Virus record (IMG/VR): IMGVR_UViG_3300021964_000133
Location: 1 to 45,378 of that record
Source: a virus
DNA: 45,378 bases
Reading direction: 5' to 3' (one strand)
Shown: positions 1 through 45,378 of the stretch, one piece after another
How the letters are laid out: each line of letters begins with the position of its first letter
Position numbering within the stretch: position 1 is the stretch's first letter
Translations under genes and position numbers: made by a program
Notes under the pieces: model-generated
The model's database searches: none
The model's input: only the letters and a program-made list of their open reading frames with translations
Told to the model about the DNA's origin: nothing

Positions 1-598
1 GGTCTGATTCCCACCATTTGTAGAACGCTTCAACGTAGGGGTTTGTCTCATCCTTCTTGTAAGGTTCCGCACTGTCGTGGCTGTGGGTGAAGTGGTTACG
101 TCCATCAGTGACCATGTCCGTGTAAGGTCCCTGCCTCTTGATGTTGTTGGCCCAAGTGGAACTGAATGCAGGATTACAATATGTACAAGCGAAATTACAG
201 GTCCTGTCAAATGCTATCTCCAGTGTCTTGAGATTTACATCTTTGTCTGGATCTTGTTTGTGTGCTTGATCTAAAGAGTCATTGGAAAATATCTTCGACT
301 TGTAGACCCTGTCGCTGATGTTGTCTCTGTTGATGTCCTCTATCTTCCAACAGTATTCACAGCCCTTGGGTCTGTCTCCGCACTGCATCTGTTTACGTTC
401 TGCTTTCTTCTGCACGGTGTTGTGTATTGCACTTGGATTTGTTTTAATTTCCTCGAGATCGATCTTGTGTGGCAATGGATGGTGACAACTAGTTGTCATT
501 CCTGATCCTAACCATATTGTGGCATTATACCACTTGGCTCCGCAGAAACTTGCACTCTTTGTATCTAATATCTGTTTCTTATATTCAAGATCGTCCAT
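1..598 (-). CDS. Twitch-type radical SAM protein, copy A (C-terminus cut by window edge)
   Basis: The first 199 codons are visible; the reading frame is open at base 1, so the C-terminus lies outside the window. A radical SAM cluster motif CNFACTYC sits at residues 134-141 (C134, C138, C141). Upstream cysteines at C19, C38, C80 and C83 could ligate an auxiliary Fe-S centre, as in SPASM/twitch proteins. The visible part stops just before the position of the GGEP motif in the paralogue at 1315-2685, which shares the same cysteine spacing and an NPYV-x-AF-x-KWW block. Radical SAM enzymes cleave S-adenosylmethionine to start radical chemistry; the substrate here is unknown. The start overlaps the end of the SGNH-like gene by 14 nt, so it is the last visible gene of the overlapping cassette. 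The family is clear; the reaction is not. Confidence 0.85.
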   Translation of the reverse strand, partial: MDDLEYKKQILDTKSASFCGAKWYNATIWLGSGMTTSCHHPLPHKIDLEEIKTNPSAIHNTVQKKAERKQMQCGDRPKGCEYCWKIEDINRDNISDRVYKSKIFSNDSLDQAHKQDPDKDVNLKTLEIAFDRTCNFACTYCNPAFSSTWANNIKRQGPYTDMVTDGRNHFTHSHDSAEPYKKDETNPYVEAFYKWWESD

Positions 599-1322
599 CT
601 TTTCCTTTGAAGTAGTTTTTTAATTTATTGTATTCGTCTGCTGTACAGAGTATATCACTCTTAAACATCATGTCCTTGACCCAGTGATAGTGTGCGATTG
701 GTGGTGGATGCGATTCTCCAGAGATATAGTATTCTTTATAATTGTCTTCTGAAAATTCCCACAGGCCACCCTTTTCTTTGTAGAACACAAACTTTGTCCA
801 GTCAATTTCATTGTACAATGCACGTTCGCTTTCACTATGAAAATTTGTATTAATTACATCTTGTTTGAATAACATCATTGTGTATGGTATTTTTTTCTTA
901 TCTAAGAACATCTGTGTTCTTTGTATATTTTCTAATGTCCTGTAATATTGGTGTTGTTCATTCCAAAAATGTCTCCTGTAGTAATCGTGTTTGTCTTCTA
1001 ACCTGTGCCCACCATACCAAACGCTCCACTTGAAGTCTTCGTCCCATGCCCTGTAAGTTATCCTACCATCTAGATGATCTACTCCCTCGTCCAGTGTTAT
1101 TACTTCATACCTATCACTGGCCGACCACATGATGTACATGTGATCTATTTGTTTGTGTTTCATGGCACTGTTGATCACCGCACGAGATATTGTCTCGTTG
1201 CCGCTGGCAGATCTCCCTTTGTTGATCATTGTCACACCACCATTGAACCATGGCACGAATTTAGGCCAGCAAGGCCATTTATAGGCCGTGAAACTGCATC
1301 CATGTGATATTGTCTTATGCAT
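585..1322 (-). CDS. SGNH/GDSL-like hydrolase
   Basis: This 245-residue protein starts at the ATG at 1322, which overlaps the stop of the upstream radical SAM gene by 8 nt; a longer in-frame reading would run far into that gene and is unlikely. An N-terminal HGCSF block (S10 as candidate nucleophile), SASGNE with N42, and a C-terminal SHP motif (H205) follow the order of SGNH hydrolase blocks I, III and V. Such enzymes remove or transfer acyl groups on carbohydrates or lipids. The usual DxxHP is replaced by SxSHP-like sequence, so activity is not certain. Its place between two radical SAM paralogues and upstream glycosyltransferases suggests action on a glycan or acylated product. The gene looks A+T-richer than its neighbours. 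Confidence 0.6.
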   Translation of the reverse strand: MHKTISHGCSFTAYKWPCWPKFVPWFNGGVTMINKGRSASGNETISRAVINSAMKHKQIDHMYIMWSASDRYEVITLDEGVDHLDGRITYRAWDEDFKWSVWYGGHRLEDKHDYYRRHFWNEQHQYYRTLENIQRTQMFLDKKKIPYTMMLFKQDVINTNFHSESERALYNEIDWTKFVFYKEKGGLWEFSEDNYKEYYISGESHPPPIAHYHWVKDMMFKSDILCTADEYNKLKNYFKGKDGRS

Positions 1323-2685
1323 TCCTGCACTCCTCCCAAAACTCTTCCATCTCAGGAAATGTATTGAGAAATCTTGTAAGACGTCTGCGATCGTGTTCGT
1401 TGAAGAAGGCGTAAAAGTTTTTTTTGTTTTGCGTACTTGCGTCCGCGTTTTCGCGCCAGTATGCGAGATTGCGTTGCATCTTCTGGATCTCGAAGTCCTT
1501 GAATATGTGTAGCCCGTTTGCCTCGCCGGAATTGTCCTGCATGTATTTGATGTTGTCCTCATGTATGCTCTGGTACGACTCCGGTAGCATCGTTATCTGT
1601 TGCCATGCGGGTTGTCTGAGCAGTGGCACGTCGAACCATACCCTCTGATAGGTCTTGCTGTACTTGGTACGCAGTTCCAATATCTTTTGTAACAACTTGT
1701 CCATGCTTGTAATACTTAGATTGTTATAGGTGCATATGAATGTTATTGAGTTACGTCCCGGTATACGCTCTAGGAACTCCTCCACGTTGTCCATCATGTA
1801 GTCGAAGTCTAATCCATTACGTATGTACTCCGCACGTTTGCCGAATGCGTCCACACTCACAAACTGCATCATGTGTTCCACCTTGCCGTGCATACATATC
1901 TCCTGTGCCATGTTGAAGTACTTGGTCTTCAGTTTCTTGTCTGGTGGACACATATTGCTTGTGACGTTGAGATGTAGGTCCTGTTTGGGATTGTCAATTA
2001 TGTACTGGAACACCCGGTAAGTGTTCACATCCATCATGGGTTCTCCGCCCGTCATACGGAAGTGTTTTAAGTTCTTGTACAGAGTAGGCCACCACTTCCA
2101 AAAAGCAGTAACATAAGGGTTTTCTTCTCTGTTAGGTATTGGACGTCTTCTACCCTGAAAATGCTCAGGAGCATTGTGCGGAATGGTAGTGGGATATGCT
2201 CCATACATCTCCGTTTCTTTGCCCCAGGCAGTGGAAAACTGTGGCGAACAGTAACTACACTTGAAATTACAAGCATTGTTAAAATTAACTTCCACATACC
2301 TAGGTGTCCAACGTTCGTCCATTGGATTCTGTCGTATCGCATCAAAGTCTTGCATGGCCCATGGCTCACCGGATCTGTAATGTCTGTCAGACATCTCTCC
2401 TGTGTCCTCCATCTTCCAACAATATGAACAACCCGCCGGTCGCTCACCTTTGAGCATCTGTGATCTTTGATTGATTTTCTCTGCGGTGTTGTGTAGTGCC
2501 GCGGGATTGTCTACTAATTTTTCGGGGTCAATGTTGTGCAGTGGCGGGTGGTAGCAACTGTTGGTCAGTCCCGTGGGCAGGTGCAGTGAAGTCTGGTTCC
2601 ACTTGGCCAGGCACATGGTCGGGGAAACTTGTTCTAGTTTATCCTTGGCTTTCAGTGCGTCCTGTTTGTAATCACTAATACTCAC
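1315..2685 (-). CDS. Twitch-type radical SAM protein, copy B
   Basis: This is a complete 456-residue protein with a GTG start at 2685, overlapping the upstream glycosyltransferase stop by 11 nt; a GGAG lies about 10 nt before the start. The radical SAM motif is C139, C143, C146 (CNFKCSYC), followed by MTGGEP at 211-216, which contacts SAM. C25, C44 and the GCSYCW pair C86/C89 lie before the core and may hold an auxiliary cluster. The N-terminal SCYHPP block and cysteine spacing match copy A at 1-598, so the two are paralogues separated by the SGNH-like gene. Twitch/SPASM radical SAM proteins often modify peptides or sugars. No precursor peptide is evident in the window, so the substrate is open. 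Confidence 0.88.
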   Translation of the reverse strand: MSISDYKQDALKAKDKLEQVSPTMCLAKWNQTSLHLPTGLTNSCYHPPLHNIDPEKLVDNPAALHNTAEKINQRSQMLKGERPAGCSYCWKMEDTGEMSDRHYRSGEPWAMQDFDAIRQNPMDERWTPRYVEVNFNNACNFKCSYCSPQFSTAWGKETEMYGAYPTTIPHNAPEHFQGRRRPIPNREENPYVTAFWKWWPTLYKNLKHFRMTGGEPMMDVNTYRVFQYIIDNPKQDLHLNVTSNMCPPDKKLKTKYFNMAQEICMHGKVEHMMQFVSVDAFGKRAEYIRNGLDFDYMMDNVEEFLERIPGRNSITFICTYNNLSITSMDKLLQKILELRTKYSKTYQRVWFDVPLLRQPAWQQITMLPESYQSIHEDNIKYMQDNSGEANGLHIFKDFEIQKMQRNLAYWRENADASTQNKKNFYAFFNEHDRRRLTRFLNTFPEMEEFWEECRNA

Positions 2686-3571
2686 GATCTTGCACTCCCT
2701 TGTTGATGTGTTGTGGCATCACGAAACGATGGAACCTGCTGTCCATCTCATCGTACTCCGCTATGGGCATGTCCAACTGCTGTCTCAGGCTGTTGCCGAA
2801 CATCTCCAACTCCTGGTCTATGTTTTCTGGTCGGACTGTGGCGCTGAAGTAGTCGGCCATCCCGTTGAGGTCACTGACGTCGAAGTCGTAGTTCTTGTGA
2901 TCAACCACTGTGTAGAAACTGCCCATCCTCGCACCCAGCATCGCGAACTTGCCGTTCTCCACGTCCGCACCTATGGTACACCATGTGGTCAGTATGCGTA
3001 GATTAGTTGGCCATATCTTTGAGAATTCGTTCGGACTTATAGGGTTGCCTTTTTCGGTGCTCATCTTTACCCCTTCTCTAAATCCAGCAATGAACGCCTG
3101 TGATTGTGTGGAGTTAATCACCGTTGTCGAATAACAGTTGTGTAGGTTCTCGTGTGGCACTCCCCAACAGAAGTCTATTTTGTTCTCTTCCGTTTCGGCA
3201 TTTTCATGTGTCTTCATGTTTAAGCATGTTTCTTTGTTCCAACCAACAAGTCCACCGTTACCATATACTAGTCCATTGATGTTGTTCCTTGCCCTCCACC
3301 TATGCACTGCTTTCTTGTTGGTCTTCGTCCAATCGAGTGTTTCTAATAAAAATTTCTCATCTATAACGTTGTCTCCATCCACACTGATGAAGAAATCTGT
3401 TTCTGCAAGTTCCGCCGCGGCCTTGTGTGCGGAGTCGAAACCTACCACGCCATCAACACGCTTGGCCCATGGCACCTTGTTCTTTAGGTCAGCCCAGTTT
3501 TCCTCCTTGTTGGGCTCCTTGAACGAGATGTACACGAAGTCGAGGTCACTTATTCTCGTTCTATCTGCCAT
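2675..3571 (-). CDS. GT-A-like glycosyltransferase
   Basis: This 298-residue protein has an AGGAGT ribosome site directly before its ATG at 3571. An N-terminal Rossmann-like stretch (DFVYISF at 11-17) leads to FISVDGDN at 61-68. D65-x-D67 is the metal- and nucleotide-sugar-binding DxD motif of GT-A glycosyltransferases. The length suits a single-domain transferase without membrane anchor; no signal peptide or transmembrane segment is seen. It overlaps both neighbours (22 nt upstream, 11 nt downstream), so it is probably co-translated with the radical SAM and glycosyltransferase genes. Donor and acceptor sugars cannot be predicted. The GT-A fold is inferred from the motif and context. Confidence 0.65.
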   Translation of the reverse strand: MADRTRISDLDFVYISFKEPNKEENWADLKNKVPWAKRVDGVVGFDSAHKAAAELAETDFFISVDGDNVIDEKFLLETLDWTKTNKKAVHRWRARNNINGLVYGNGGLVGWNKETCLNMKTHENAETEENKIDFCWGVPHENLHNCYSTTVINSTQSQAFIAGFREGVKMSTEKGNPISPNEFSKIWPTNLRILTTWCTIGADVENGKFAMLGARMGSFYTVVDHKNYDFDVSDLNGMADYFSATVRPENIDQELEMFGNSLRQQLDMPIAEYDEMDSRFHRFVMPQHINKGVQDREY

Positions 3572-3852
3572 GTGACTCCTCCCTCTGCTATCTTGTTTGG
3601 CCAGTGTATGTCATTGTCATGTAATGCATATCCTTTTGTTGATTTTTTTAATACACTGTATATTGTCTTTGGATTTGGCGTCGGTTTGACCACAATCTCA
3701 CCATCCCGCAACATCAGGTTCTCCTCGCCGTGCTGTTGTGCCCACAATTTCTTATCCAGTGTGACTTCGTGTTGTTCACCTTGCACTGCGACGAAGAACT
3801 TCTTTGGTTCACGCCTTGGCATTTTTTTCAGTGCGTCAAACAATCCTGGCAT
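3550..3852 (-). CDS. Unrecognised 100-residue cassette protein
   Basis: The start is placed at the ATG at 3852 because AAGGAGT lies immediately upstream; an earlier in-frame start at 3891 lacks this and would overlap the previous gene more deeply. The protein opens MPGLFDALKKMP and is rich in Lys and Trp, with no signal peptide, membrane segment or recognisable catalytic motif. The segment around residues 20-65 alternates short hydrophobic and charged stretches (KKFFVAVQG, LRDGEIVVKP), which suggests a small beta-rich fold. It lies between two glycosyltransferases and overlaps both, so it may be an accessory or partner protein of the cassette. I do not recognise the family. Confidence 0.6.
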   Translation of the reverse strand: MPGLFDALKKMPRREPKKFFVAVQGEQHEVTLDKKLWAQQHGEENLMLRDGEIVVKPTPNPKTIYSVLKKSTKGYALHDNDIHWPNKIAEGGVTWQIERE

Positions 3853-4630
3853 GTAACTCCTTGTCGTGGTAGTGCCATACCCTGCTGACACGTGTCTCTC
3901 CTATGTACACGGCATCTCCCGTGCGATTAGGGTATAGGTATTCATTCTGGTTCTTGGTCCTTGTGGTACCATTGACCCCGGGCTTGTGGTGTATGAACTT
4001 GAACCAATCGTAATCTATCAATCCCTGTGATTTTGGATCCATGATTCTGTATGCCAATGCGAAGACTACGTCAGTGCTGGGATATTCGTCATGGCAGTTT
4101 ATTAAAATTGTTGTCTTTACTTTATTCCAGTTTGCAATTATGTCTCGTGCAGTGTCGTAAAACTGTTGTGCCCTCTTGCTCCTCCTGAAGTACATCAATC
4201 CGTTGTAGATGTTGGGCAACTGGTTTCTCGTGAATAGTTTCCTGTAAGGCGTCTGTTTGACAACGTTGCCTCGATAGTCAAAGCAGTCCACACTGAAAAC
4301 CAGGTCGTGTTGCCATAGGTGGTACCACCACCAGTCTGTGTTGGTGGTCCATAGCATGTCAGCCTCAAGTTTAATGGTATGGGTGAAAGGTGTCATGTCG
4401 AAGGCCTTGTACTCGTTGGCCCACTTGATCTCATGCTCGGCACTGTCATCTTGTTTCATTACTTTGACCACATCAACGTGTTCGCTCTCAAACTTGCTTT
4501 TCTCATCTGTGACTACGCACACCTGGTTGTGTTTGTTCCAACGTTTTATGCTCTTGGCCAAGGTCATGGACAATTCAACGTAATCTGTTTTAGCATTATT
4601 CTGTGCGAACCATAGGAATCCCCTAGACAT
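3836..4630 (-). CDS. Glycosyltransferase-like protein (GT-A/GT8-like)
   Basis: This protein has 264 residues, with AAGGAGATAG before the ATG at 4630. The N-terminus reads as a first beta strand (FLWFAQNN), followed by VCVVTDE at 37-43 and KLEADML at 87-93. E89-x-D91 sits where GT-A enzymes carry the DxD/ExD metal motif. A later YNGLMYFRRS segment and the C-terminal HHKPG resemble the acceptor side and terminal histidine motif of GT8-type transferases. No membrane segment is visible. The gene overlaps the neighbouring GT by 8 nt, and both probably act on the same glycan. Family placement is by motif order only. Confidence 0.6.
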   Translation of the reverse strand: MSRGFLWFAQNNAKTDYVELSMTLAKSIKRWNKHNQVCVVTDEKSKFESEHVDVVKVMKQDDSAEHEIKWANEYKAFDMTPFTHTIKLEADMLWTTNTDWWWYHLWQHDLVFSVDCFDYRGNVVKQTPYRKLFTRNQLPNIYNGLMYFRRSKRAQQFYDTARDIIANWNKVKTTILINCHDEYPSTDVVFALAYRIMDPKSQGLIDYDWFKFIHHKPGVNGTTRTKNQNEYLYPNRTGDAVYIGETRVSRVWHYHDKELHARIV

Positions 4631-5372
4631 TGGCTATCTCCTTGTTCAACACATGCACATCCTGATGCTCCACACATGATATCTGATCGTCGTACTTCCA
4701 TGCCAGTCCTGTGTCCGTGATCTCAACCACCTCACAGTCCGGTGGCAATGTTGGCAGTGCGAAGGGCAATTTCTCGTATCCCATGAATCCGTTGACCTGT
4801 TGCAGTGCTATAGCAAACAGGTAGTCATTCCTTAGATTCTTAGCGTATATCCTGTACATCTCCGTGAAGTATGAATAATGCTGTTTGACGTACTTGACCG
4901 TGTCAAATATCTTCCTGACCTTGTCATTCTTCTTGAACAGCAACACTGTGGCCCACACCATGGGTATCATGCTCCACCTACGTTGGTCGAAGGAGTTCCT
5001 GCCCGTGAGGTCATGTGCGGTGTCTGGCACCAGGAAGTCATGGTCAGTGTACAAAAACTGCTTGAGATTGCCAGTGAAACAGAAGTAGTCTATGTCCATG
5101 ACCAGTGTGGTATCGTAGGGAGAGAGTTCGTAGGCCATGTGCCTGTCCACGTTGTTCCATGCTCGGCCGTTGAGCTTGTTGCCCAGTTCTGGTTCGATGA
5201 ACCGGTAGTTTATGTGTCCCATTGGACTCATCCTGTTGTAGGTGTCGAAGTTCGTGATCACCGTGATCTCACTGGTGATGTTCTTCCGCACCAGCCTCAC
5301 ACAACGCTCAAGTATCCTGTGATATCGCGTGTGCTCCGTGTCGAAACAGAACAGTAAAACACCAGCGGACAT
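4623..5372 (-). CDS. Glycosyltransferase-like protein with DxD motif
   Basis: The start at 5372 (249 residues) forms a TGATG junction with the upstream stop, and AGAAGGGAC precedes it; a longer in-frame reading would bury most of the upstream gene. The protein starts with a hydrophobic beta strand (AGVLLFCFD) typical of nucleotide-sugar-binding folds. TTLVMDIDYFCF at 88-99 contains D93-x-D95, the metal-binding motif. A WATVLLFKK strand and the C-terminal HVLNKEI segment complete a GT-A-like pattern. It is the third transferase in a row here, with a different sequence from the other two, which suggests sequential addition of different sugars. Donor and acceptor are unknown. Confidence 0.58.
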   Translation of the reverse strand: MSAGVLLFCFDTEHTRYHRILERCVRLVRKNITSEITVITNFDTYNRMSPMGHINYRFIEPELGNKLNGRAWNNVDRHMAYELSPYDTTLVMDIDYFCFTGNLKQFLYTDHDFLVPDTAHDLTGRNSFDQRRWSMIPMVWATVLLFKKNDKVRKIFDTVKYVKQHYSYFTEMYRIYAKNLRNDYLFAIALQQVNGFMGYEKLPFALPTLPPDCEVVEITDTGLAWKYDDQISCVEHQDVHVLNKEIANV

Positions 5373-5689
5373 CACGTGTCCCTTCTGGAGAATGTTTGGT
5401 AGACCTGTTTGTATGCGTTGAGGCTCTCTTGATTGCGTTCTACCAACACGGACAGGAATTGGTTGGGATCGGTGATCTCCACGGGATTGCGGTTGGTGTC
5501 CAACACACAGAACGTGTCCAGTGATTCCTTCAGTGTCCTCACCAGGCATATGGTCTCGGCGTCAGCACGGAATATGTGTTCATCATACACCACCACCTGT
5601 CGTGAGTGTGCCTTCTCCAGGGCGTTGCGCTTGGCTACCGCCGTGTCGTATGAGAGGTCAGATTGTCGTTTTAGTTCGCTGATGTCCAT
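5372..5689 (-). CDS. Unrecognised small protein heading the enzyme cassette
   Basis: From the ATG at 5689 this is a 105-residue protein, opening MDISELKRQ. A TTG five codons upstream is a poorer choice because it overlaps the promoter -10 element. The sequence is charged and mostly helical in appearance (residues 5-30 and 75-105), with a strand-rich middle (VVVYDEHIF, ICLVRTL, CVLDTNRNPVEI). No catalytic motif is seen. There is no Shine-Dalgarno sequence before the ATG; instead a near-consensus sigma70 promoter ends 6 nt upstream. It is followed by the glycosyltransferase at 4623-5372 through a TGATG overlap. Function unknown. Confidence 0.65.
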   Translation of the reverse strand: MDISELKRQSDLSYDTAVAKRNALEKAHSRQVVVYDEHIFRADAETICLVRTLKESLDTFCVLDTNRNPVEITDPNQFLSVLVERNQESLNAYKQVYQTFSRRDT

Positions 5690-5695
5690 GCCACA

Positions 5696-5724
5696 ATTAT
5701 ACAATAATTATGGTATGATTTCAA
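5696..5724 (-). promoter_or_regulatory. Near-consensus sigma70 promoter of the enzyme cassette
   Basis: On the minus strand TTGAAA (5724-5719) and TATAAT (5701-5696) are separated by exactly 17 nt. The expected start, 7 nt after the last -10 base, is 5689, the A of the ATG. An imperfect inverted repeat (CCACAATTAT / ATAATTATGG, 5691-5713) overlaps the -10 region and could be an operator or a weak hairpin. The site separates late structural genes from the cassette downstream. Confidence 0.65.
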
Positions 5725-5737
5725 CCTGGTAAAATTA

Positions 5738-6691
5738 TTATGATTGTGTGTTAGAGACCTGTGCGTTTGAACTTGACTGTATGTTCGCGCTCAAGCCTTC
5801 ACCGTTTGTTGGATACACCTCAATCAGGGCCAGTGTCATCCTTGGTGCTTCATTGGGATTGGCTGGTACACCTGACGTGTTTCCAGATGTGTAAGTGGTG
5901 TCCGCCGCTGGGTCAGATGATACCATCTTGATCGTCAACACTGTGGCAGAACTAACTGCCGCGTCCAACTTGGCGCTGTACTCAACTGTGTCAGATGTGT
6001 AACCCGCGTTGTTTGAAGTCAATTTCAATAATACTGTGTAGCCTGTGCCTAGGTCATGGAAACCGTTCGCTAGACCGTTGGTCGTAAGCGTCTCGCCTGA
6101 ACCCGATCTCGTTGTTGCATGGGCTCCTAGGTCTAGGTTGCCTGTGGCTGTCACTGTAAGATCATTGAATACCGTGTCTTTTGAACCATCGATACCTGTG
6201 ACGCAACTTGGATCGATCCTGATCTTGCCGCCTGCGTTGAAGAAAGCCCTCATCGTGGCGTTGTCTGTGAATGTCACAGATCTCTCTATGGTCGATGTTG
6301 AATTCCATGTGGCTGAGTTGGTCGATGTGCCAACTGCGTTTGTGGCCAGTGCCGTCGCGCCCGTTGATCCTGCCGCTACCGCGGCCGCCAATGAGGCCAG
6401 GTCTGTGATCAATGCCGCTCTTATGGCGATGGTGTCACCCGCTGAAACTGATGATGCCGTGATACTTGTGTTTGTGTGGTCGGCAATGTTGTCCATGCCC
6501 GTGAACAATGCGTTCCAACTTGATGCGTTGATCGTGTCGCCCGCCGAAACCGTTGAAATCGTTGATTGGTTGAGACCGTACTCGCCGGCGCCCGGACCTG
6601 CGAAATGGTTGTATCCGTATGGTGAACTTGAACTGTTCACGAAGGTGTTGTATTCATCATCTAAAATCGTGTCACCTGCTGTATATGCCAT
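5738..6691 (-). CDS. Virion structural / fibre-associated protein
   Basis: This 317-residue protein starts at 6691 after a TAGGAGT ribosome site. It is rich in Ser, Thr, Ala, Asn and Gly and nearly free of Cys, as in phage fibre proteins. A repeated SAGDTI element occurs three times in the first 90 residues (near 4, 49 and 83, with slight variation), then an Ala-rich stretch and a beta-rich C-terminal half (ITVT-like strands, LTLALIEVYP). The C-terminus is an Asn/Ser/Gln tail. It ends the fibre gene run; downstream lies the sigma70 promoter of the enzyme cassette. Exact position in the virion is not shown by the sequence. Confidence 0.6.
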   Translation of the reverse strand: MAYTAGDTILDDEYNTFVNSSSSPYGYNHFAGPGAGEYGLNQSTISTVSAGDTINASSWNALFTGMDNIADHTNTSITASSVSAGDTIAIRAALITDLASLAAAVAAGSTGATALATNAVGTSTNSATWNSTSTIERSVTFTDNATMRAFFNAGGKIRIDPSCVTGIDGSKDTVFNDLTVTATGNLDLGAHATTRSGSGETLTTNGLANGFHDLGTGYTVLLKLTSNNAGYTSDTVEYSAKLDAAVSSATVLTIKMVSSDPAADTTYTSGNTSGVPANPNEAPRMTLALIEVYPTNGEGLSANIQSSSNAQVSNTQS

Positions 6692-6698
6692 GTTATTA

Positions 6699-8327
6699 TT
6701 ATTTAACTCCTATCACACATTCTGTTAATGCTGTTTCTTTGTTATATTTATCCTTGATCAGACGTCCTAGGGTGTTGAAAGCGGTACAATCGTCGATCTG
6801 GGCCACCTTGGCCTCGCCGTTGTCAGCGGAAACTATCCTGTCTCCTGCCCTGCCAGTGCCCTGTAGTTTGACCAAAACCCGTCCTTTCAGTGCCACCATT
6901 GGATGTGAGTCGTTGTTGCCCGCATCAGAATTCATCAAGAACGCTGGTTTTTCCGAGATCACGCCAAACACAGCGTCTGACATCTCCTCTCTACACTTGG
7001 TTATCTCTGCTTTTCCGCCCAGTATGACCACGTCTCCCACTTCCGTGTCGCAATCTGCTTCGTATCTTTCTGCCAAATCTGCGTACTGCGCCGATGTGGA
7101 TGTTGCGTGTACTATGTTGGCCCTGATGTCCACTAGTGTGGGTGCTGATAGCTCGTCATCGCCGCCACCTGATTTGAACGCTGTCCAGGCTCCGCCCGCG
7201 TTGCCAAATATCGTTGATCCGTCGTCCGCGAATGTCTCGTCCCAGACCCAGTAAAGGTTCTGTTCCGTTGCAACGGATGTCTCTCCCCTGTTGACTTTGA
7301 GTCCCGTGAAGTTGGGCATGCCCGCGTTGTTGGATATGTTCCTGTTCAATTCTATGATGTTGTCTTCCACTGACAGCGTGGTTGTGTTGATTACTGTGTT
7401 GGTGCCATCAACTGTGAGGTCGCCAACACGCAGATGTTCTATCCTGCCCGTCGATCCCTGGATCCTCAGTGCCTCCTTGGTGGTGCCGCCATCGTTGACT
7501 GTGAATATGATGTCCTTGTCCTGTGTGGTCTGTGCTATTGTGAAGTCGTCTGACGAGAGACTCATTGTTATGTCAGACCCTGCACCGATCCTGATGCCAT
7601 CATCTGTCTGTACCGATAACTGACCTGTTGTTGTGTCTGCAGAATCAGATCTTAGATAGTTGGCCGCCGCAACTCCGCCCAGTGCGTCCGAGTCCGTTGC
7701 TGTCCCCCTGAACTTGGCAGATGCCACGTTGGTTGAAAGTTGTATGCCCTGCGATACCGTGGCGAAACCTGCCGCGATCAGGGCCGCGCCATTGGTCTCT
7801 GTAGAACTTGGGGTGAATGCTTCATTTGAAACAATGCCGACCACGGTGTCATTGGACACCATCTTCAATATTGACTTGTTAACGCCTGTGTTGTCCTCCA
7901 GTTTCTCACTAGTGAACTGTGTGACTCCTGATCCTGCAACCGTTGTTGGACCAACCAATGTGAATGCTGTTCCGTTGTACACATACAACTGTGTGTTAGT
8001 CGTGTCAAACCAAAAATCCCCAAGCACCGCATTTGTTGGTGCAGTGGTGGAGTTGGTTGGTCCACCGGCTGGTTTGAACTTGGAACCGTCGTATACGTTT
8101 AACCTTTTATTTGTTTGGTCGAACCAAAGTTGACCTTGCACCTTGTTGGATGGTGCCGTGGTGTTGTTGAAATTCTCCAGGAGTTTGACAAGGTTCTCGT
8201 TCAACTTCTCACCGAAGCCCGCGTAACCTTTACCTATCAGTGTGAGGTCAGTGGTCGCTACGTCGATGGTACCGTCGGCCAGTGTGACCAATAGTGTGCC
8301 GAATGTGTTGTTTATCTTGTATGCCAT
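6699..8327 (-). CDS. Tail fibre paralogue 1
   Basis: This 542-residue protein shares three modules with the proteins at 11648-13093 and 13104-14600. Residues 1-90 carry an N-terminal attachment-like module (LVKLLENF then GQLWFD, which recurs nearly unchanged). A middle module carries DALGGVAAANYLRS, DT-x-G, and VNDGG about 70 residues later. The C-terminal ~135 residues start SAQYADLAERYEAD and continue GDVVILGG, GRVLVK and GDRIVS; this module is shared with the 13104 protein only. It resembles the C-terminal assembly domains (Peptidase_G2/chaperone type) found on fibres, but that match is by memory. Such proteins trimerise and bind host surfaces. It lies 3 nt from the 60-residue gene upstream. 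Confidence 0.75.
   Translation of the reverse strand: MAYKINNTFGTLLVTLADGTIDVATTDLTLIGKGYAGFGEKLNENLVKLLENFNNTTAPSNKVQGQLWFDQTNKRLNVYDGSKFKPAGGPTNSTTAPTNAVLGDFWFDTTNTQLYVYNGTAFTLVGPTTVAGSGVTQFTSEKLEDNTGVNKSILKMVSNDTVVGIVSNEAFTPSSTETNGAALIAAGFATVSQGIQLSTNVASAKFRGTATDSDALGGVAAANYLRSDSADTTTGQLSVQTDDGIRIGAGSDITMSLSSDDFTIAQTTQDKDIIFTVNDGGTTKEALRIQGSTGRIEHLRVGDLTVDGTNTVINTTTLSVEDNIIELNRNISNNAGMPNFTGLKVNRGETSVATEQNLYWVWDETFADDGSTIFGNAGGAWTAFKSGGGDDELSAPTLVDIRANIVHATSTSAQYADLAERYEADCDTEVGDVVILGGKAEITKCREEMSDAVFGVISEKPAFLMNSDAGNNDSHPMVALKGRVLVKLQGTGRAGDRIVSADNGEAKVAQIDDCTAFNTLGRLIKDKYNKETALTECVIGVK
6745..6752 (-). promoter_or_regulatory. Possible late promoter GATAAATA
   Basis: GATAAATA on the minus strand, one base from the T4 late consensus TATAAATA, lies 54 nt before the ATG at 6691. 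It sits inside the coding sequence of the upstream gene (codons for Asp-Lys-Tyr), so it may be chance. Confidence 0.3.
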
Positions 8328-8330
8328 TGC

Positions 8331-8513
8331 CTAGTCGTTGTTGGATCCGTTGTCTCTGACTTCTGTCAAGAAACTGACGTCACCTACCAACTTGATCAAT
8401 ATGGTCGCAAGTTCGGGTGTCAGCATTGCGTCTATCTTTGCTTCTTCCTCTGCCGTCCACGTTGATTCGTAGTTTGCGTTGATGTAGTCTGCGACTTCTT
8501 GTTTTGTTGCCAT
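8331..8513 (-). CDS. Unrecognised 60-residue protein
   Basis: This small acidic protein opens MATKQEVADYINANY and continues through two predicted helices (EEEAKIDAML, LATILIKLVGDV). A strong AAGGAG lies 9 nt before the ATG at 8513, with a late-promoter-like AATAAATA just upstream at 8541-8534. Both make it very likely to be a real late gene. It sits immediately before the fibre gene at 6699-8327 (3-nt gap), so it could be a fibre assembly helper or small structural protein. There is no membrane segment or known motif. Confidence 0.7.
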   Translation of the reverse strand: MATKQEVADYINANYESTWTAEEEAKIDAMLTPELATILIKLVGDVSFLTEVRDNGSNND

Positions 8514-8532
8514 TTAAATGTACTCCTTATGC

Positions 8533-8997
8533 TTATTTATTACGGTTATCGATCTGCTCATCGTCGGATATCCAGGTTAAATCCTGGGAATAAGAGCCAT
8601 CAAGGTCTCGTAGGAAGGTCTTGACATTGCTCTCTGTAAGCACCATATCGTGGTATTTGGTGTATCTCTTGTGCAATGCCTGTTCTTTTGTGGCTGTGTA
8701 CACCAATTTCATGCCCTTTTGCTTGGCCAGGTCCATTATGCGATCAATACACAATTTCAAACATCTGTGTACCAGACGTTGTTCCGCATTCTTGTCCGTG
8801 ACAATCCATTCCATGAAAGCGAACTGTGTTCCCACACCTATGTACAGACCTGCGGCGCAGACCGGCTTGCCTGCATCCTCCACAATGATTCCGTCTGGTG
8901 GCAGGCATTCCTTGGGTACCTTGCCGAACTCCCATTCATCCCACCACTTGACCAATATGGCATAATCAGCATCTCTGTCCCATGGTCTATCCTGCAT
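8533..8997 (-). CDS. GNAT-like N-acetyltransferase
   Basis: This 154-residue protein has the length and layout of a single GNAT domain. It has an N-terminal helix region (VKWWDEWEF), two central strands with a turn (GIIVEDAGKPVCAAGLYI at 36-53), strand 4 (AFMEWIVTD at 60-68), a helix carrying a conserved-looking QRLVHR, and strand 5 (KLVYTAT). The canonical acetyl-CoA loop Q/RxxGxG/A is not clean, so substrate transfer is likely but not proven. It overlaps the SDR gene upstream by 11 nt, giving an SDR-acetyltransferase pair consistent with modified-sugar synthesis or with modification of a virion protein. No strong ribosome site precedes the start, so coupled translation is likely. Confidence 0.6.
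   Translation of the reverse strand: MQDRPWDRDADYAILVKWWDEWEFGKVPKECLPPDGIIVEDAGKPVCAAGLYIGVGTQFAFMEWIVTDKNAEQRLVHRCLKLCIDRIMDLAKQKGMKLVYTATKEQALHKRYTKYHDMVLTESNVKTFLRDLDGSYSQDLTWISDDEQIDNRNK
8534..8541 (-). promoter_or_regulatory. Late promoter AATAAATA
   Basis: AATAAATA on the minus strand lies 21 nt before the ATG at 8513 and overlaps the stop codon of the upstream gene. The predicted start near 8528 gives a leader that begins at the AAGGAG ribosome site. It fits the T4 late consensus at 7 of 8 bases. Confidence 0.5.
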
Positions 8998-9577
8998 TTT
9001 TCTGTATCACGATCTTGTTGATGTTGTATGACGCTTCGAAGCAATGATGCACCGCATCCGCCACTTCTCCCGCTGTTAGTTTTGGCAGATTCTGCCATAG
9101 GCCTTTTGTCATGTCTGTGTCCACGACATCCGGACACACATCGTAGACTGACAGTGGTTTGGAAATCAGTTCTTGCTGTAGTTCGTCTATGTATCCTATT
9201 AATTCTTTTTTTATTTCGCAATATTGCACATACTTGAACTTGTCCCAGATCTGGAATTGATTGTAGTCTGGTTCCTCCTCGGTCCCTGACGTGCTGGTTA
9301 TCACTGCGACTTTCATCTTGCTGAAGGCATGTTGGCCGTATATCCTTGTCAGCAGTGTCAACTGTCCCCGGTCTGCGTGTGCGTTCAATACCACCAGGCC
9401 ACAGTCTTTTATGCTTTCCAGTATCTTCTCCTGATCCGTTGCGAGATCATGCCCGTTGCTCCTGCTCAAGCCCACCACTTCGTAGTTTTTACTTTTATAA
9501 AGATCGGCTATGGCTTTACCTATGCCTCGGGTGTGTCCGATTATGGCGATTTTATTATTTTTGTTTTCTTGATTCAT
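8987..9577 (-). CDS. Short-chain dehydrogenase/reductase (SDR)
   Basis: The start at 9577 gives 196 residues; a longer in-frame reading would extend over the upstream oxygenase gene. KIAIIGHTRGIG at 9-20 carries the nucleotide-binding TGxxxGIG-type motif (here GHTRGIG). S96 in the TSTSG strand and Y119-x3-K123 form the SDR catalytic set. Residues 62-67 (VVLNAH) match the NNAG-like strand 4 region. The protein is shorter than typical 250-residue SDRs, missing part of the C-terminal substrate lobe, so it may act on a small substrate or need a partner. It overlaps the 2OG oxygenase (23 nt) and the GNAT-like gene (11 nt). An NAD(P)-dependent oxidation or reduction is likely. Confidence 0.78.
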   Translation of the reverse strand: MNQENKNNKIAIIGHTRGIGKAIADLYKSKNYEVVGLSRSNGHDLATDQEKILESIKDCGLVVLNAHADRGQLTLLTRIYGQHAFSKMKVAVITSTSGTEEEPDYNQFQIWDKFKYVQYCEIKKELIGYIDELQQELISKPLSVYDVCPDVVDTDMTKGLWQNLPKLTAGEVADAVHHCFEASYNINKIVIQKNAG

Positions 9578-10223
9578 ACACGTCCACGAGATTCTCCAAC
9601 CCTTCGAAACATTCCGAATAGTGTTGGTAATATTTCTCAAACTTGTCTTTAGTGTACACGGATTCCTTGTAGAAGTCAATCAACAGCGTGGTTCTTGGCC
9701 CTGTATTCCTGTTGAAACCGTTGTGTGTCTGTATGTCTGGTTGGAAAACGTATGCTTCGCCCGTCTTCCATGTCATCAGTTCCTGTTCTTTGGTTTCCAG
9801 GTTCATCACGTACATGCCACTCTGGTCTCCTCCTCCGTCGTCGAGGCACATTTGGTATCTCCATCCACCCTCGTTGTCCGTGTGGTTGCCTATCTTGGTG
9901 TCAGGTCCCACCGTCATTATGGCCACGTTCGTCTTGTATGGGAATTTCCTCAGTATTGAATACAGCATCGGGTAGTCATTGAATGACTGACCCTCGTGAT
10001 CTCCGGACTGTATGCCCAGTGCCTGCCATTGGCCATTCACGTAGTCTCCGGACCTGTCATCGAAGTCCTCTGGCAGTCCTCGTACACTGTCAGAGAAGTC
10101 CTCTGGGTCTAGGAATGTTTTGTTGGGCTGAGAGTCGAACTCGTGCTTGATGTCTTGCCAATGTTTATCTAACTGTCTGAAGCATTCGCCCTGTTGGCCG
10201 TGGTAGAAACTGTTATCAAGCAT
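9555..10223 (-). CDS. Asp/Asn beta-hydroxylase-like 2OG-Fe(II) oxygenase
   Basis: This 222-residue protein contains NHTDNEGGWRYQMCL at 113-127 with Fe(II) ligands H114 and D116, a distal H167 (QTHNGFN) and a 2-oxoglutarate-binding R177 (GPRTTLLIDF). The GNHTD...WRYQ and THNGFNR...R arrangement matches the aspartyl/asparaginyl beta-hydroxylase branch of the cupin dioxygenases. It overlaps the Hint-fibre gene upstream by 8 nt and the SDR gene by 23 nt. A fibre protein or a sugar could be its substrate. No signal peptide is seen, so it acts in the host cytoplasm. Confidence 0.78.
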   Translation of the reverse strand: MLDNSFYHGQQGECFRQLDKHWQDIKHEFDSQPNKTFLDPEDFSDSVRGLPEDFDDRSGDYVNGQWQALGIQSGDHEGQSFNDYPMLYSILRKFPYKTNVAIMTVGPDTKIGNHTDNEGGWRYQMCLDDGGGDQSGMYVMNLETKEQELMTWKTGEAYVFQPDIQTHNGFNRNTGPRTTLLIDFYKESVYTKDKFEKYYQHYSECFEGLENLVDVYESRKQK

Positions 10224-11643
10224 TCAGTATATTAACATTTTTACCATGAATCTGTCTATCATGATCTCGCCAATTGCTGAATATTTCCTCGCCGTGGTTG
10301 ATAAGTTCCTGTTGTTCGCTCAATTCAAAGTAGTCTGTGAATTCTGTGCCGTTGATCATGATCCTTCTGTGCTCTGATCCAAAAACGTAGACAATGTGTT
10401 CTTCGTCGCCCAGTGCGACACCATGTTTGCTGTCCTCCACACGTGTCCATTTACCGTCTTCTTTGACCATGTGCGTGCCAGCGACTTTTATCCCTTTGTA
10501 GTCATACAGGTTGTCTATGAGGAATTTACCAGTGGCGAAAACAAAACCACCCACTGCTACTTCGTCTCGTATGTCTACCTGTTCAACCGGTTTATGTGAT
10601 CCATCCGCCATGGTTATCATTGTGCCCGCTATGAAACAACCACCACCACCAGTTCCACCGCCTCCAGAGCTGGAACTACCAGACGAGTCTCCAAACCCTG
10701 CCGCCGTTGATATGAAATTGACACCTGAGTTGAACATTGCCTTCCATACGCCGCCAACTTTGTAGTATGCCGCTGTGATGCTCTTCCAACCACCCGAGAC
10801 CTTGGTGTACATGTCACTGATGCTCTTCCATGTGCCTGAAACCTTGTAGTTGGCCTGCACACCTATGTTGAATATAACTACTGCCCTGCCGTTCGCTCCA
10901 GATCGGCTTCCACTTCCTCCCCTTGCTACTCCTGAACGGTAGTATTGTGAGCCTGTTCCACCTGGTGTGACACCAGATCCGTTTGATTGTGTGCCTCCGG
11001 CCGCATTGTTTGATCCTGCACGTCCACCGGTACCTCCTGCGTCGCCTGATCCTGCGTTTCCTGATCTACCACCATCGACCCCGCCACCACCGGCTCCACC
11101 ACCACCGCCGTCGCCGGAGTGGTTCTTACCATTCTCTCCCAGTGTTCCTGGAGAGTTCGATGTGGCTGAATTTGTGTTTACGCCTGCAGTTCCGTTTGAA
11201 CCCAGTCCTGCTCCGCCGCCACCTCCGCCGCCTCCTGCGACGGCGATGTCAGTTCCGTTGATCCTGACTAGGCTGGCTCCGCCGCCACCACCGCCTGACC
11301 CTGAATACGGTATAGGACCTGCGTTACCACCACGTCCTCCCGAGTATCCTGTCTTGCTCTTGCCGTTTCTACCTCCCGAAGCCCCGCCTCCCGACGAACC
11401 TCCAGCTCCACCACCTCCCACCGCAACTTCCATGGTGGTGCCTATCTGTGCTGATGATATTGAAATTCCTGTTGACGACACATAATGGCCTGCCGCACCT
11501 GTCCCTCCAGGTCCCCCCGCGTCTGATCCACCACCACCGCCGGCGCCACCCCAGAGATGAACGTCTATTGACGTGGTTCCCGGTGGTATGGTTGCCTGCT
11601 GTAGTGTGCCTGTGTAGTTGAATGTCTTGACGACTGCTACCAT
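10216..11643 (-). CDS. Glycine-rich fibre protein with C-terminal Hint domain
   Basis: This 475-residue protein starts at 11643 after GGGAGG. Residues 1-35 form a beta module (VKTFNYTGTLQQATIPPG) typical of glycine-rich phage adhesins. Residues 35-255 are dominated by Gly runs resembling the polyglycine layers of T-even gp38 adhesin. Residues 262-300 hold three KV-x-G-x-WK repeats. A Gly/Ser linker leads to a Hint (hedgehog/intein) domain starting C336-FIAGT and containing GTHMV near H391. Hint domains self-cleave at the initial Cys. No C-terminal HN-Cys for splicing is seen, so cleavage without ligation is more likely. It is followed, with overlap, by the oxygenase gene. Confidence 0.8.
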   Translation of the reverse strand: MVAVVKTFNYTGTLQQATIPPGTTSIDVHLWGGAGGGGGSDAGGPGGTGAAGHYVSSTGISISSAQIGTTMEVAVGGGGAGGSSGGGASGGRNGKSKTGYSGGRGGNAGPIPYSGSGGGGGGASLVRINGTDIAVAGGGGGGGGAGLGSNGTAGVNTNSATSNSPGTLGENGKNHSGDGGGGGAGGGGVDGGRSGNAGSGDAGGTGGRAGSNNAAGGTQSNGSGVTPGGTGSQYYRSGVARGGSGSRSGANGRAVVIFNIGVQANYKVSGTWKSISDMYTKVSGGWKSITAAYYKVGGVWKAMFNSGVNFISTAAGFGDSSGSSSSGGGGTGGGGCFIAGTMITMADGSHKPVEQVDIRDEVAVGGFVFATGKFLIDNLYDYKGIKVAGTHMVKEDGKWTRVEDSKHGVALGDEEHIVYVFGSEHRRIMINGTEFTDYFELSEQQELINHGEEIFSNWRDHDRQIHGKNVNILNA

Positions 11644-11647
11644 GGGA

Positions 11648-13093
11648 TTACGCCTCCCTTACAAACCAGATGTCCCCGTCTGCGCCTTGGCCTGATGTTG
11701 GTGCCGAAGTCTCAACGTATCTGTTTCCTGCAATGCTGTTGCTACCATCATCTGTGATTGTTGATCCTCCCCATAATTTCAATGACTTGGCTACCTGACC
11801 TGTTGTGGTCACTGCCACGCTTGACTCACTGGTCGATGATGTGATGTCTGTGCCGACCGCCGCTAAGTTGACGTTGGTCACCGTGATCAAACCTGCCGCC
11901 GTGGTTCTCAGGAATCCTGAATTTTTATTGGCATCTCCATCGCTAACTGCATCTGTGTCTCTGATCAAATGTGAATATGTTGCACCTTCACCTGCTGTCC
12001 ATCTGTTCTCTGACACATCGTAAAATAGTCTAGCATCATCTGTGTCGCTTGTCTCAACGATTATGCCTGAGTCTGCCTCTGAATTTCCCGTGTTGAGTTT
12101 CAAGAAAGCATCGTTTACTATGTTGATCTCGCTAGAACTGTTCTCGAACTCTCCTGTGATCGTCAAATTTCCTGTTACTGTCACGTCACCTGTAAGACCT
12201 ATTGCACCCGTGGCACCTGTCAGTGCTATAGGAGTTTTTGTAACTCCACCATCATTGATTGTGAAACTTAGATCCTTGTCCTGTGATGTCTGTGCGACTG
12301 TGACGTCGTTGCTTGATACTGATATGGTCAATTCCTGTGCGTCACCAACAATTATACCCGTGTCATTGTCTATGGTCAATGCGCCGGACATGGTGTCTGA
12401 TGTGTTTGATCTTAAGAAATTGGCACCACCCTGTAAGGCCTCGCCCGGTGATGTGGCATTTGTGGTGTCTGTTGTGTCCAAAGTTGCGGCCTGTGTGCTC
12501 GAACCTTCGAACACTGCGCCCAGTGTGGAATTCAAAGTCAGACCCGCTCTTATCTCAGCGAAGCCTGATTGTGAGGCACTCGGTGTGAAGGTCTCTTTGG
12601 AGAGTATCGCCACTCTGACGTTGCCCACGTACATCGAAGAAACAACCTTGTTACCACCTGAACTGGCCAGTGTCTCTATCTTCCAACCCGAAAGCGTCTG
12701 TCCTGACGTGTAAACTGGTCCGACCAACAAGAATGCAGATCCTGTGTACACATACACTTGGTCATTCACCGAATCATGCCATAGATCTCCCGCTGACGGT
12801 GATGTGGGTTGCGTGGAACTTGTCTTGGCACCACCCGTTGGTTTGAAACTTGTCCCGTCATACACTTTCAGTTGGTTTGTTGTTGTGTCAAACCATAACT
12901 CACCTTTTAATGGTGCTGTGGGTGCCGCGGTGGATGCCGCGTTCTCTAATAATTTTACTAGGTTCTCGTTGAGCCCTTCGCCAAAACCAGAAAAACTCTT
13001 ACCAAACAACTGCAACGAAGTGGTGTTGTCCACCGTTCCGTCAGTGATCGTTGTTACTGCTGTCCCGTCTGTTTTGTTTATTATGTACGCCAT
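11648..13093 (-). CDS. Tail fibre paralogue 2
   Basis: The start at 13093 gives 481 residues beginning MAYIINKTDG, matching the MAY starts of the two paralogues; a start 10 codons earlier would overlap the previous gene. The N-terminal module (LVKLLENAAS, KGELWFD) and the central module (LRSNTSDTMSG, TINDGG) are shared with the other two fibres. The C-terminus differs: it lacks the SAQYADLAE module and ends with SAPTSGQGADGDIWFV. A TATAAATA late-promoter motif lies 7 nt before the ATG, and no ribosome site is visible. It is probably a trimeric fibre or fibre-network component of the tail. Confidence 0.72.
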   Translation of the reverse strand: MAYIINKTDGTAVTTITDGTVDNTTSLQLFGKSFSGFGEGLNENLVKLLENAASTAAPTAPLKGELWFDTTTNQLKVYDGTSFKPTGGAKTSSTQPTSPSAGDLWHDSVNDQVYVYTGSAFLLVGPVYTSGQTLSGWKIETLASSGGNKVVSSMYVGNVRVAILSKETFTPSASQSGFAEIRAGLTLNSTLGAVFEGSSTQAATLDTTDTTNATSPGEALQGGANFLRSNTSDTMSGALTIDNDTGIIVGDAQELTISVSSNDVTVAQTSQDKDLSFTINDGGVTKTPIALTGATGAIGLTGDVTVTGNLTITGEFENSSSEINIVNDAFLKLNTGNSEADSGIIVETSDTDDARLFYDVSENRWTAGEGATYSHLIRDTDAVSDGDANKNSGFLRTTAAGLITVTNVNLAAVGTDITSSTSESSVAVTTTGQVAKSLKLWGGSTITDDGSNSIAGNRYVETSAPTSGQGADGDIWFVREA

Positions 13094-13100
13094 TTGCTTG

Positions 13101-13108
13101 TATTTATA
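13101..13108 (-). promoter_or_regulatory. Late promoter TATAAATA (perfect T4 consensus)
   Basis: A perfect TATAAATA on the minus strand lies 7 nt before the ATG at 13093 and overlaps the TAA stop of the upstream gene. The predicted transcript would begin near 13095, almost at the start codon. Its overlap with a stop codon means chance cannot be excluded. Confidence 0.5.
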
Positions 13109-14600
13109 GTCTTCCAGCCACAATATTAATTGTGCCTATTTCGGTTGAATTGTAATCTTCCAGTGCTTTGCCTATCACTGTGCCCATTGCAGGGTCAATG
13201 CCTTTCCTAGCAACACCTGGGTGTTGTGGATGGGTCACCAACATGTCTCCCTTGCTGATGTGTCCAACGACCTTGCAAGGCACCTTGCCCTGTAGCGCCA
13301 CTGGCTGTCCCTCTGATTTGGAATTCATTAGGTGAGCCGGAGAACCTGATATGACTCCCGCCACCCTGGGATCATCTCCCATTATCGACATTGTTATTTC
13401 CTTGTCACCACCAAATATCACCACCGTGCCCACTTCGTACTCCGAGTCGGACTCATACACCTCTGCCAAGTCAGCGTACTGCGCCGATGTTGCCAGTGCG
13501 TGTACAGTGTTGTAGCCTTTGCTGGATGTACCTATGTCATATGATGCGTCCGTGTCTGGTGCTATCGCTTTGGATGTGACCGTTCCTGCCATGGTCAGTG
13601 TGCCCATGGTGTTGGCCCCTGAACTTGTTAGATTTCCTGTCACGTTGCCAGTAAGTGGTCCTGCGAATGCAGTAGAAGTTGTTGTACCTGATATCTCTAA
13701 TTTTGTGCTTGGTGTAGTAGTACCTATACCGATACTGGACTCTGATCCGTCTATGGTCATCACAGTCGTTGTCACACCACCATCGTTGACTTTGAAACTG
13801 ATGTCTGTGTTTGTTGTGGTGTTTGAAATTATGCCGCCTGTCGCGTCCACCGTCAATGTGAGGTCACTGTCCGTACCAACTACCAGACCGCCGTCATTGG
13901 CAATAGAGATTGTCCCCGACGTTGTGTCATTGGCGTTCGACCTCAGGTAGTTGGCCGCCGCTACACCACCCAGTGCGTCTGCATCTGTGGCCGTGCCCTG
14001 AAATTTTGTGTCTGCTATGGCAGTGGTAAGTGTGATACCTTTTTTGATGGTTGCGAATCCACTCAATGCTGATTTTGGCGTGAACTCATCCTCCGAAACG
14101 ATCGCTATGAGATTGCCGTCATTGAAAAGTTTGCTTATGTTCTGTGATGTATCGCCAGAATCAAGTATAGTGTCAAACGTGAATCCACTAGTGGTACCTG
14201 TGGCACTTGGTGGTCCAACCAACACAGATGACGTTCCACTGTAGAAGAACATCTGTCCCGTGCCTGAATCTATCCAAATGTCTCCAGCGGCAAGATTGGC
14301 CGGTGCATCTGACTGGTATGGTGCACTTCCACCTGCTGTCTGGAATGACGTTCCATTGTACACCTGTAGTTTTGAATTGGTAGAATCCCACCACAGTTGT
14401 CCCTCTATGGGTTTGGTGGGTGCTGACGTGTTTGAAAAATTCTCTAATAGATGTAGGAAGTTCTCCGCAATTACTTCGCCGTAACCTGCATAACCTTTTC
14501 CTATGAAACTGAGGTCGGTCTGTGTGTTGACAACACCATCCTGTACCGTGTACTGGTTTGGTGAACTGGAACTATTCGTCTTGTTTACAGTGTATGCCAT
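13104..14600 (-). CDS. Tail fibre paralogue 3
   Basis: This 498-residue protein has the same architecture as the 6699-8327 fibre: N-terminal module (FLHLLENFSN, GQLWWD), middle module (DALGGVAAANYLRS, VNDGG) and C-terminal module beginning ATSAQYADLAEVYESD with GTVVIFGG, GKVPCKV and GDMLVT. The start forms a TAATG junction with the upstream stop, so it is coupled to the 14600-15325 gene. The shared C-terminal module may be an assembly or autoprocessing domain that is swapped between fibres. Its partner paralogue at 11648 has lost or never had it. Confidence 0.75.
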   Translation of the reverse strand: MAYTVNKTNSSSSPNQYTVQDGVVNTQTDLSFIGKGYAGYGEVIAENFLHLLENFSNTSAPTKPIEGQLWWDSTNSKLQVYNGTSFQTAGGSAPYQSDAPANLAAGDIWIDSGTGQMFFYSGTSSVLVGPPSATGTTSGFTFDTILDSGDTSQNISKLFNDGNLIAIVSEDEFTPKSALSGFATIKKGITLTTAIADTKFQGTATDADALGGVAAANYLRSNANDTTSGTISIANDGGLVVGTDSDLTLTVDATGGIISNTTTNTDISFKVNDGGVTTTVMTIDGSESSIGIGTTTPSTKLEISGTTTSTAFAGPLTGNVTGNLTSSGANTMGTLTMAGTVTSKAIAPDTDASYDIGTSSKGYNTVHALATSAQYADLAEVYESDSEYEVGTVVIFGGDKEITMSIMGDDPRVAGVISGSPAHLMNSKSEGQPVALQGKVPCKVVGHISKGDMLVTHPQHPGVARKGIDPAMGTVIGKALEDYNSTEIGTINIVAGRL

Positions 14601-15325
14601 TAGTATCCTGTGTTACCACCTGATGTTGTTCCACTCACTGTGTTAGATGTTGACAGTGCAGTTGAACTGGTCTCAGTGAAAGTTGTCAAACTTTGAATCC
14701 TTAAAGTGTAATCAATCTGTATGAGTCTGTTAAGTGACTTCTGTACCGGGTGGAATATGACGTGTGTCAACAACTTGTTGGTTGAACCGTTCTCTGTGCC
14801 TTCCCAGCTCTTCAGACCAAGTTCATCGAACACATAGTCACCATTGAAATTGGTGGTGTTGTCGAACGCCGCCTGTCCCGTTGGTTCACCGTAGTCAAGT
14901 GTGCATGTCACAACGATGTCTGTGTACTTGTTGCCAGCCGTGTGTCTCACTTCCATCTTGTTCCTTGTGGTGTCCTTGTTGGTCGCGGAGTTGTCGTCTA
15001 TTACTTTGTAATATGTTTGATTGTACAATGTGGCGTTTGTGCCTGTTGAGTTCGGTGTCAGGTAAGTGATTATACCCGTTGGGTCCACACTCGTACCACC
15101 ATTGCCCAGTGCGATCTCATGCACAAAACCTGTTGTCTTGTTAGCCAATGAGTTGGCCAATGCCTGAGACATGTTCTCGTAGTGTATCGCGTTCCTCTTG
15201 TCCACGATCACCTCACCTGTCTCTGGGTCTGAAATCTTTATGTGCCCCGTCATCATAACACCCGTGTTATCCTGAGGCTTGTTGTCTTCCTGTTTTGATT
15301 CTTGTGGTTTGTTGTCCTGTGTCAT
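14600..15325 (-). CDS. Virion structural protein
   Basis: This 241-residue protein has a charged, Gln/Lys-rich N-terminus (residues 1-20) followed by a folded beta-rich domain (GHIKISDPETGEVIVDKRNAI-like start at 27, HEIALGNGG near 70, VFDELGL near 165, FHPVQKSLNRLIQIDYTLRI-like end). The C-terminal tail is Ser/Thr/Gly-rich and ends GY, like the tail of gp6. The HEIALGNGG segment is characteristic of structural proteins next to the large fibre in marine T4-like phages, recalled rather than checked. The start has no ribosome site; an AATAAATA motif lies 6 nt before it. It probably belongs to the baseplate periphery or fibre attachment. Confidence 0.6.
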   Translation of the reverse strand: MTQDNKPQESKQEDNKPQDNTGVMMTGHIKISDPETGEVIVDKRNAIHYENMSQALANSLANKTTGFVHEIALGNGGTSVDPTGIITYLTPNSTGTNATLYNQTYYKVIDDNSATNKDTTRNKMEVRHTAGNKYTDIVVTCTLDYGEPTGQAAFDNTTNFNGDYVFDELGLKSWEGTENGSTNKLLTHVIFHPVQKSLNRLIQIDYTLRIQSLTTFTETSSTALSTSNTVSGTTSGGNTGY

Positions 15326-15331
15326 CTAGTG

Positions 15332-15339
15332 TATTTATT
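15332..15339 (-). promoter_or_regulatory. Late promoter AATAAATA
   Basis: AATAAATA on the minus strand lies 6 nt before the ATG at 15325 and includes the TAA stop of the giant upstream gene. The predicted start is at or 1 nt before the ATG. Confidence 0.42.
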
Positions 15340-18300
15340 CAGGTGCGTTTGTGGGTTCGTTAGCAATGAATTTAGCCTGTTGTGTGCTTGAAGCCTGTAA
15401 TCCCTTGCCGTCCGCTGGATTACCATCCAGTGCCGTGTACCATACCTGTCCTTTCTTGTGTAATACCTTGATCTGTGTGCCTGACGCAGGTGCGGTGCTC
15501 AAAGTCACTGCCGTCGTGCTTCCATCCACAGAATAGTTTATGGTTGATCCATCCTCGCTAGTGAGCAACAATCGTTGGCCACCAATGAATATGTCTAACT
15601 CGCTAGCGGAGGCTGGTGCTTGTGATAGTGTGAACACTGCCGTGCTACCATCACCAGTGAAGGTGTTGGTGTACACGGTGTCCGCGTAAGGGATGGTTTG
15701 AGTACCAGACGCATCTACCACTTCCGTGCCTGATCCATGCTCCTTAATTCCTGTTCCAAGTGTTCCACGTCTTAGTTGTCCCAACGTGTTGCTTGATTTT
15801 GTGTAGTATTCTATTCTTTCTTTGTCTATGAATATGACCCCTGGAACATTTGCAGATGCGTTTGGTGTTGGTAAAACGCTCGCGTCTTCCACGGTTATGG
15901 TCTGTGTTCCTGCTGTCATGTCCACAGTTAATTTTGTAGTGGCTGTCTTACTGATACGTTTGTAGAACGTCCTGTTCATCATGTCTTTGAATATCCTGAA
16001 TCCGGTGGCACCCGTCGCAGATTCCAGTGCGAAGTACATGACATCCAGTCTGTCTGATGATGTTATTGTTTTGCCTTTGACCGTTATGGTGTTTCCGCTT
16101 GTGGTGTAGTCGGCACCCTGTGCCAACTGCTCTCCATTCAACCAAACGTATGTGTATCCTGCGTTCAACGTGTCAAACCTAAGTTTGAACACACCACTTG
16201 TCCTGCCTTCTAACACTTCTCTCCTCTGCTTCATGCCCAGTGCGTTGTTGAATGTGGTCACTGACAACACATCATTTGTGGACAAACTGTAAGGCGATGT
16301 GATAGCACTTGGCACAAGTATGATATCTGTGCCTTCATTGTAATATTGGTTGTCGACTAGTGTGGATATGCATATCACGTCTGTCACCGTTGGAACTGAT
16401 GCTGTTACGAATTCAACGTTCTGATTCGATGTGTCAACTGTGTAGTGCGTGTTAAGATCCTTCTGCACCCCATTGACGAAAACCTGCACCTGGCTGGCGC
16501 TCGTGATCGTCTTGGCAGGATCTACCGTGGAATCGTCTCCCAGGCCTGACACCACACCGTAGGCGTATGTGCTTCCATCTCCCACGTAGTAGGTGTTGTC
16601 TGGTCCACGTAGGACCCTTCCGTTCACCTCGACCGTGGTCAGTCCAGAGAATGGACCTATAGATCCAGGTGGATATGTCAATGTGTATCTGTCTGTTGAC
16701 CCGTCATACACTATGGCTTGGTTCCTTACACTGGCATAACTCCTTGACGACGTCGCTGATTTGTTGAATCCCGCTATTTGTATGAATTCCCCCGATGCCG
16801 GTGCTGTGTTGAACACCACCGTCACTGTGTTGGCGGTTATGGTCTGTGTGAAAGCTGTTGTTGGCACTCCGTCAATGGTGATGTAAATCTCACTGGATGT
16901 TGAATCTAAATTGAATTCTCCCCTAGTGGAGGTCAAGAAGGACGCGGTGGTTCCGTCGCCCGTGAATGTGTCCAACACCCTGTAGTTCTCACCCGAAATC
17001 GCAAACACCTTTGTCGATATCACACTGTTGTTGGCAGGTGCACTGTCAAATGTAATTGTTTTGTTCGCTACATCTATCTCGTAGTCATTTATGGTTGAAT
17101 CTAATGCAGGCCCTTTCTGCACAACACCGTCGACGGAAACCGTCACTGATCCCAGTGTACCTGGGTAGTCTCCTATCGAGTAGGTCGAATTGTTGCCATC
17201 GCCCCTGTAATTCCTGTCACTGATGAATGGCACGCCTGATTCCGGTGCCGTGTAAACTTTGATGTCCAGTGTATCAAACAGTTGTCCGGGTACTGTCTCC
17301 TCAGGTGCGTAACTAGTGTCTGGCGATACGAAATCATCACCTTCCAGTATGATGTCGCTTGGTGCGTGACCTAGTGCGGAAGTGAACAGTCCTCCCTTGA
17401 CTATGGAATCCAATGTCCTGTCATCTGTTGGTGTAAGCACACCGTCATCATCGAAAGGAATGAACTCAACCAATGCGTCGATTTCAGGAACCTCACTTAT
17501 AGTGAAACTTACAGTAGATCCATCTCCTCGGATCACATCTGATAGTTTTTTACGTGTGCTGTCATCCTGCGTCAGGTACACTTGATAAACTTCTGTCGAT
17601 GCTGGTGCAGTGTCAAAAGTGTATGCCGCTGTTGATCCATCGGCTCTAAACGCTTTTATTCTTGACTCTCCGTAGTTGTCCCATGGGAAGTCATACCAAC
17701 CTGCCCTGTCCCAACCTTGTTCTTGGTCGAACAGCAATCCTGTGACCATTGTGCCACCGTAGTCAACGCCCGTCATCACCTGGTCAAGTTCATTGCCTGG
17801 CATACCTGAGCCTGGTGTGTAGAAACCTTTTGTTCTGTCCGCCGCTGTAAGTCCCGTCTCATCACCGTAAACTTTGTACACACTTCCGATGTTGTCGTCG
17901 AAGTCCGTTGTTGATGTGAATGCGTTGGTCACTTTGTACAATTGGTTGTTGTATCTCAGCAGGTCATTGTAAGCGTAACTGGTCGACTTGGCCCAATCCA
18001 CAACTCTGGATGTGCTGGACACCCTGTCAAATTTTATCGTAGTGTTGAAATCCCTTACCAGATCGTTGTTCAGGTTAGCATAGGCCTTGGCGGTGTCCGT
18101 TGGTGTCGTGCCATCCGTCTTGCCTCCTGATAATATCACTGTGGGTGTTGTCGTGTAGTTTGCACCAACTCCCGTGATGTTTATTCGAGTAACTGAACCG
18201 TTCTGAATGATCGCCGTGGCAGTTGCCGCGGTGGTCTGTGGCGTCACATACATCTTGAATGTGCCAGACTTATCACTCTGTGCTTCACTGACTGATGCTG

Positions 18301-21300
18301 TTGGACCATAGAATGTGCCAGACAGGCCATCAAAAGTATAGGTGTTGGTGGTTCCCGAACCTGAATTCTGCGTGTCGTATATCTCTGCCTGTTTCTCACT
18401 GGTGAACAACGGATAGTAGTAACCAAACTGACCACTTGTCGTTCCCGAAGCACTGGTTCCCTGCACCTGGAAAGGGCCTGTTGATCCTGTTGTACCGCCT
18501 AGTATGGTCACCGTTGGTGCCACTTGATATCCTGAGCCACCTGCCGTGACTGTTATAGAATTTACATGTTTCTTGTGGTAGTCATACCACATCTGATATG
18601 GATATTCCGTTAGTTTGTCTGTGTCTGATTCAACATTGAGACTCCTGATCTTGCCTGTAGTAACATCATAGAAAGTCGGATTGTCGAAGTCTGAATATAT
18701 TCCGTCCTGTGTCTCTGTCTTATCGTAACCCAGTCTGTACTCTCTCAGTTTTGTGTGGAAAGGTTTGACTTCGTTGATGTAACTCTCTATCCATGAATCC
18801 GTGCCTGTGGTGTATGTCTTCCTTTGATCCAGTTGTCTAACGCTGTTCTTGGCGTTTATGAATGAAGTCTTGAACATCCAGTCAACGTAGGTCTGTTCTG
18901 ACAACACTTTCCTAAGTCCGGTAAAGAACAAGGTGTTGTATTCCACGGCCAGCTCGTCCTTGAAAAGATCATCCCTCAGTGCCGTGAGCACCTTCCTGGT
19001 CTCTGTGGTTGGCTCTTGGTCAAAGAAGTTGTCATCGAAGTTGTCTGCCCCAGCGAAACCAGAGGCGTCCTGTGAGTAGTCGTAAAGTTTCGTGCTCAAC
19101 CTTATGGTTCCGTTCTCTGTCCCAACGTTCTCCCAGCCAGTGGCCGTCCTCATGAACAGTTTCCATCCCCCCGTGTCCGCTGATGTCACTTTCACATGTT
19201 TGCCTTGCTCGAGCTCCAGTGCGTCCAGTTCATACTGGAACGTGACTTGCTTGTCTATCTTGGTGTCCTCGTCGTGCACCATGTCCCCGTCTGTCTTGTA
19301 CCAGTCCGTGTAACTCCAGTACGCGGAGGTGTTGAATGTCTGTAACTTGGTCCTTGAGAATTGTGTGCCATCCCATTGGTATATCGCCCAGTAGTTGTTG
19401 GCGGTCTCGTCTGATCTCACCAGGTAGTTCGCCGTGCCTGATATGTCCGCTGTGTTGACGTAAGTCAGTTCCGCATAGGTGTCAACGGCCGTGTCCCATT
19501 CTAAACTCTGTGCTGTTGGTTCTGGATCCTGGGAATCTAGATTCGTAAAGTCTATCTGTCCAACCAACTGATTGCTCTTCAGCACTGTGTTGGCGTAGTC
19601 TATGATCTCTTTCAGTGCGTCAAATCTGTCCACGTACCAGCTCTGCCTTGGTCTGACGTTGTTTCCGTATCTATCGTTCAGTGGCTGGTCGGGATCCGGC
19701 ACAAGGTCACCCGCGGTGTTCTTGCCCGTCAGTGAGTCCCACCAACGTGCCTCTATCTGTGTGCCCGGTCTGTAGTCTGCGTCACCCTCCCTGGCCAACT
19801 TCCACACGCTGTGGGAGTCTCCCTCGAAGGTGTTGCTCCTGATGTCCACGTTGAGCACTATGTCTCCGTTGACCAACCCTTTTATGTTGTTCAGCAGGAA
19901 CTTGTTGGTGTCAGTTATGGAATAATATTTGAAGTCAAATGCCCTTGGGTTCCGTATCAGATTGGCCACAAATGCTATAGTGTTCTTCCTGACCACCACG
20001 CTGTTGCTTGGCAGTGTGACCTTGTCCTTGACCCAGTAGTAATAGATGTTGACGAACCCGTCCAACCTGGAATCGTACCTCTGCACAACGGTGTACTGTG
20101 AATCATCACCGTGCAGTGCGGTGCCCGATATCGTCTGTGCTGATCCTTCGGTCCTCCTGTTCCATTCGCTGGGCAACAATCTGCTTTCTGTCCACTCATA
20201 CACGTCTATGCTTGATCCTGGGAAGGTCTGTCCCCAATGGTTGTGTTTGTATTCCTGGGAATCTTGTTCGTACCAGAGCCACTTGACCGTTGACAGGTCC
20301 CACCATACTTCTCCAATGTGGTTCTCTGCCCAAGGGGTCTGGCTGTTGGCATTGGCTCCCACGTTGTATGCGGCAGGATCCCACGTGGTCTTGATGTTGA
20401 TCTCTCTGTCCGCCACGCCCAGTATCCTTCCTTTAATGGGATCATACAGGTCGTAGTAATCTCTTATCTGTTTTGTCCTGTTGTTGAACTCGAAAACCTT
20501 GCCCAGTTTGTCCGTGTCTATCAGTGCTGTTTCAGTCACAAGATTCTTCCAAGCGTACTCTCCATTGGTCTTTAAATCGTAAGCGGAAATTGTTCCATCA
20601 TTGACTATTTTAGTGCTTCCGTCCGTGGCCGTGTTGCCATCATCTTGTGGTGCTCCAACGAAAACCGAATTATCGATCATGCACACACCACGTCCGAAGT
20701 CGTCTTGCTCTGACATGTTGTCTGATGTCATCCTGTCGTCTATGACAAATTTGGTGTTGTACATCGTGGCCGTGAACACTCCGCCAGACTGAACATTGCT
20801 GTCCACTATGTTGGTGTCCTGTAGGTCAAAAGTGGTCTCCCCTAGATCAAATTTCATCTCGCTGGCACTTGCGAAATTCTCAGCGCCAATTACCAGCCTT
20901 GTTCCGTCATGATTGATGTCAAGGGTCGTACCAAACTTCATGTTCGTGCTTGTACTCGGGGCATCGATGGTCTGCTGTAGTGTGTAGGTGTTTGTGGAAT
21001 CGTCTGCGTTCCACTTGTAATAGTATATCGCACCTGCGTCAGGATTTGCACTGGCGTCCACCCCTGGTGCACCTATGATCAGTGTCGTGCCATCCTTGCT
21101 CATCGCTATGGATTCACCAAAACCTGTGTTCAGTGATGAACCATCCGTGGCCACACCTGTCAAGGTCTGTGCCAGTGCGAATGAGTTCTGTGTGCTTCCG
21201 TCATTGCTCTGTGACGTCTTTATGAATATCTCCACCTTGCCCGCGTTGCCTGGTGCCAGTGAGCTGATCGCCAGTATGTCACCGTTGTCGTTCGCCTGTA

Positions 21301-24300
21301 CCCTGTGTCCGAATCTCTGCGCCGAACCACCCGCTGGTGCTTCTATGGTGTAGTCCTGTGTCCAGGTGTCATAGGTCGAGCCGTCCGCACCCACTCCCCA
21401 GGTGTACATGTAAACCCTGCCCTGGTCGTTGTCATGTCCTGGTGCCGATACAAATAGGTATTTGTCTGCCGTGGCCCTTACCGAATTCGCGCCTGGTTCC
21501 GATATCTTGTGTGACCATCCAAAGTTCAAATCCTCATTGGCTGTTGATCCGTCTGTTGGCGGGGTCACAGTCGACAGTATTCCATACTTGAATGTGCTTG
21601 GATCCCAAATGTAAATTTTTAATAATCCCGAATTGGGCTGTCTTGTGCTTCCGTCTAAACCCAACGTGTTTGTGTATGGTGCTCCTGCCACTATGAAGTT
21701 CTCGTCAGTGCTGATGGACAGTGACTCACCCAACCTGCTGGTGTTGTCGTCGTTGTCGGTCATTGTGGCAGTGGATTGCACTTGGAATGATGCATCTGAG
21801 GAAGATCTGAACAGGAAGTGTACCTCACCCTGTCCCTTGCCCGGTGCGGATGCCACGACGGTCCTGCCGTCATTACGTGCCACGATCCTGTGCCCGAACT
21901 CCTGTTCCGCTGTGCTGGCATCCGGTGAAAGTCGCAATTCCGTGGTGTAGGGATCTTGCTTCTCATACACACGCCACAGACCTGAACTGTCCGCGTCCGC
22001 GAACACCTTGTCTCCTGTTTTCCCTATGGCGTCGTCTTTGTCCTTGTAGTCGTCGTAGTTCAGTAGATCGTTTACGTTGTCCATGGATGCCAATCTCACA
22101 GATATGAATTTGTAAATGTTTCCGTAACTGTCCGCCGTGGATCCGTCTTCCAGGGCGGGAATGAATCCCACGTTGCCCGCGTAGTCTATTATCACGGTCT
22201 TGTGATCTGGTGTTGCCTTGACCTCATAAACCCCATTCAGCGTGGTCTCCTCACTGTTTGATATGCCAAAGTAGTCGGCCTCTGTGGTGGTCGATCCTGC
22301 GGTCAGGTTGTGTGATCCTGTAAAAGTTATCTCCAACTGTTGTTCATCAATTAAAATTAGGTTCGCTATCTTGATGCCCGCGTTGGATATCCTGAAAACG
22401 TCCCAGTCCCTGTTGCTCTTGTTGGCCACCCATACCAGGTCATTGGTGGTTATGGCATTCATGTCGAGGTTCAGTATGTCCTCTATGTTGAAGGCCGTGT
22501 GCTGTACCTGTTGCGGTTGTGGATAGCCCGCGGTCTTGAACACCTGTGCCGTGTCCCTGCTGACACCCGCCTGGGTGTAGTCCAATCTCTTGAATGTGGT
22601 GGATGCTGTGTACTCCACCGGTTTGTAGTAGAAGTCGTCCTTGATGATGGCGTCGGACCTCGCATACTCCTTGGCGTCAGCGGAAGTGTCCAGCAGTTCA
22701 ATGCTCTGCGGATCCGCCGTGATCACGTCGTCCTTCAACACTATCTGGATGTTCTCAATGGAATCCGTGTTTCCGAAGTTGCCTGTACGGATCATCCATT
22801 CCGGATAGAGGTCCAGTGAGATGTCCTCTCCCTCGTACCTGGCCTTCAATATCTTGTCTATGGCGTTCTGTGTGCCCTTCTCCCTGATGTACCCTTGGTA
22901 GAACTTGTACTGCGACACGTCATTGACGAACAGGTTCTCCAGGTAATCCCTGCTCTGGTATCCCGTCAGCCTCTCCGCCAGATTCTGTTGTGATTCGTCG
23001 AAGTTGTTGGTCTCCAATTCATAGAAATCATTGAACTGTGAGATCTTGTAGTCGAAGTTGGGTATCAGTTGTGGTGCAGGTTTGTTCGCCTTCAGTGTCC
23101 AGTTGGACGTGACGAACGTGGATTCCGAGTTGTGGTTGTCCTTGGCCACGTAGAACTTGCCTTGGTACTCTACCGAGTCGCTGATCCTGTAGTCGGTGTT
23201 GGCCGTCCAGTATGTGACCTGTGCGGCGTCGAACACGAAACCTGGTGCGTAGTAGTCTCCGTTCCATCCTGCCGTCTTCCAACCAACCAGTTTCAATCTC
23301 TGTTGTCTGAAACCAGTGAAAGGATCATACAAGATGTCCGCGAACACTGTGCTGTTGTCAAACAACAGTATGTGTTCTTTCTGGACTGTGTTCAGTGCTA
23401 TGTTGTACAGTCCAACGGTGTCAGACTTGATGCCCAATTCGAACGTTTTTCCAACACGCTTGGTGGATATCTCCCTGATGTCTATCTTCCTTCCGCCGGA
23501 ATCCAAGAGTGAATAGTCTCCTGCCAGATTCCTCAGTTGCCCCACGATGCTGTTGTTGGTGTCCAACTCGAAACCGTCCGCGGCTGGTGATACCGTCACT
23601 GCTGATCCTGGTGCCCACTCCTGCGTGGTCCAAAACAAGAACTCTCTGACTGCGTTTGACCAGTTGAGCGTCTCCTTGAGTTCGTTGGAGAACCTGTTGA
23701 ATCGGAATCCCTGTGACTCCAAATAATGTCCATACCCAAACAAGAAGTCAGTGACATCCTGTATGGTGTTGAACACATATCCATATGGGATGGTCTGTGT
23801 GCTCTCCTGGTATGCCCTGTACTGTTCCACCTGTGTGGATCCCGTGACTGACACAGGCGTCGCTGTGGTCGTCTTGACTGGATAGTTGAAATTGAAATAC
23901 GGTTTGGCGGTGCTGTAACCCAACACCTTGTATCCGCCCAACACCGTTGACCCGTCCTGGCTTATGTCCGTGTTCTTCTCAATCAACACCCCCGAGTACT
24001 GGAAACTCTCAACGGGATTGGATGTCCTGAAAAGTATCTTGTAGTTCTCGTCTGGTATGAACTTGGATCCTAACGTTGATCCCGGAGACACACTGTCTGT
24101 CAGTATCTTGATGTTGTCCTTGTCCGTGAATCCTCCCAGTTTGTATGCCAACTGCACAGTCAGGTCCTTCATCTTGTCGTAGTAGAAGGTCTTGGTGTCT
24201 AAATTCCTTGATATCAGGTAATTGACCACGAAAGGCTGATAGCCCGCTGTCTGGTATCTGGTCGTGACCCCTGTTGCTAGATCCGTTATTGTCTCCAAGT

Positions 24301-27300
24301 GGTACTTGGCAGTGGCCAGTGTTTGCCTGATGCCTGTGTCCTTGTATACCTGATTGCCCGCCACATTGGTGGTCAATCTGGCAGGGTCAAAGAGATTTGA
24401 GAAGAACTTGGCCGGTTTGGTCAGTGCCAGGGTCTTCATGACCGTGAATGGGTATGAACTTGATCTCCTCCACGACGTCTCCGCCGGTGCTTGGTCTCCA
24501 AACTTCCAGGCGTTCTGTCTGCCCGGTATGTCTAGGTTGTCCACCAGTCCCGCCGCCAATGGATCCAACAGGTTCCCTGAAGCATCAACCGGTAGGTAAT
24601 CCTTTATTAGAGGCTTGCCATATCTGCCTGTGGCGCTGGCAACCGCATTCCAGAGCACATCATTGCCTGACGTGTATGGTGCCGTTCCGTATGTTGCGTC
24701 CCAGTCCGTTGGCTTCTCTGAATGACCCAACATCTCCCATGGTCTAACATGTGGTGCGTCCGTGTCATAGAAGTACTTGTAGATGGCTCTCCAGTGTCCT
24801 GGCAGGTTCTCACCTATCAGCCTTCCCTTTGATCTTGCGTAGTTGTACGTGAAGGGTGACCCTTCCTTGAATGCGGTGTTGTTGATGTACTGGACGCTGT
24901 TACGTCCTGCCCATTGATAGAAGTCAGGTCCTATGACGTTGTCGATTTCCTGCAGTGTGTATTCCGTTTGTGTGAATGCACTGGGCAACACATCGTGTAT
25001 GTCCACCAAGGTGGCATCGTATGTGACCTTGATGTTGTTGTAGATCCTCTTCTCAAGTTCTAGAATAAGGTCATCACGCTCGTCGCCGTAGGCCTTTATG
25101 ATGGAACCATCGTGCTTACGTATGACCGCCGTGTCAGTTACGTATGTGGTGTCCGTGAACCTTTCAGGTGTGAACTTGGGATACATGCCCAACTTGGTCG
25201 GAGACGGTGGCATGTAACTGCCGGTTGTGTCCGCGTAATCCTTGATCACTATCTTGTCGCCCTCTGCGAGTGCCGTTGAAATGCTTATGCTATCGTCAGT
25301 TGTGCTGAAAGTGTAGTCTGTGCCCAACAGTAATTGTGTGCCATTAAGGTACACATACACTGCCCTGTTGCTCAGTGTGGTGATGTCGTGTTGTGAATCC
25401 AGTGCGTAGTCTGTCTGTGATGCTCCGAGCACCGTGTAGGATCTCGTTGAAACGTTCTCTCCCCAACCCACCATGTCCTCGTAGAAGAAAGGGAACGTGT
25501 TGTTCCTGCCTGGTGTGATTGCTGTGATGATCTCATCCACCCTGTCAGCCGCGACGCCTTCGTACGCCGTCCCAGTGGCATGTGTAAGGAATGAGTTGTA
25601 CCATTTCTCGTACTCCTGGTTGGCAAAATCCAGTGCGGTCACGAAGTTGGCATCCTGGTCAATTAAATTGAACACCGCCGGCAGTAGAGGCCCTTCGTGT
25701 TGGTGTATGCTACCCCCTTTGAGTCTGGCGTCTGGCCTGTCCCTGAGGTTAGAGACCCCTGGCACCGTGCCAGTCACATCCTGGTTCTTGTCAAACATGT
25801 CCCTGACGTGGTCCAATATCTGTCCGTAGGTGAATGTTCCCAACTGCTGGTTGAGACTGTTGGTTGCCAGATTCTCTGGTATCTCGTAAATTCCTTTGTC
25901 CTCTATCTTGTCCGCACCGCTGTGCGCCGCTATCCTGATCTGGTCATCTACCGCTAGGTCCTTGTTGAACCTTACGTACCTGTTCTTGGTACCATTCTGT
26001 AGCGTGTAGTCAGTGGTCAGTGTCTTCCTGGTTCCGTTCACAGACACTGAAACTTCCAGGTCCGTCAGGCTGGCGGAATCCTTGTAGAAATCTATCGGGA
26101 ACAGTTTCTTCTCCGTGGCGTCCACAATGAATGTCCTTATCACACGCTGTCTGCTCTCTGACGTCCTCTTGATCCAGGCGCTACGTGAATTGTGTGTGCT
26201 CCTGCCCGTGGTGTAGTGTAGGTGTCCCTCTGCGAGGTTCTTGGTCAAGGTCTGTGTGTCTTGCTTGTATGTGAAAGTCCCTGACGTGTGGTCAGATTCG
26301 AAAACTATGTCACCAACGTTGTTTATGGTGTTGTACTTGACCTTGATGCCCAGCACCGTGTCCGCTGTCGCCGTGTCTGATGTCGCGAAAGAGAATACCT
26401 TGGCTCCCGTGAACGTTGAGTTGGGGTATGCTGTAGCATCATCGAAAGAGGTGTGTGATTCGTCGAACATGGCGAACAATGGTTGCTGGTTGACCCCGGT
26501 CTTCTCTTGTGCCTCAACGAATGCTTCTGTCGTGCCGTCATACCTAAAGGTCTTGCCTTGGTTCTTTGTGCCGAATTCTATGTATATGGAGTCGTTGTCT
26601 GTGGGTGTGCCGTCTGTCGCTTCCGTCAGATTGATCACCTGTGTTGAATCTCCCGCTGTGACGAAGTTCACATCATATATCTTGTCCTTGACAATGGGAT
26701 CCGTGTCAGCGGCGAACACGATTCTCATGCCGTCCGCCAGTGCCAGTCCATCAACTATGTAACCCGTCTGCTTGACCACGTCGCTGAATGCGTCCGTCGT
26801 CACCGTGTCATACAAGGTGACCGATCTCTTGGCCACTGTTCCGTGGTTGTACAGTGCCAGTCCCGAATCAAATTCTATGATGGGTCTCTTGGCTCTGTCC
26901 GTCTCGTCCAAATCTGGTGTGAATCCACTGATCCTTGCCGTCTCCTCGATCACGGATCTGTGGAACCATCTGTTGTACCTGGACCAAGCGTTCTTGTCCT
27001 GTGAATCCCTCTTTATTGTGATGTAGTCCTGTGTCTCTGGAATGTAGTTCGCCTTGGCATATGGTCTCGAGTCATACCCGACCTGATCATACAGTATGGT
27101 TGTCTCCGTGGCGTAACTGCCAGGGGTGATTAGGTCCTCCACGTCTGTGAGAGTTATGGCATCGCCAACTCCCTCCACGTAGTATTCCTTGCCCTGGTAT
27201 GATGTTGGTACCAATGCATTTGGAAACTTGACCTTCATGCCGTTGGACAGGCTCAATGTACGTAGGCTGTAATTCTTTGCGCCAACTATGTCGTCCTCGA

Positions 27301-28192
27301 CGTTGATGGCCGTCGTGGTATCAGCGTCTCTGATCTGTAGTATTCCATACATGGCATCGTGGTTGCCACACTGGTAATATAAAGTGTCAGGTGCACCTGT
27401 TGTTGGTACGGTGAATGTGACAGTGCCGTAGTCCGCACCGTTGTTGGTCACTCCCGTGTCAAATATGGTTGAAGTTGAACCGTCAGCGGATACCTTGCTC
27501 TTGTATGGTTCCGTCATTATCCAGAAAGGATGTCCCTCGGCGTTGATGTTAAATTTGTATGTGTTACCCCTGTACAGTGTCAGTATGGGGTTGTTCTCGT
27601 TCTCCCTGTGTGTGAAATTGTAGGCCCCCTGTGCTTTGTTCTCCACAGAATATTCAGCCACTGCATTTGGTCCAACGGAATCGATCTCTATCGCGCTCGG
27701 TCCATCCGGCATCCAGTAGTACTCCCTGTAGTTAACCAACTTGTCGTAGTCAATGGCCGGGTTCCACGAGTACACAGTCTCTTTGTTGAGCCTGTCGTGA
27801 TTGTTGACCTTGCCTCCGAAGTACTTGATTTGGTTTATGTAGTCGTCGTATGTTCCTGTGAACTTGACCTGGTCCTCTGGGTTTACCGACGTGGTGTCCT
27901 TGTCAGTGTAAGTGATAGTTGGTTCCAGTTGATATGCATATCTGTCCCTGCTGGTGGCACCTATGTACCTGTCGTTGACGTTCCTGGTGTAGGCGTCCTG
28001 TCGTCCTATGAATCCGTCCAGTCTCTCCAGTGACCCTTTCTGTACCAATGGATCCATGGTGCTCGAAAGGAAACGTTGGTTGGCGTCCGTCCTGTAGAAA
28101 GCGGGTAAATGCTGTACCGTACGTCTGTACTCGTTGTCACCCTGCTTGACGACTTCGTTGTTGGTTAATGCGTTTGTGGGATTGTCAGCCAT
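15335..28192 (-). CDS. Giant 4285-residue baseplate/tail protein, mosaic of domains
   Basis: This is one open frame of 12.9 kb starting in a TAATG junction with gp6. Visible parts: an N-terminal region (LPAFYRTDANQRF near 30) followed by YREYYWMPDGP near 155; a cupredoxin-like domain at about 195-285 (GNTYKFNINAEGHPFWIMT, then YYQCGNHDAMYG); a long middle; a seven-blade FG-GAP-type propeller at about 2085-2540; GSGY-x-x-APTV beta repeats near 3210-3345; and a chain of GDGST-type beta repeats from about 3510 to the end. It occupies the place of gp7 in T4, which is only about 1030 residues, so it may replace gp7 and fibre proteins together; that is inference. Enzymatic motifs are not obvious. 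The cupredoxin-like His/Cys/Met set may bind copper. Confidence 0.85.
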   Translation of the reverse strand: MADNPTNALTNNEVVKQGDNEYRRTVQHLPAFYRTDANQRFLSSTMDPLVQKGSLERLDGFIGRQDAYTRNVNDRYIGATSRDRYAYQLEPTITYTDKDTTSVNPEDQVKFTGTYDDYINQIKYFGGKVNNHDRLNKETVYSWNPAIDYDKLVNYREYYWMPDGPSAIEIDSVGPNAVAEYSVENKAQGAYNFTHRENENNPILTLYRGNTYKFNINAEGHPFWIMTEPYKSKVSADGSTSTIFDTGVTNNGADYGTVTFTVPTTGAPDTLYYQCGNHDAMYGILQIRDADTTTAINVEDDIVGAKNYSLRTLSLSNGMKVKFPNALVPTSYQGKEYYVEGVGDAITLTDVEDLITPGSYATETTILYDQVGYDSRPYAKANYIPETQDYITIKRDSQDKNAWSRYNRWFHRSVIEETARISGFTPDLDETDRAKRPIIEFDSGLALYNHGTVAKRSVTLYDTVTTDAFSDVVKQTGYIVDGLALADGMRIVFAADTDPIVKDKIYDVNFVTAGDSTQVINLTEATDGTPTDNDSIYIEFGTKNQGKTFRYDGTTEAFVEAQEKTGVNQQPLFAMFDESHTSFDDATAYPNSTFTGAKVFSFATSDTATADTVLGIKVKYNTINNVGDIVFESDHTSGTFTYKQDTQTLTKNLAEGHLHYTTGRSTHNSRSAWIKRTSESRQRVIRTFIVDATEKKLFPIDFYKDSASLTDLEVSVSVNGTRKTLTTDYTLQNGTKNRYVRFNKDLAVDDQIRIAAHSGADKIEDKGIYEIPENLATNSLNQQLGTFTYGQILDHVRDMFDKNQDVTGTVPGVSNLRDRPDARLKGGSIHQHEGPLLPAVFNLIDQDANFVTALDFANQEYEKWYNSFLTHATGTAYEGVAADRVDEIITAITPGRNNTFPFFYEDMVGWGENVSTRSYTVLGASQTDYALDSQHDITTLSNRAVYVYLNGTQLLLGTDYTFSTTDDSISISTALAEGDKIVIKDYADTTGSYMPPSPTKLGMYPKFTPERFTDTTYVTDTAVIRKHDGSIIKAYGDERDDLILELEKRIYNNIKVTYDATLVDIHDVLPSAFTQTEYTLQEIDNVIGPDFYQWAGRNSVQYINNTAFKEGSPFTYNYARSKGRLIGENLPGHWRAIYKYFYDTDAPHVRPWEMLGHSEKPTDWDATYGTAPYTSGNDVLWNAVASATGRYGKPLIKDYLPVDASGNLLDPLAAGLVDNLDIPGRQNAWKFGDQAPAETSWRRSSSYPFTVMKTLALTKPAKFFSNLFDPARLTTNVAGNQVYKDTGIRQTLATAKYHLETITDLATGVTTRYQTAGYQPFVVNYLISRNLDTKTFYYDKMKDLTVQLAYKLGGFTDKDNIKILTDSVSPGSTLGSKFIPDENYKILFRTSNPVESFQYSGVLIEKNTDISQDGSTVLGGYKVLGYSTAKPYFNFNYPVKTTTATPVSVTGSTQVEQYRAYQESTQTIPYGYVFNTIQDVTDFLFGYGHYLESQGFRFNRFSNELKETLNWSNAVREFLFWTTQEWAPGSAVTVSPAADGFELDTNNSIVGQLRNLAGDYSLLDSGGRKIDIREISTKRVGKTFELGIKSDTVGLYNIALNTVQKEHILLFDNSTVFADILYDPFTGFRQQRLKLVGWKTAGWNGDYYAPGFVFDAAQVTYWTANTDYRISDSVEYQGKFYVAKDNHNSESTFVTSNWTLKANKPAPQLIPNFDYKISQFNDFYELETNNFDESQQNLAERLTGYQSRDYLENLFVNDVSQYKFYQGYIREKGTQNAIDKILKARYEGEDISLDLYPEWMIRTGNFGNTDSIENIQIVLKDDVITADPQSIELLDTSADAKEYARSDAIIKDDFYYKPVEYTASTTFKRLDYTQAGVSRDTAQVFKTAGYPQPQQVQHTAFNIEDILNLDMNAITTNDLVWVANKSNRDWDVFRISNAGIKIANLILIDEQQLEITFTGSHNLTAGSTTTEADYFGISNSEETTLNGVYEVKATPDHKTVIIDYAGNVGFIPALEDGSTADSYGNIYKFISVRLASMDNVNDLLNYDDYKDKDDAIGKTGDKVFADADSSGLWRVYEKQDPYTTELRLSPDASTAEQEFGHRIVARNDGRTVVASAPGKGQGEVHFLFRSSSDASFQVQSTATMTDNDDNTSRLGESLSISTDENFIVAGAPYTNTLGLDGSTRQPNSGLLKIYIWDPSTFKYGILSTVTPPTDGSTANEDLNFGWSHKISEPGANSVRATADKYLFVSAPGHDNDQGRVYMYTWGVGADGSTYDTWTQDYTIEAPAGGSAQRFGHRVQANDNGDILAISSLAPGNAGKVEIFIKTSQSNDGSTQNSFALAQTLTGVATDGSSLNTGFGESIAMSKDGTTLIIGAPGVDASANPDAGAIYYYKWNADDSTNTYTLQQTIDAPSTSTNMKFGTTLDINHDGTRLVIGAENFASASEMKFDLGETTFDLQDTNIVDSNVQSGGVFTATMYNTKFVIDDRMTSDNMSEQDDFGRGVCMIDNSVFVGAPQDDGNTATDGSTKIVNDGTISAYDLKTNGEYAWKNLVTETALIDTDKLGKVFEFNNRTKQIRDYYDLYDPIKGRILGVADREINIKTTWDPAAYNVGANANSQTPWAENHIGEVWWDLSTVKWLWYEQDSQEYKHNHWGQTFPGSSIDVYEWTESRLLPSEWNRRTEGSAQTISGTALHGDDSQYTVVQRYDSRLDGFVNIYYYWVKDKVTLPSNSVVVRKNTIAFVANLIRNPRAFDFKYYSITDTNKFLLNNIKGLVNGDIVLNVDIRSNTFEGDSHSVWKLAREGDADYRPGTQIEARWWDSLTGKNTAGDLVPDPDQPLNDRYGNNVRPRQSWYVDRFDALKEIIDYANTVLKSNQLVGQIDFTNLDSQDPEPTAQSLEWDTAVDTYAELTYVNTADISGTANYLVRSDETANNYWAIYQWDGTQFSRTKLQTFNTSAYWSYTDWYKTDGDMVHDEDTKIDKQVTFQYELDALELEQGKHVKVTSADTGGWKLFMRTATGWENVGTENGTIRLSTKLYDYSQDASGFAGADNFDDNFFDQEPTTETRKVLTALRDDLFKDELAVEYNTLFFTGLRKVLSEQTYVDWMFKTSFINAKNSVRQLDQRKTYTTGTDSWIESYINEVKPFHTKLREYRLGYDKTETQDGIYSDFDNPTFYDVTTGKIRSLNVESDTDKLTEYPYQMWYDYHKKHVNSITVTAGGSGYQVAPTVTILGGTTGSTGPFQVQGTSASGTTSGQFGYYYPLFTSEKQAEIYDTQNSGSGTTNTYTFDGLSGTFYGPTASVSEAQSDKSGTFKMYVTPQTTAATATAIIQNGSVTRINITGVGANYTTTPTVILSGGKTDGTTPTDTAKAYANLNNDLVRDFNTTIKFDRVSSTSRVVDWAKSTSYAYNDLLRYNNQLYKVTNAFTSTTDFDDNIGSVYKVYGDETGLTAADRTKGFYTPGSGMPGNELDQVMTGVDYGGTMVTGLLFDQEQGWDRAGWYDFPWDNYGESRIKAFRADGSTAAYTFDTAPASTEVYQVYLTQDDSTRKKLSDVIRGDGSTVSFTISEVPEIDALVEFIPFDDDGVLTPTDDRTLDSIVKGGLFTSALGHAPSDIILEGDDFVSPDTSYAPEETVPGQLFDTLDIKVYTAPESGVPFISDRNYRGDGNNSTYSIGDYPGTLGSVTVSVDGVVQKGPALDSTINDYEIDVANKTITFDSAPANNSVISTKVFAISGENYRVLDTFTGDGTTASFLTSTRGEFNLDSTSSEIYITIDGVPTTAFTQTITANTVTVVFNTAPASGEFIQIAGFNKSATSSRSYASVRNQAIVYDGSTDRYTLTYPPGSIGPFSGLTTVEVNGRVLRGPDNTYYVGDGSTYAYGVVSGLGDDSTVDPAKTITSASQVQVFVNGVQKDLNTHYTVDTSNQNVEFVTASVPTVTDVICISTLVDNQYYNEGTDIILVPSAITSPYSLSTNDVLSVTTFNNALGMKQRREVLEGRTSGVFKLRFDTLNAGYTYVWLNGEQLAQGADYTTSGNTITVKGKTITSSDRLDVMYFALESATGATGFRIFKDMMNRTFYKRISKTATTKLTVDMTAGTQTITVEDASVLPTPNASANVPGVIFIDKERIEYYTKSSNTLGQLRRGTLGTGIKEHGSGTEVVDASGTQTIPYADTVYTNTFTGDGSTAVFTLSQAPASASELDIFIGGQRLLLTSEDGSTINYSVDGSTTAVTLSTAPASGTQIKVLHKKGQVWYTALDGNPADGKGLQASSTQQAKFIANEPTNAPE

Positions 28193-31100
28193 TAGTATCC
28201 TGACCCACTACTGCCGGTGCTTGAACCGGAACCTGTTGTAGTAGAGCCTGACACTGCTGATCCTGTGGTGGTGTTGGTTGTCGTGGTTGCTGTCGATGTG
28301 ACCACAGTGCCGGATGCCGCCAGTTGGTTGGCTCCCAGTGCTGTTATAATTGACACATCATCAACGGTGGCCCCACTGATGAAAATCTCGTCCGCCGCCG
28401 AGTCAAGTTGGAACAAGGACCCAAAACCCTGTCCTGACTGGTTGGGCACGATCACGGCAGTCAGTAGATCTGGTGCCAGTTGATTGTGTATGTAAGCGGC
28501 TAATTCTGTGAAATAGAAACTGTCTCCGAAGTCCCAGTTGTCCAGTGCGAAGAATTCGTTTATCGCAGTGATGACCCTGGTCTTTATGACAGCATCTGAA
28601 ATGTTTGTCTTTGTGTTCTTGACAACCTTGAATGTGGCCTGTAATGGTTCGTCGGCGTTTGATCCGAACAGTATCTTGTACTTGACTGGATGGTATATGA
28701 TCTGGTCTGACAGTGATTTCAATGGGTTTAGTGTGCCCGAGTAGTTGATCCTCAATTGGTCTGAAGTGGACACAGTTGGCCTGTTGCCACCGTCCTGTAA
28801 CCATATCCTGAATAGGTTGTCATACGTCCTCTCCAATAGATACACATCCACGATGTTGGAAACACTGGGATCTATCCTGGTCTCCTGTCCCGCGTGATGC
28901 TTGTATTGGAAGTCGATCGAACTTCTGCCCTTCCTGGCCCTGTAATCTGTTGCTGTAGTAAGTGTATTAGTTGTAGAACTGTAGCTCTTGATCACGTCCT
29001 CGTTGGCGTCAAAGAAATAAAACAACTGTCCGTCTGTGTAGGTTGTCGTGTCAAGATTAATGTCCACCTCGTTCTGTGTCACTACGAAATTTGTCGCCGC
29101 GTAAGGTCTGTATCTTTCTATGTTGTCGTATGAGATGTACTTCTCCTGGAATACGAATTTGGTCGTTTCAGACAGCGTAGGTTCCACGAATATGTCAAAC
29201 AGTTCTGGATTATCCACCACACCGTCGTCGTCGGCATCAAAGAATCCAACTTTGATCTTCCTGTTATCCTGGAAACCATCCGCTTCCGTTATCACGTCAA
29301 CCACCTGCCAGGTTATGGGATATCCAATGCTGTTGCTCGTAGAGATTATGCTGTTGGTCTTCAATATCTTCACTGTGTCCTTGACACTGCTTCCCGTAGT
29401 GTAGTCGTAGATCTTGTCCTGCACGTCGAAGTGGAACTTGTTCTGTGATTCTGATTCAAATATGTAGTCCAATTTCCTGTACTGCACTGTGTACGTGTTG
29501 CCGTCATTGGTGAACTTGAACCACCAACTGGTGTCCGCATTCGTGCCCGTGGATGATCCTGCATTGGCCAGATCAAACACAGAACTTGTGCTTAGATTCG
29601 TGGATGTTATGACCTTCCAAGTCTCAGAATCAATGTCATATCTCAGTCCAAATTCTTCATAGGCCTCAATCCTGTCGATTAGGTCAGATTCCAGCGTCGC
29701 CGAGAATGCCGTCGTGAAGTTTGGAATGATTGCGTTTATGACCGCACCCTGTGGTACGATGTTGTTAAGAGTCACAGGACCCAGTCCTGACTCAAGATTA
29801 CCTGTTCCGCCGTTGGCACCGTCTAGTACCACAGCACCTATCTTGGCCCATGATCTGTCCTCGGAGTCATCCGTGGTCGAAGACACGAGAGTTCCGTTCT
29901 TGAATTTCCTGGTGTCCGGTGAAGTGAATTTCACTAAAGCACCTGTCTTGGCGAACTTCAGGTTGGAAGTCGCGAAGTCACCAATCACCAATGGACCACC
30001 GGAAGTGAAGTAACCCGTGTTGGTGTTGGTCGCTGTCGTGGTTGAATTCCACGTCGCTGATAGTGTGCTGGTGTCCTTGGTGCCGTACTTCAGGTAGTAG
30101 AACTGCCTGGCGTACGCCTCTTTGAGTTTTGCCTCCACACTGGTGTCTATCGTTGACTGTATCTCACTCCTGTTGTTGAATGTGAACGTGAACTGCTGTA
30201 GAGATTCCTCTCTGTACAGTATGCCATCTTCAGCGAAGGTGCTGACGTTGGAGTATGCACCTGTGGGATCAAGTATTTCTTTGGCCCTGCTTATGCCTGA
30301 CGCTGACCTGTTGACTGATCTAACCTTGACTATCTCCTGTGACGCACTCAAAGGAACCACTTGGTAGTCCTCCGCAGTGATCATCCTGTTCTGTGAGTAG
30401 TAGACCTGAGCGGCCTTCTCCTTGATGGAATCGTTTGACTCCGTGGCCGCCGAGTTGTACACGCTGGCCTGTAGGCTTATGCTCATTGACAATGACTGCT
30501 GTGCACCGTTGGCGTCCGTGTATGGCACCGTCAACTGTACGTTCTGCATGTCCGACGGTTGGATTGCGTACTTGGCGTTGTCACTGGTCCTGTAGTAGGT
30601 CCTGAAATTGCCCAATGGAATGTTGGAGAAGTTTCCATCTCCGAACACAAGGTCAACCGTGTCGTTGTTCTTTGTCACCACGTTGTAGGTGTTTCTCTCT
30701 GCCTTTGAAAGTGAATTGTATATTGCGTTGTTGCCAGACAGTGTTGGCACCTTGCTCCAAGATTCGGACAGTTGTCCAAATTGGTCTAACTTGTATAGCC
30801 AGACGTCTGAGTCGTTGATGTTTGGTTCCGTGATCGGTCTGACAAAGTTTGTTATCGATGATTCAACAGTGAAATCCGTCTGTTGCATCGTTCCCTGTTT
30901 GAACAGGAAGAAGAAGCCGGTGTTGTTTGAACTGTCTCCTGACCCATCGGTCCTGTATGTGTATGTCAGTCCGGTGCCGGGCACAGGTGATGATTCGTAT
31001 ATGGACTCGGAGTCTGTTATGGTGCTGGACACTATCTCGAATGACCTCGATATACCCCCGACTGACTTTGTAAAATTGAAAATTGGAAGGTCCAGTTGGT

Positions 31101-31674
31101 TTGAACTCAGTGTGTACACTTCTGTGCTTATGCCACCTATGGTGCCTGACTCCCTGGGATTGCCGAACAGTTGTCCCGTCTGGTTGGCCGCGTTCAGTAT
31201 GGCAGTGAACTGCTCCCTGTAGTTGGCGTTGGCACCGTCGTTCCACACTATGGTGGAATTTGCTAGATTGGTCCCCGTGCTGTCCTGCACGTCCTGTGAG
31301 GTCGTTATAGAATTTATTTTCAGCAGACCAGTCGCTGGTTTGTTACGCTTGGCGTTGTAGTTGATCAACCTCGCCAATCTTAGTACTGAATTTCTTCTCT
31401 CCGCTGTCTCCAGGAAGTTCTCCCTGGCGTTGAGGTCAACCCTGAATGAAAGTGCCTGTGATATGTATGCTATCAGATCTATCAGCGCCACGTACTCAGA
31501 GCTCTCAACGAAGTCGTTGAAATCATCCGGGTAGTTCTCCTTGAGATACGCTACCATGGTCCTTCTCAGGGTCTCGAAGTCGTAACTCTTGAAGTCAGCC
31601 TGCTGGAAAGCCTGGTAGATCTTTCTCCAATCTTCCGCTACTAGTAATCTGTTCTGTCTGTCTGTTGTGGCCAT
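28192..31674 (-). CDS. gp6: Baseplate wedge protein gp6
   Basis: This 1160-residue protein has clear gp6/baseplate-J-like features: an N-terminal LIAYISQALSFRVDLNARE segment near residue 70, with ETAERRNSVLRLARLINY next to it, and a C-terminal domain near 1000-1100 containing INEFFALDNWDFGDSFYF. gp6 dimers form the inner iris of the baseplate, binding gp25 and gp53. T4 gp6 is about 660 residues; the extra length is mainly an inserted middle and a Ser/Thr/Gly-rich tail at the last ~40 residues. It has a CATAAATA motif 15 nt upstream and a TAATG link to the giant protein downstream. Confidence 0.92.
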   Translation of the reverse strand: MATTDRQNRLLVAEDWRKIYQAFQQADFKSYDFETLRRTMVAYLKENYPDDFNDFVESSEYVALIDLIAYISQALSFRVDLNARENFLETAERRNSVLRLARLINYNAKRNKPATGLLKINSITTSQDVQDSTGTNLANSTIVWNDGANANYREQFTAILNAANQTGQLFGNPRESGTIGGISTEVYTLSSNQLDLPIFNFTKSVGGISRSFEIVSSTITDSESIYESSPVPGTGLTYTYRTDGSGDSSNNTGFFFLFKQGTMQQTDFTVESSITNFVRPITEPNINDSDVWLYKLDQFGQLSESWSKVPTLSGNNAIYNSLSKAERNTYNVVTKNNDTVDLVFGDGNFSNIPLGNFRTYYRTSDNAKYAIQPSDMQNVQLTVPYTDANGAQQSLSMSISLQASVYNSAATESNDSIKEKAAQVYYSQNRMITAEDYQVVPLSASQEIVKVRSVNRSASGISRAKEILDPTGAYSNVSTFAEDGILYREESLQQFTFTFNNRSEIQSTIDTSVEAKLKEAYARQFYYLKYGTKDTSTLSATWNSTTTATNTNTGYFTSGGPLVIGDFATSNLKFAKTGALVKFTSPDTRKFKNGTLVSSTTDDSEDRSWAKIGAVVLDGANGGTGNLESGLGPVTLNNIVPQGAVINAIIPNFTTAFSATLESDLIDRIEAYEEFGLRYDIDSETWKVITSTNLSTSSVFDLANAGSSTGTNADTSWWFKFTNDGNTYTVQYRKLDYIFESESQNKFHFDVQDKIYDYTTGSSVKDTVKILKTNSIISTSNSIGYPITWQVVDVITEADGFQDNRKIKVGFFDADDDGVVDNPELFDIFVEPTLSETTKFVFQEKYISYDNIERYRPYAATNFVVTQNEVDINLDTTTYTDGQLFYFFDANEDVIKSYSSTTNTLTTATDYRARKGRSSIDFQYKHHAGQETRIDPSVSNIVDVYLLERTYDNLFRIWLQDGGNRPTVSTSDQLRINYSGTLNPLKSLSDQIIYHPVKYKILFGSNADEPLQATFKVVKNTKTNISDAVIKTRVITAINEFFALDNWDFGDSFYFTELAAYIHNQLAPDLLTAVIVPNQSGQGFGSLFQLDSAADEIFISGATVDDVSIITALGANQLAASGTVVTSTATTTTNTTTGSAVSGSTTTGSGSSTGSSGSGY

Positions 31675-31688
31675 TGTGTATACAACGG

Positions 31689-31696
31689 TATTTATG
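31689..31696 (-). promoter_or_regulatory. Late promoter CATAAATA
   Basis: CATAAATA on the minus strand lies in the 42-nt gap between gp25 and gp6, the only real gap in this baseplate run. The predicted start is near 31683, giving a leader of about 9 nt. It matches the T4 late consensus at 7 of 8 bases and is not part of any gene, which supports it. Confidence 0.55.
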
Positions 31697-31716
31697 TGTT
31701 AGGAAATGTACGTACT

Positions 31717-32133
31717 TTAAGATAGACGCAGTAGTGAGTTCTCGTCGAAGTTGAATCTCAGTTTCTCAGTGATATTCAATGGAACATAGGTTATTGTGGC
31801 CTGTATGGCTATGCCCTTGTCCGCCTCCGTGACCAAGATCTCCTCCGTTGCTATACGTGGATCTGCGTTGAGATTGGCAGTCACATCCTGGACAATGGCG
31901 TCCTTGAGTGCTTCTGTGAATGGCTCGAATATGGCATCGTATATGATGGTTCCAAACTCCGGGTTCTCCACCCTCTCACCCTTACGCACACTCAATCTGT
32001 TGATCAGGTCCTGTTTCGCGACCTCGAAGTCGTACAGTTTGAAGTTCTGTTGGTCCGCACGTGAGCTGAAACCCTTGAAGGTCACTGTCTTGTTGCTCAA
32101 TCCGTTGCCTGATCCGTTGTCTCCGTATGCCAT
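31717..32133 (-). CDS. gp25: Baseplate wedge protein gp25
   Basis: This 138-residue protein has the gp25/lysozyme-like wedge pattern: NFKLYDFEVAKQDLINRL at 30-47, GERVENPEFGTIIYDAIFEP at 53-72, and a NADPRI motif at 90-95 at the position of the family EPR motif. gp25 clamps gp6 in the inner baseplate and is thought to nucleate sheath polymerisation. Length agrees with T4 gp25 (about 130 residues). It starts in a TAATG junction with gp5. The E-to-D change in the EPR-type motif is conservative. Confidence 0.93.
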   Translation of the reverse strand: MAYGDNGSGNGLSNKTVTFKGFSSRADQQNFKLYDFEVAKQDLINRLSVRKGERVENPEFGTIIYDAIFEPFTEALKDAIVQDVTANLNADPRIATEEILVTEADKGIAIQATITYVPLNITEKLRFNFDENSLLRLS

Positions 32134-34760
32134 TAGTTCAATCTCCTAAACTCCACGTCGACCTTTGTGTAGTCCACCATGTAGTATCCCGTGTCGGTCA
32201 TCACACTGGCCCACGGCACCTCCTGTGCCATCACGCCCTGGTATGTGCCCGGCAACTGTTTGTATTTAAACTCGTAGATGTTGATTCCTGATGGGGACTT
32301 GCCAATCAATCTGATGTCTTCCTTCAATCTCACGTCACTGAATCCACTAAAGAATGTTTTCACGGCCGTGAATGCGCCCGTCACACTTCCACCTAACGAC
32401 GCGGGCAGTTTCATGGCACCGATCTTGGCGCCCAGGTTGGTGAACCTTCCCGGCGTGATGCCCTGTCGTCCCAGTTCCCGGGCCGTGCTTCCGCCCAGTC
32501 CCGCGATGAACCCCTTGGCCTGGCTGGCCACAGCGTTTATCGCCGTCGTCTGTATGGTCGACGTGACCTGTCCCGCCACCACGTTCTTGAACACGTTTGT
32601 GGTAGCTTTGAGGTCGCCCGCCGATGCGATGTTGGCTATGTTGATGTTGCCTGTGATTCCAGATATGTCTATGCCACCGATGTTTTTGACGGTGCCCTGT
32701 CCTCTGGCCAAATCTCTGGCGGACAGATTACCCGTTGATAGTTTGTTCAGTGCGCTCTTGGCCGTGTTGGCCAGTGCCTGACTGCCCACGTCAGTGGCGA
32801 AGCCCTTGAAGTCACCCGAGAACAATTGAGTCTTGTCTCCCAGTGCGAACAGTTCTCCCGCCTGGTTCACGAACACGTTGTCCTTGAACAGTTCCGCCAC
32901 TTCAGATCCTGTGACGGTGTCGATGACCTGGTCGGCCAGTTTCTTGGTCTGGTTGTTGAGCACCTCAGACACGGAGTCCGCCACGTCGAACCCTTTCAAC
33001 TTGTTGCTGATGCTGTCCTTGAGGTCCCATTTCACTTTGCTTTCATTTATGCCGAATAGTTCGTCGAAATCCCTACCGAAATCCGCCGCGATCTTCCTGG
33101 CCTTGGCAGGGTCTGTTGATGTGCCCATTTGTTCGCGCAGGTGTCTCTCCAGTTTCGCCTGGAAAATGCCTTGCCTTATGGACTCGTTCGGAGACAGTAT
33201 GAGTTGGTATTCTGTGTATTCCACGGTGCCTGGTGTGTTGGCCAACTGACTCCAACGTTTCTTGTTGTCAGCGCCTCCCGTAGGCATTGCGCCCTCTGAA
33301 GTGAATCCACGGAACCTAGGCATGGGCTCGTGTGTCACGAATCTGTGTACCGTGGTGGAAGTCTGTTTGGTGAAAGGTCTCAGTGGCTCTATGCCCTTCT
33401 TGGCCAATTCCACGTCGCCCTCCTGTCTCTCGGTCATGCTCGCGGCGTCCGTGTCCAGCCACTTAGGTCCCCATGTGCTACTGGCACCCGTTGAGTTGAA
33501 GTGCACCTGTGCGCCCGCCAGGTGTATCTGTCCCGCCGCGCCGTGCAACTGCTGTCCGTCCGTGAATGAAGTCAATCCGTCCCTGGCGTAGTCCCTGATG
33601 CTTCCCTTCTGTGAACTGTTGAATATGCCCTTGTCTCCCAGGTTCAGCATGTAGGTGCCCGCCGACTTGACGATCTCGTTGGTGGCGCTCATCCTGATCT
33701 GGCCCGAGGCGTGCATGTTGATGTTGGCGTCCGAGTGCAGGTTGAAGTCACCCTGCGTCCTCATGTTGATTCCGCCCACCCCCGAGTACACGTCTATCCT
33801 GCCCTCGCTGGTCATCTCAATCCAGGCGTTGCCCGATCCGTTGGCTATGTACACCACACCTTCCGTGTCGTGCATCAATAATTGATGTCCTGATGCTGTG
33901 CGCAACCTCGTCAGTTGGTTGGTGCCATCCGCGGCACCGTCGTCCATGACGAACGTGTGTCCGCTCTGTCTGGTCACGTAGTCCTGCACTTCGGCGTCCT
34001 TGGGGCCTACCTTGACTCTTGTTGTGCCCGTGTCTTTCCTACCCGGCGTGCTGATTCCAAAAACCTGGCTGGGGGTCTCCCTACGTGCCGAACTCGAGGT
34101 GTTGCCCCTAATGTCGTCTGCACTCAGTCCTTGTTTCAATAATGTTTCTGCGAATGGGTGTATTGGCCTTTTTATTTTGTCGTAATTTGCTATCTGTCCG
34201 TCAGTGACTGGTGCCGTCCTGTTGACTTCACCCGATGGTACGTTGGTTGTGCCATATGTTGTTTTCTTGTCGTCCTGGAAACCTGCGTCCGCTCCTTCGA
34301 AAGTGCCGTCCAAGGCATCGTGCGTGGCCGTGCTTGACGATATGCCCGGTGTCATTTGGTTTGTCATGGGTTCCGGCACACAACCTATCCAGAACGCCTG
34401 GTCCATCTTGCCTTCGGCGAATATGACCAACACCCTGGTGCCTATGTCTGGTGGTACCGCCCAGAAGCCATAACTGTGCTGGCTGTCCTTGTAGTCCGTT
34501 GATCCCGGTATGCTGTGCCTCACGTCCTTGGCCCCATAGAAAGGTGACAGGTACTCACACGTGATCAGGTTTCCGCTTGTGGGATCTGATGTTTTGCTTA
34601 GGCTGGGTATGTTGACCTGGAGTCTGCCCATCCTTAGTGGATCCACGTTGTTCTTGATCACACCTATGTATGGTCCGGCGCTCTCACCCGACCAGGCGGT
34701 GTCGTTGCCCGGTGCCTTTGCCGTCGATGCGTGTCCTTTGTAGTATTCGTTGCCTGCCAT
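32133..34760 (-). CDS. gp5: Baseplate hub/needle gp5 with C-terminal S74 chaperone-like domain
   Basis: This 875-residue protein starts with an OB-fold of the gp5/VgrG type at about 30-130 (YIGVIKNNVDPLRMGRLQV, FWAVPPDIGTRVLVIF). Residues about 258-425 are short alternating strands (VYIANG, IDVYSG, INMRTQG, INMHASG, HLAGAQVHF) typical of the triple-stranded beta-helix needle. A Gly/Ala/Ser-rich segment follows. Residues about 805-875 (SDVRLKEDIRLIG, GVMAQEV) form a Peptidase_S74/intramolecular chaperone domain. T4 gp5 has a lysozyme domain between the OB fold and the needle; none is recognisable here. It is coupled by TAATG to neighbours on both sides. Confidence 0.9.
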   Translation of the reverse strand: MAGNEYYKGHASTAKAPGNDTAWSGESAGPYIGVIKNNVDPLRMGRLQVNIPSLSKTSDPTSGNLITCEYLSPFYGAKDVRHSIPGSTDYKDSQHSYGFWAVPPDIGTRVLVIFAEGKMDQAFWIGCVPEPMTNQMTPGISSSTATHDALDGTFEGADAGFQDDKKTTYGTTNVPSGEVNRTAPVTDGQIANYDKIKRPIHPFAETLLKQGLSADDIRGNTSSSARRETPSQVFGISTPGRKDTGTTRVKVGPKDAEVQDYVTRQSGHTFVMDDGAADGTNQLTRLRTASGHQLLMHDTEGVVYIANGSGNAWIEMTSEGRIDVYSGVGGINMRTQGDFNLHSDANINMHASGQIRMSATNEIVKSAGTYMLNLGDKGIFNSSQKGSIRDYARDGLTSFTDGQQLHGAAGQIHLAGAQVHFNSTGASSTWGPKWLDTDAASMTERQEGDVELAKKGIEPLRPFTKQTSTTVHRFVTHEPMPRFRGFTSEGAMPTGGADNKKRWSQLANTPGTVEYTEYQLILSPNESIRQGIFQAKLERHLREQMGTSTDPAKARKIAADFGRDFDELFGINESKVKWDLKDSISNKLKGFDVADSVSEVLNNQTKKLADQVIDTVTGSEVAELFKDNVFVNQAGELFALGDKTQLFSGDFKGFATDVGSQALANTAKSALNKLSTGNLSARDLARGQGTVKNIGGIDISGITGNINIANIASAGDLKATTNVFKNVVAGQVTSTIQTTAINAVASQAKGFIAGLGGSTARELGRQGITPGRFTNLGAKIGAMKLPASLGGSVTGAFTAVKTFFSGFSDVRLKEDIRLIGKSPSGINIYEFKYKQLPGTYQGVMAQEVPWASVMTDTGYYMVDYTKVDVEFRRLN

Positions 34761-36919
34761 TATGATGATCCTAGTGTTCCACTCAATTCGTCTATGCGAG
34801 ACATTGCCATTGGGTTTTTCTCACTCACACTAGTTACCTTGCCGTTTTTGGTGGTGATTTTTTGGTTTGTTGTTTTGGTCACGGGGCCATCCTGGTTGTT
34901 GAAACGTACCATGGTCAAAGTCTGCGTGAATTGGCCGTCCGTCAAATTGTGCTGTACCTGTGTCACCTTGTATAGTCCAGAGAACACTGCCCGCTGTGCC
35001 GATGACATCTCGTACACTCCGGTCTTGTCATCGAAGTCCTGTGGTACCTTGAATGTGAGGTTAATGACTGGATCCGCCACGTCGTAGTTGAAGCAACGCA
35101 GGTTTGGATTCCACACGTTGTCTTTTTTTCCGCCCCGGAAGAAATCTATGTTGTTGTCCTGGGAACTGCCGCTGGAATTAGTAGGTGTCGCTGGTATGAA
35201 CTGGCTCTGGCCCAACCATGCGGGGTCACCCAGTATGTCCATGTTGACCACCACCATGTCCGCCTTTGGATGGGTTATGTAGTCAAAGAACTGATCAACC
35301 CTGGCGTCACCCTTGGTCGTCCTGCCGCTTTTTGAACTCTGTGAAACAGAGACCTCACTCTTCAGTGGTAGGAAATTGTCACTGCCTAGGTCTGTTTTGT
35401 ACGGGTTTGCTGGTGTGCTCGCAGATGATATGACATCCTTGTTCTCCGATGTGAATGTCCTGCTCTCACTGGCCTCCAGATCCTTGAGTCTGGCCTGGAA
35501 GTAAGCCACCTTGTAGTTGATGTCTAGGTTCTGTATGTCGAGGTTGTCACCCGTGAAGATGTAGTTGTATTCCTTGGCCACGTAGGCACGGTTGTGCTTG
35601 TCCTGTTGTATGCCAGCCGTTGCTAGATTGTAGGCGCTGATGTAAAATGGTTCAACCACGATGTTTATGATCTTGGCGTTGGTTTTACGTAGTTCGTCAA
35701 AGTTGGAAGTCAGCTCGATGCCTGTGCGTATCCTGAAATATTTGAAATGGCTGTCTATGCCTTCGTTGGGTCTGAACCCCCTCTTCCCTATGCCGCTTTG
35801 CACTGCCGTCTCCCACTCTTCGAAACTCTTGGCACCATATTTGGGATGGGTCTTCATGAGCTCTTCCAACATTTTCAGAATGTTCTGTGATGAGTTGAAC
35901 TTGAGGAAGTCCATCGTGAACGATCCGCCTCCGGTATCGGTGAGCTGGCGGGTCTGTACCGACAAGGCCGAGCCGGGTTTCATGCCTGCCTGGGCCAATA
36001 ATTCATATGGGACCTGCTGTTCGGGATCAAGGTCGCTACTGATGGATATGTTGTACTTGTCTGGGTACTGGTTGTATCCCCGGACTTTTTCGTCCTCGTT
36101 TTGCTCATTCAGTATCCTTTGTAGGTCCTGTACCGCGTCCGTGAACCTCCTGTTGATGGACGAAGATCCCAGTGTTCCACTGGTCCTCGGATACATGAAG
36201 TTGTTCACCAGTGCAAACTCGTTGTAGGGTATGGCCTTGATGTTGTAGTAGGATCCGCCCTGGTTGACGTCTATGTCCATGGTGACAAGTTTTATCGGTA
36301 TCACCCTCTTGGTGTAATCAGTGTTTACCTTGACTTCCTGTCCGTCCTCATCGAACCCCTTGAACTCTATGGTCAGCATGTATGGTGCGTCAAGGTGGTC
36401 TAGGAATTTGTTGTTGAAGGCCGCGGCCCTTATCCTCTCTATCAGCGTGAGTCCCGAAGGTTCCACCAACTGCATCATGATGTTGGTCACACTGGTGAGA
36501 CGCCTCTGGTCGTTGAGTCCTGGCACTGATGTCATCTCCACGCTTTTGAAGTAGATGTCATGGTCCTTTTTGAAGATCCTGGAACTCTCTCCCAGCACGG
36601 CACCGGCCCCCATCTTGTCGATCGTCTTGTTCAATTTGTTGTTGCCATCTCGTCGACTCTCCCTGTTGTTGGCTGAAGATTCTTGGTGGCTTGAAAAGTT
36701 GCCGTCCCCTATGCCGCCACTGCGGGCGATTATGTCGTGTGCCGTACCACCGAAGAACTGTGCAGGGTTACGTATCTCCTCTGCACTCAAGCCCGATAGT
36801 GTGAATATGGTGTTGTAGCTCGCGAACTTGTGCAACACGTTGGGATCAGGAGATAACGATAGTTCATTTATGCTACGCTTCCTGGCGTAAGCCGCTTCTG
36901 TATATTGATCAATTGCCAT
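34760..36919 (-). CDS. Baseplate hub-like structural protein (candidate gp27 equivalent)
   Basis: This 719-residue protein lies between gp53 and gp5, where marine T4-like phages carry a large structural protein. Visible features include LTSVTNIMMQLVEPSGLTL near 140-160, a likely strand-turn domain at PYMLTIEFKGFDEDGQEV, and a C-terminal domain (VINLTFKVPQDFDDKTGVYE near 640) ending VTQVQHNLTDGQFTQTL. The latter resembles hub domains of the gp27/gpD type that cap the tail tube and carry gp5. No cysteine-rich or catalytic motif is seen. Its coupling to gp5 by TAATG fits a gp27-gp5 hub. The gp27 role is inferred from position and pattern. Confidence 0.7.
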   Translation of the reverse strand: MAIDQYTEAAYARKRSINELSLSPDPNVLHKFASYNTIFTLSGLSAEEIRNPAQFFGGTAHDIIARSGGIGDGNFSSHQESSANNRESRRDGNNKLNKTIDKMGAGAVLGESSRIFKKDHDIYFKSVEMTSVPGLNDQRRLTSVTNIMMQLVEPSGLTLIERIRAAAFNNKFLDHLDAPYMLTIEFKGFDEDGQEVKVNTDYTKRVIPIKLVTMDIDVNQGGSYYNIKAIPYNEFALVNNFMYPRTSGTLGSSSINRRFTDAVQDLQRILNEQNEDEKVRGYNQYPDKYNISISSDLDPEQQVPYELLAQAGMKPGSALSVQTRQLTDTGGGSFTMDFLKFNSSQNILKMLEELMKTHPKYGAKSFEEWETAVQSGIGKRGFRPNEGIDSHFKYFRIRTGIELTSNFDELRKTNAKIINIVVEPFYISAYNLATAGIQQDKHNRAYVAKEYNYIFTGDNLDIQNLDINYKVAYFQARLKDLEASESRTFTSENKDVISSASTPANPYKTDLGSDNFLPLKSEVSVSQSSKSGRTTKGDARVDQFFDYITHPKADMVVVNMDILGDPAWLGQSQFIPATPTNSSGSSQDNNIDFFRGGKKDNVWNPNLRCFNYDVADPVINLTFKVPQDFDDKTGVYEMSSAQRAVFSGLYKVTQVQHNLTDGQFTQTLTMVRFNNQDGPVTKTTNQKITTKNGKVTSVSEKNPMAMSRIDELSGTLGSS

Positions 36920-36922
36920 GGA

Positions 36923-37222
36923 TTATATCCCCAGGTCTTTGAGCAGGTTCTCTTTCTTTGGCAGTTGAACCGTCACTCCTGGTTTGAAGTCGTAGATGGG
37001 ATCCTCTATCTGGTCTGGGTTACGCTGTGCGAACACCCACCATAGCCTCGGTGTGCCGTAAAGGTCATAGGCCAACAGGTCGGGCCTGTATGCGTAGGTC
37101 CTCTCGATGGTGTAGCTCTGGTCGTCGTCCTCCGCGGTCAGTGTCCTTGGATTCAAGATGTCCAGGTAATCCGCTATCTCCCGTGTCTCGAAGTAGGGTG
37201 ATGTGTTTGAGTACTTGGCCAT
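36923..37222 (-). CDS. gp53: Baseplate wedge protein gp53
   Basis: This 99-residue protein contains YAYRPDLLAYDLYGTPRLWW (44-63) followed by VFAQRNPDQIEDPIYDFKPG, the signature of gp53. The T4 protein is about 196 residues; this version keeps the core only. gp53 joins neighbouring baseplate wedges to the hub. It starts in a TAATG junction with the gp48/54-like gene and is separated by 3 nt from the hub gene downstream. Confidence 0.93.
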   Translation of the reverse strand: MAKYSNTSPYFETREIADYLDILNPRTLTAEDDDQSYTIERTYAYRPDLLAYDLYGTPRLWWVFAQRNPDQIEDPIYDFKPGVTVQLPKKENLLKDLGI

Positions 37223-38049
37223 TAGATGAATCCTACCTCGTTGCCCTTGCCGTTCAACTCACCGTTGACGAATTTCTTCATTGAGAAGTTCTTGACAGAC
37301 TCCCTGCTGTAGATCGGAGTCACTAGTACTGAAATGTTTGACAGCGTGGGTGCCCATGTCTGTGATTCACCCGGCTCTGGCAATCCCAAACGCTCCCTTG
37401 TCCTGGGGCTCTGGATGTCTGAAGGATTCTGTTCTGTTGATATGTAGTCGATGCCCGGTCTCAGTTCCACGTTGAAGGTGTTTATCACGACAGGTACCCT
37501 GTTGAACATGTGATCACCGTAACCATGCAGGTGCATGATCGGAGGTGGATTGCCTTTGAGGCCATCTATGCCTGCCTCCTGGCCAAAGAACATCTTGGTG
37601 GCAGTCCTCAGGAAGTTCACTGTGGCCACCCAATGTTTAGCGTCTTCTGAATTCTGCACGGGGAATTCTCCAATTATGTTCATGGAGTCCACCTGTGAGT
37701 TAGCGTATGCCTGATGTGGGTAATTGCTGTGCACCTGGTCCATGGCGTTGTAGTTTGCACTGTGTTGTATGACAACCGCTGGTGTCAATGGCCAGAATAT
37801 GCCTTGTGATGCCGCCAATGGTTGCATGATGGGGTTGTTTTCAAAATCAAAGAACTTGGTCAAAGGTCCTTCTGGCACGGCCAATCGCACACGCCAGTCT
37901 TTCTTGTCGCCTCGTCTTGACCATTTGGCCCTGGCCTGCACTATCCTCGAGTCCGTGGAAATACCAGCACCCGTAAGCCTGCCCAGGGTACGGTTGAATA
38001 TGCCCCCTCCCACGTTCTTGAGTATTTTCCCTATTTCTCCGAATGCCAT
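37222..38049 (-). CDS. Baseplate tail-tube junction protein (gp48/gp54-like)
   Basis: This 275-residue protein is first in the minus-strand baseplate run. The N-terminus (GKILKNVGGGIFNRTLGRLTG) is amphipathic and glycine-containing, like the tube-initiator/cap proteins. The core (FFDFENNPIMQPLAASQGI near 70-90, FWPLTPAVVIQHSANYN) and the beta strands VVINTFNVELRPGID and SNISVLVTPIYSRESV resemble tail-tube-fold proteins such as gp48 and gp54. These cap the hub and start tube polymerisation. Gene order supports this but does not decide between gp48 and gp54. An AGGAAAG precedes its ATG, and a perfect late promoter lies 43-50 nt upstream. Confidence 0.65.
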   Translation of the reverse strand: MAFGEIGKILKNVGGGIFNRTLGRLTGAGISTDSRIVQARAKWSRRGDKKDWRVRLAVPEGPLTKFFDFENNPIMQPLAASQGIFWPLTPAVVIQHSANYNAMDQVHSNYPHQAYANSQVDSMNIIGEFPVQNSEDAKHWVATVNFLRTATKMFFGQEAGIDGLKGNPPPIMHLHGYGDHMFNRVPVVINTFNVELRPGIDYISTEQNPSDIQSPRTRERLGLPEPGESQTWAPTLSNISVLVTPIYSRESVKNFSMKKFVNGELNGKGNEVGFI

Positions 38050-38092
38050 ATTATGGTTGCTTTCCTGTGTAAAATTTCGTATACTTTAACTA

Positions 38093-38100
38093 TATTTATA
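38093..38100 (-). promoter_or_regulatory. Late promoter TATAAATA of the baseplate operon
   Basis: A perfect TATAAATA on the minus strand lies in the divergent spacer, 44 nt before the ATG at 38049. The predicted start near 38087 gives a 38-nt leader carrying AGGAAAG. It lies outside any gene and faces the whole baseplate run. The rest of the spacer (38101-38168) has no clear plus-strand promoter; an AATATAAAG near 38150 is only a weak candidate for gp55. Confidence 0.8.
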
Positions 38101-38168
38101 GGCATCATTCTAGGCACACTTAATTCGCCATACGGCACGAATCAACACAATATAAAGAGAAGCAATTT

Positions 38169-39152
38169 ATGAAGAGAGTCAAGTACCTAAACAACCGAGA
38201 TCTGCTACTACAGATACATGCCAGCAAGAACACCTACTGTTCATACGTTGCACCCGAGGACGCACAGTACGACCTCATAGTGCCCACCCTCAGCAAGATC
38301 AACATACGCACGGTGTCTGAGGCCAAGAAGAACAAGGCCAAGAGGCTGACACAGGAGGCGTGGGAGGCGGCCAAGGCATCGGGGCTCAAGAAGATAAAAC
38401 TAGTCGACTACACGATCAGTCCAAGAAAAATAGAGAAGACGGACCTGATATTCAGGGTCATGATGTTCGATCATGTGCCAATGGATGACCAGAGGAAGAG
38501 GAATCCCAAGACCGTGGCGGACCACCACAGCAAGGTCAACTTCCCACCGTTCCAGCACTACAAGTTCGACGTCAAAGGCAAACTGGTGTGCGTGGGCAAA
38601 TCACACTGGATCGGAGGAATGGACAACGGACACTTCTCAGTGGACCATGGAAAGATGACCAACCAACTGGCCATGATGTACATGAAGTTGTGTGAGAGAT
38701 ATGGCACCAGGGCAAACTGGAGGGGTTACACATACAATGACGAGATGCAATCGCAGGCCTTGATGCAACTTTCACAGATAGGCTTACAGTTCGATGAATC
38801 AAAATCAGACAATCCATTCGCATACTACACGGCGGCGATAACAAACTCATTCACGAGGATACTGAACATCGAAAAGAAAAACCAAGCGATCAGGGACGAC
38901 CTGTTGGAGTTCAATGGCATGATGCCCAGTTTCACCAGACAGAACGAGAACGAGACCGCGGGACCATCGTACGTGAAAAGAATGAAGACCGCACACGGAG
39001 ACGTGCATGAGGTCAACAAGACCACATTGAAGAAACTGAACAAGACCCTGAAGAAGAAAGGCAAACTGGACTCTGAAGACTTCGATGATGTGAAATTCAA
39101 GAACAAGATAGACATGACCGATCACAAACCAATCGTGAAGAAGAAATGGTAA
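38169..39152 (+). CDS. gp55: Late-transcription sigma factor gp55 with a large insertion
   Basis: The 327-residue product is recognisable as gp55: KRVKYLNNRDLLLQI at 2-16 matches the T4 YVNNKELLQAI start, and the second half (MTNQLAMMYMKLCERY, then WRGYTYNDEM, FDESKSDNPFAYYTAAITN) matches the T4 sigma-2-like region with FDETKYKNPHAYITQA. T4 gp55 has 185 residues. The extra length is mainly about 130 residues between the first helix and this core (about 25-155), which include KVNFPPFQHYKFDVKG and VCVGKSHWIGGMDNGHFS. The protein guides host RNA polymerase to TATAAATA-type late promoters together with gp33 and gp45. The C-terminal Lys-rich tail may bind DNA or the clamp. The ATG at 38169 has AAGAGAAG upstream. 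Confidence 0.88.
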   Translation: MKRVKYLNNRDLLLQIHASKNTYCSYVAPEDAQYDLIVPTLSKINIRTVSEAKKNKAKRLTQEAWEAAKASGLKKIKLVDYTISPRKIEKTDLIFRVMMFDHVPMDDQRKRNPKTVADHHSKVNFPPFQHYKFDVKGKLVCVGKSHWIGGMDNGHFSVDHGKMTNQLAMMYMKLCERYGTRANWRGYTYNDEMQSQALMQLSQIGLQFDESKSDNPFAYYTAAITNSFTRILNIEKKNQAIRDDLLEFNGMMPSFTRQNENETAGPSYVKRMKTAHGDVHEVNKTTLKKLNKTLKKKGKLDSEDFDDVKFKNKIDMTDHKPIVKKKW

Positions 39153-39155
39153 CCA

Positions 39156-40178
39156 ATGGCATTCTTTAAAAAGGTAGCCTGCTTCACGGACATACACTTC
39201 GGCCTCAAGGGCAACAGTCGTGTACACAACGATGATTGTGAGGCGTTTGTGAAATGGTTCATAGCACAGGCCAAAGCAGAAGGGTGTGAGACCTGCATAT
39301 TCCTAGGCGACTGGCACCACCACAGATCAGCCACAAACGTTTCCACGATGAACTACACAGTCTCCAACATGGAGAGACTGGGTGCGGCGTTCGAGAAAGT
39401 GTACGTGATCATGGGGAACCATGACCTGTACTACAGAGACAAGAGGGAAATCAACTCAATGGAATACATCAGGAACATTCCAAACATACACATAGTCAAC
39501 GAGTGGTTGGTGGAAGATGATGTTGCCATACTCCCATGGATCGTGGAAGACGAATGGAAGAAGATTGAAAAAATGAAACAGAAGTACGTGTTCGGACACT
39601 TCGAACTGCCATACTTCAAGATGAACGCAATGGTGGAGATGCCGGACGTGGGCGGAATACAGACGGACCACTTCGCGGGTTGCGGTAAGGTGTTCTCAGG
39701 ACATTTCCACAAGAGACAGTACATGAAGAACGTCACGTACATGGGCAACGCCTTCCCACACAACTACGCAGATGCTTGGGATGACGATCGTGGCATGATG
39801 ATACTGGAATACGGTGGAGAGCCCAAGTTCGTGAACTGGCCAGACATGCCAAGATACATCACTATCAAGGTTTCTGAGTTACTGGAGGACCCTGACAAGT
39901 ACCTGAAACCAAAAATGTACGTGAGGGTCACACTGGACATAAAGATCAGTTACGAGGAAGCGAACTTCGTTAGGGAAACATTCATAGACAAATACCAGTT
40001 GAGAGAACTGCAACTTATACCAGAACAGGTGGACAACGCACAGCAACCACTGGTGGAAGTGCAGAAGTTTGACAGCGTGGACCAGATCGTGATCAAACAG
40101 TTGCAGGGCGTAGATTCAGAAGTCTATGACAAGAATGTACTAACAGCAATTTACAATGATCTAGATGTCACGAATTAG
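39156..40178 (+). CDS. gp47: Recombination endonuclease subunit gp47 (Mre11/SbcD-like)
   Basis: This 340-residue protein has the five metallophosphatase motifs: TDIHFG (D12, H14), LGDWHHH (D52), MGNHD (N88, H89), GHFE (H148) and GHFHKR (H183, H185), binding two Mn(II) ions. With gp46 it processes double-strand DNA ends for recombination-dependent replication and host DNA breakdown. Length matches T4 gp47 (339 residues). It starts 3 nt after gp55 stops, so both are probably on one early or middle transcript. The next small ORF overlaps its end by 14 nt. Confidence 0.96.
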   Translation: MAFFKKVACFTDIHFGLKGNSRVHNDDCEAFVKWFIAQAKAEGCETCIFLGDWHHHRSATNVSTMNYTVSNMERLGAAFEKVYVIMGNHDLYYRDKREINSMEYIRNIPNIHIVNEWLVEDDVAILPWIVEDEWKKIEKMKQKYVFGHFELPYFKMNAMVEMPDVGGIQTDHFAGCGKVFSGHFHKRQYMKNVTYMGNAFPHNYADAWDDDRGMMILEYGGEPKFVNWPDMPRYITIKVSELLEDPDKYLKPKMYVRVTLDIKISYEEANFVRETFIDKYQLRELQLIPEQVDNAQQPLVEVQKFDSVDQIVIKQLQGVDSEVYDKNVLTAIYNDLDVTN

Positions 40179-40329
40179 TAAAAAGAAATTGATAAAAGTA
40201 TTGAAGGGCGATCTCGAGCAACCTGTAACAAAACAATCACTGTTGGATCAACTTGCAAAACCCGTAACACAGGAAGAGTGGTTGAAAGGATATAACGAAT
40301 GGAAGAAGAAACAACTTGCTAACGATTAA
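40165..40329 (+). CDS. Unrecognised 54-residue protein between gp47 and gp46
   Basis: This frame starts ATG at 40165 inside the last codons of gp47 and stops TAA at 40329, overlapping the TTG start of gp46 by 14 nt. The product is basic and probably helical (SRISKKKLIKVLKGDL, then SLLDQLAKPV, EEWLKGYNEWKKKQL). The 14-nt overlap on both sides, the lack of any other gene in the 137-nt interval and the uniform Lys/Glu-rich composition suggest a real, translationally coupled gene. It might bind DNA or the gp46-gp47 complex, but no family is recognised. T4 also has small unrelated ORFs between 47 and 46. Confidence 0.72.
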   Translation: MSRISKKKLIKVLKGDLEQPVTKQSLLDQLAKPVTQEEWLKGYNEWKKKQLAND

Positions 40330-42091
40330 AGAATTAACAGTAAAGAACTTCATGAGCGTGGGCAACCAGGCACAGGCAATAGATTTCTCAAATAAAAGTC
40401 TAGTGCTTGTTATTGGTGAGAACATGGACCTAGGCGGCGATGACGCAGGTGCCAGGAACGGTACAGGCAAGACCACCATCATAAACGCACTGAGTTATGT
40501 GTTCTTTGGTGAGGCACTGACCAACATCAGAAGAGACAATCTCGTGAACAAGACCAACGAGAAGGGCATGTTGGTGGCCGTGAAATTCATCAAGAACGGA
40601 ATAACCTACACAATCGAGAGAGGACGTAAACCACAGATATTTAGATTCTACGCCAATGACATAGAACAGAAGACAGAGAGCAACGAAGCACAGGGCGAGA
40701 ACAGGGAAACACAGGTGGAGATAAACAAACTGATGGGCATGACCCATTCCATGTTCAAGAACATAATAGCACTGAACACTTACACACAACCGTTCCTGTC
40801 TACGAAACAAGCAGAACAAAGAGAAATAATCGAGCAGTTACTTGGTATAACACTACTTTCACAAAAAGCAGACCTGTTGAGAGAAAAGCAGAAAGCAACC
40901 AAACAGATGCTGACAGAGGAAAAATTAAAGATCGACGCCAGGGTAGCATCGAATGAAAAGATACAGGAGTCCATAGAAAGCCTGCGGATAAGATCAAACG
41001 CATGGAGCAAACAAAAGGAAGACGACATAAAAAGTTTCAAAGAAGCAATAGCGGAACTGGAAAAGGTGGACAGCGAGATAGAGATCGCGAAACACAAGAA
41101 ATTACAGAAGCACAACGAGATGCAGACTGCCCTAAGGAGCCTGGAAAAAGAAAAAGCATATCACGAGGATTCCTTGACCAAGGCGGAAAGCACCGTTTCC
41201 AAGACCAATGCGGATCTAGAATACGCTGAACAACAGAAATGTCCAACCTGCGAACAGGAACTGCACGACGACAAGCACACACATCTCGTGGACAAACTTA
41301 AAGTTCAATTGACGGAATCAACAGACTACGTGACGAAATTAAAAACTGATCTTGCAGAAATACAACAGGGCATCGATGATGTGGGAGATCTCGGACAGAT
41401 ACCGGACACGTACTATGACACAATAGACGAAGCATACAACCACAAAGGATCACTACAGGATCTTAAGAGACAGTTGGAACAGACAGAGAAGAAAGAGGAC
41501 ACCTACGCAGAACAGATAGCGGAAATGCAGAAGTCCGCAATACAGGAAGTGGACTACGAGAAGGCCAACGAGTTGGAAGACCTACACAGGCACCAGGAGT
41601 TCCTGTACAAACTGCTGACGGCAAAGGATTCGTTCATAAGGACCAGGATCATAGAACAGAACCTGACGTACCTGAACCAGAGGCTGGCGTACTTCCTGGG
41701 CAAAGTGAAACTGCCACACACAGTGACTTTCCAATCGGACCTAACTGTGCGTATCGAGGAACTGGGCAGGGAACTGGATTTTGATAATCTAAGCAGAGGA
41801 GAGAGAAACAGATTGATCCTGAGTCTGAGCTGGGCATTCAGAGATGTGTGGGAGAGCCTTTATCAACAGATCAACTTGCTGTTCATAGACGAGCTGGTAG
41901 ACGCAGGCATGGACATATCCGGGGTTGAGAGTTCCATGGCAGTGCTCAAAGACATGAGCAGGACGCAGAAGAAGAACATATTCCTGATCTCACACAAGGA
42001 CGAATTGGTAAGCAGGGTGAATAGTGTATTGAAAGTTGTAAAAGAGAATGGCTTCACCAACTATGCAAATGATGTTGATATTATTGTTTAA
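40316..42091 (+). CDS. gp46: Recombination endonuclease subunit gp46 (Rad50/SbcC-like)
   Basis: This 591-residue protein starts at a TTG; no ATG is available before the essential first beta strands, which end in NFMSVG as in T4 gp46. A Walker A motif (GARNGTGKTT, 45-54) comes after an unusual acidic insertion (MDLGGDDAGA). Long charged coiled coils surround a zinc hook, CPTC at 309-312. The signature motif LSRGER is at 492-497, and Walker B LLFIDEL is at about 521-527. It is the ATP-driven partner of gp47 (39156-40178). It overlaps the 54-residue ORF upstream by 14 nt and converges by 11 nt on the gene at 42081. Confidence 0.96.
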   Translation: MLTIKELTVKNFMSVGNQAQAIDFSNKSLVLVIGENMDLGGDDAGARNGTGKTTIINALSYVFFGEALTNIRRDNLVNKTNEKGMLVAVKFIKNGITYTIERGRKPQIFRFYANDIEQKTESNEAQGENRETQVEINKLMGMTHSMFKNIIALNTYTQPFLSTKQAEQREIIEQLLGITLLSQKADLLREKQKATKQMLTEEKLKIDARVASNEKIQESIESLRIRSNAWSKQKEDDIKSFKEAIAELEKVDSEIEIAKHKKLQKHNEMQTALRSLEKEKAYHEDSLTKAESTVSKTNADLEYAEQQKCPTCEQELHDDKHTHLVDKLKVQLTESTDYVTKLKTDLAEIQQGIDDVGDLGQIPDTYYDTIDEAYNHKGSLQDLKRQLEQTEKKEDTYAEQIAEMQKSAIQEVDYEKANELEDLHRHQEFLYKLLTAKDSFIRTRIIEQNLTYLNQRLAYFLGKVKLPHTVTFQSDLTVRIEELGRELDFDNLSRGERNRLILSLSWAFRDVWESLYQQINLLFIDELVDAGMDISGVESSMAVLKDMSRTQKKNIFLISHKDELVSRVNSVLKVVKENGFTNYANDVDIIV

Positions 42092-42905
42092 TATCTCCTA
42101 GTAGTTTTCCAATAGAATACAGTTTATCATCTTTATCTTTGACCACGTAAAAGAACATAGTTGGTTCAAGGACTAACTTATCACATATTTGTTGATTTAT
42201 TTTTCCATATTTTTCCCATCCGTAGTCCCTTGGTAGGTTATCCATCATGAAAGATCCGCATGCTGTTGTTAGTTCGTTGTATTTTTTCTGGGCACTTATC
42301 AGAGAACATGAATCCATTGTACGCTGTCTGGACCATCTCAATCCTATTCTGTTCCAGGTTAAATTGAGCTTGGACATGCTCATAGCAAAAGATTTTATGT
42401 TAGGATGATCAAAATTGAAGTTAAATCCTTTCGCGGCTGTCGCCCAAGCACAATCAATGTGTATGTCTATGGCTTTCTGTTCACACTCCTTTAGGACTGC
42501 TTGCCATTCTGGTCTGTCGCCGTAGAAGTAGTTTGGCAGAGATACCACAAGGGGTTTTCCAGGTTCAAAGTGTCCGGGCTCTGTGTATTTTTTCCCCATC
42601 AATGTGTAGTAGGCGTATTCTTTTCCAAGTATCTGAATGTTCCATTTGTGTTTACTGACTAGGCTCTCTATGAAGTGTGTGCAACCCATTATCACATCAA
42701 TACAGGGAAACTTACCCCAACCTTGTAGATCATTAATTTTTGTGGATCTAAACCAATCACTTGCCTTGTTAACAAATTCATTGTGACCAATGCTTTCTTG
42801 CGGATCATGATACCATAATTTTTTCAGTGTAGACAAGTGTTCGTCCTGCACAGGTGTCAACACTGTGTCTAGGTCTTCTATGGTTAAATTATCCATATCT
42901 AACAT
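42081..42905 (-). CDS. PLP-dependent aminotransferase-like protein (fold type I)
   Basis: The start at 42905 follows AGGAG and overlaps the upstream oxygenase by 17 nt; a longer reading is unlikely. The product has 274 residues, shorter than usual aminotransferases (about 380). GCTHFIES at 74-81 resembles the phosphate-binding helix start, VSLPNYFYGD at 121-130 resembles the P-N-Y turn of class I enzymes, D151 (HIDCAW) fits the pyridine-N aspartate, and SMSKL with K179 plus RIGLR (R186-R190) fits the Schiff-base lysine and following loop. It is probably a minimal PLP enzyme, but could be inactive. It converges on gp46 with an 11-nt overlap. The block is A+T-rich. Confidence 0.5.
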   Translation of the reverse strand: MLDMDNLTIEDLDTVLTPVQDEHLSTLKKLWYHDPQESIGHNEFVNKASDWFRSTKINDLQGWGKFPCIDVIMGCTHFIESLVSKHKWNIQILGKEYAYYTLMGKKYTEPGHFEPGKPLVVSLPNYFYGDRPEWQAVLKECEQKAIDIHIDCAWATAAKGFNFNFDHPNIKSFAMSMSKLNLTWNRIGLRWSRQRTMDSCSLISAQKKYNELTTACGSFMMDNLPRDYGWEKYGKINQQICDKLVLEPTMFFYVVKDKDDKLYSIGKLLGDIKQ

Positions 42906-43446
42906 ACAAACTCCTACGTGGATTGTTTTCGGCAACTGTTCCTTCCGTGCCATGCAGGCTGACAGAATTGTTCAATAATGCATAACCTGAATCGAATCTA
43001 TAAGGAAATGTCTTAATCACATTATTGTCCCCGTCGAACAATGATGTTCCTACATTTGTTTCTGTGCCTAGATAAATCTGCAAGGAAAGTTTTATCCTCT
43101 GATCATCGGTGTGTGGAGGTAAAGTATAACCTGCACTGTCCGACCAGATGTCTACGCTTTCAAATTTCAATGGCGTGTTGAATTTAATTTCTAGTGCTTT
43201 TGTAATTTTGCTGTTGCTAAAGAAAATTTTAAGTTTTTTCATCAATGTCTCTGAATAATCAATCCGTTGTCTTGGGAAACCAACTTGCCTTTCTAAGTTT
43301 TCAAATTTCAAATTTTCCAAACTATTAAGCTCTTCTAGATCTTTACCAAAAAAATTTTCGTAATACTGGTAATATATTCCTTCATTTACCAATAGTGGTG
43401 ATTTTTCTATTGACGAAACCACATCTTGTGTGCTTAAATGTAACAT
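42889..43446 (-). CDS. 2OG-Fe(II) oxygenase
   Basis: This 185-residue protein has the prolyl-hydroxylase-like pattern PPHTDDQRIKLSLQIYL at 110-126 (Fe ligands H112, D114), then H165 (LHGTEG) and R178 (PRRSLYVRY) for 2-oxoglutarate. The short length and C-terminal RRSLYVRY end are typical of small phage dioxygenases. It differs clearly from the Asp/Asn-hydroxylase-like enzyme at 9555-10223. It overlaps the PLP-enzyme-like gene by 17 nt, so the two may act on one substrate. A TATAAT lies 10 nt before the ATG and no ribosome site is visible. Confidence 0.8.
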   Translation of the reverse strand: MLHLSTQDVVSSIEKSPLLVNEGIYYQYYENFFGKDLEELNSLENLKFENLERQVGFPRQRIDYSETLMKKLKIFFSNSKITKALEIKFNTPLKFESVDIWSDSAGYTLPPHTDDQRIKLSLQIYLGTETNVGTSLFDGDNNVIKTFPYRFDSGYALLNNSVSLHGTEGTVAENNPRRSLYVRYG

Positions 43447-43456
43447 ATGTTAATTA

Positions 43457-43462
43457 ATTATA
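43457..43462 (-). promoter_or_regulatory. Candidate -10 element TATAAT
   Basis: TATAAT on the minus strand sits in the 45-nt divergent gap, 10 nt before the ATG at 43446, with a poor -35 (TTTCTC at 17 nt). A start near 43450 would leave a 4-nt leader. Confidence 0.3.
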
Positions 43463-43491
43463 TCGTACGACAATAGAAGGAGAAAAAACAT

Positions 43492-43686
43492 ATGTCAAAT
43501 GAAACACATGACGCTATCATGACAGAGATACAAACCTACTCAGAAGAGAATGGTAAGTTTGTTGATAAGGGTGTAAAAGCCTCTGCGACTAGAGCCAGAA
43601 AGGCCTTAGCAAACTTATCTAAACTGATCAAAGCAAGAAGAAAAGAAATTCAAGAAGTTAAGAACGCGGCCAAGTCGGCGGCGTAA
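43492..43686 (+). CDS. Small histone-like protein (Hc1-like)
   Basis: This 64-residue protein has a strong AGAAGGAG before its ATG at 43492. The second half is Lys/Arg/Ala-rich (ASATRARKALANLSKLIKAR, then RKEIQEVKNAAKSAA), resembling the Hc1 histone-like family seen in marine phages and chlamydiae. Such proteins bind DNA and may compact or regulate it. It is the only plus-strand gene in this part, flanked by minus-strand genes, with its own terminator. A palindrome lies between its stop and the terminator. Confidence 0.72.
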   Translation: MSNETHDAIMTEIQTYSEENGKFVDKGVKASATRARKALANLSKLIKARRKEIQEVKNAAKSAA

Positions 43687-43691
43687 TAATA

Positions 43692-43709
43692 ATTGAATTG
43701 CAATTCAAT
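43692..43709. repeat. Perfect 18-bp palindrome ATTGAATTGCAATTCAAT
   Basis: The sequence equals its own reverse complement across 18 bp. It lies 6 nt after the histone-like gene's stop and directly before the terminator stem. It could be a dimeric protein-binding site or part of the transcript end. Confidence 0.85.
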
Positions 43710-43739
43710 AACCCTCGGCTTTAACTAGTTGGGGGTTTT
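43710..43739 (+). terminator. Intrinsic terminator of the histone-like gene
   Basis: The stem 43710-43720 pairs with 43727-43737 over 11 positions, three of them G-T wobble, around a 6-nt TTAACT loop. It ends in a T run (TTTT-A-TTT). The T run overlaps the stop codon of the amidinotransferase gene on the other strand. Confidence 0.8.
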
Positions 43740-44580
43740 ATTTGAAGTAGTCTTCCATCTCGCCTTCTCTGTAAAGGTCCTGTGTAAAACAATGCACACC
43801 GTTGTCCCAAAACTCTTTATTACGAAATTTGCAAATTACAGGATTGATTTTATTTTTTTCCAAGAAGTTGAATAAAGTTTTATTTGGTTCTGTCATAATA
43901 CAGTTTTCCTCATTTACTGAAAGTATGTTTACATCGTAGTTGCTTTCTTCAGAATTGCCACTCCATGCGTGATCAACAGATTTTTGCTTTTTATTATTTT
44001 CCAAATAGCAAATATCCCATCCTGGATAAATTTGTTCCAAGTTGGATAAATCCTTTGTTGCAACTATTACTCCAGGTTTCAATATGCTGTATACTCCATC
44101 CATGTGCCATCCATGTCTTGTGACAGTTGTTCTATAACCGTTATCCTCGAGCCATTCTAGTATGGTGTTCTCTGCTTGTAGTTTAACGTCTTGGCTAATA
44201 TCCCAGTGTATGTGGTTTCCACAACGTATCATATTGCCGCTGGATATATCGCTGTCTAAAAACCATTTTATGTTTTTCTTTTCTATTTTGCCTAGTATAT
44301 CTTTGTAACCATTAATAAGTTTTCCAACAATTAGATTGTTTCCAATCGCAACAAAATAATCCCTAGGCGACACTGGAGGACGTTTCTTGGCATCTTTTGT
44401 TTCCGGTCTGTAACAGGACACACCAAACGACTCCAGTGTCGCAACAAGATTATCCAGATCCTCCGCTGTGGTATGCATTATGTCCTTAAGATCATCTGTC
44501 ACACTTTCCGGATCATGTACGCTACCAACTATGCAGTGTTTGAGTGGTTGGAATGTCGTATATCCTTTTACAGGTATCAT
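43738..44580 (-). CDS. Amidinotransferase / guanidino-modifying enzyme
   Basis: This 280-residue protein has SPRDYFVAIGNNLIV at 71-85, HIHWD at 123-127, GWHMDG with H159 and D161, and C264 in GVHCFT, which fits the Cys-His-Asp set of the amidinotransferase/arginine deiminase superfamily. These enzymes form a Cys-amidino intermediate from arginine-like donors, transferring or hydrolysing the group. The size is close to single-domain members (260-400). It is coupled to the nuclease gene upstream by an ATGA overlap. The region is A+T-rich, suggesting acquisition. Transfer onto glycine, a sugar amine or another amine cannot be decided. Confidence 0.72.
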   Translation of the reverse strand: MIPVKGYTTFQPLKHCIVGSVHDPESVTDDLKDIMHTTAEDLDNLVATLESFGVSCYRPETKDAKKRPPVSPRDYFVAIGNNLIVGKLINGYKDILGKIEKKNIKWFLDSDISSGNMIRCGNHIHWDISQDVKLQAENTILEWLEDNGYRTTVTRHGWHMDGVYSILKPGVIVATKDLSNLEQIYPGWDICYLENNKKQKSVDHAWSGNSEESNYDVNILSVNEENCIMTEPNKTLFNFLEKNKINPVICKFRNKEFWDNGVHCFTQDLYREGEMEDYFK

Positions 44581-44984
44581 TTGTCGAGAATACCTTTGCC
44601 ATGCACCCTAACACGTATGTGGCCATTATAGTAATCATTGGTCTCAAGCACCTTGCGTGAGAACTGCTCACGTGCCTCAACGTAAGATAGTTCCGCCTTG
44701 GACTTGCACCAAAAAAGTATCTCCCTGGTGAACTTGTCCTTGCCCAGTTTGTTGACATCTATCGTTAGATCATCACTTGATCCATAGTAGTCCTGCCAGT
44801 CGGAATCTACTTTGTACCTACGCTTGTTCTTCCTACCTTTCAGTGGCGGCCTAGATCTTTTGAATCTCGCCAGTTTCTTGCCTATGTACTTCCTACCGCT
44901 GGTCGTGTTTGTGATCAAATAAACGAATCCAACTATGTCCTCTGGTATGGTGGTAATTTCTTTTCCTTGGTACGTCCAATGCAT
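44577..44984 (-). CDS. GIY-YIG-family endonuclease (SegE-like)
   Basis: The start at 44984 gives 135 residues. VGFVYLITNTTSGRKYIGKK at 18-37 carries the GIY-YIG strands (here VYL and KYIG), followed by a Lys/Arg-rich loop (SRPPLKGRKNKRRYK), DYYGSS at 65-70 and a Glu-containing helix (YVEAREQ). This matches the freestanding phage endonucleases of the SegE type. It could be a mobile endonuclease that brought in neighbouring genes. No ribosome site is visible before the ATG, and a TTTAAATA element ends 5 nt upstream. Confidence 0.72.
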   Translation of the reverse strand: MHWTYQGKEITTIPEDIVGFVYLITNTTSGRKYIGKKLARFKRSRPPLKGRKNKRRYKVDSDWQDYYGSSDDLTIDVNKLGKDKFTREILFWCKSKAELSYVEAREQFSRKVLETNDYYNGHIRVRVHGKGILDK

Positions 44985-44989
44985 CGTGG

Positions 44990-44997
44990 TATTTAAA
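44990..44997 (-). promoter_or_regulatory. Possible late-type promoter TTTAAATA
   Basis: This is one mismatch from TATAAATA, 5 nt before the ATG at 44984. If functional, the predicted start falls on the A of the ATG. Weak on its own. Confidence 0.25.
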
Positions 44998-45166
44998 GCC
45001 AAAAAGATTGACCTAGAAATAAAACTCACATAAACAAGTGCGATAGGCAAACTACAATTTCTTTAAAAATTTCCAACAGGCAAACATAGCATCGCAACCA
45101 GTGAGCAAGGAAATGCGGCCGACGAGGCGACAGGTGAATCCTTAGATGCACACAGCAAAAAATGAT

Positions 45167-45365
45167 GGGGCTCTTAGAAAAAGACAATCCCCAGGTCCGC
45201 CAAGAACTATTATACAAGGGTTTGACGGGCTCGCGTTGTAATGAATGAGCAAATGGGTACAGCACAACCGCCCAACTCCGGTAGCGATGTATAGTGACTG
45301 CGAACTCACCACAGGGTTCAAGTCGGTTCGGCTAGAAATAGCCGAATTGTGACTGCTCATCTACC
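45167..45365 (+). ncRNA. Candidate structured non-coding RNA, about 200 nt
   Basis: The plus strand shows nested pairing in three blocks. (1) GGGG 45167-45170 with CCCC 45189-45192, plus inner TCTT/AAGA. (2) GGGC 45227-45230 with GCCC 45270-45273, plus inner GTTGT/ACAAC. (3) A three-way junction closed by GGTA/TACC and GATG/CATC (45280-45289 with 45358-45365). Inside it are hairpin GTGACT-GCGA-ACTCAC (45294-45309) and an 8-bp hairpin TTCGGCTA-GAAA-TAGCCGAA with GNRA loop. Both loops are of the GNRA type on the plus strand, which indicates the sense strand. It matches no RNA family I recognise. A weak TATTATAC lies near 45208. Pairings were found by eye. Confidence 0.5.
45294..45316. repeat. 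23-nt direct repeat, copy 1
   Basis: It shares 18 of 23 positions with 45349-45371: GTGACTGC and ACCACAGGG-type ends are conserved around a variable middle. The two copies start 55 nt apart. In copy 1 the unit folds into the GCGA-capped hairpin. Confidence 0.7.
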
Positions 45366-45371
45366 ACAGGG
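45349..45371. repeat. 23-nt direct repeat, copy 2
   Basis: This is the second unit, where CATCTACC in the middle instead pairs with 45280-45289. The two copies could therefore form alternative structures. Confidence 0.7.
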
Positions 45372-45378
45372 CACGCAA

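Follow-up and report, generated by a model that had tools for sequence, protein, structure and literature searches.

The nearest precedent for the cassette reported here is the host-recognition cluster of pelagimyophages, marine T4-like phages in which glycosyltransferases and variable radical SAM cassettes adjoin tail fibre genes; there the cassettes are presented as additions that vary between two genomes (PMC7029224). A mycobacteriophage report mentions putative capsid glycosylation (PMC11256854), and in that setting, as we consider for the present locus, phage-encoded glycosyltransferases are proposed to modify virion proteins. Cultured Vibrio phages also carry N_Twi-like radical SAM genes beside GT4-type genes or, in K566, GT8 genes. 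To our knowledge, no radical SAM array accompanies mycobacteriophage virion glycosylation.

In the Vibrio phages, a trio of a GT4 gene, a small gene, and a radical SAM gene was identified by sequence in KVP40 and K566 and by position in D482 and nt-1, and two GT8 genes lie among the radical SAM genes of K566. These phages differ from our locus in having three (KVP40) or five (K566) N_Twi-like genes, in yielding no tblastn match to R1, a radical SAM enzyme of our cassette, and in gene order. The curated cut-off of the NCBIfam family NF033640 ('twitch domain-containing radical SAM', 170 bits) was passed by two of the three K566 radical SAM proteins tested, and the KVP40 proteins scored below it. 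Near the radical SAM/GT8 cluster of K566 lie an annotated PagP gene and an LpxC-like gene recognized by eye (L074, 21733-22182 and 22193-22999), which suggest phage lipid A modification. A few genes upstream of the radical SAM genes of KVP40, KVP40.0254 (L099, 5225-5818) encodes a Thr/Ser/Tyr repeat protein, possibly a heavily modified one.

This study analyzed a 45-kb IMG/VR fragment (IMGVR_UViG_3300021964_000133; the whole stretch of 45,378 nt is hereafter called the window). The fragment is that of a T4-like phage and encodes baseplate wedge and tail-lysozyme proteins, SbcC/SbcD-like gp46/47, and a late sigma factor resembling gp55. The gp55-like factor was nearest to those of large Pseudomonas, Sinorhizobium, and Agrobacterium phages (42-45% identity), and a 4285-aa open reading frame (15335-28192, minus strand) lies amid the tail genes. 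We identified 71 related loci in IMG/VR; counts across them are not independent, because the loci are partly redundant and drawn from shared samples. The co-variation tests used 38-45 dereplicated genomes. In some loci a simple gene caller overlooked genes such as R3 or GT_C, and R3 was recovered by tblastn and family searches. No match to R1, GT_B, or fib1 was found by tblastn in 50,697 phage records. The first-pass annotation was aware of no phage system on record that combines exactly these genes; that statement fits the literature searched, apart from the precedent of the pelagimyophage clusters (PMC7029224). As in those clusters, glycosyltransferase and radical SAM genes of a T4-like phage adjoin tail fibre genes; unlike them, the present cassette comprises a five-gene N_Twi radical SAM (NF033640) array in 24 of the 24 longer marine records examined, three putative glycosyltransferases, and a fibre-linked exchange unit. 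The features of the window are as follows.

1..598, minus strand: R2, a second N-terminal-twitch radical SAM enzyme, cut by the contig end (127 bits, model positions 2-168)
585..1322, minus strand: SGNH-like hydrolase recognized by its motifs, whose slot between R1 and R2 is optional
1315..2685, minus strand: R1, an N-terminal-twitch radical SAM enzyme (NF033640; 326 bits against the cut-off of 170)
2675..3571, minus strand: GT_C, a probable GT2-like glycosyltransferase with an invariant DGDN (weak Pfam and fold matches)
3550..3852, minus strand: s113, a 100-aa protein co-varying with GT_A/GT_B
3836..4630, minus strand: GT_B, a GT_A homologue with the motif altered to E-A-D (hhalign; phrog_1903, function unknown)
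4623..5372, minus strand: GT_A, a predicted GT-A-fold, GT8/LgtC-like glycosyltransferase (AlphaFold2 pLDDT 93; DxD at D93 and D95)
5372..5689, minus strand: s106, the small first gene of the cassette, co-varying with distal fib1 and GT_A/GT_B
5696..5724, minus strand: sigma70-type promoter TTGAAA-N17-TATAAT (11/12 consensus match)
5738..6691, minus strand: fib1, a Ser/Thr-rich protein, virion-like by position and composition; candidate glycan acceptor
6699..8327, minus strand: fib2, a tail-fibre-like protein with a Peptidase_G2-like autoproteolytic domain (PF11962; PHROG)

Read along the minus strand, the order is promoter, s106, GT_A, GT_B, s113, GT_C, R1, SGNH-like gene, and the truncated R2. 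Successive genes overlap by 1 nt (s106 to GT_A), 8 nt (GT_A to GT_B), 17 nt (GT_B to s113), 22 nt (s113 to GT_C), 11 nt (GT_C to R1), 8 nt (R1 to SGNH), and 14 nt (SGNH to R2). When a conserved junction was defined as an overlap or an abutment of 5 nt or less, the first six of these junctions were kept in 64/64, 63/65, 52/52, 51/52, 59/59, and 12/13 relatives, respectively; the overlaps are therefore not a chance product of ORF calling. Approximately 70 IMG/VR loci keep the order fib2-fib1-s106-GT_A-GT_B-s113-GT_C-R1-[SGNH slot]-R2-R3-R4-R5-SG2, often followed by GNAT and carbamoyltransferase genes. The slot between R1 and R2 is occupied by the SGNH gene, by another SGNH-like gene, or by nothing, and is thus optional, R1 and R2 abutting in about 26 of 60 relatives. 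Several marine records carry extra N_Twi genes elsewhere, and some carry 11-12 N_Twi genes. The overlapping or abutting cassette that the first-pass annotation had read as one pathway is upheld by the overlaps and the preserved order; no scattered homologous cassette was found within this clade, and the extension to the left of base 1 continues in relatives as R3-R4-R5-SG2. Its gene list was incomplete, lacking s106, s113, and the extension to five radical SAM genes and a second SGNH-like gene.

The cassette had also been assigned its own sigma70-like promoter, and the position of this element proved to be conserved in relatives. In most loci TATAAT occupies -12 to -7 relative to the ATG of s106, and a TTG-N19..21-TATAAT element precedes s106 in 57 rows (42 distinct sequences), the window included. 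A Shine-Dalgarno match was found at s106 in 0/64 loci, in contrast to 59/64 at fib1. Because canonical -10 spacing places the start site at the s106 ATG, a leaderless s106 mRNA is predicted. The -10 element overlaps an imperfect dyad, perhaps an operator, whose sequence and centre vary between loci. In one relative (L075, L076), the start codons of several other genes are preceded, at a distance of 5-9 nt, by elements resembling TTG...TATAAT, and leaderless or near-leaderless transcripts may for this reason be common in the clade. A T4-late promoter (TATAAATA) was not found upstream of s106, and its two matches in the window were not significantly above chance.

Full-length homologues in locus L003 scored 288 (R2), 416 (R3), 310 (R4), and 362 bits (R5) against NF033640, all over the family cut-off; together with the score of R1, these values confirm the two radical SAM paralogues noted at first pass. 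The CxxxCxxC SAM-cluster motif and the N-terminal auxiliary-cluster cysteines that mark NF033640 members are intact, the invariant cysteines of R1 being C25, C44, C86, C89, C139, C143, and C146. This family takes its name from its architecture. Comparison of R1 with solved structures gave no match beyond a weak one to MoaA, PDB sequence searches with the R1, GT_A, GT_C, and SGNH profiles returned nothing useful, and the literature searched contained no characterized homologue of R1-R5 or member of NF033640. The weak matches of these proteins to named radical SAM/SPASM families were in many cases to peptide maturases. Some SPASM/twitch radical SAM enzymes act on sugars.

Three glycosyltransferases had been proposed for the cassette, and they fared unequally. 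The Foldseek search with the GT_A model returned LgtC, UGGT, and GlyE as the best matches (probability 1.00, E 3e-6, TM approximately 0.5, a distant similarity), and D93 and D95 are invariant in the alignment; on this modelled structure, GT_A is a GT-A-fold glycosyltransferase with a DxD motif. No match to the Pfam GT8 family (PF01501) was found, and GT_A is therefore described as having a GT8-like fold rather than as a filed GT8 member. GT_B stands by its profile homology to GT_A (hhalign 96%, E 4e-9). GT_C scored 13.6 bits against the Pfam GT2 gathering score of 23.3 (PF00535, E 0.067); its AlphaFold2 model (pLDDT 88) gave 26 Foldseek matches at E<=1e-3, nearly all to glycosyltransferases and at a TM of approximately 0.3, which weakly points to a GT2-like enzyme. 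Profile comparison of GT_A and GT_B with single K566 GT8 sequences failed to match. The SGNH-like hydrolase held at the motif level: G9, S11, N53, H239, and H245 (numbering of SG2 in L003) are invariant among nine aligned relatives and form the ordered Ser, Asn, and His catalytic blocks of SGNH hydrolases. The window gene shows this likeness in its motifs, and the protein had no Pfam match and no PDB sequence relative.

We then consider the adjoining fibre genes. The PF11962 match of fib2 (E 4e-5) is just under the Pfam cut-off, and its PHROG matches are tail fibre and virion proteins. Because fib1 had no match in PHROG or Pfam, its virion role is assigned from position and composition; its Ser/Thr content is 26% as a family average. 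When R1 distance was controlled for, fib1 correlated with GT_A (partial r 0.68) and GT_B (0.65; permutation p 0.0005), as opposed to 0.08 for the adjacent fib2-fib1 pair and -0.06 for fib1-R2, and fib1 also co-varied with s106. The distal three quarters of fib1 co-varied with s106, GT_A, GT_B, and s113 (partial r approximately 0.6-0.7). The C-terminal part gave 0.71 (0.61-0.80) with GT_A and -0.01 with fib2, whereas the first 80 residues gave 0.18 (0.04-0.35) with GT_A and follow fib2, so that the edge of the exchange falls inside fib1. These co-variation patterns indicate that GT_A and GT_B are exchanged with the distal fib1 domain and that GT_C, which evolves slowly, and the radical SAM genes form the constant part. 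Fibres whose base is conserved while the tip is exchanged show this pattern, but here two small genes and a pair of glycosyltransferases travel with the tip; s106 might be a fibre chaperone or a glycosyltransferase partner. The exchange module does not divide strictly into two haplotypes; because two-way clusters disagreed between most genes, we claim continuous co-variation alone.

Freshwater relatives keep the core fib1x-s106x-GTax-GTbx-s113x-GT_C-R1, followed by genes of sugar-related type (nucleotidyltransferase, kinase-like, DHQ-synthase-like, and SGNH-like), and they lack R2-R5 where the array would stand; tblastn of GTax and s106x against cultured phages found no match. One relative (L076/L077) carries DegT aminotransferase, Gfo/Idh, and PIG-L genes (by Pfam) and an epimerase-like gene away from the cassette, as well as FolE-, QueE-, and Tgt-like genes of the 7-deazaguanine type elsewhere (from translations). 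Among 14 genome contigs matching R1, 11 were Bacteriovoracaceae/Bdellovibrionales or unnamed-bacterium MAG contigs (37-42% identity). The remaining three were phage-like contigs with 88-91% identity over R1 (L085, L096, and L097, from MAGs labelled Betaproteobacteria, Pelagibacter, and Rickettsiales) and are probably phage contigs mis-binned into MAGs. Glycosyltransferase genes (GT4-like) adjoin the R1 homologue in three of the five cellular contexts read (L086, L087, and L091), with ABC-2 permease and ATPase genes nearby in L086 and L087; L087 also has carbamoyltransferase and SGNH genes, and PqqD-like genes were recognized in L087 (by Pfam) and L091 (by eye). In L095 and L098, the R1 homologue occurs with an R2 homologue and without such a cluster. 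The Bacteriovoracaceae loci thus resemble the cassette in having R1/R2 homologues with GT4-like, carbamoyltransferase, SGNH, or ABC-2 genes nearby, and differ in being chromosomal, in their exporter and PqqD genes, and in showing neither a fibre gene nor a five-gene array.

Because the cassette adjoins what is probably a tail-fibre gene and in part co-evolves with that gene, an unusual sugar destined for the fibre or the host surface is a probable product of these uncultured aquatic phages. The same idea in the first-pass annotation, an unusual glycan on the virion or host surface, gains from the predicted GT-A fold found for GT_A, from the way in which GT_A/GT_B co-vary with distal fib1, from the downstream carbamoyltransferase, and from the cellular neighbourhoods in which R1 homologues stand by glycosyltransferase, ABC-2, carbamoyltransferase, SGNH, and PqqD genes. 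We propose that the cassette may serve host recognition as a pathway of its own that tailors a glycan and attaches it. This proposal draws as well on the conserved overlapping order, the five-gene array of the marine records, the Ser/Thr content of fib1, the genes that follow the core in freshwater relatives, the DegT, Gfo/Idh, PIG-L, and epimerase-like set of one relative, and the radical SAM/glycosyltransferase neighbourhoods of the Vibrio phages. In it, GT_C and R1-R5, aided by the optional SGNH-like, GNAT, and carbamoyltransferase proteins, would be the conserved part that makes or modifies the sugar, by chemistry such as epimerization, dehydration, or deoxygenation if general knowledge of SPASM/twitch enzymes applies; GT_A and GT_B, swapped as a unit with the distal fib1 domain, would attach the sugar to that domain. 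A sugar as the substrate of the radical SAM enzymes, the roles of fib1 as acceptor and as tail fibre, and every chemical step are inferred here. We estimate at roughly 0.45 the probability that the fibre receives a glycan tailored by the radical SAM enzymes. It is a doubtful further step that a five-enzyme N_Twi pathway of the clade's own puts an undescribed sugar on the tail-fibre distal domain, with domain and glycosyltransferases swapped together. The EAD of GT_B in place of DxD and the weak assignment of GT_C count against the fibre-glycan reading, as do the negative searches for a characterized homologue of R1-R5 and for a PHROG or Pfam match to fib1.

The linkage of fib1 with the glycosyltransferases is also compatible with modification of the host receptor. 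The cassette might alter a host surface glycan (O-chain or capsule) early and block superinfection or readsorption, the fibre and the glycosyltransferases addressing the same receptor sugar. A host-type sigma70-like promoter upstream of s106, in place of the T4-late TATAAATA, suggests expression apart from the late genes, and a virion target is therefore not favoured by it. GT_A resembles LgtC, an LPS enzyme; cellular R1 homologues stand beside an ABC-2 exporter; K566 has its annotated PagP and LpxC-like genes near the radical SAM cluster; and the same argument has been made for pelagimyophage glycosyltransferases (PMC7029224). However, no flippase, polymerase, or polyprenyl-linked glycosyltransferase was recognized in the cassette, and the unit that is exchanged includes part of the virion-like fib1, its edge falling inside that gene. 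We regard the host-surface explanation as tentative and as the main rival, less probable than the fibre reading.

The first-pass annotation had also named a modified peptide. It is unlikely that fib1, s106, or s113, or another ribosomally made peptide or protein, is instead the substrate of the radical SAM enzymes, altered for example by crosslinks or epimerization, and that the glycosyltransferases glycosylate the same protein. PqqD-like genes are more typical of peptide substrates, and the one (an RRE) near a cellular R1 homologue counts against the sugar reading. The peptide maturases among the weakly matched families and the Ser/Thr-rich character of fib1 and KVP40.0254 also suit this alternative. 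However, the phage cassette yielded no recognizable RRE/PqqD gene or leader-like precursor, s106 and s113 vary and show no evident core motif, and R2 does not co-vary with fib1. The replaceable SGNH slot and the absence of R2-R5 from the freshwater array position would suit genes of unrelated pathways linked by recombination alone, but translational overlaps and gene order are kept over large sequence divergence and linkage edges decay unevenly with distance, which renders that explanation improbable. Phage DNA glycosyltransferases exist, and one relative has FolE-, QueE-, and Tgt-like genes; nevertheless, the position by the tail genes, the co-variation with fib1, and the surface-polymer-like context of the cellular R1 homologues make hypermodification of phage DNA with a sugar very improbable. 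Both of these last explanations were ranked low.

If the fibre-glycan reading is true, it would give a testable role to the uncharacterized radical SAM family NF033640, with KVP40-like cultured Vibrio phages as analogues in which related radical SAM/glycosyltransferase pairs can be tested. It would also show that a phage fibre domain and dedicated glycosyltransferases can evolve jointly, and it would point towards unexplored sugar chemistry among aquatic phages.
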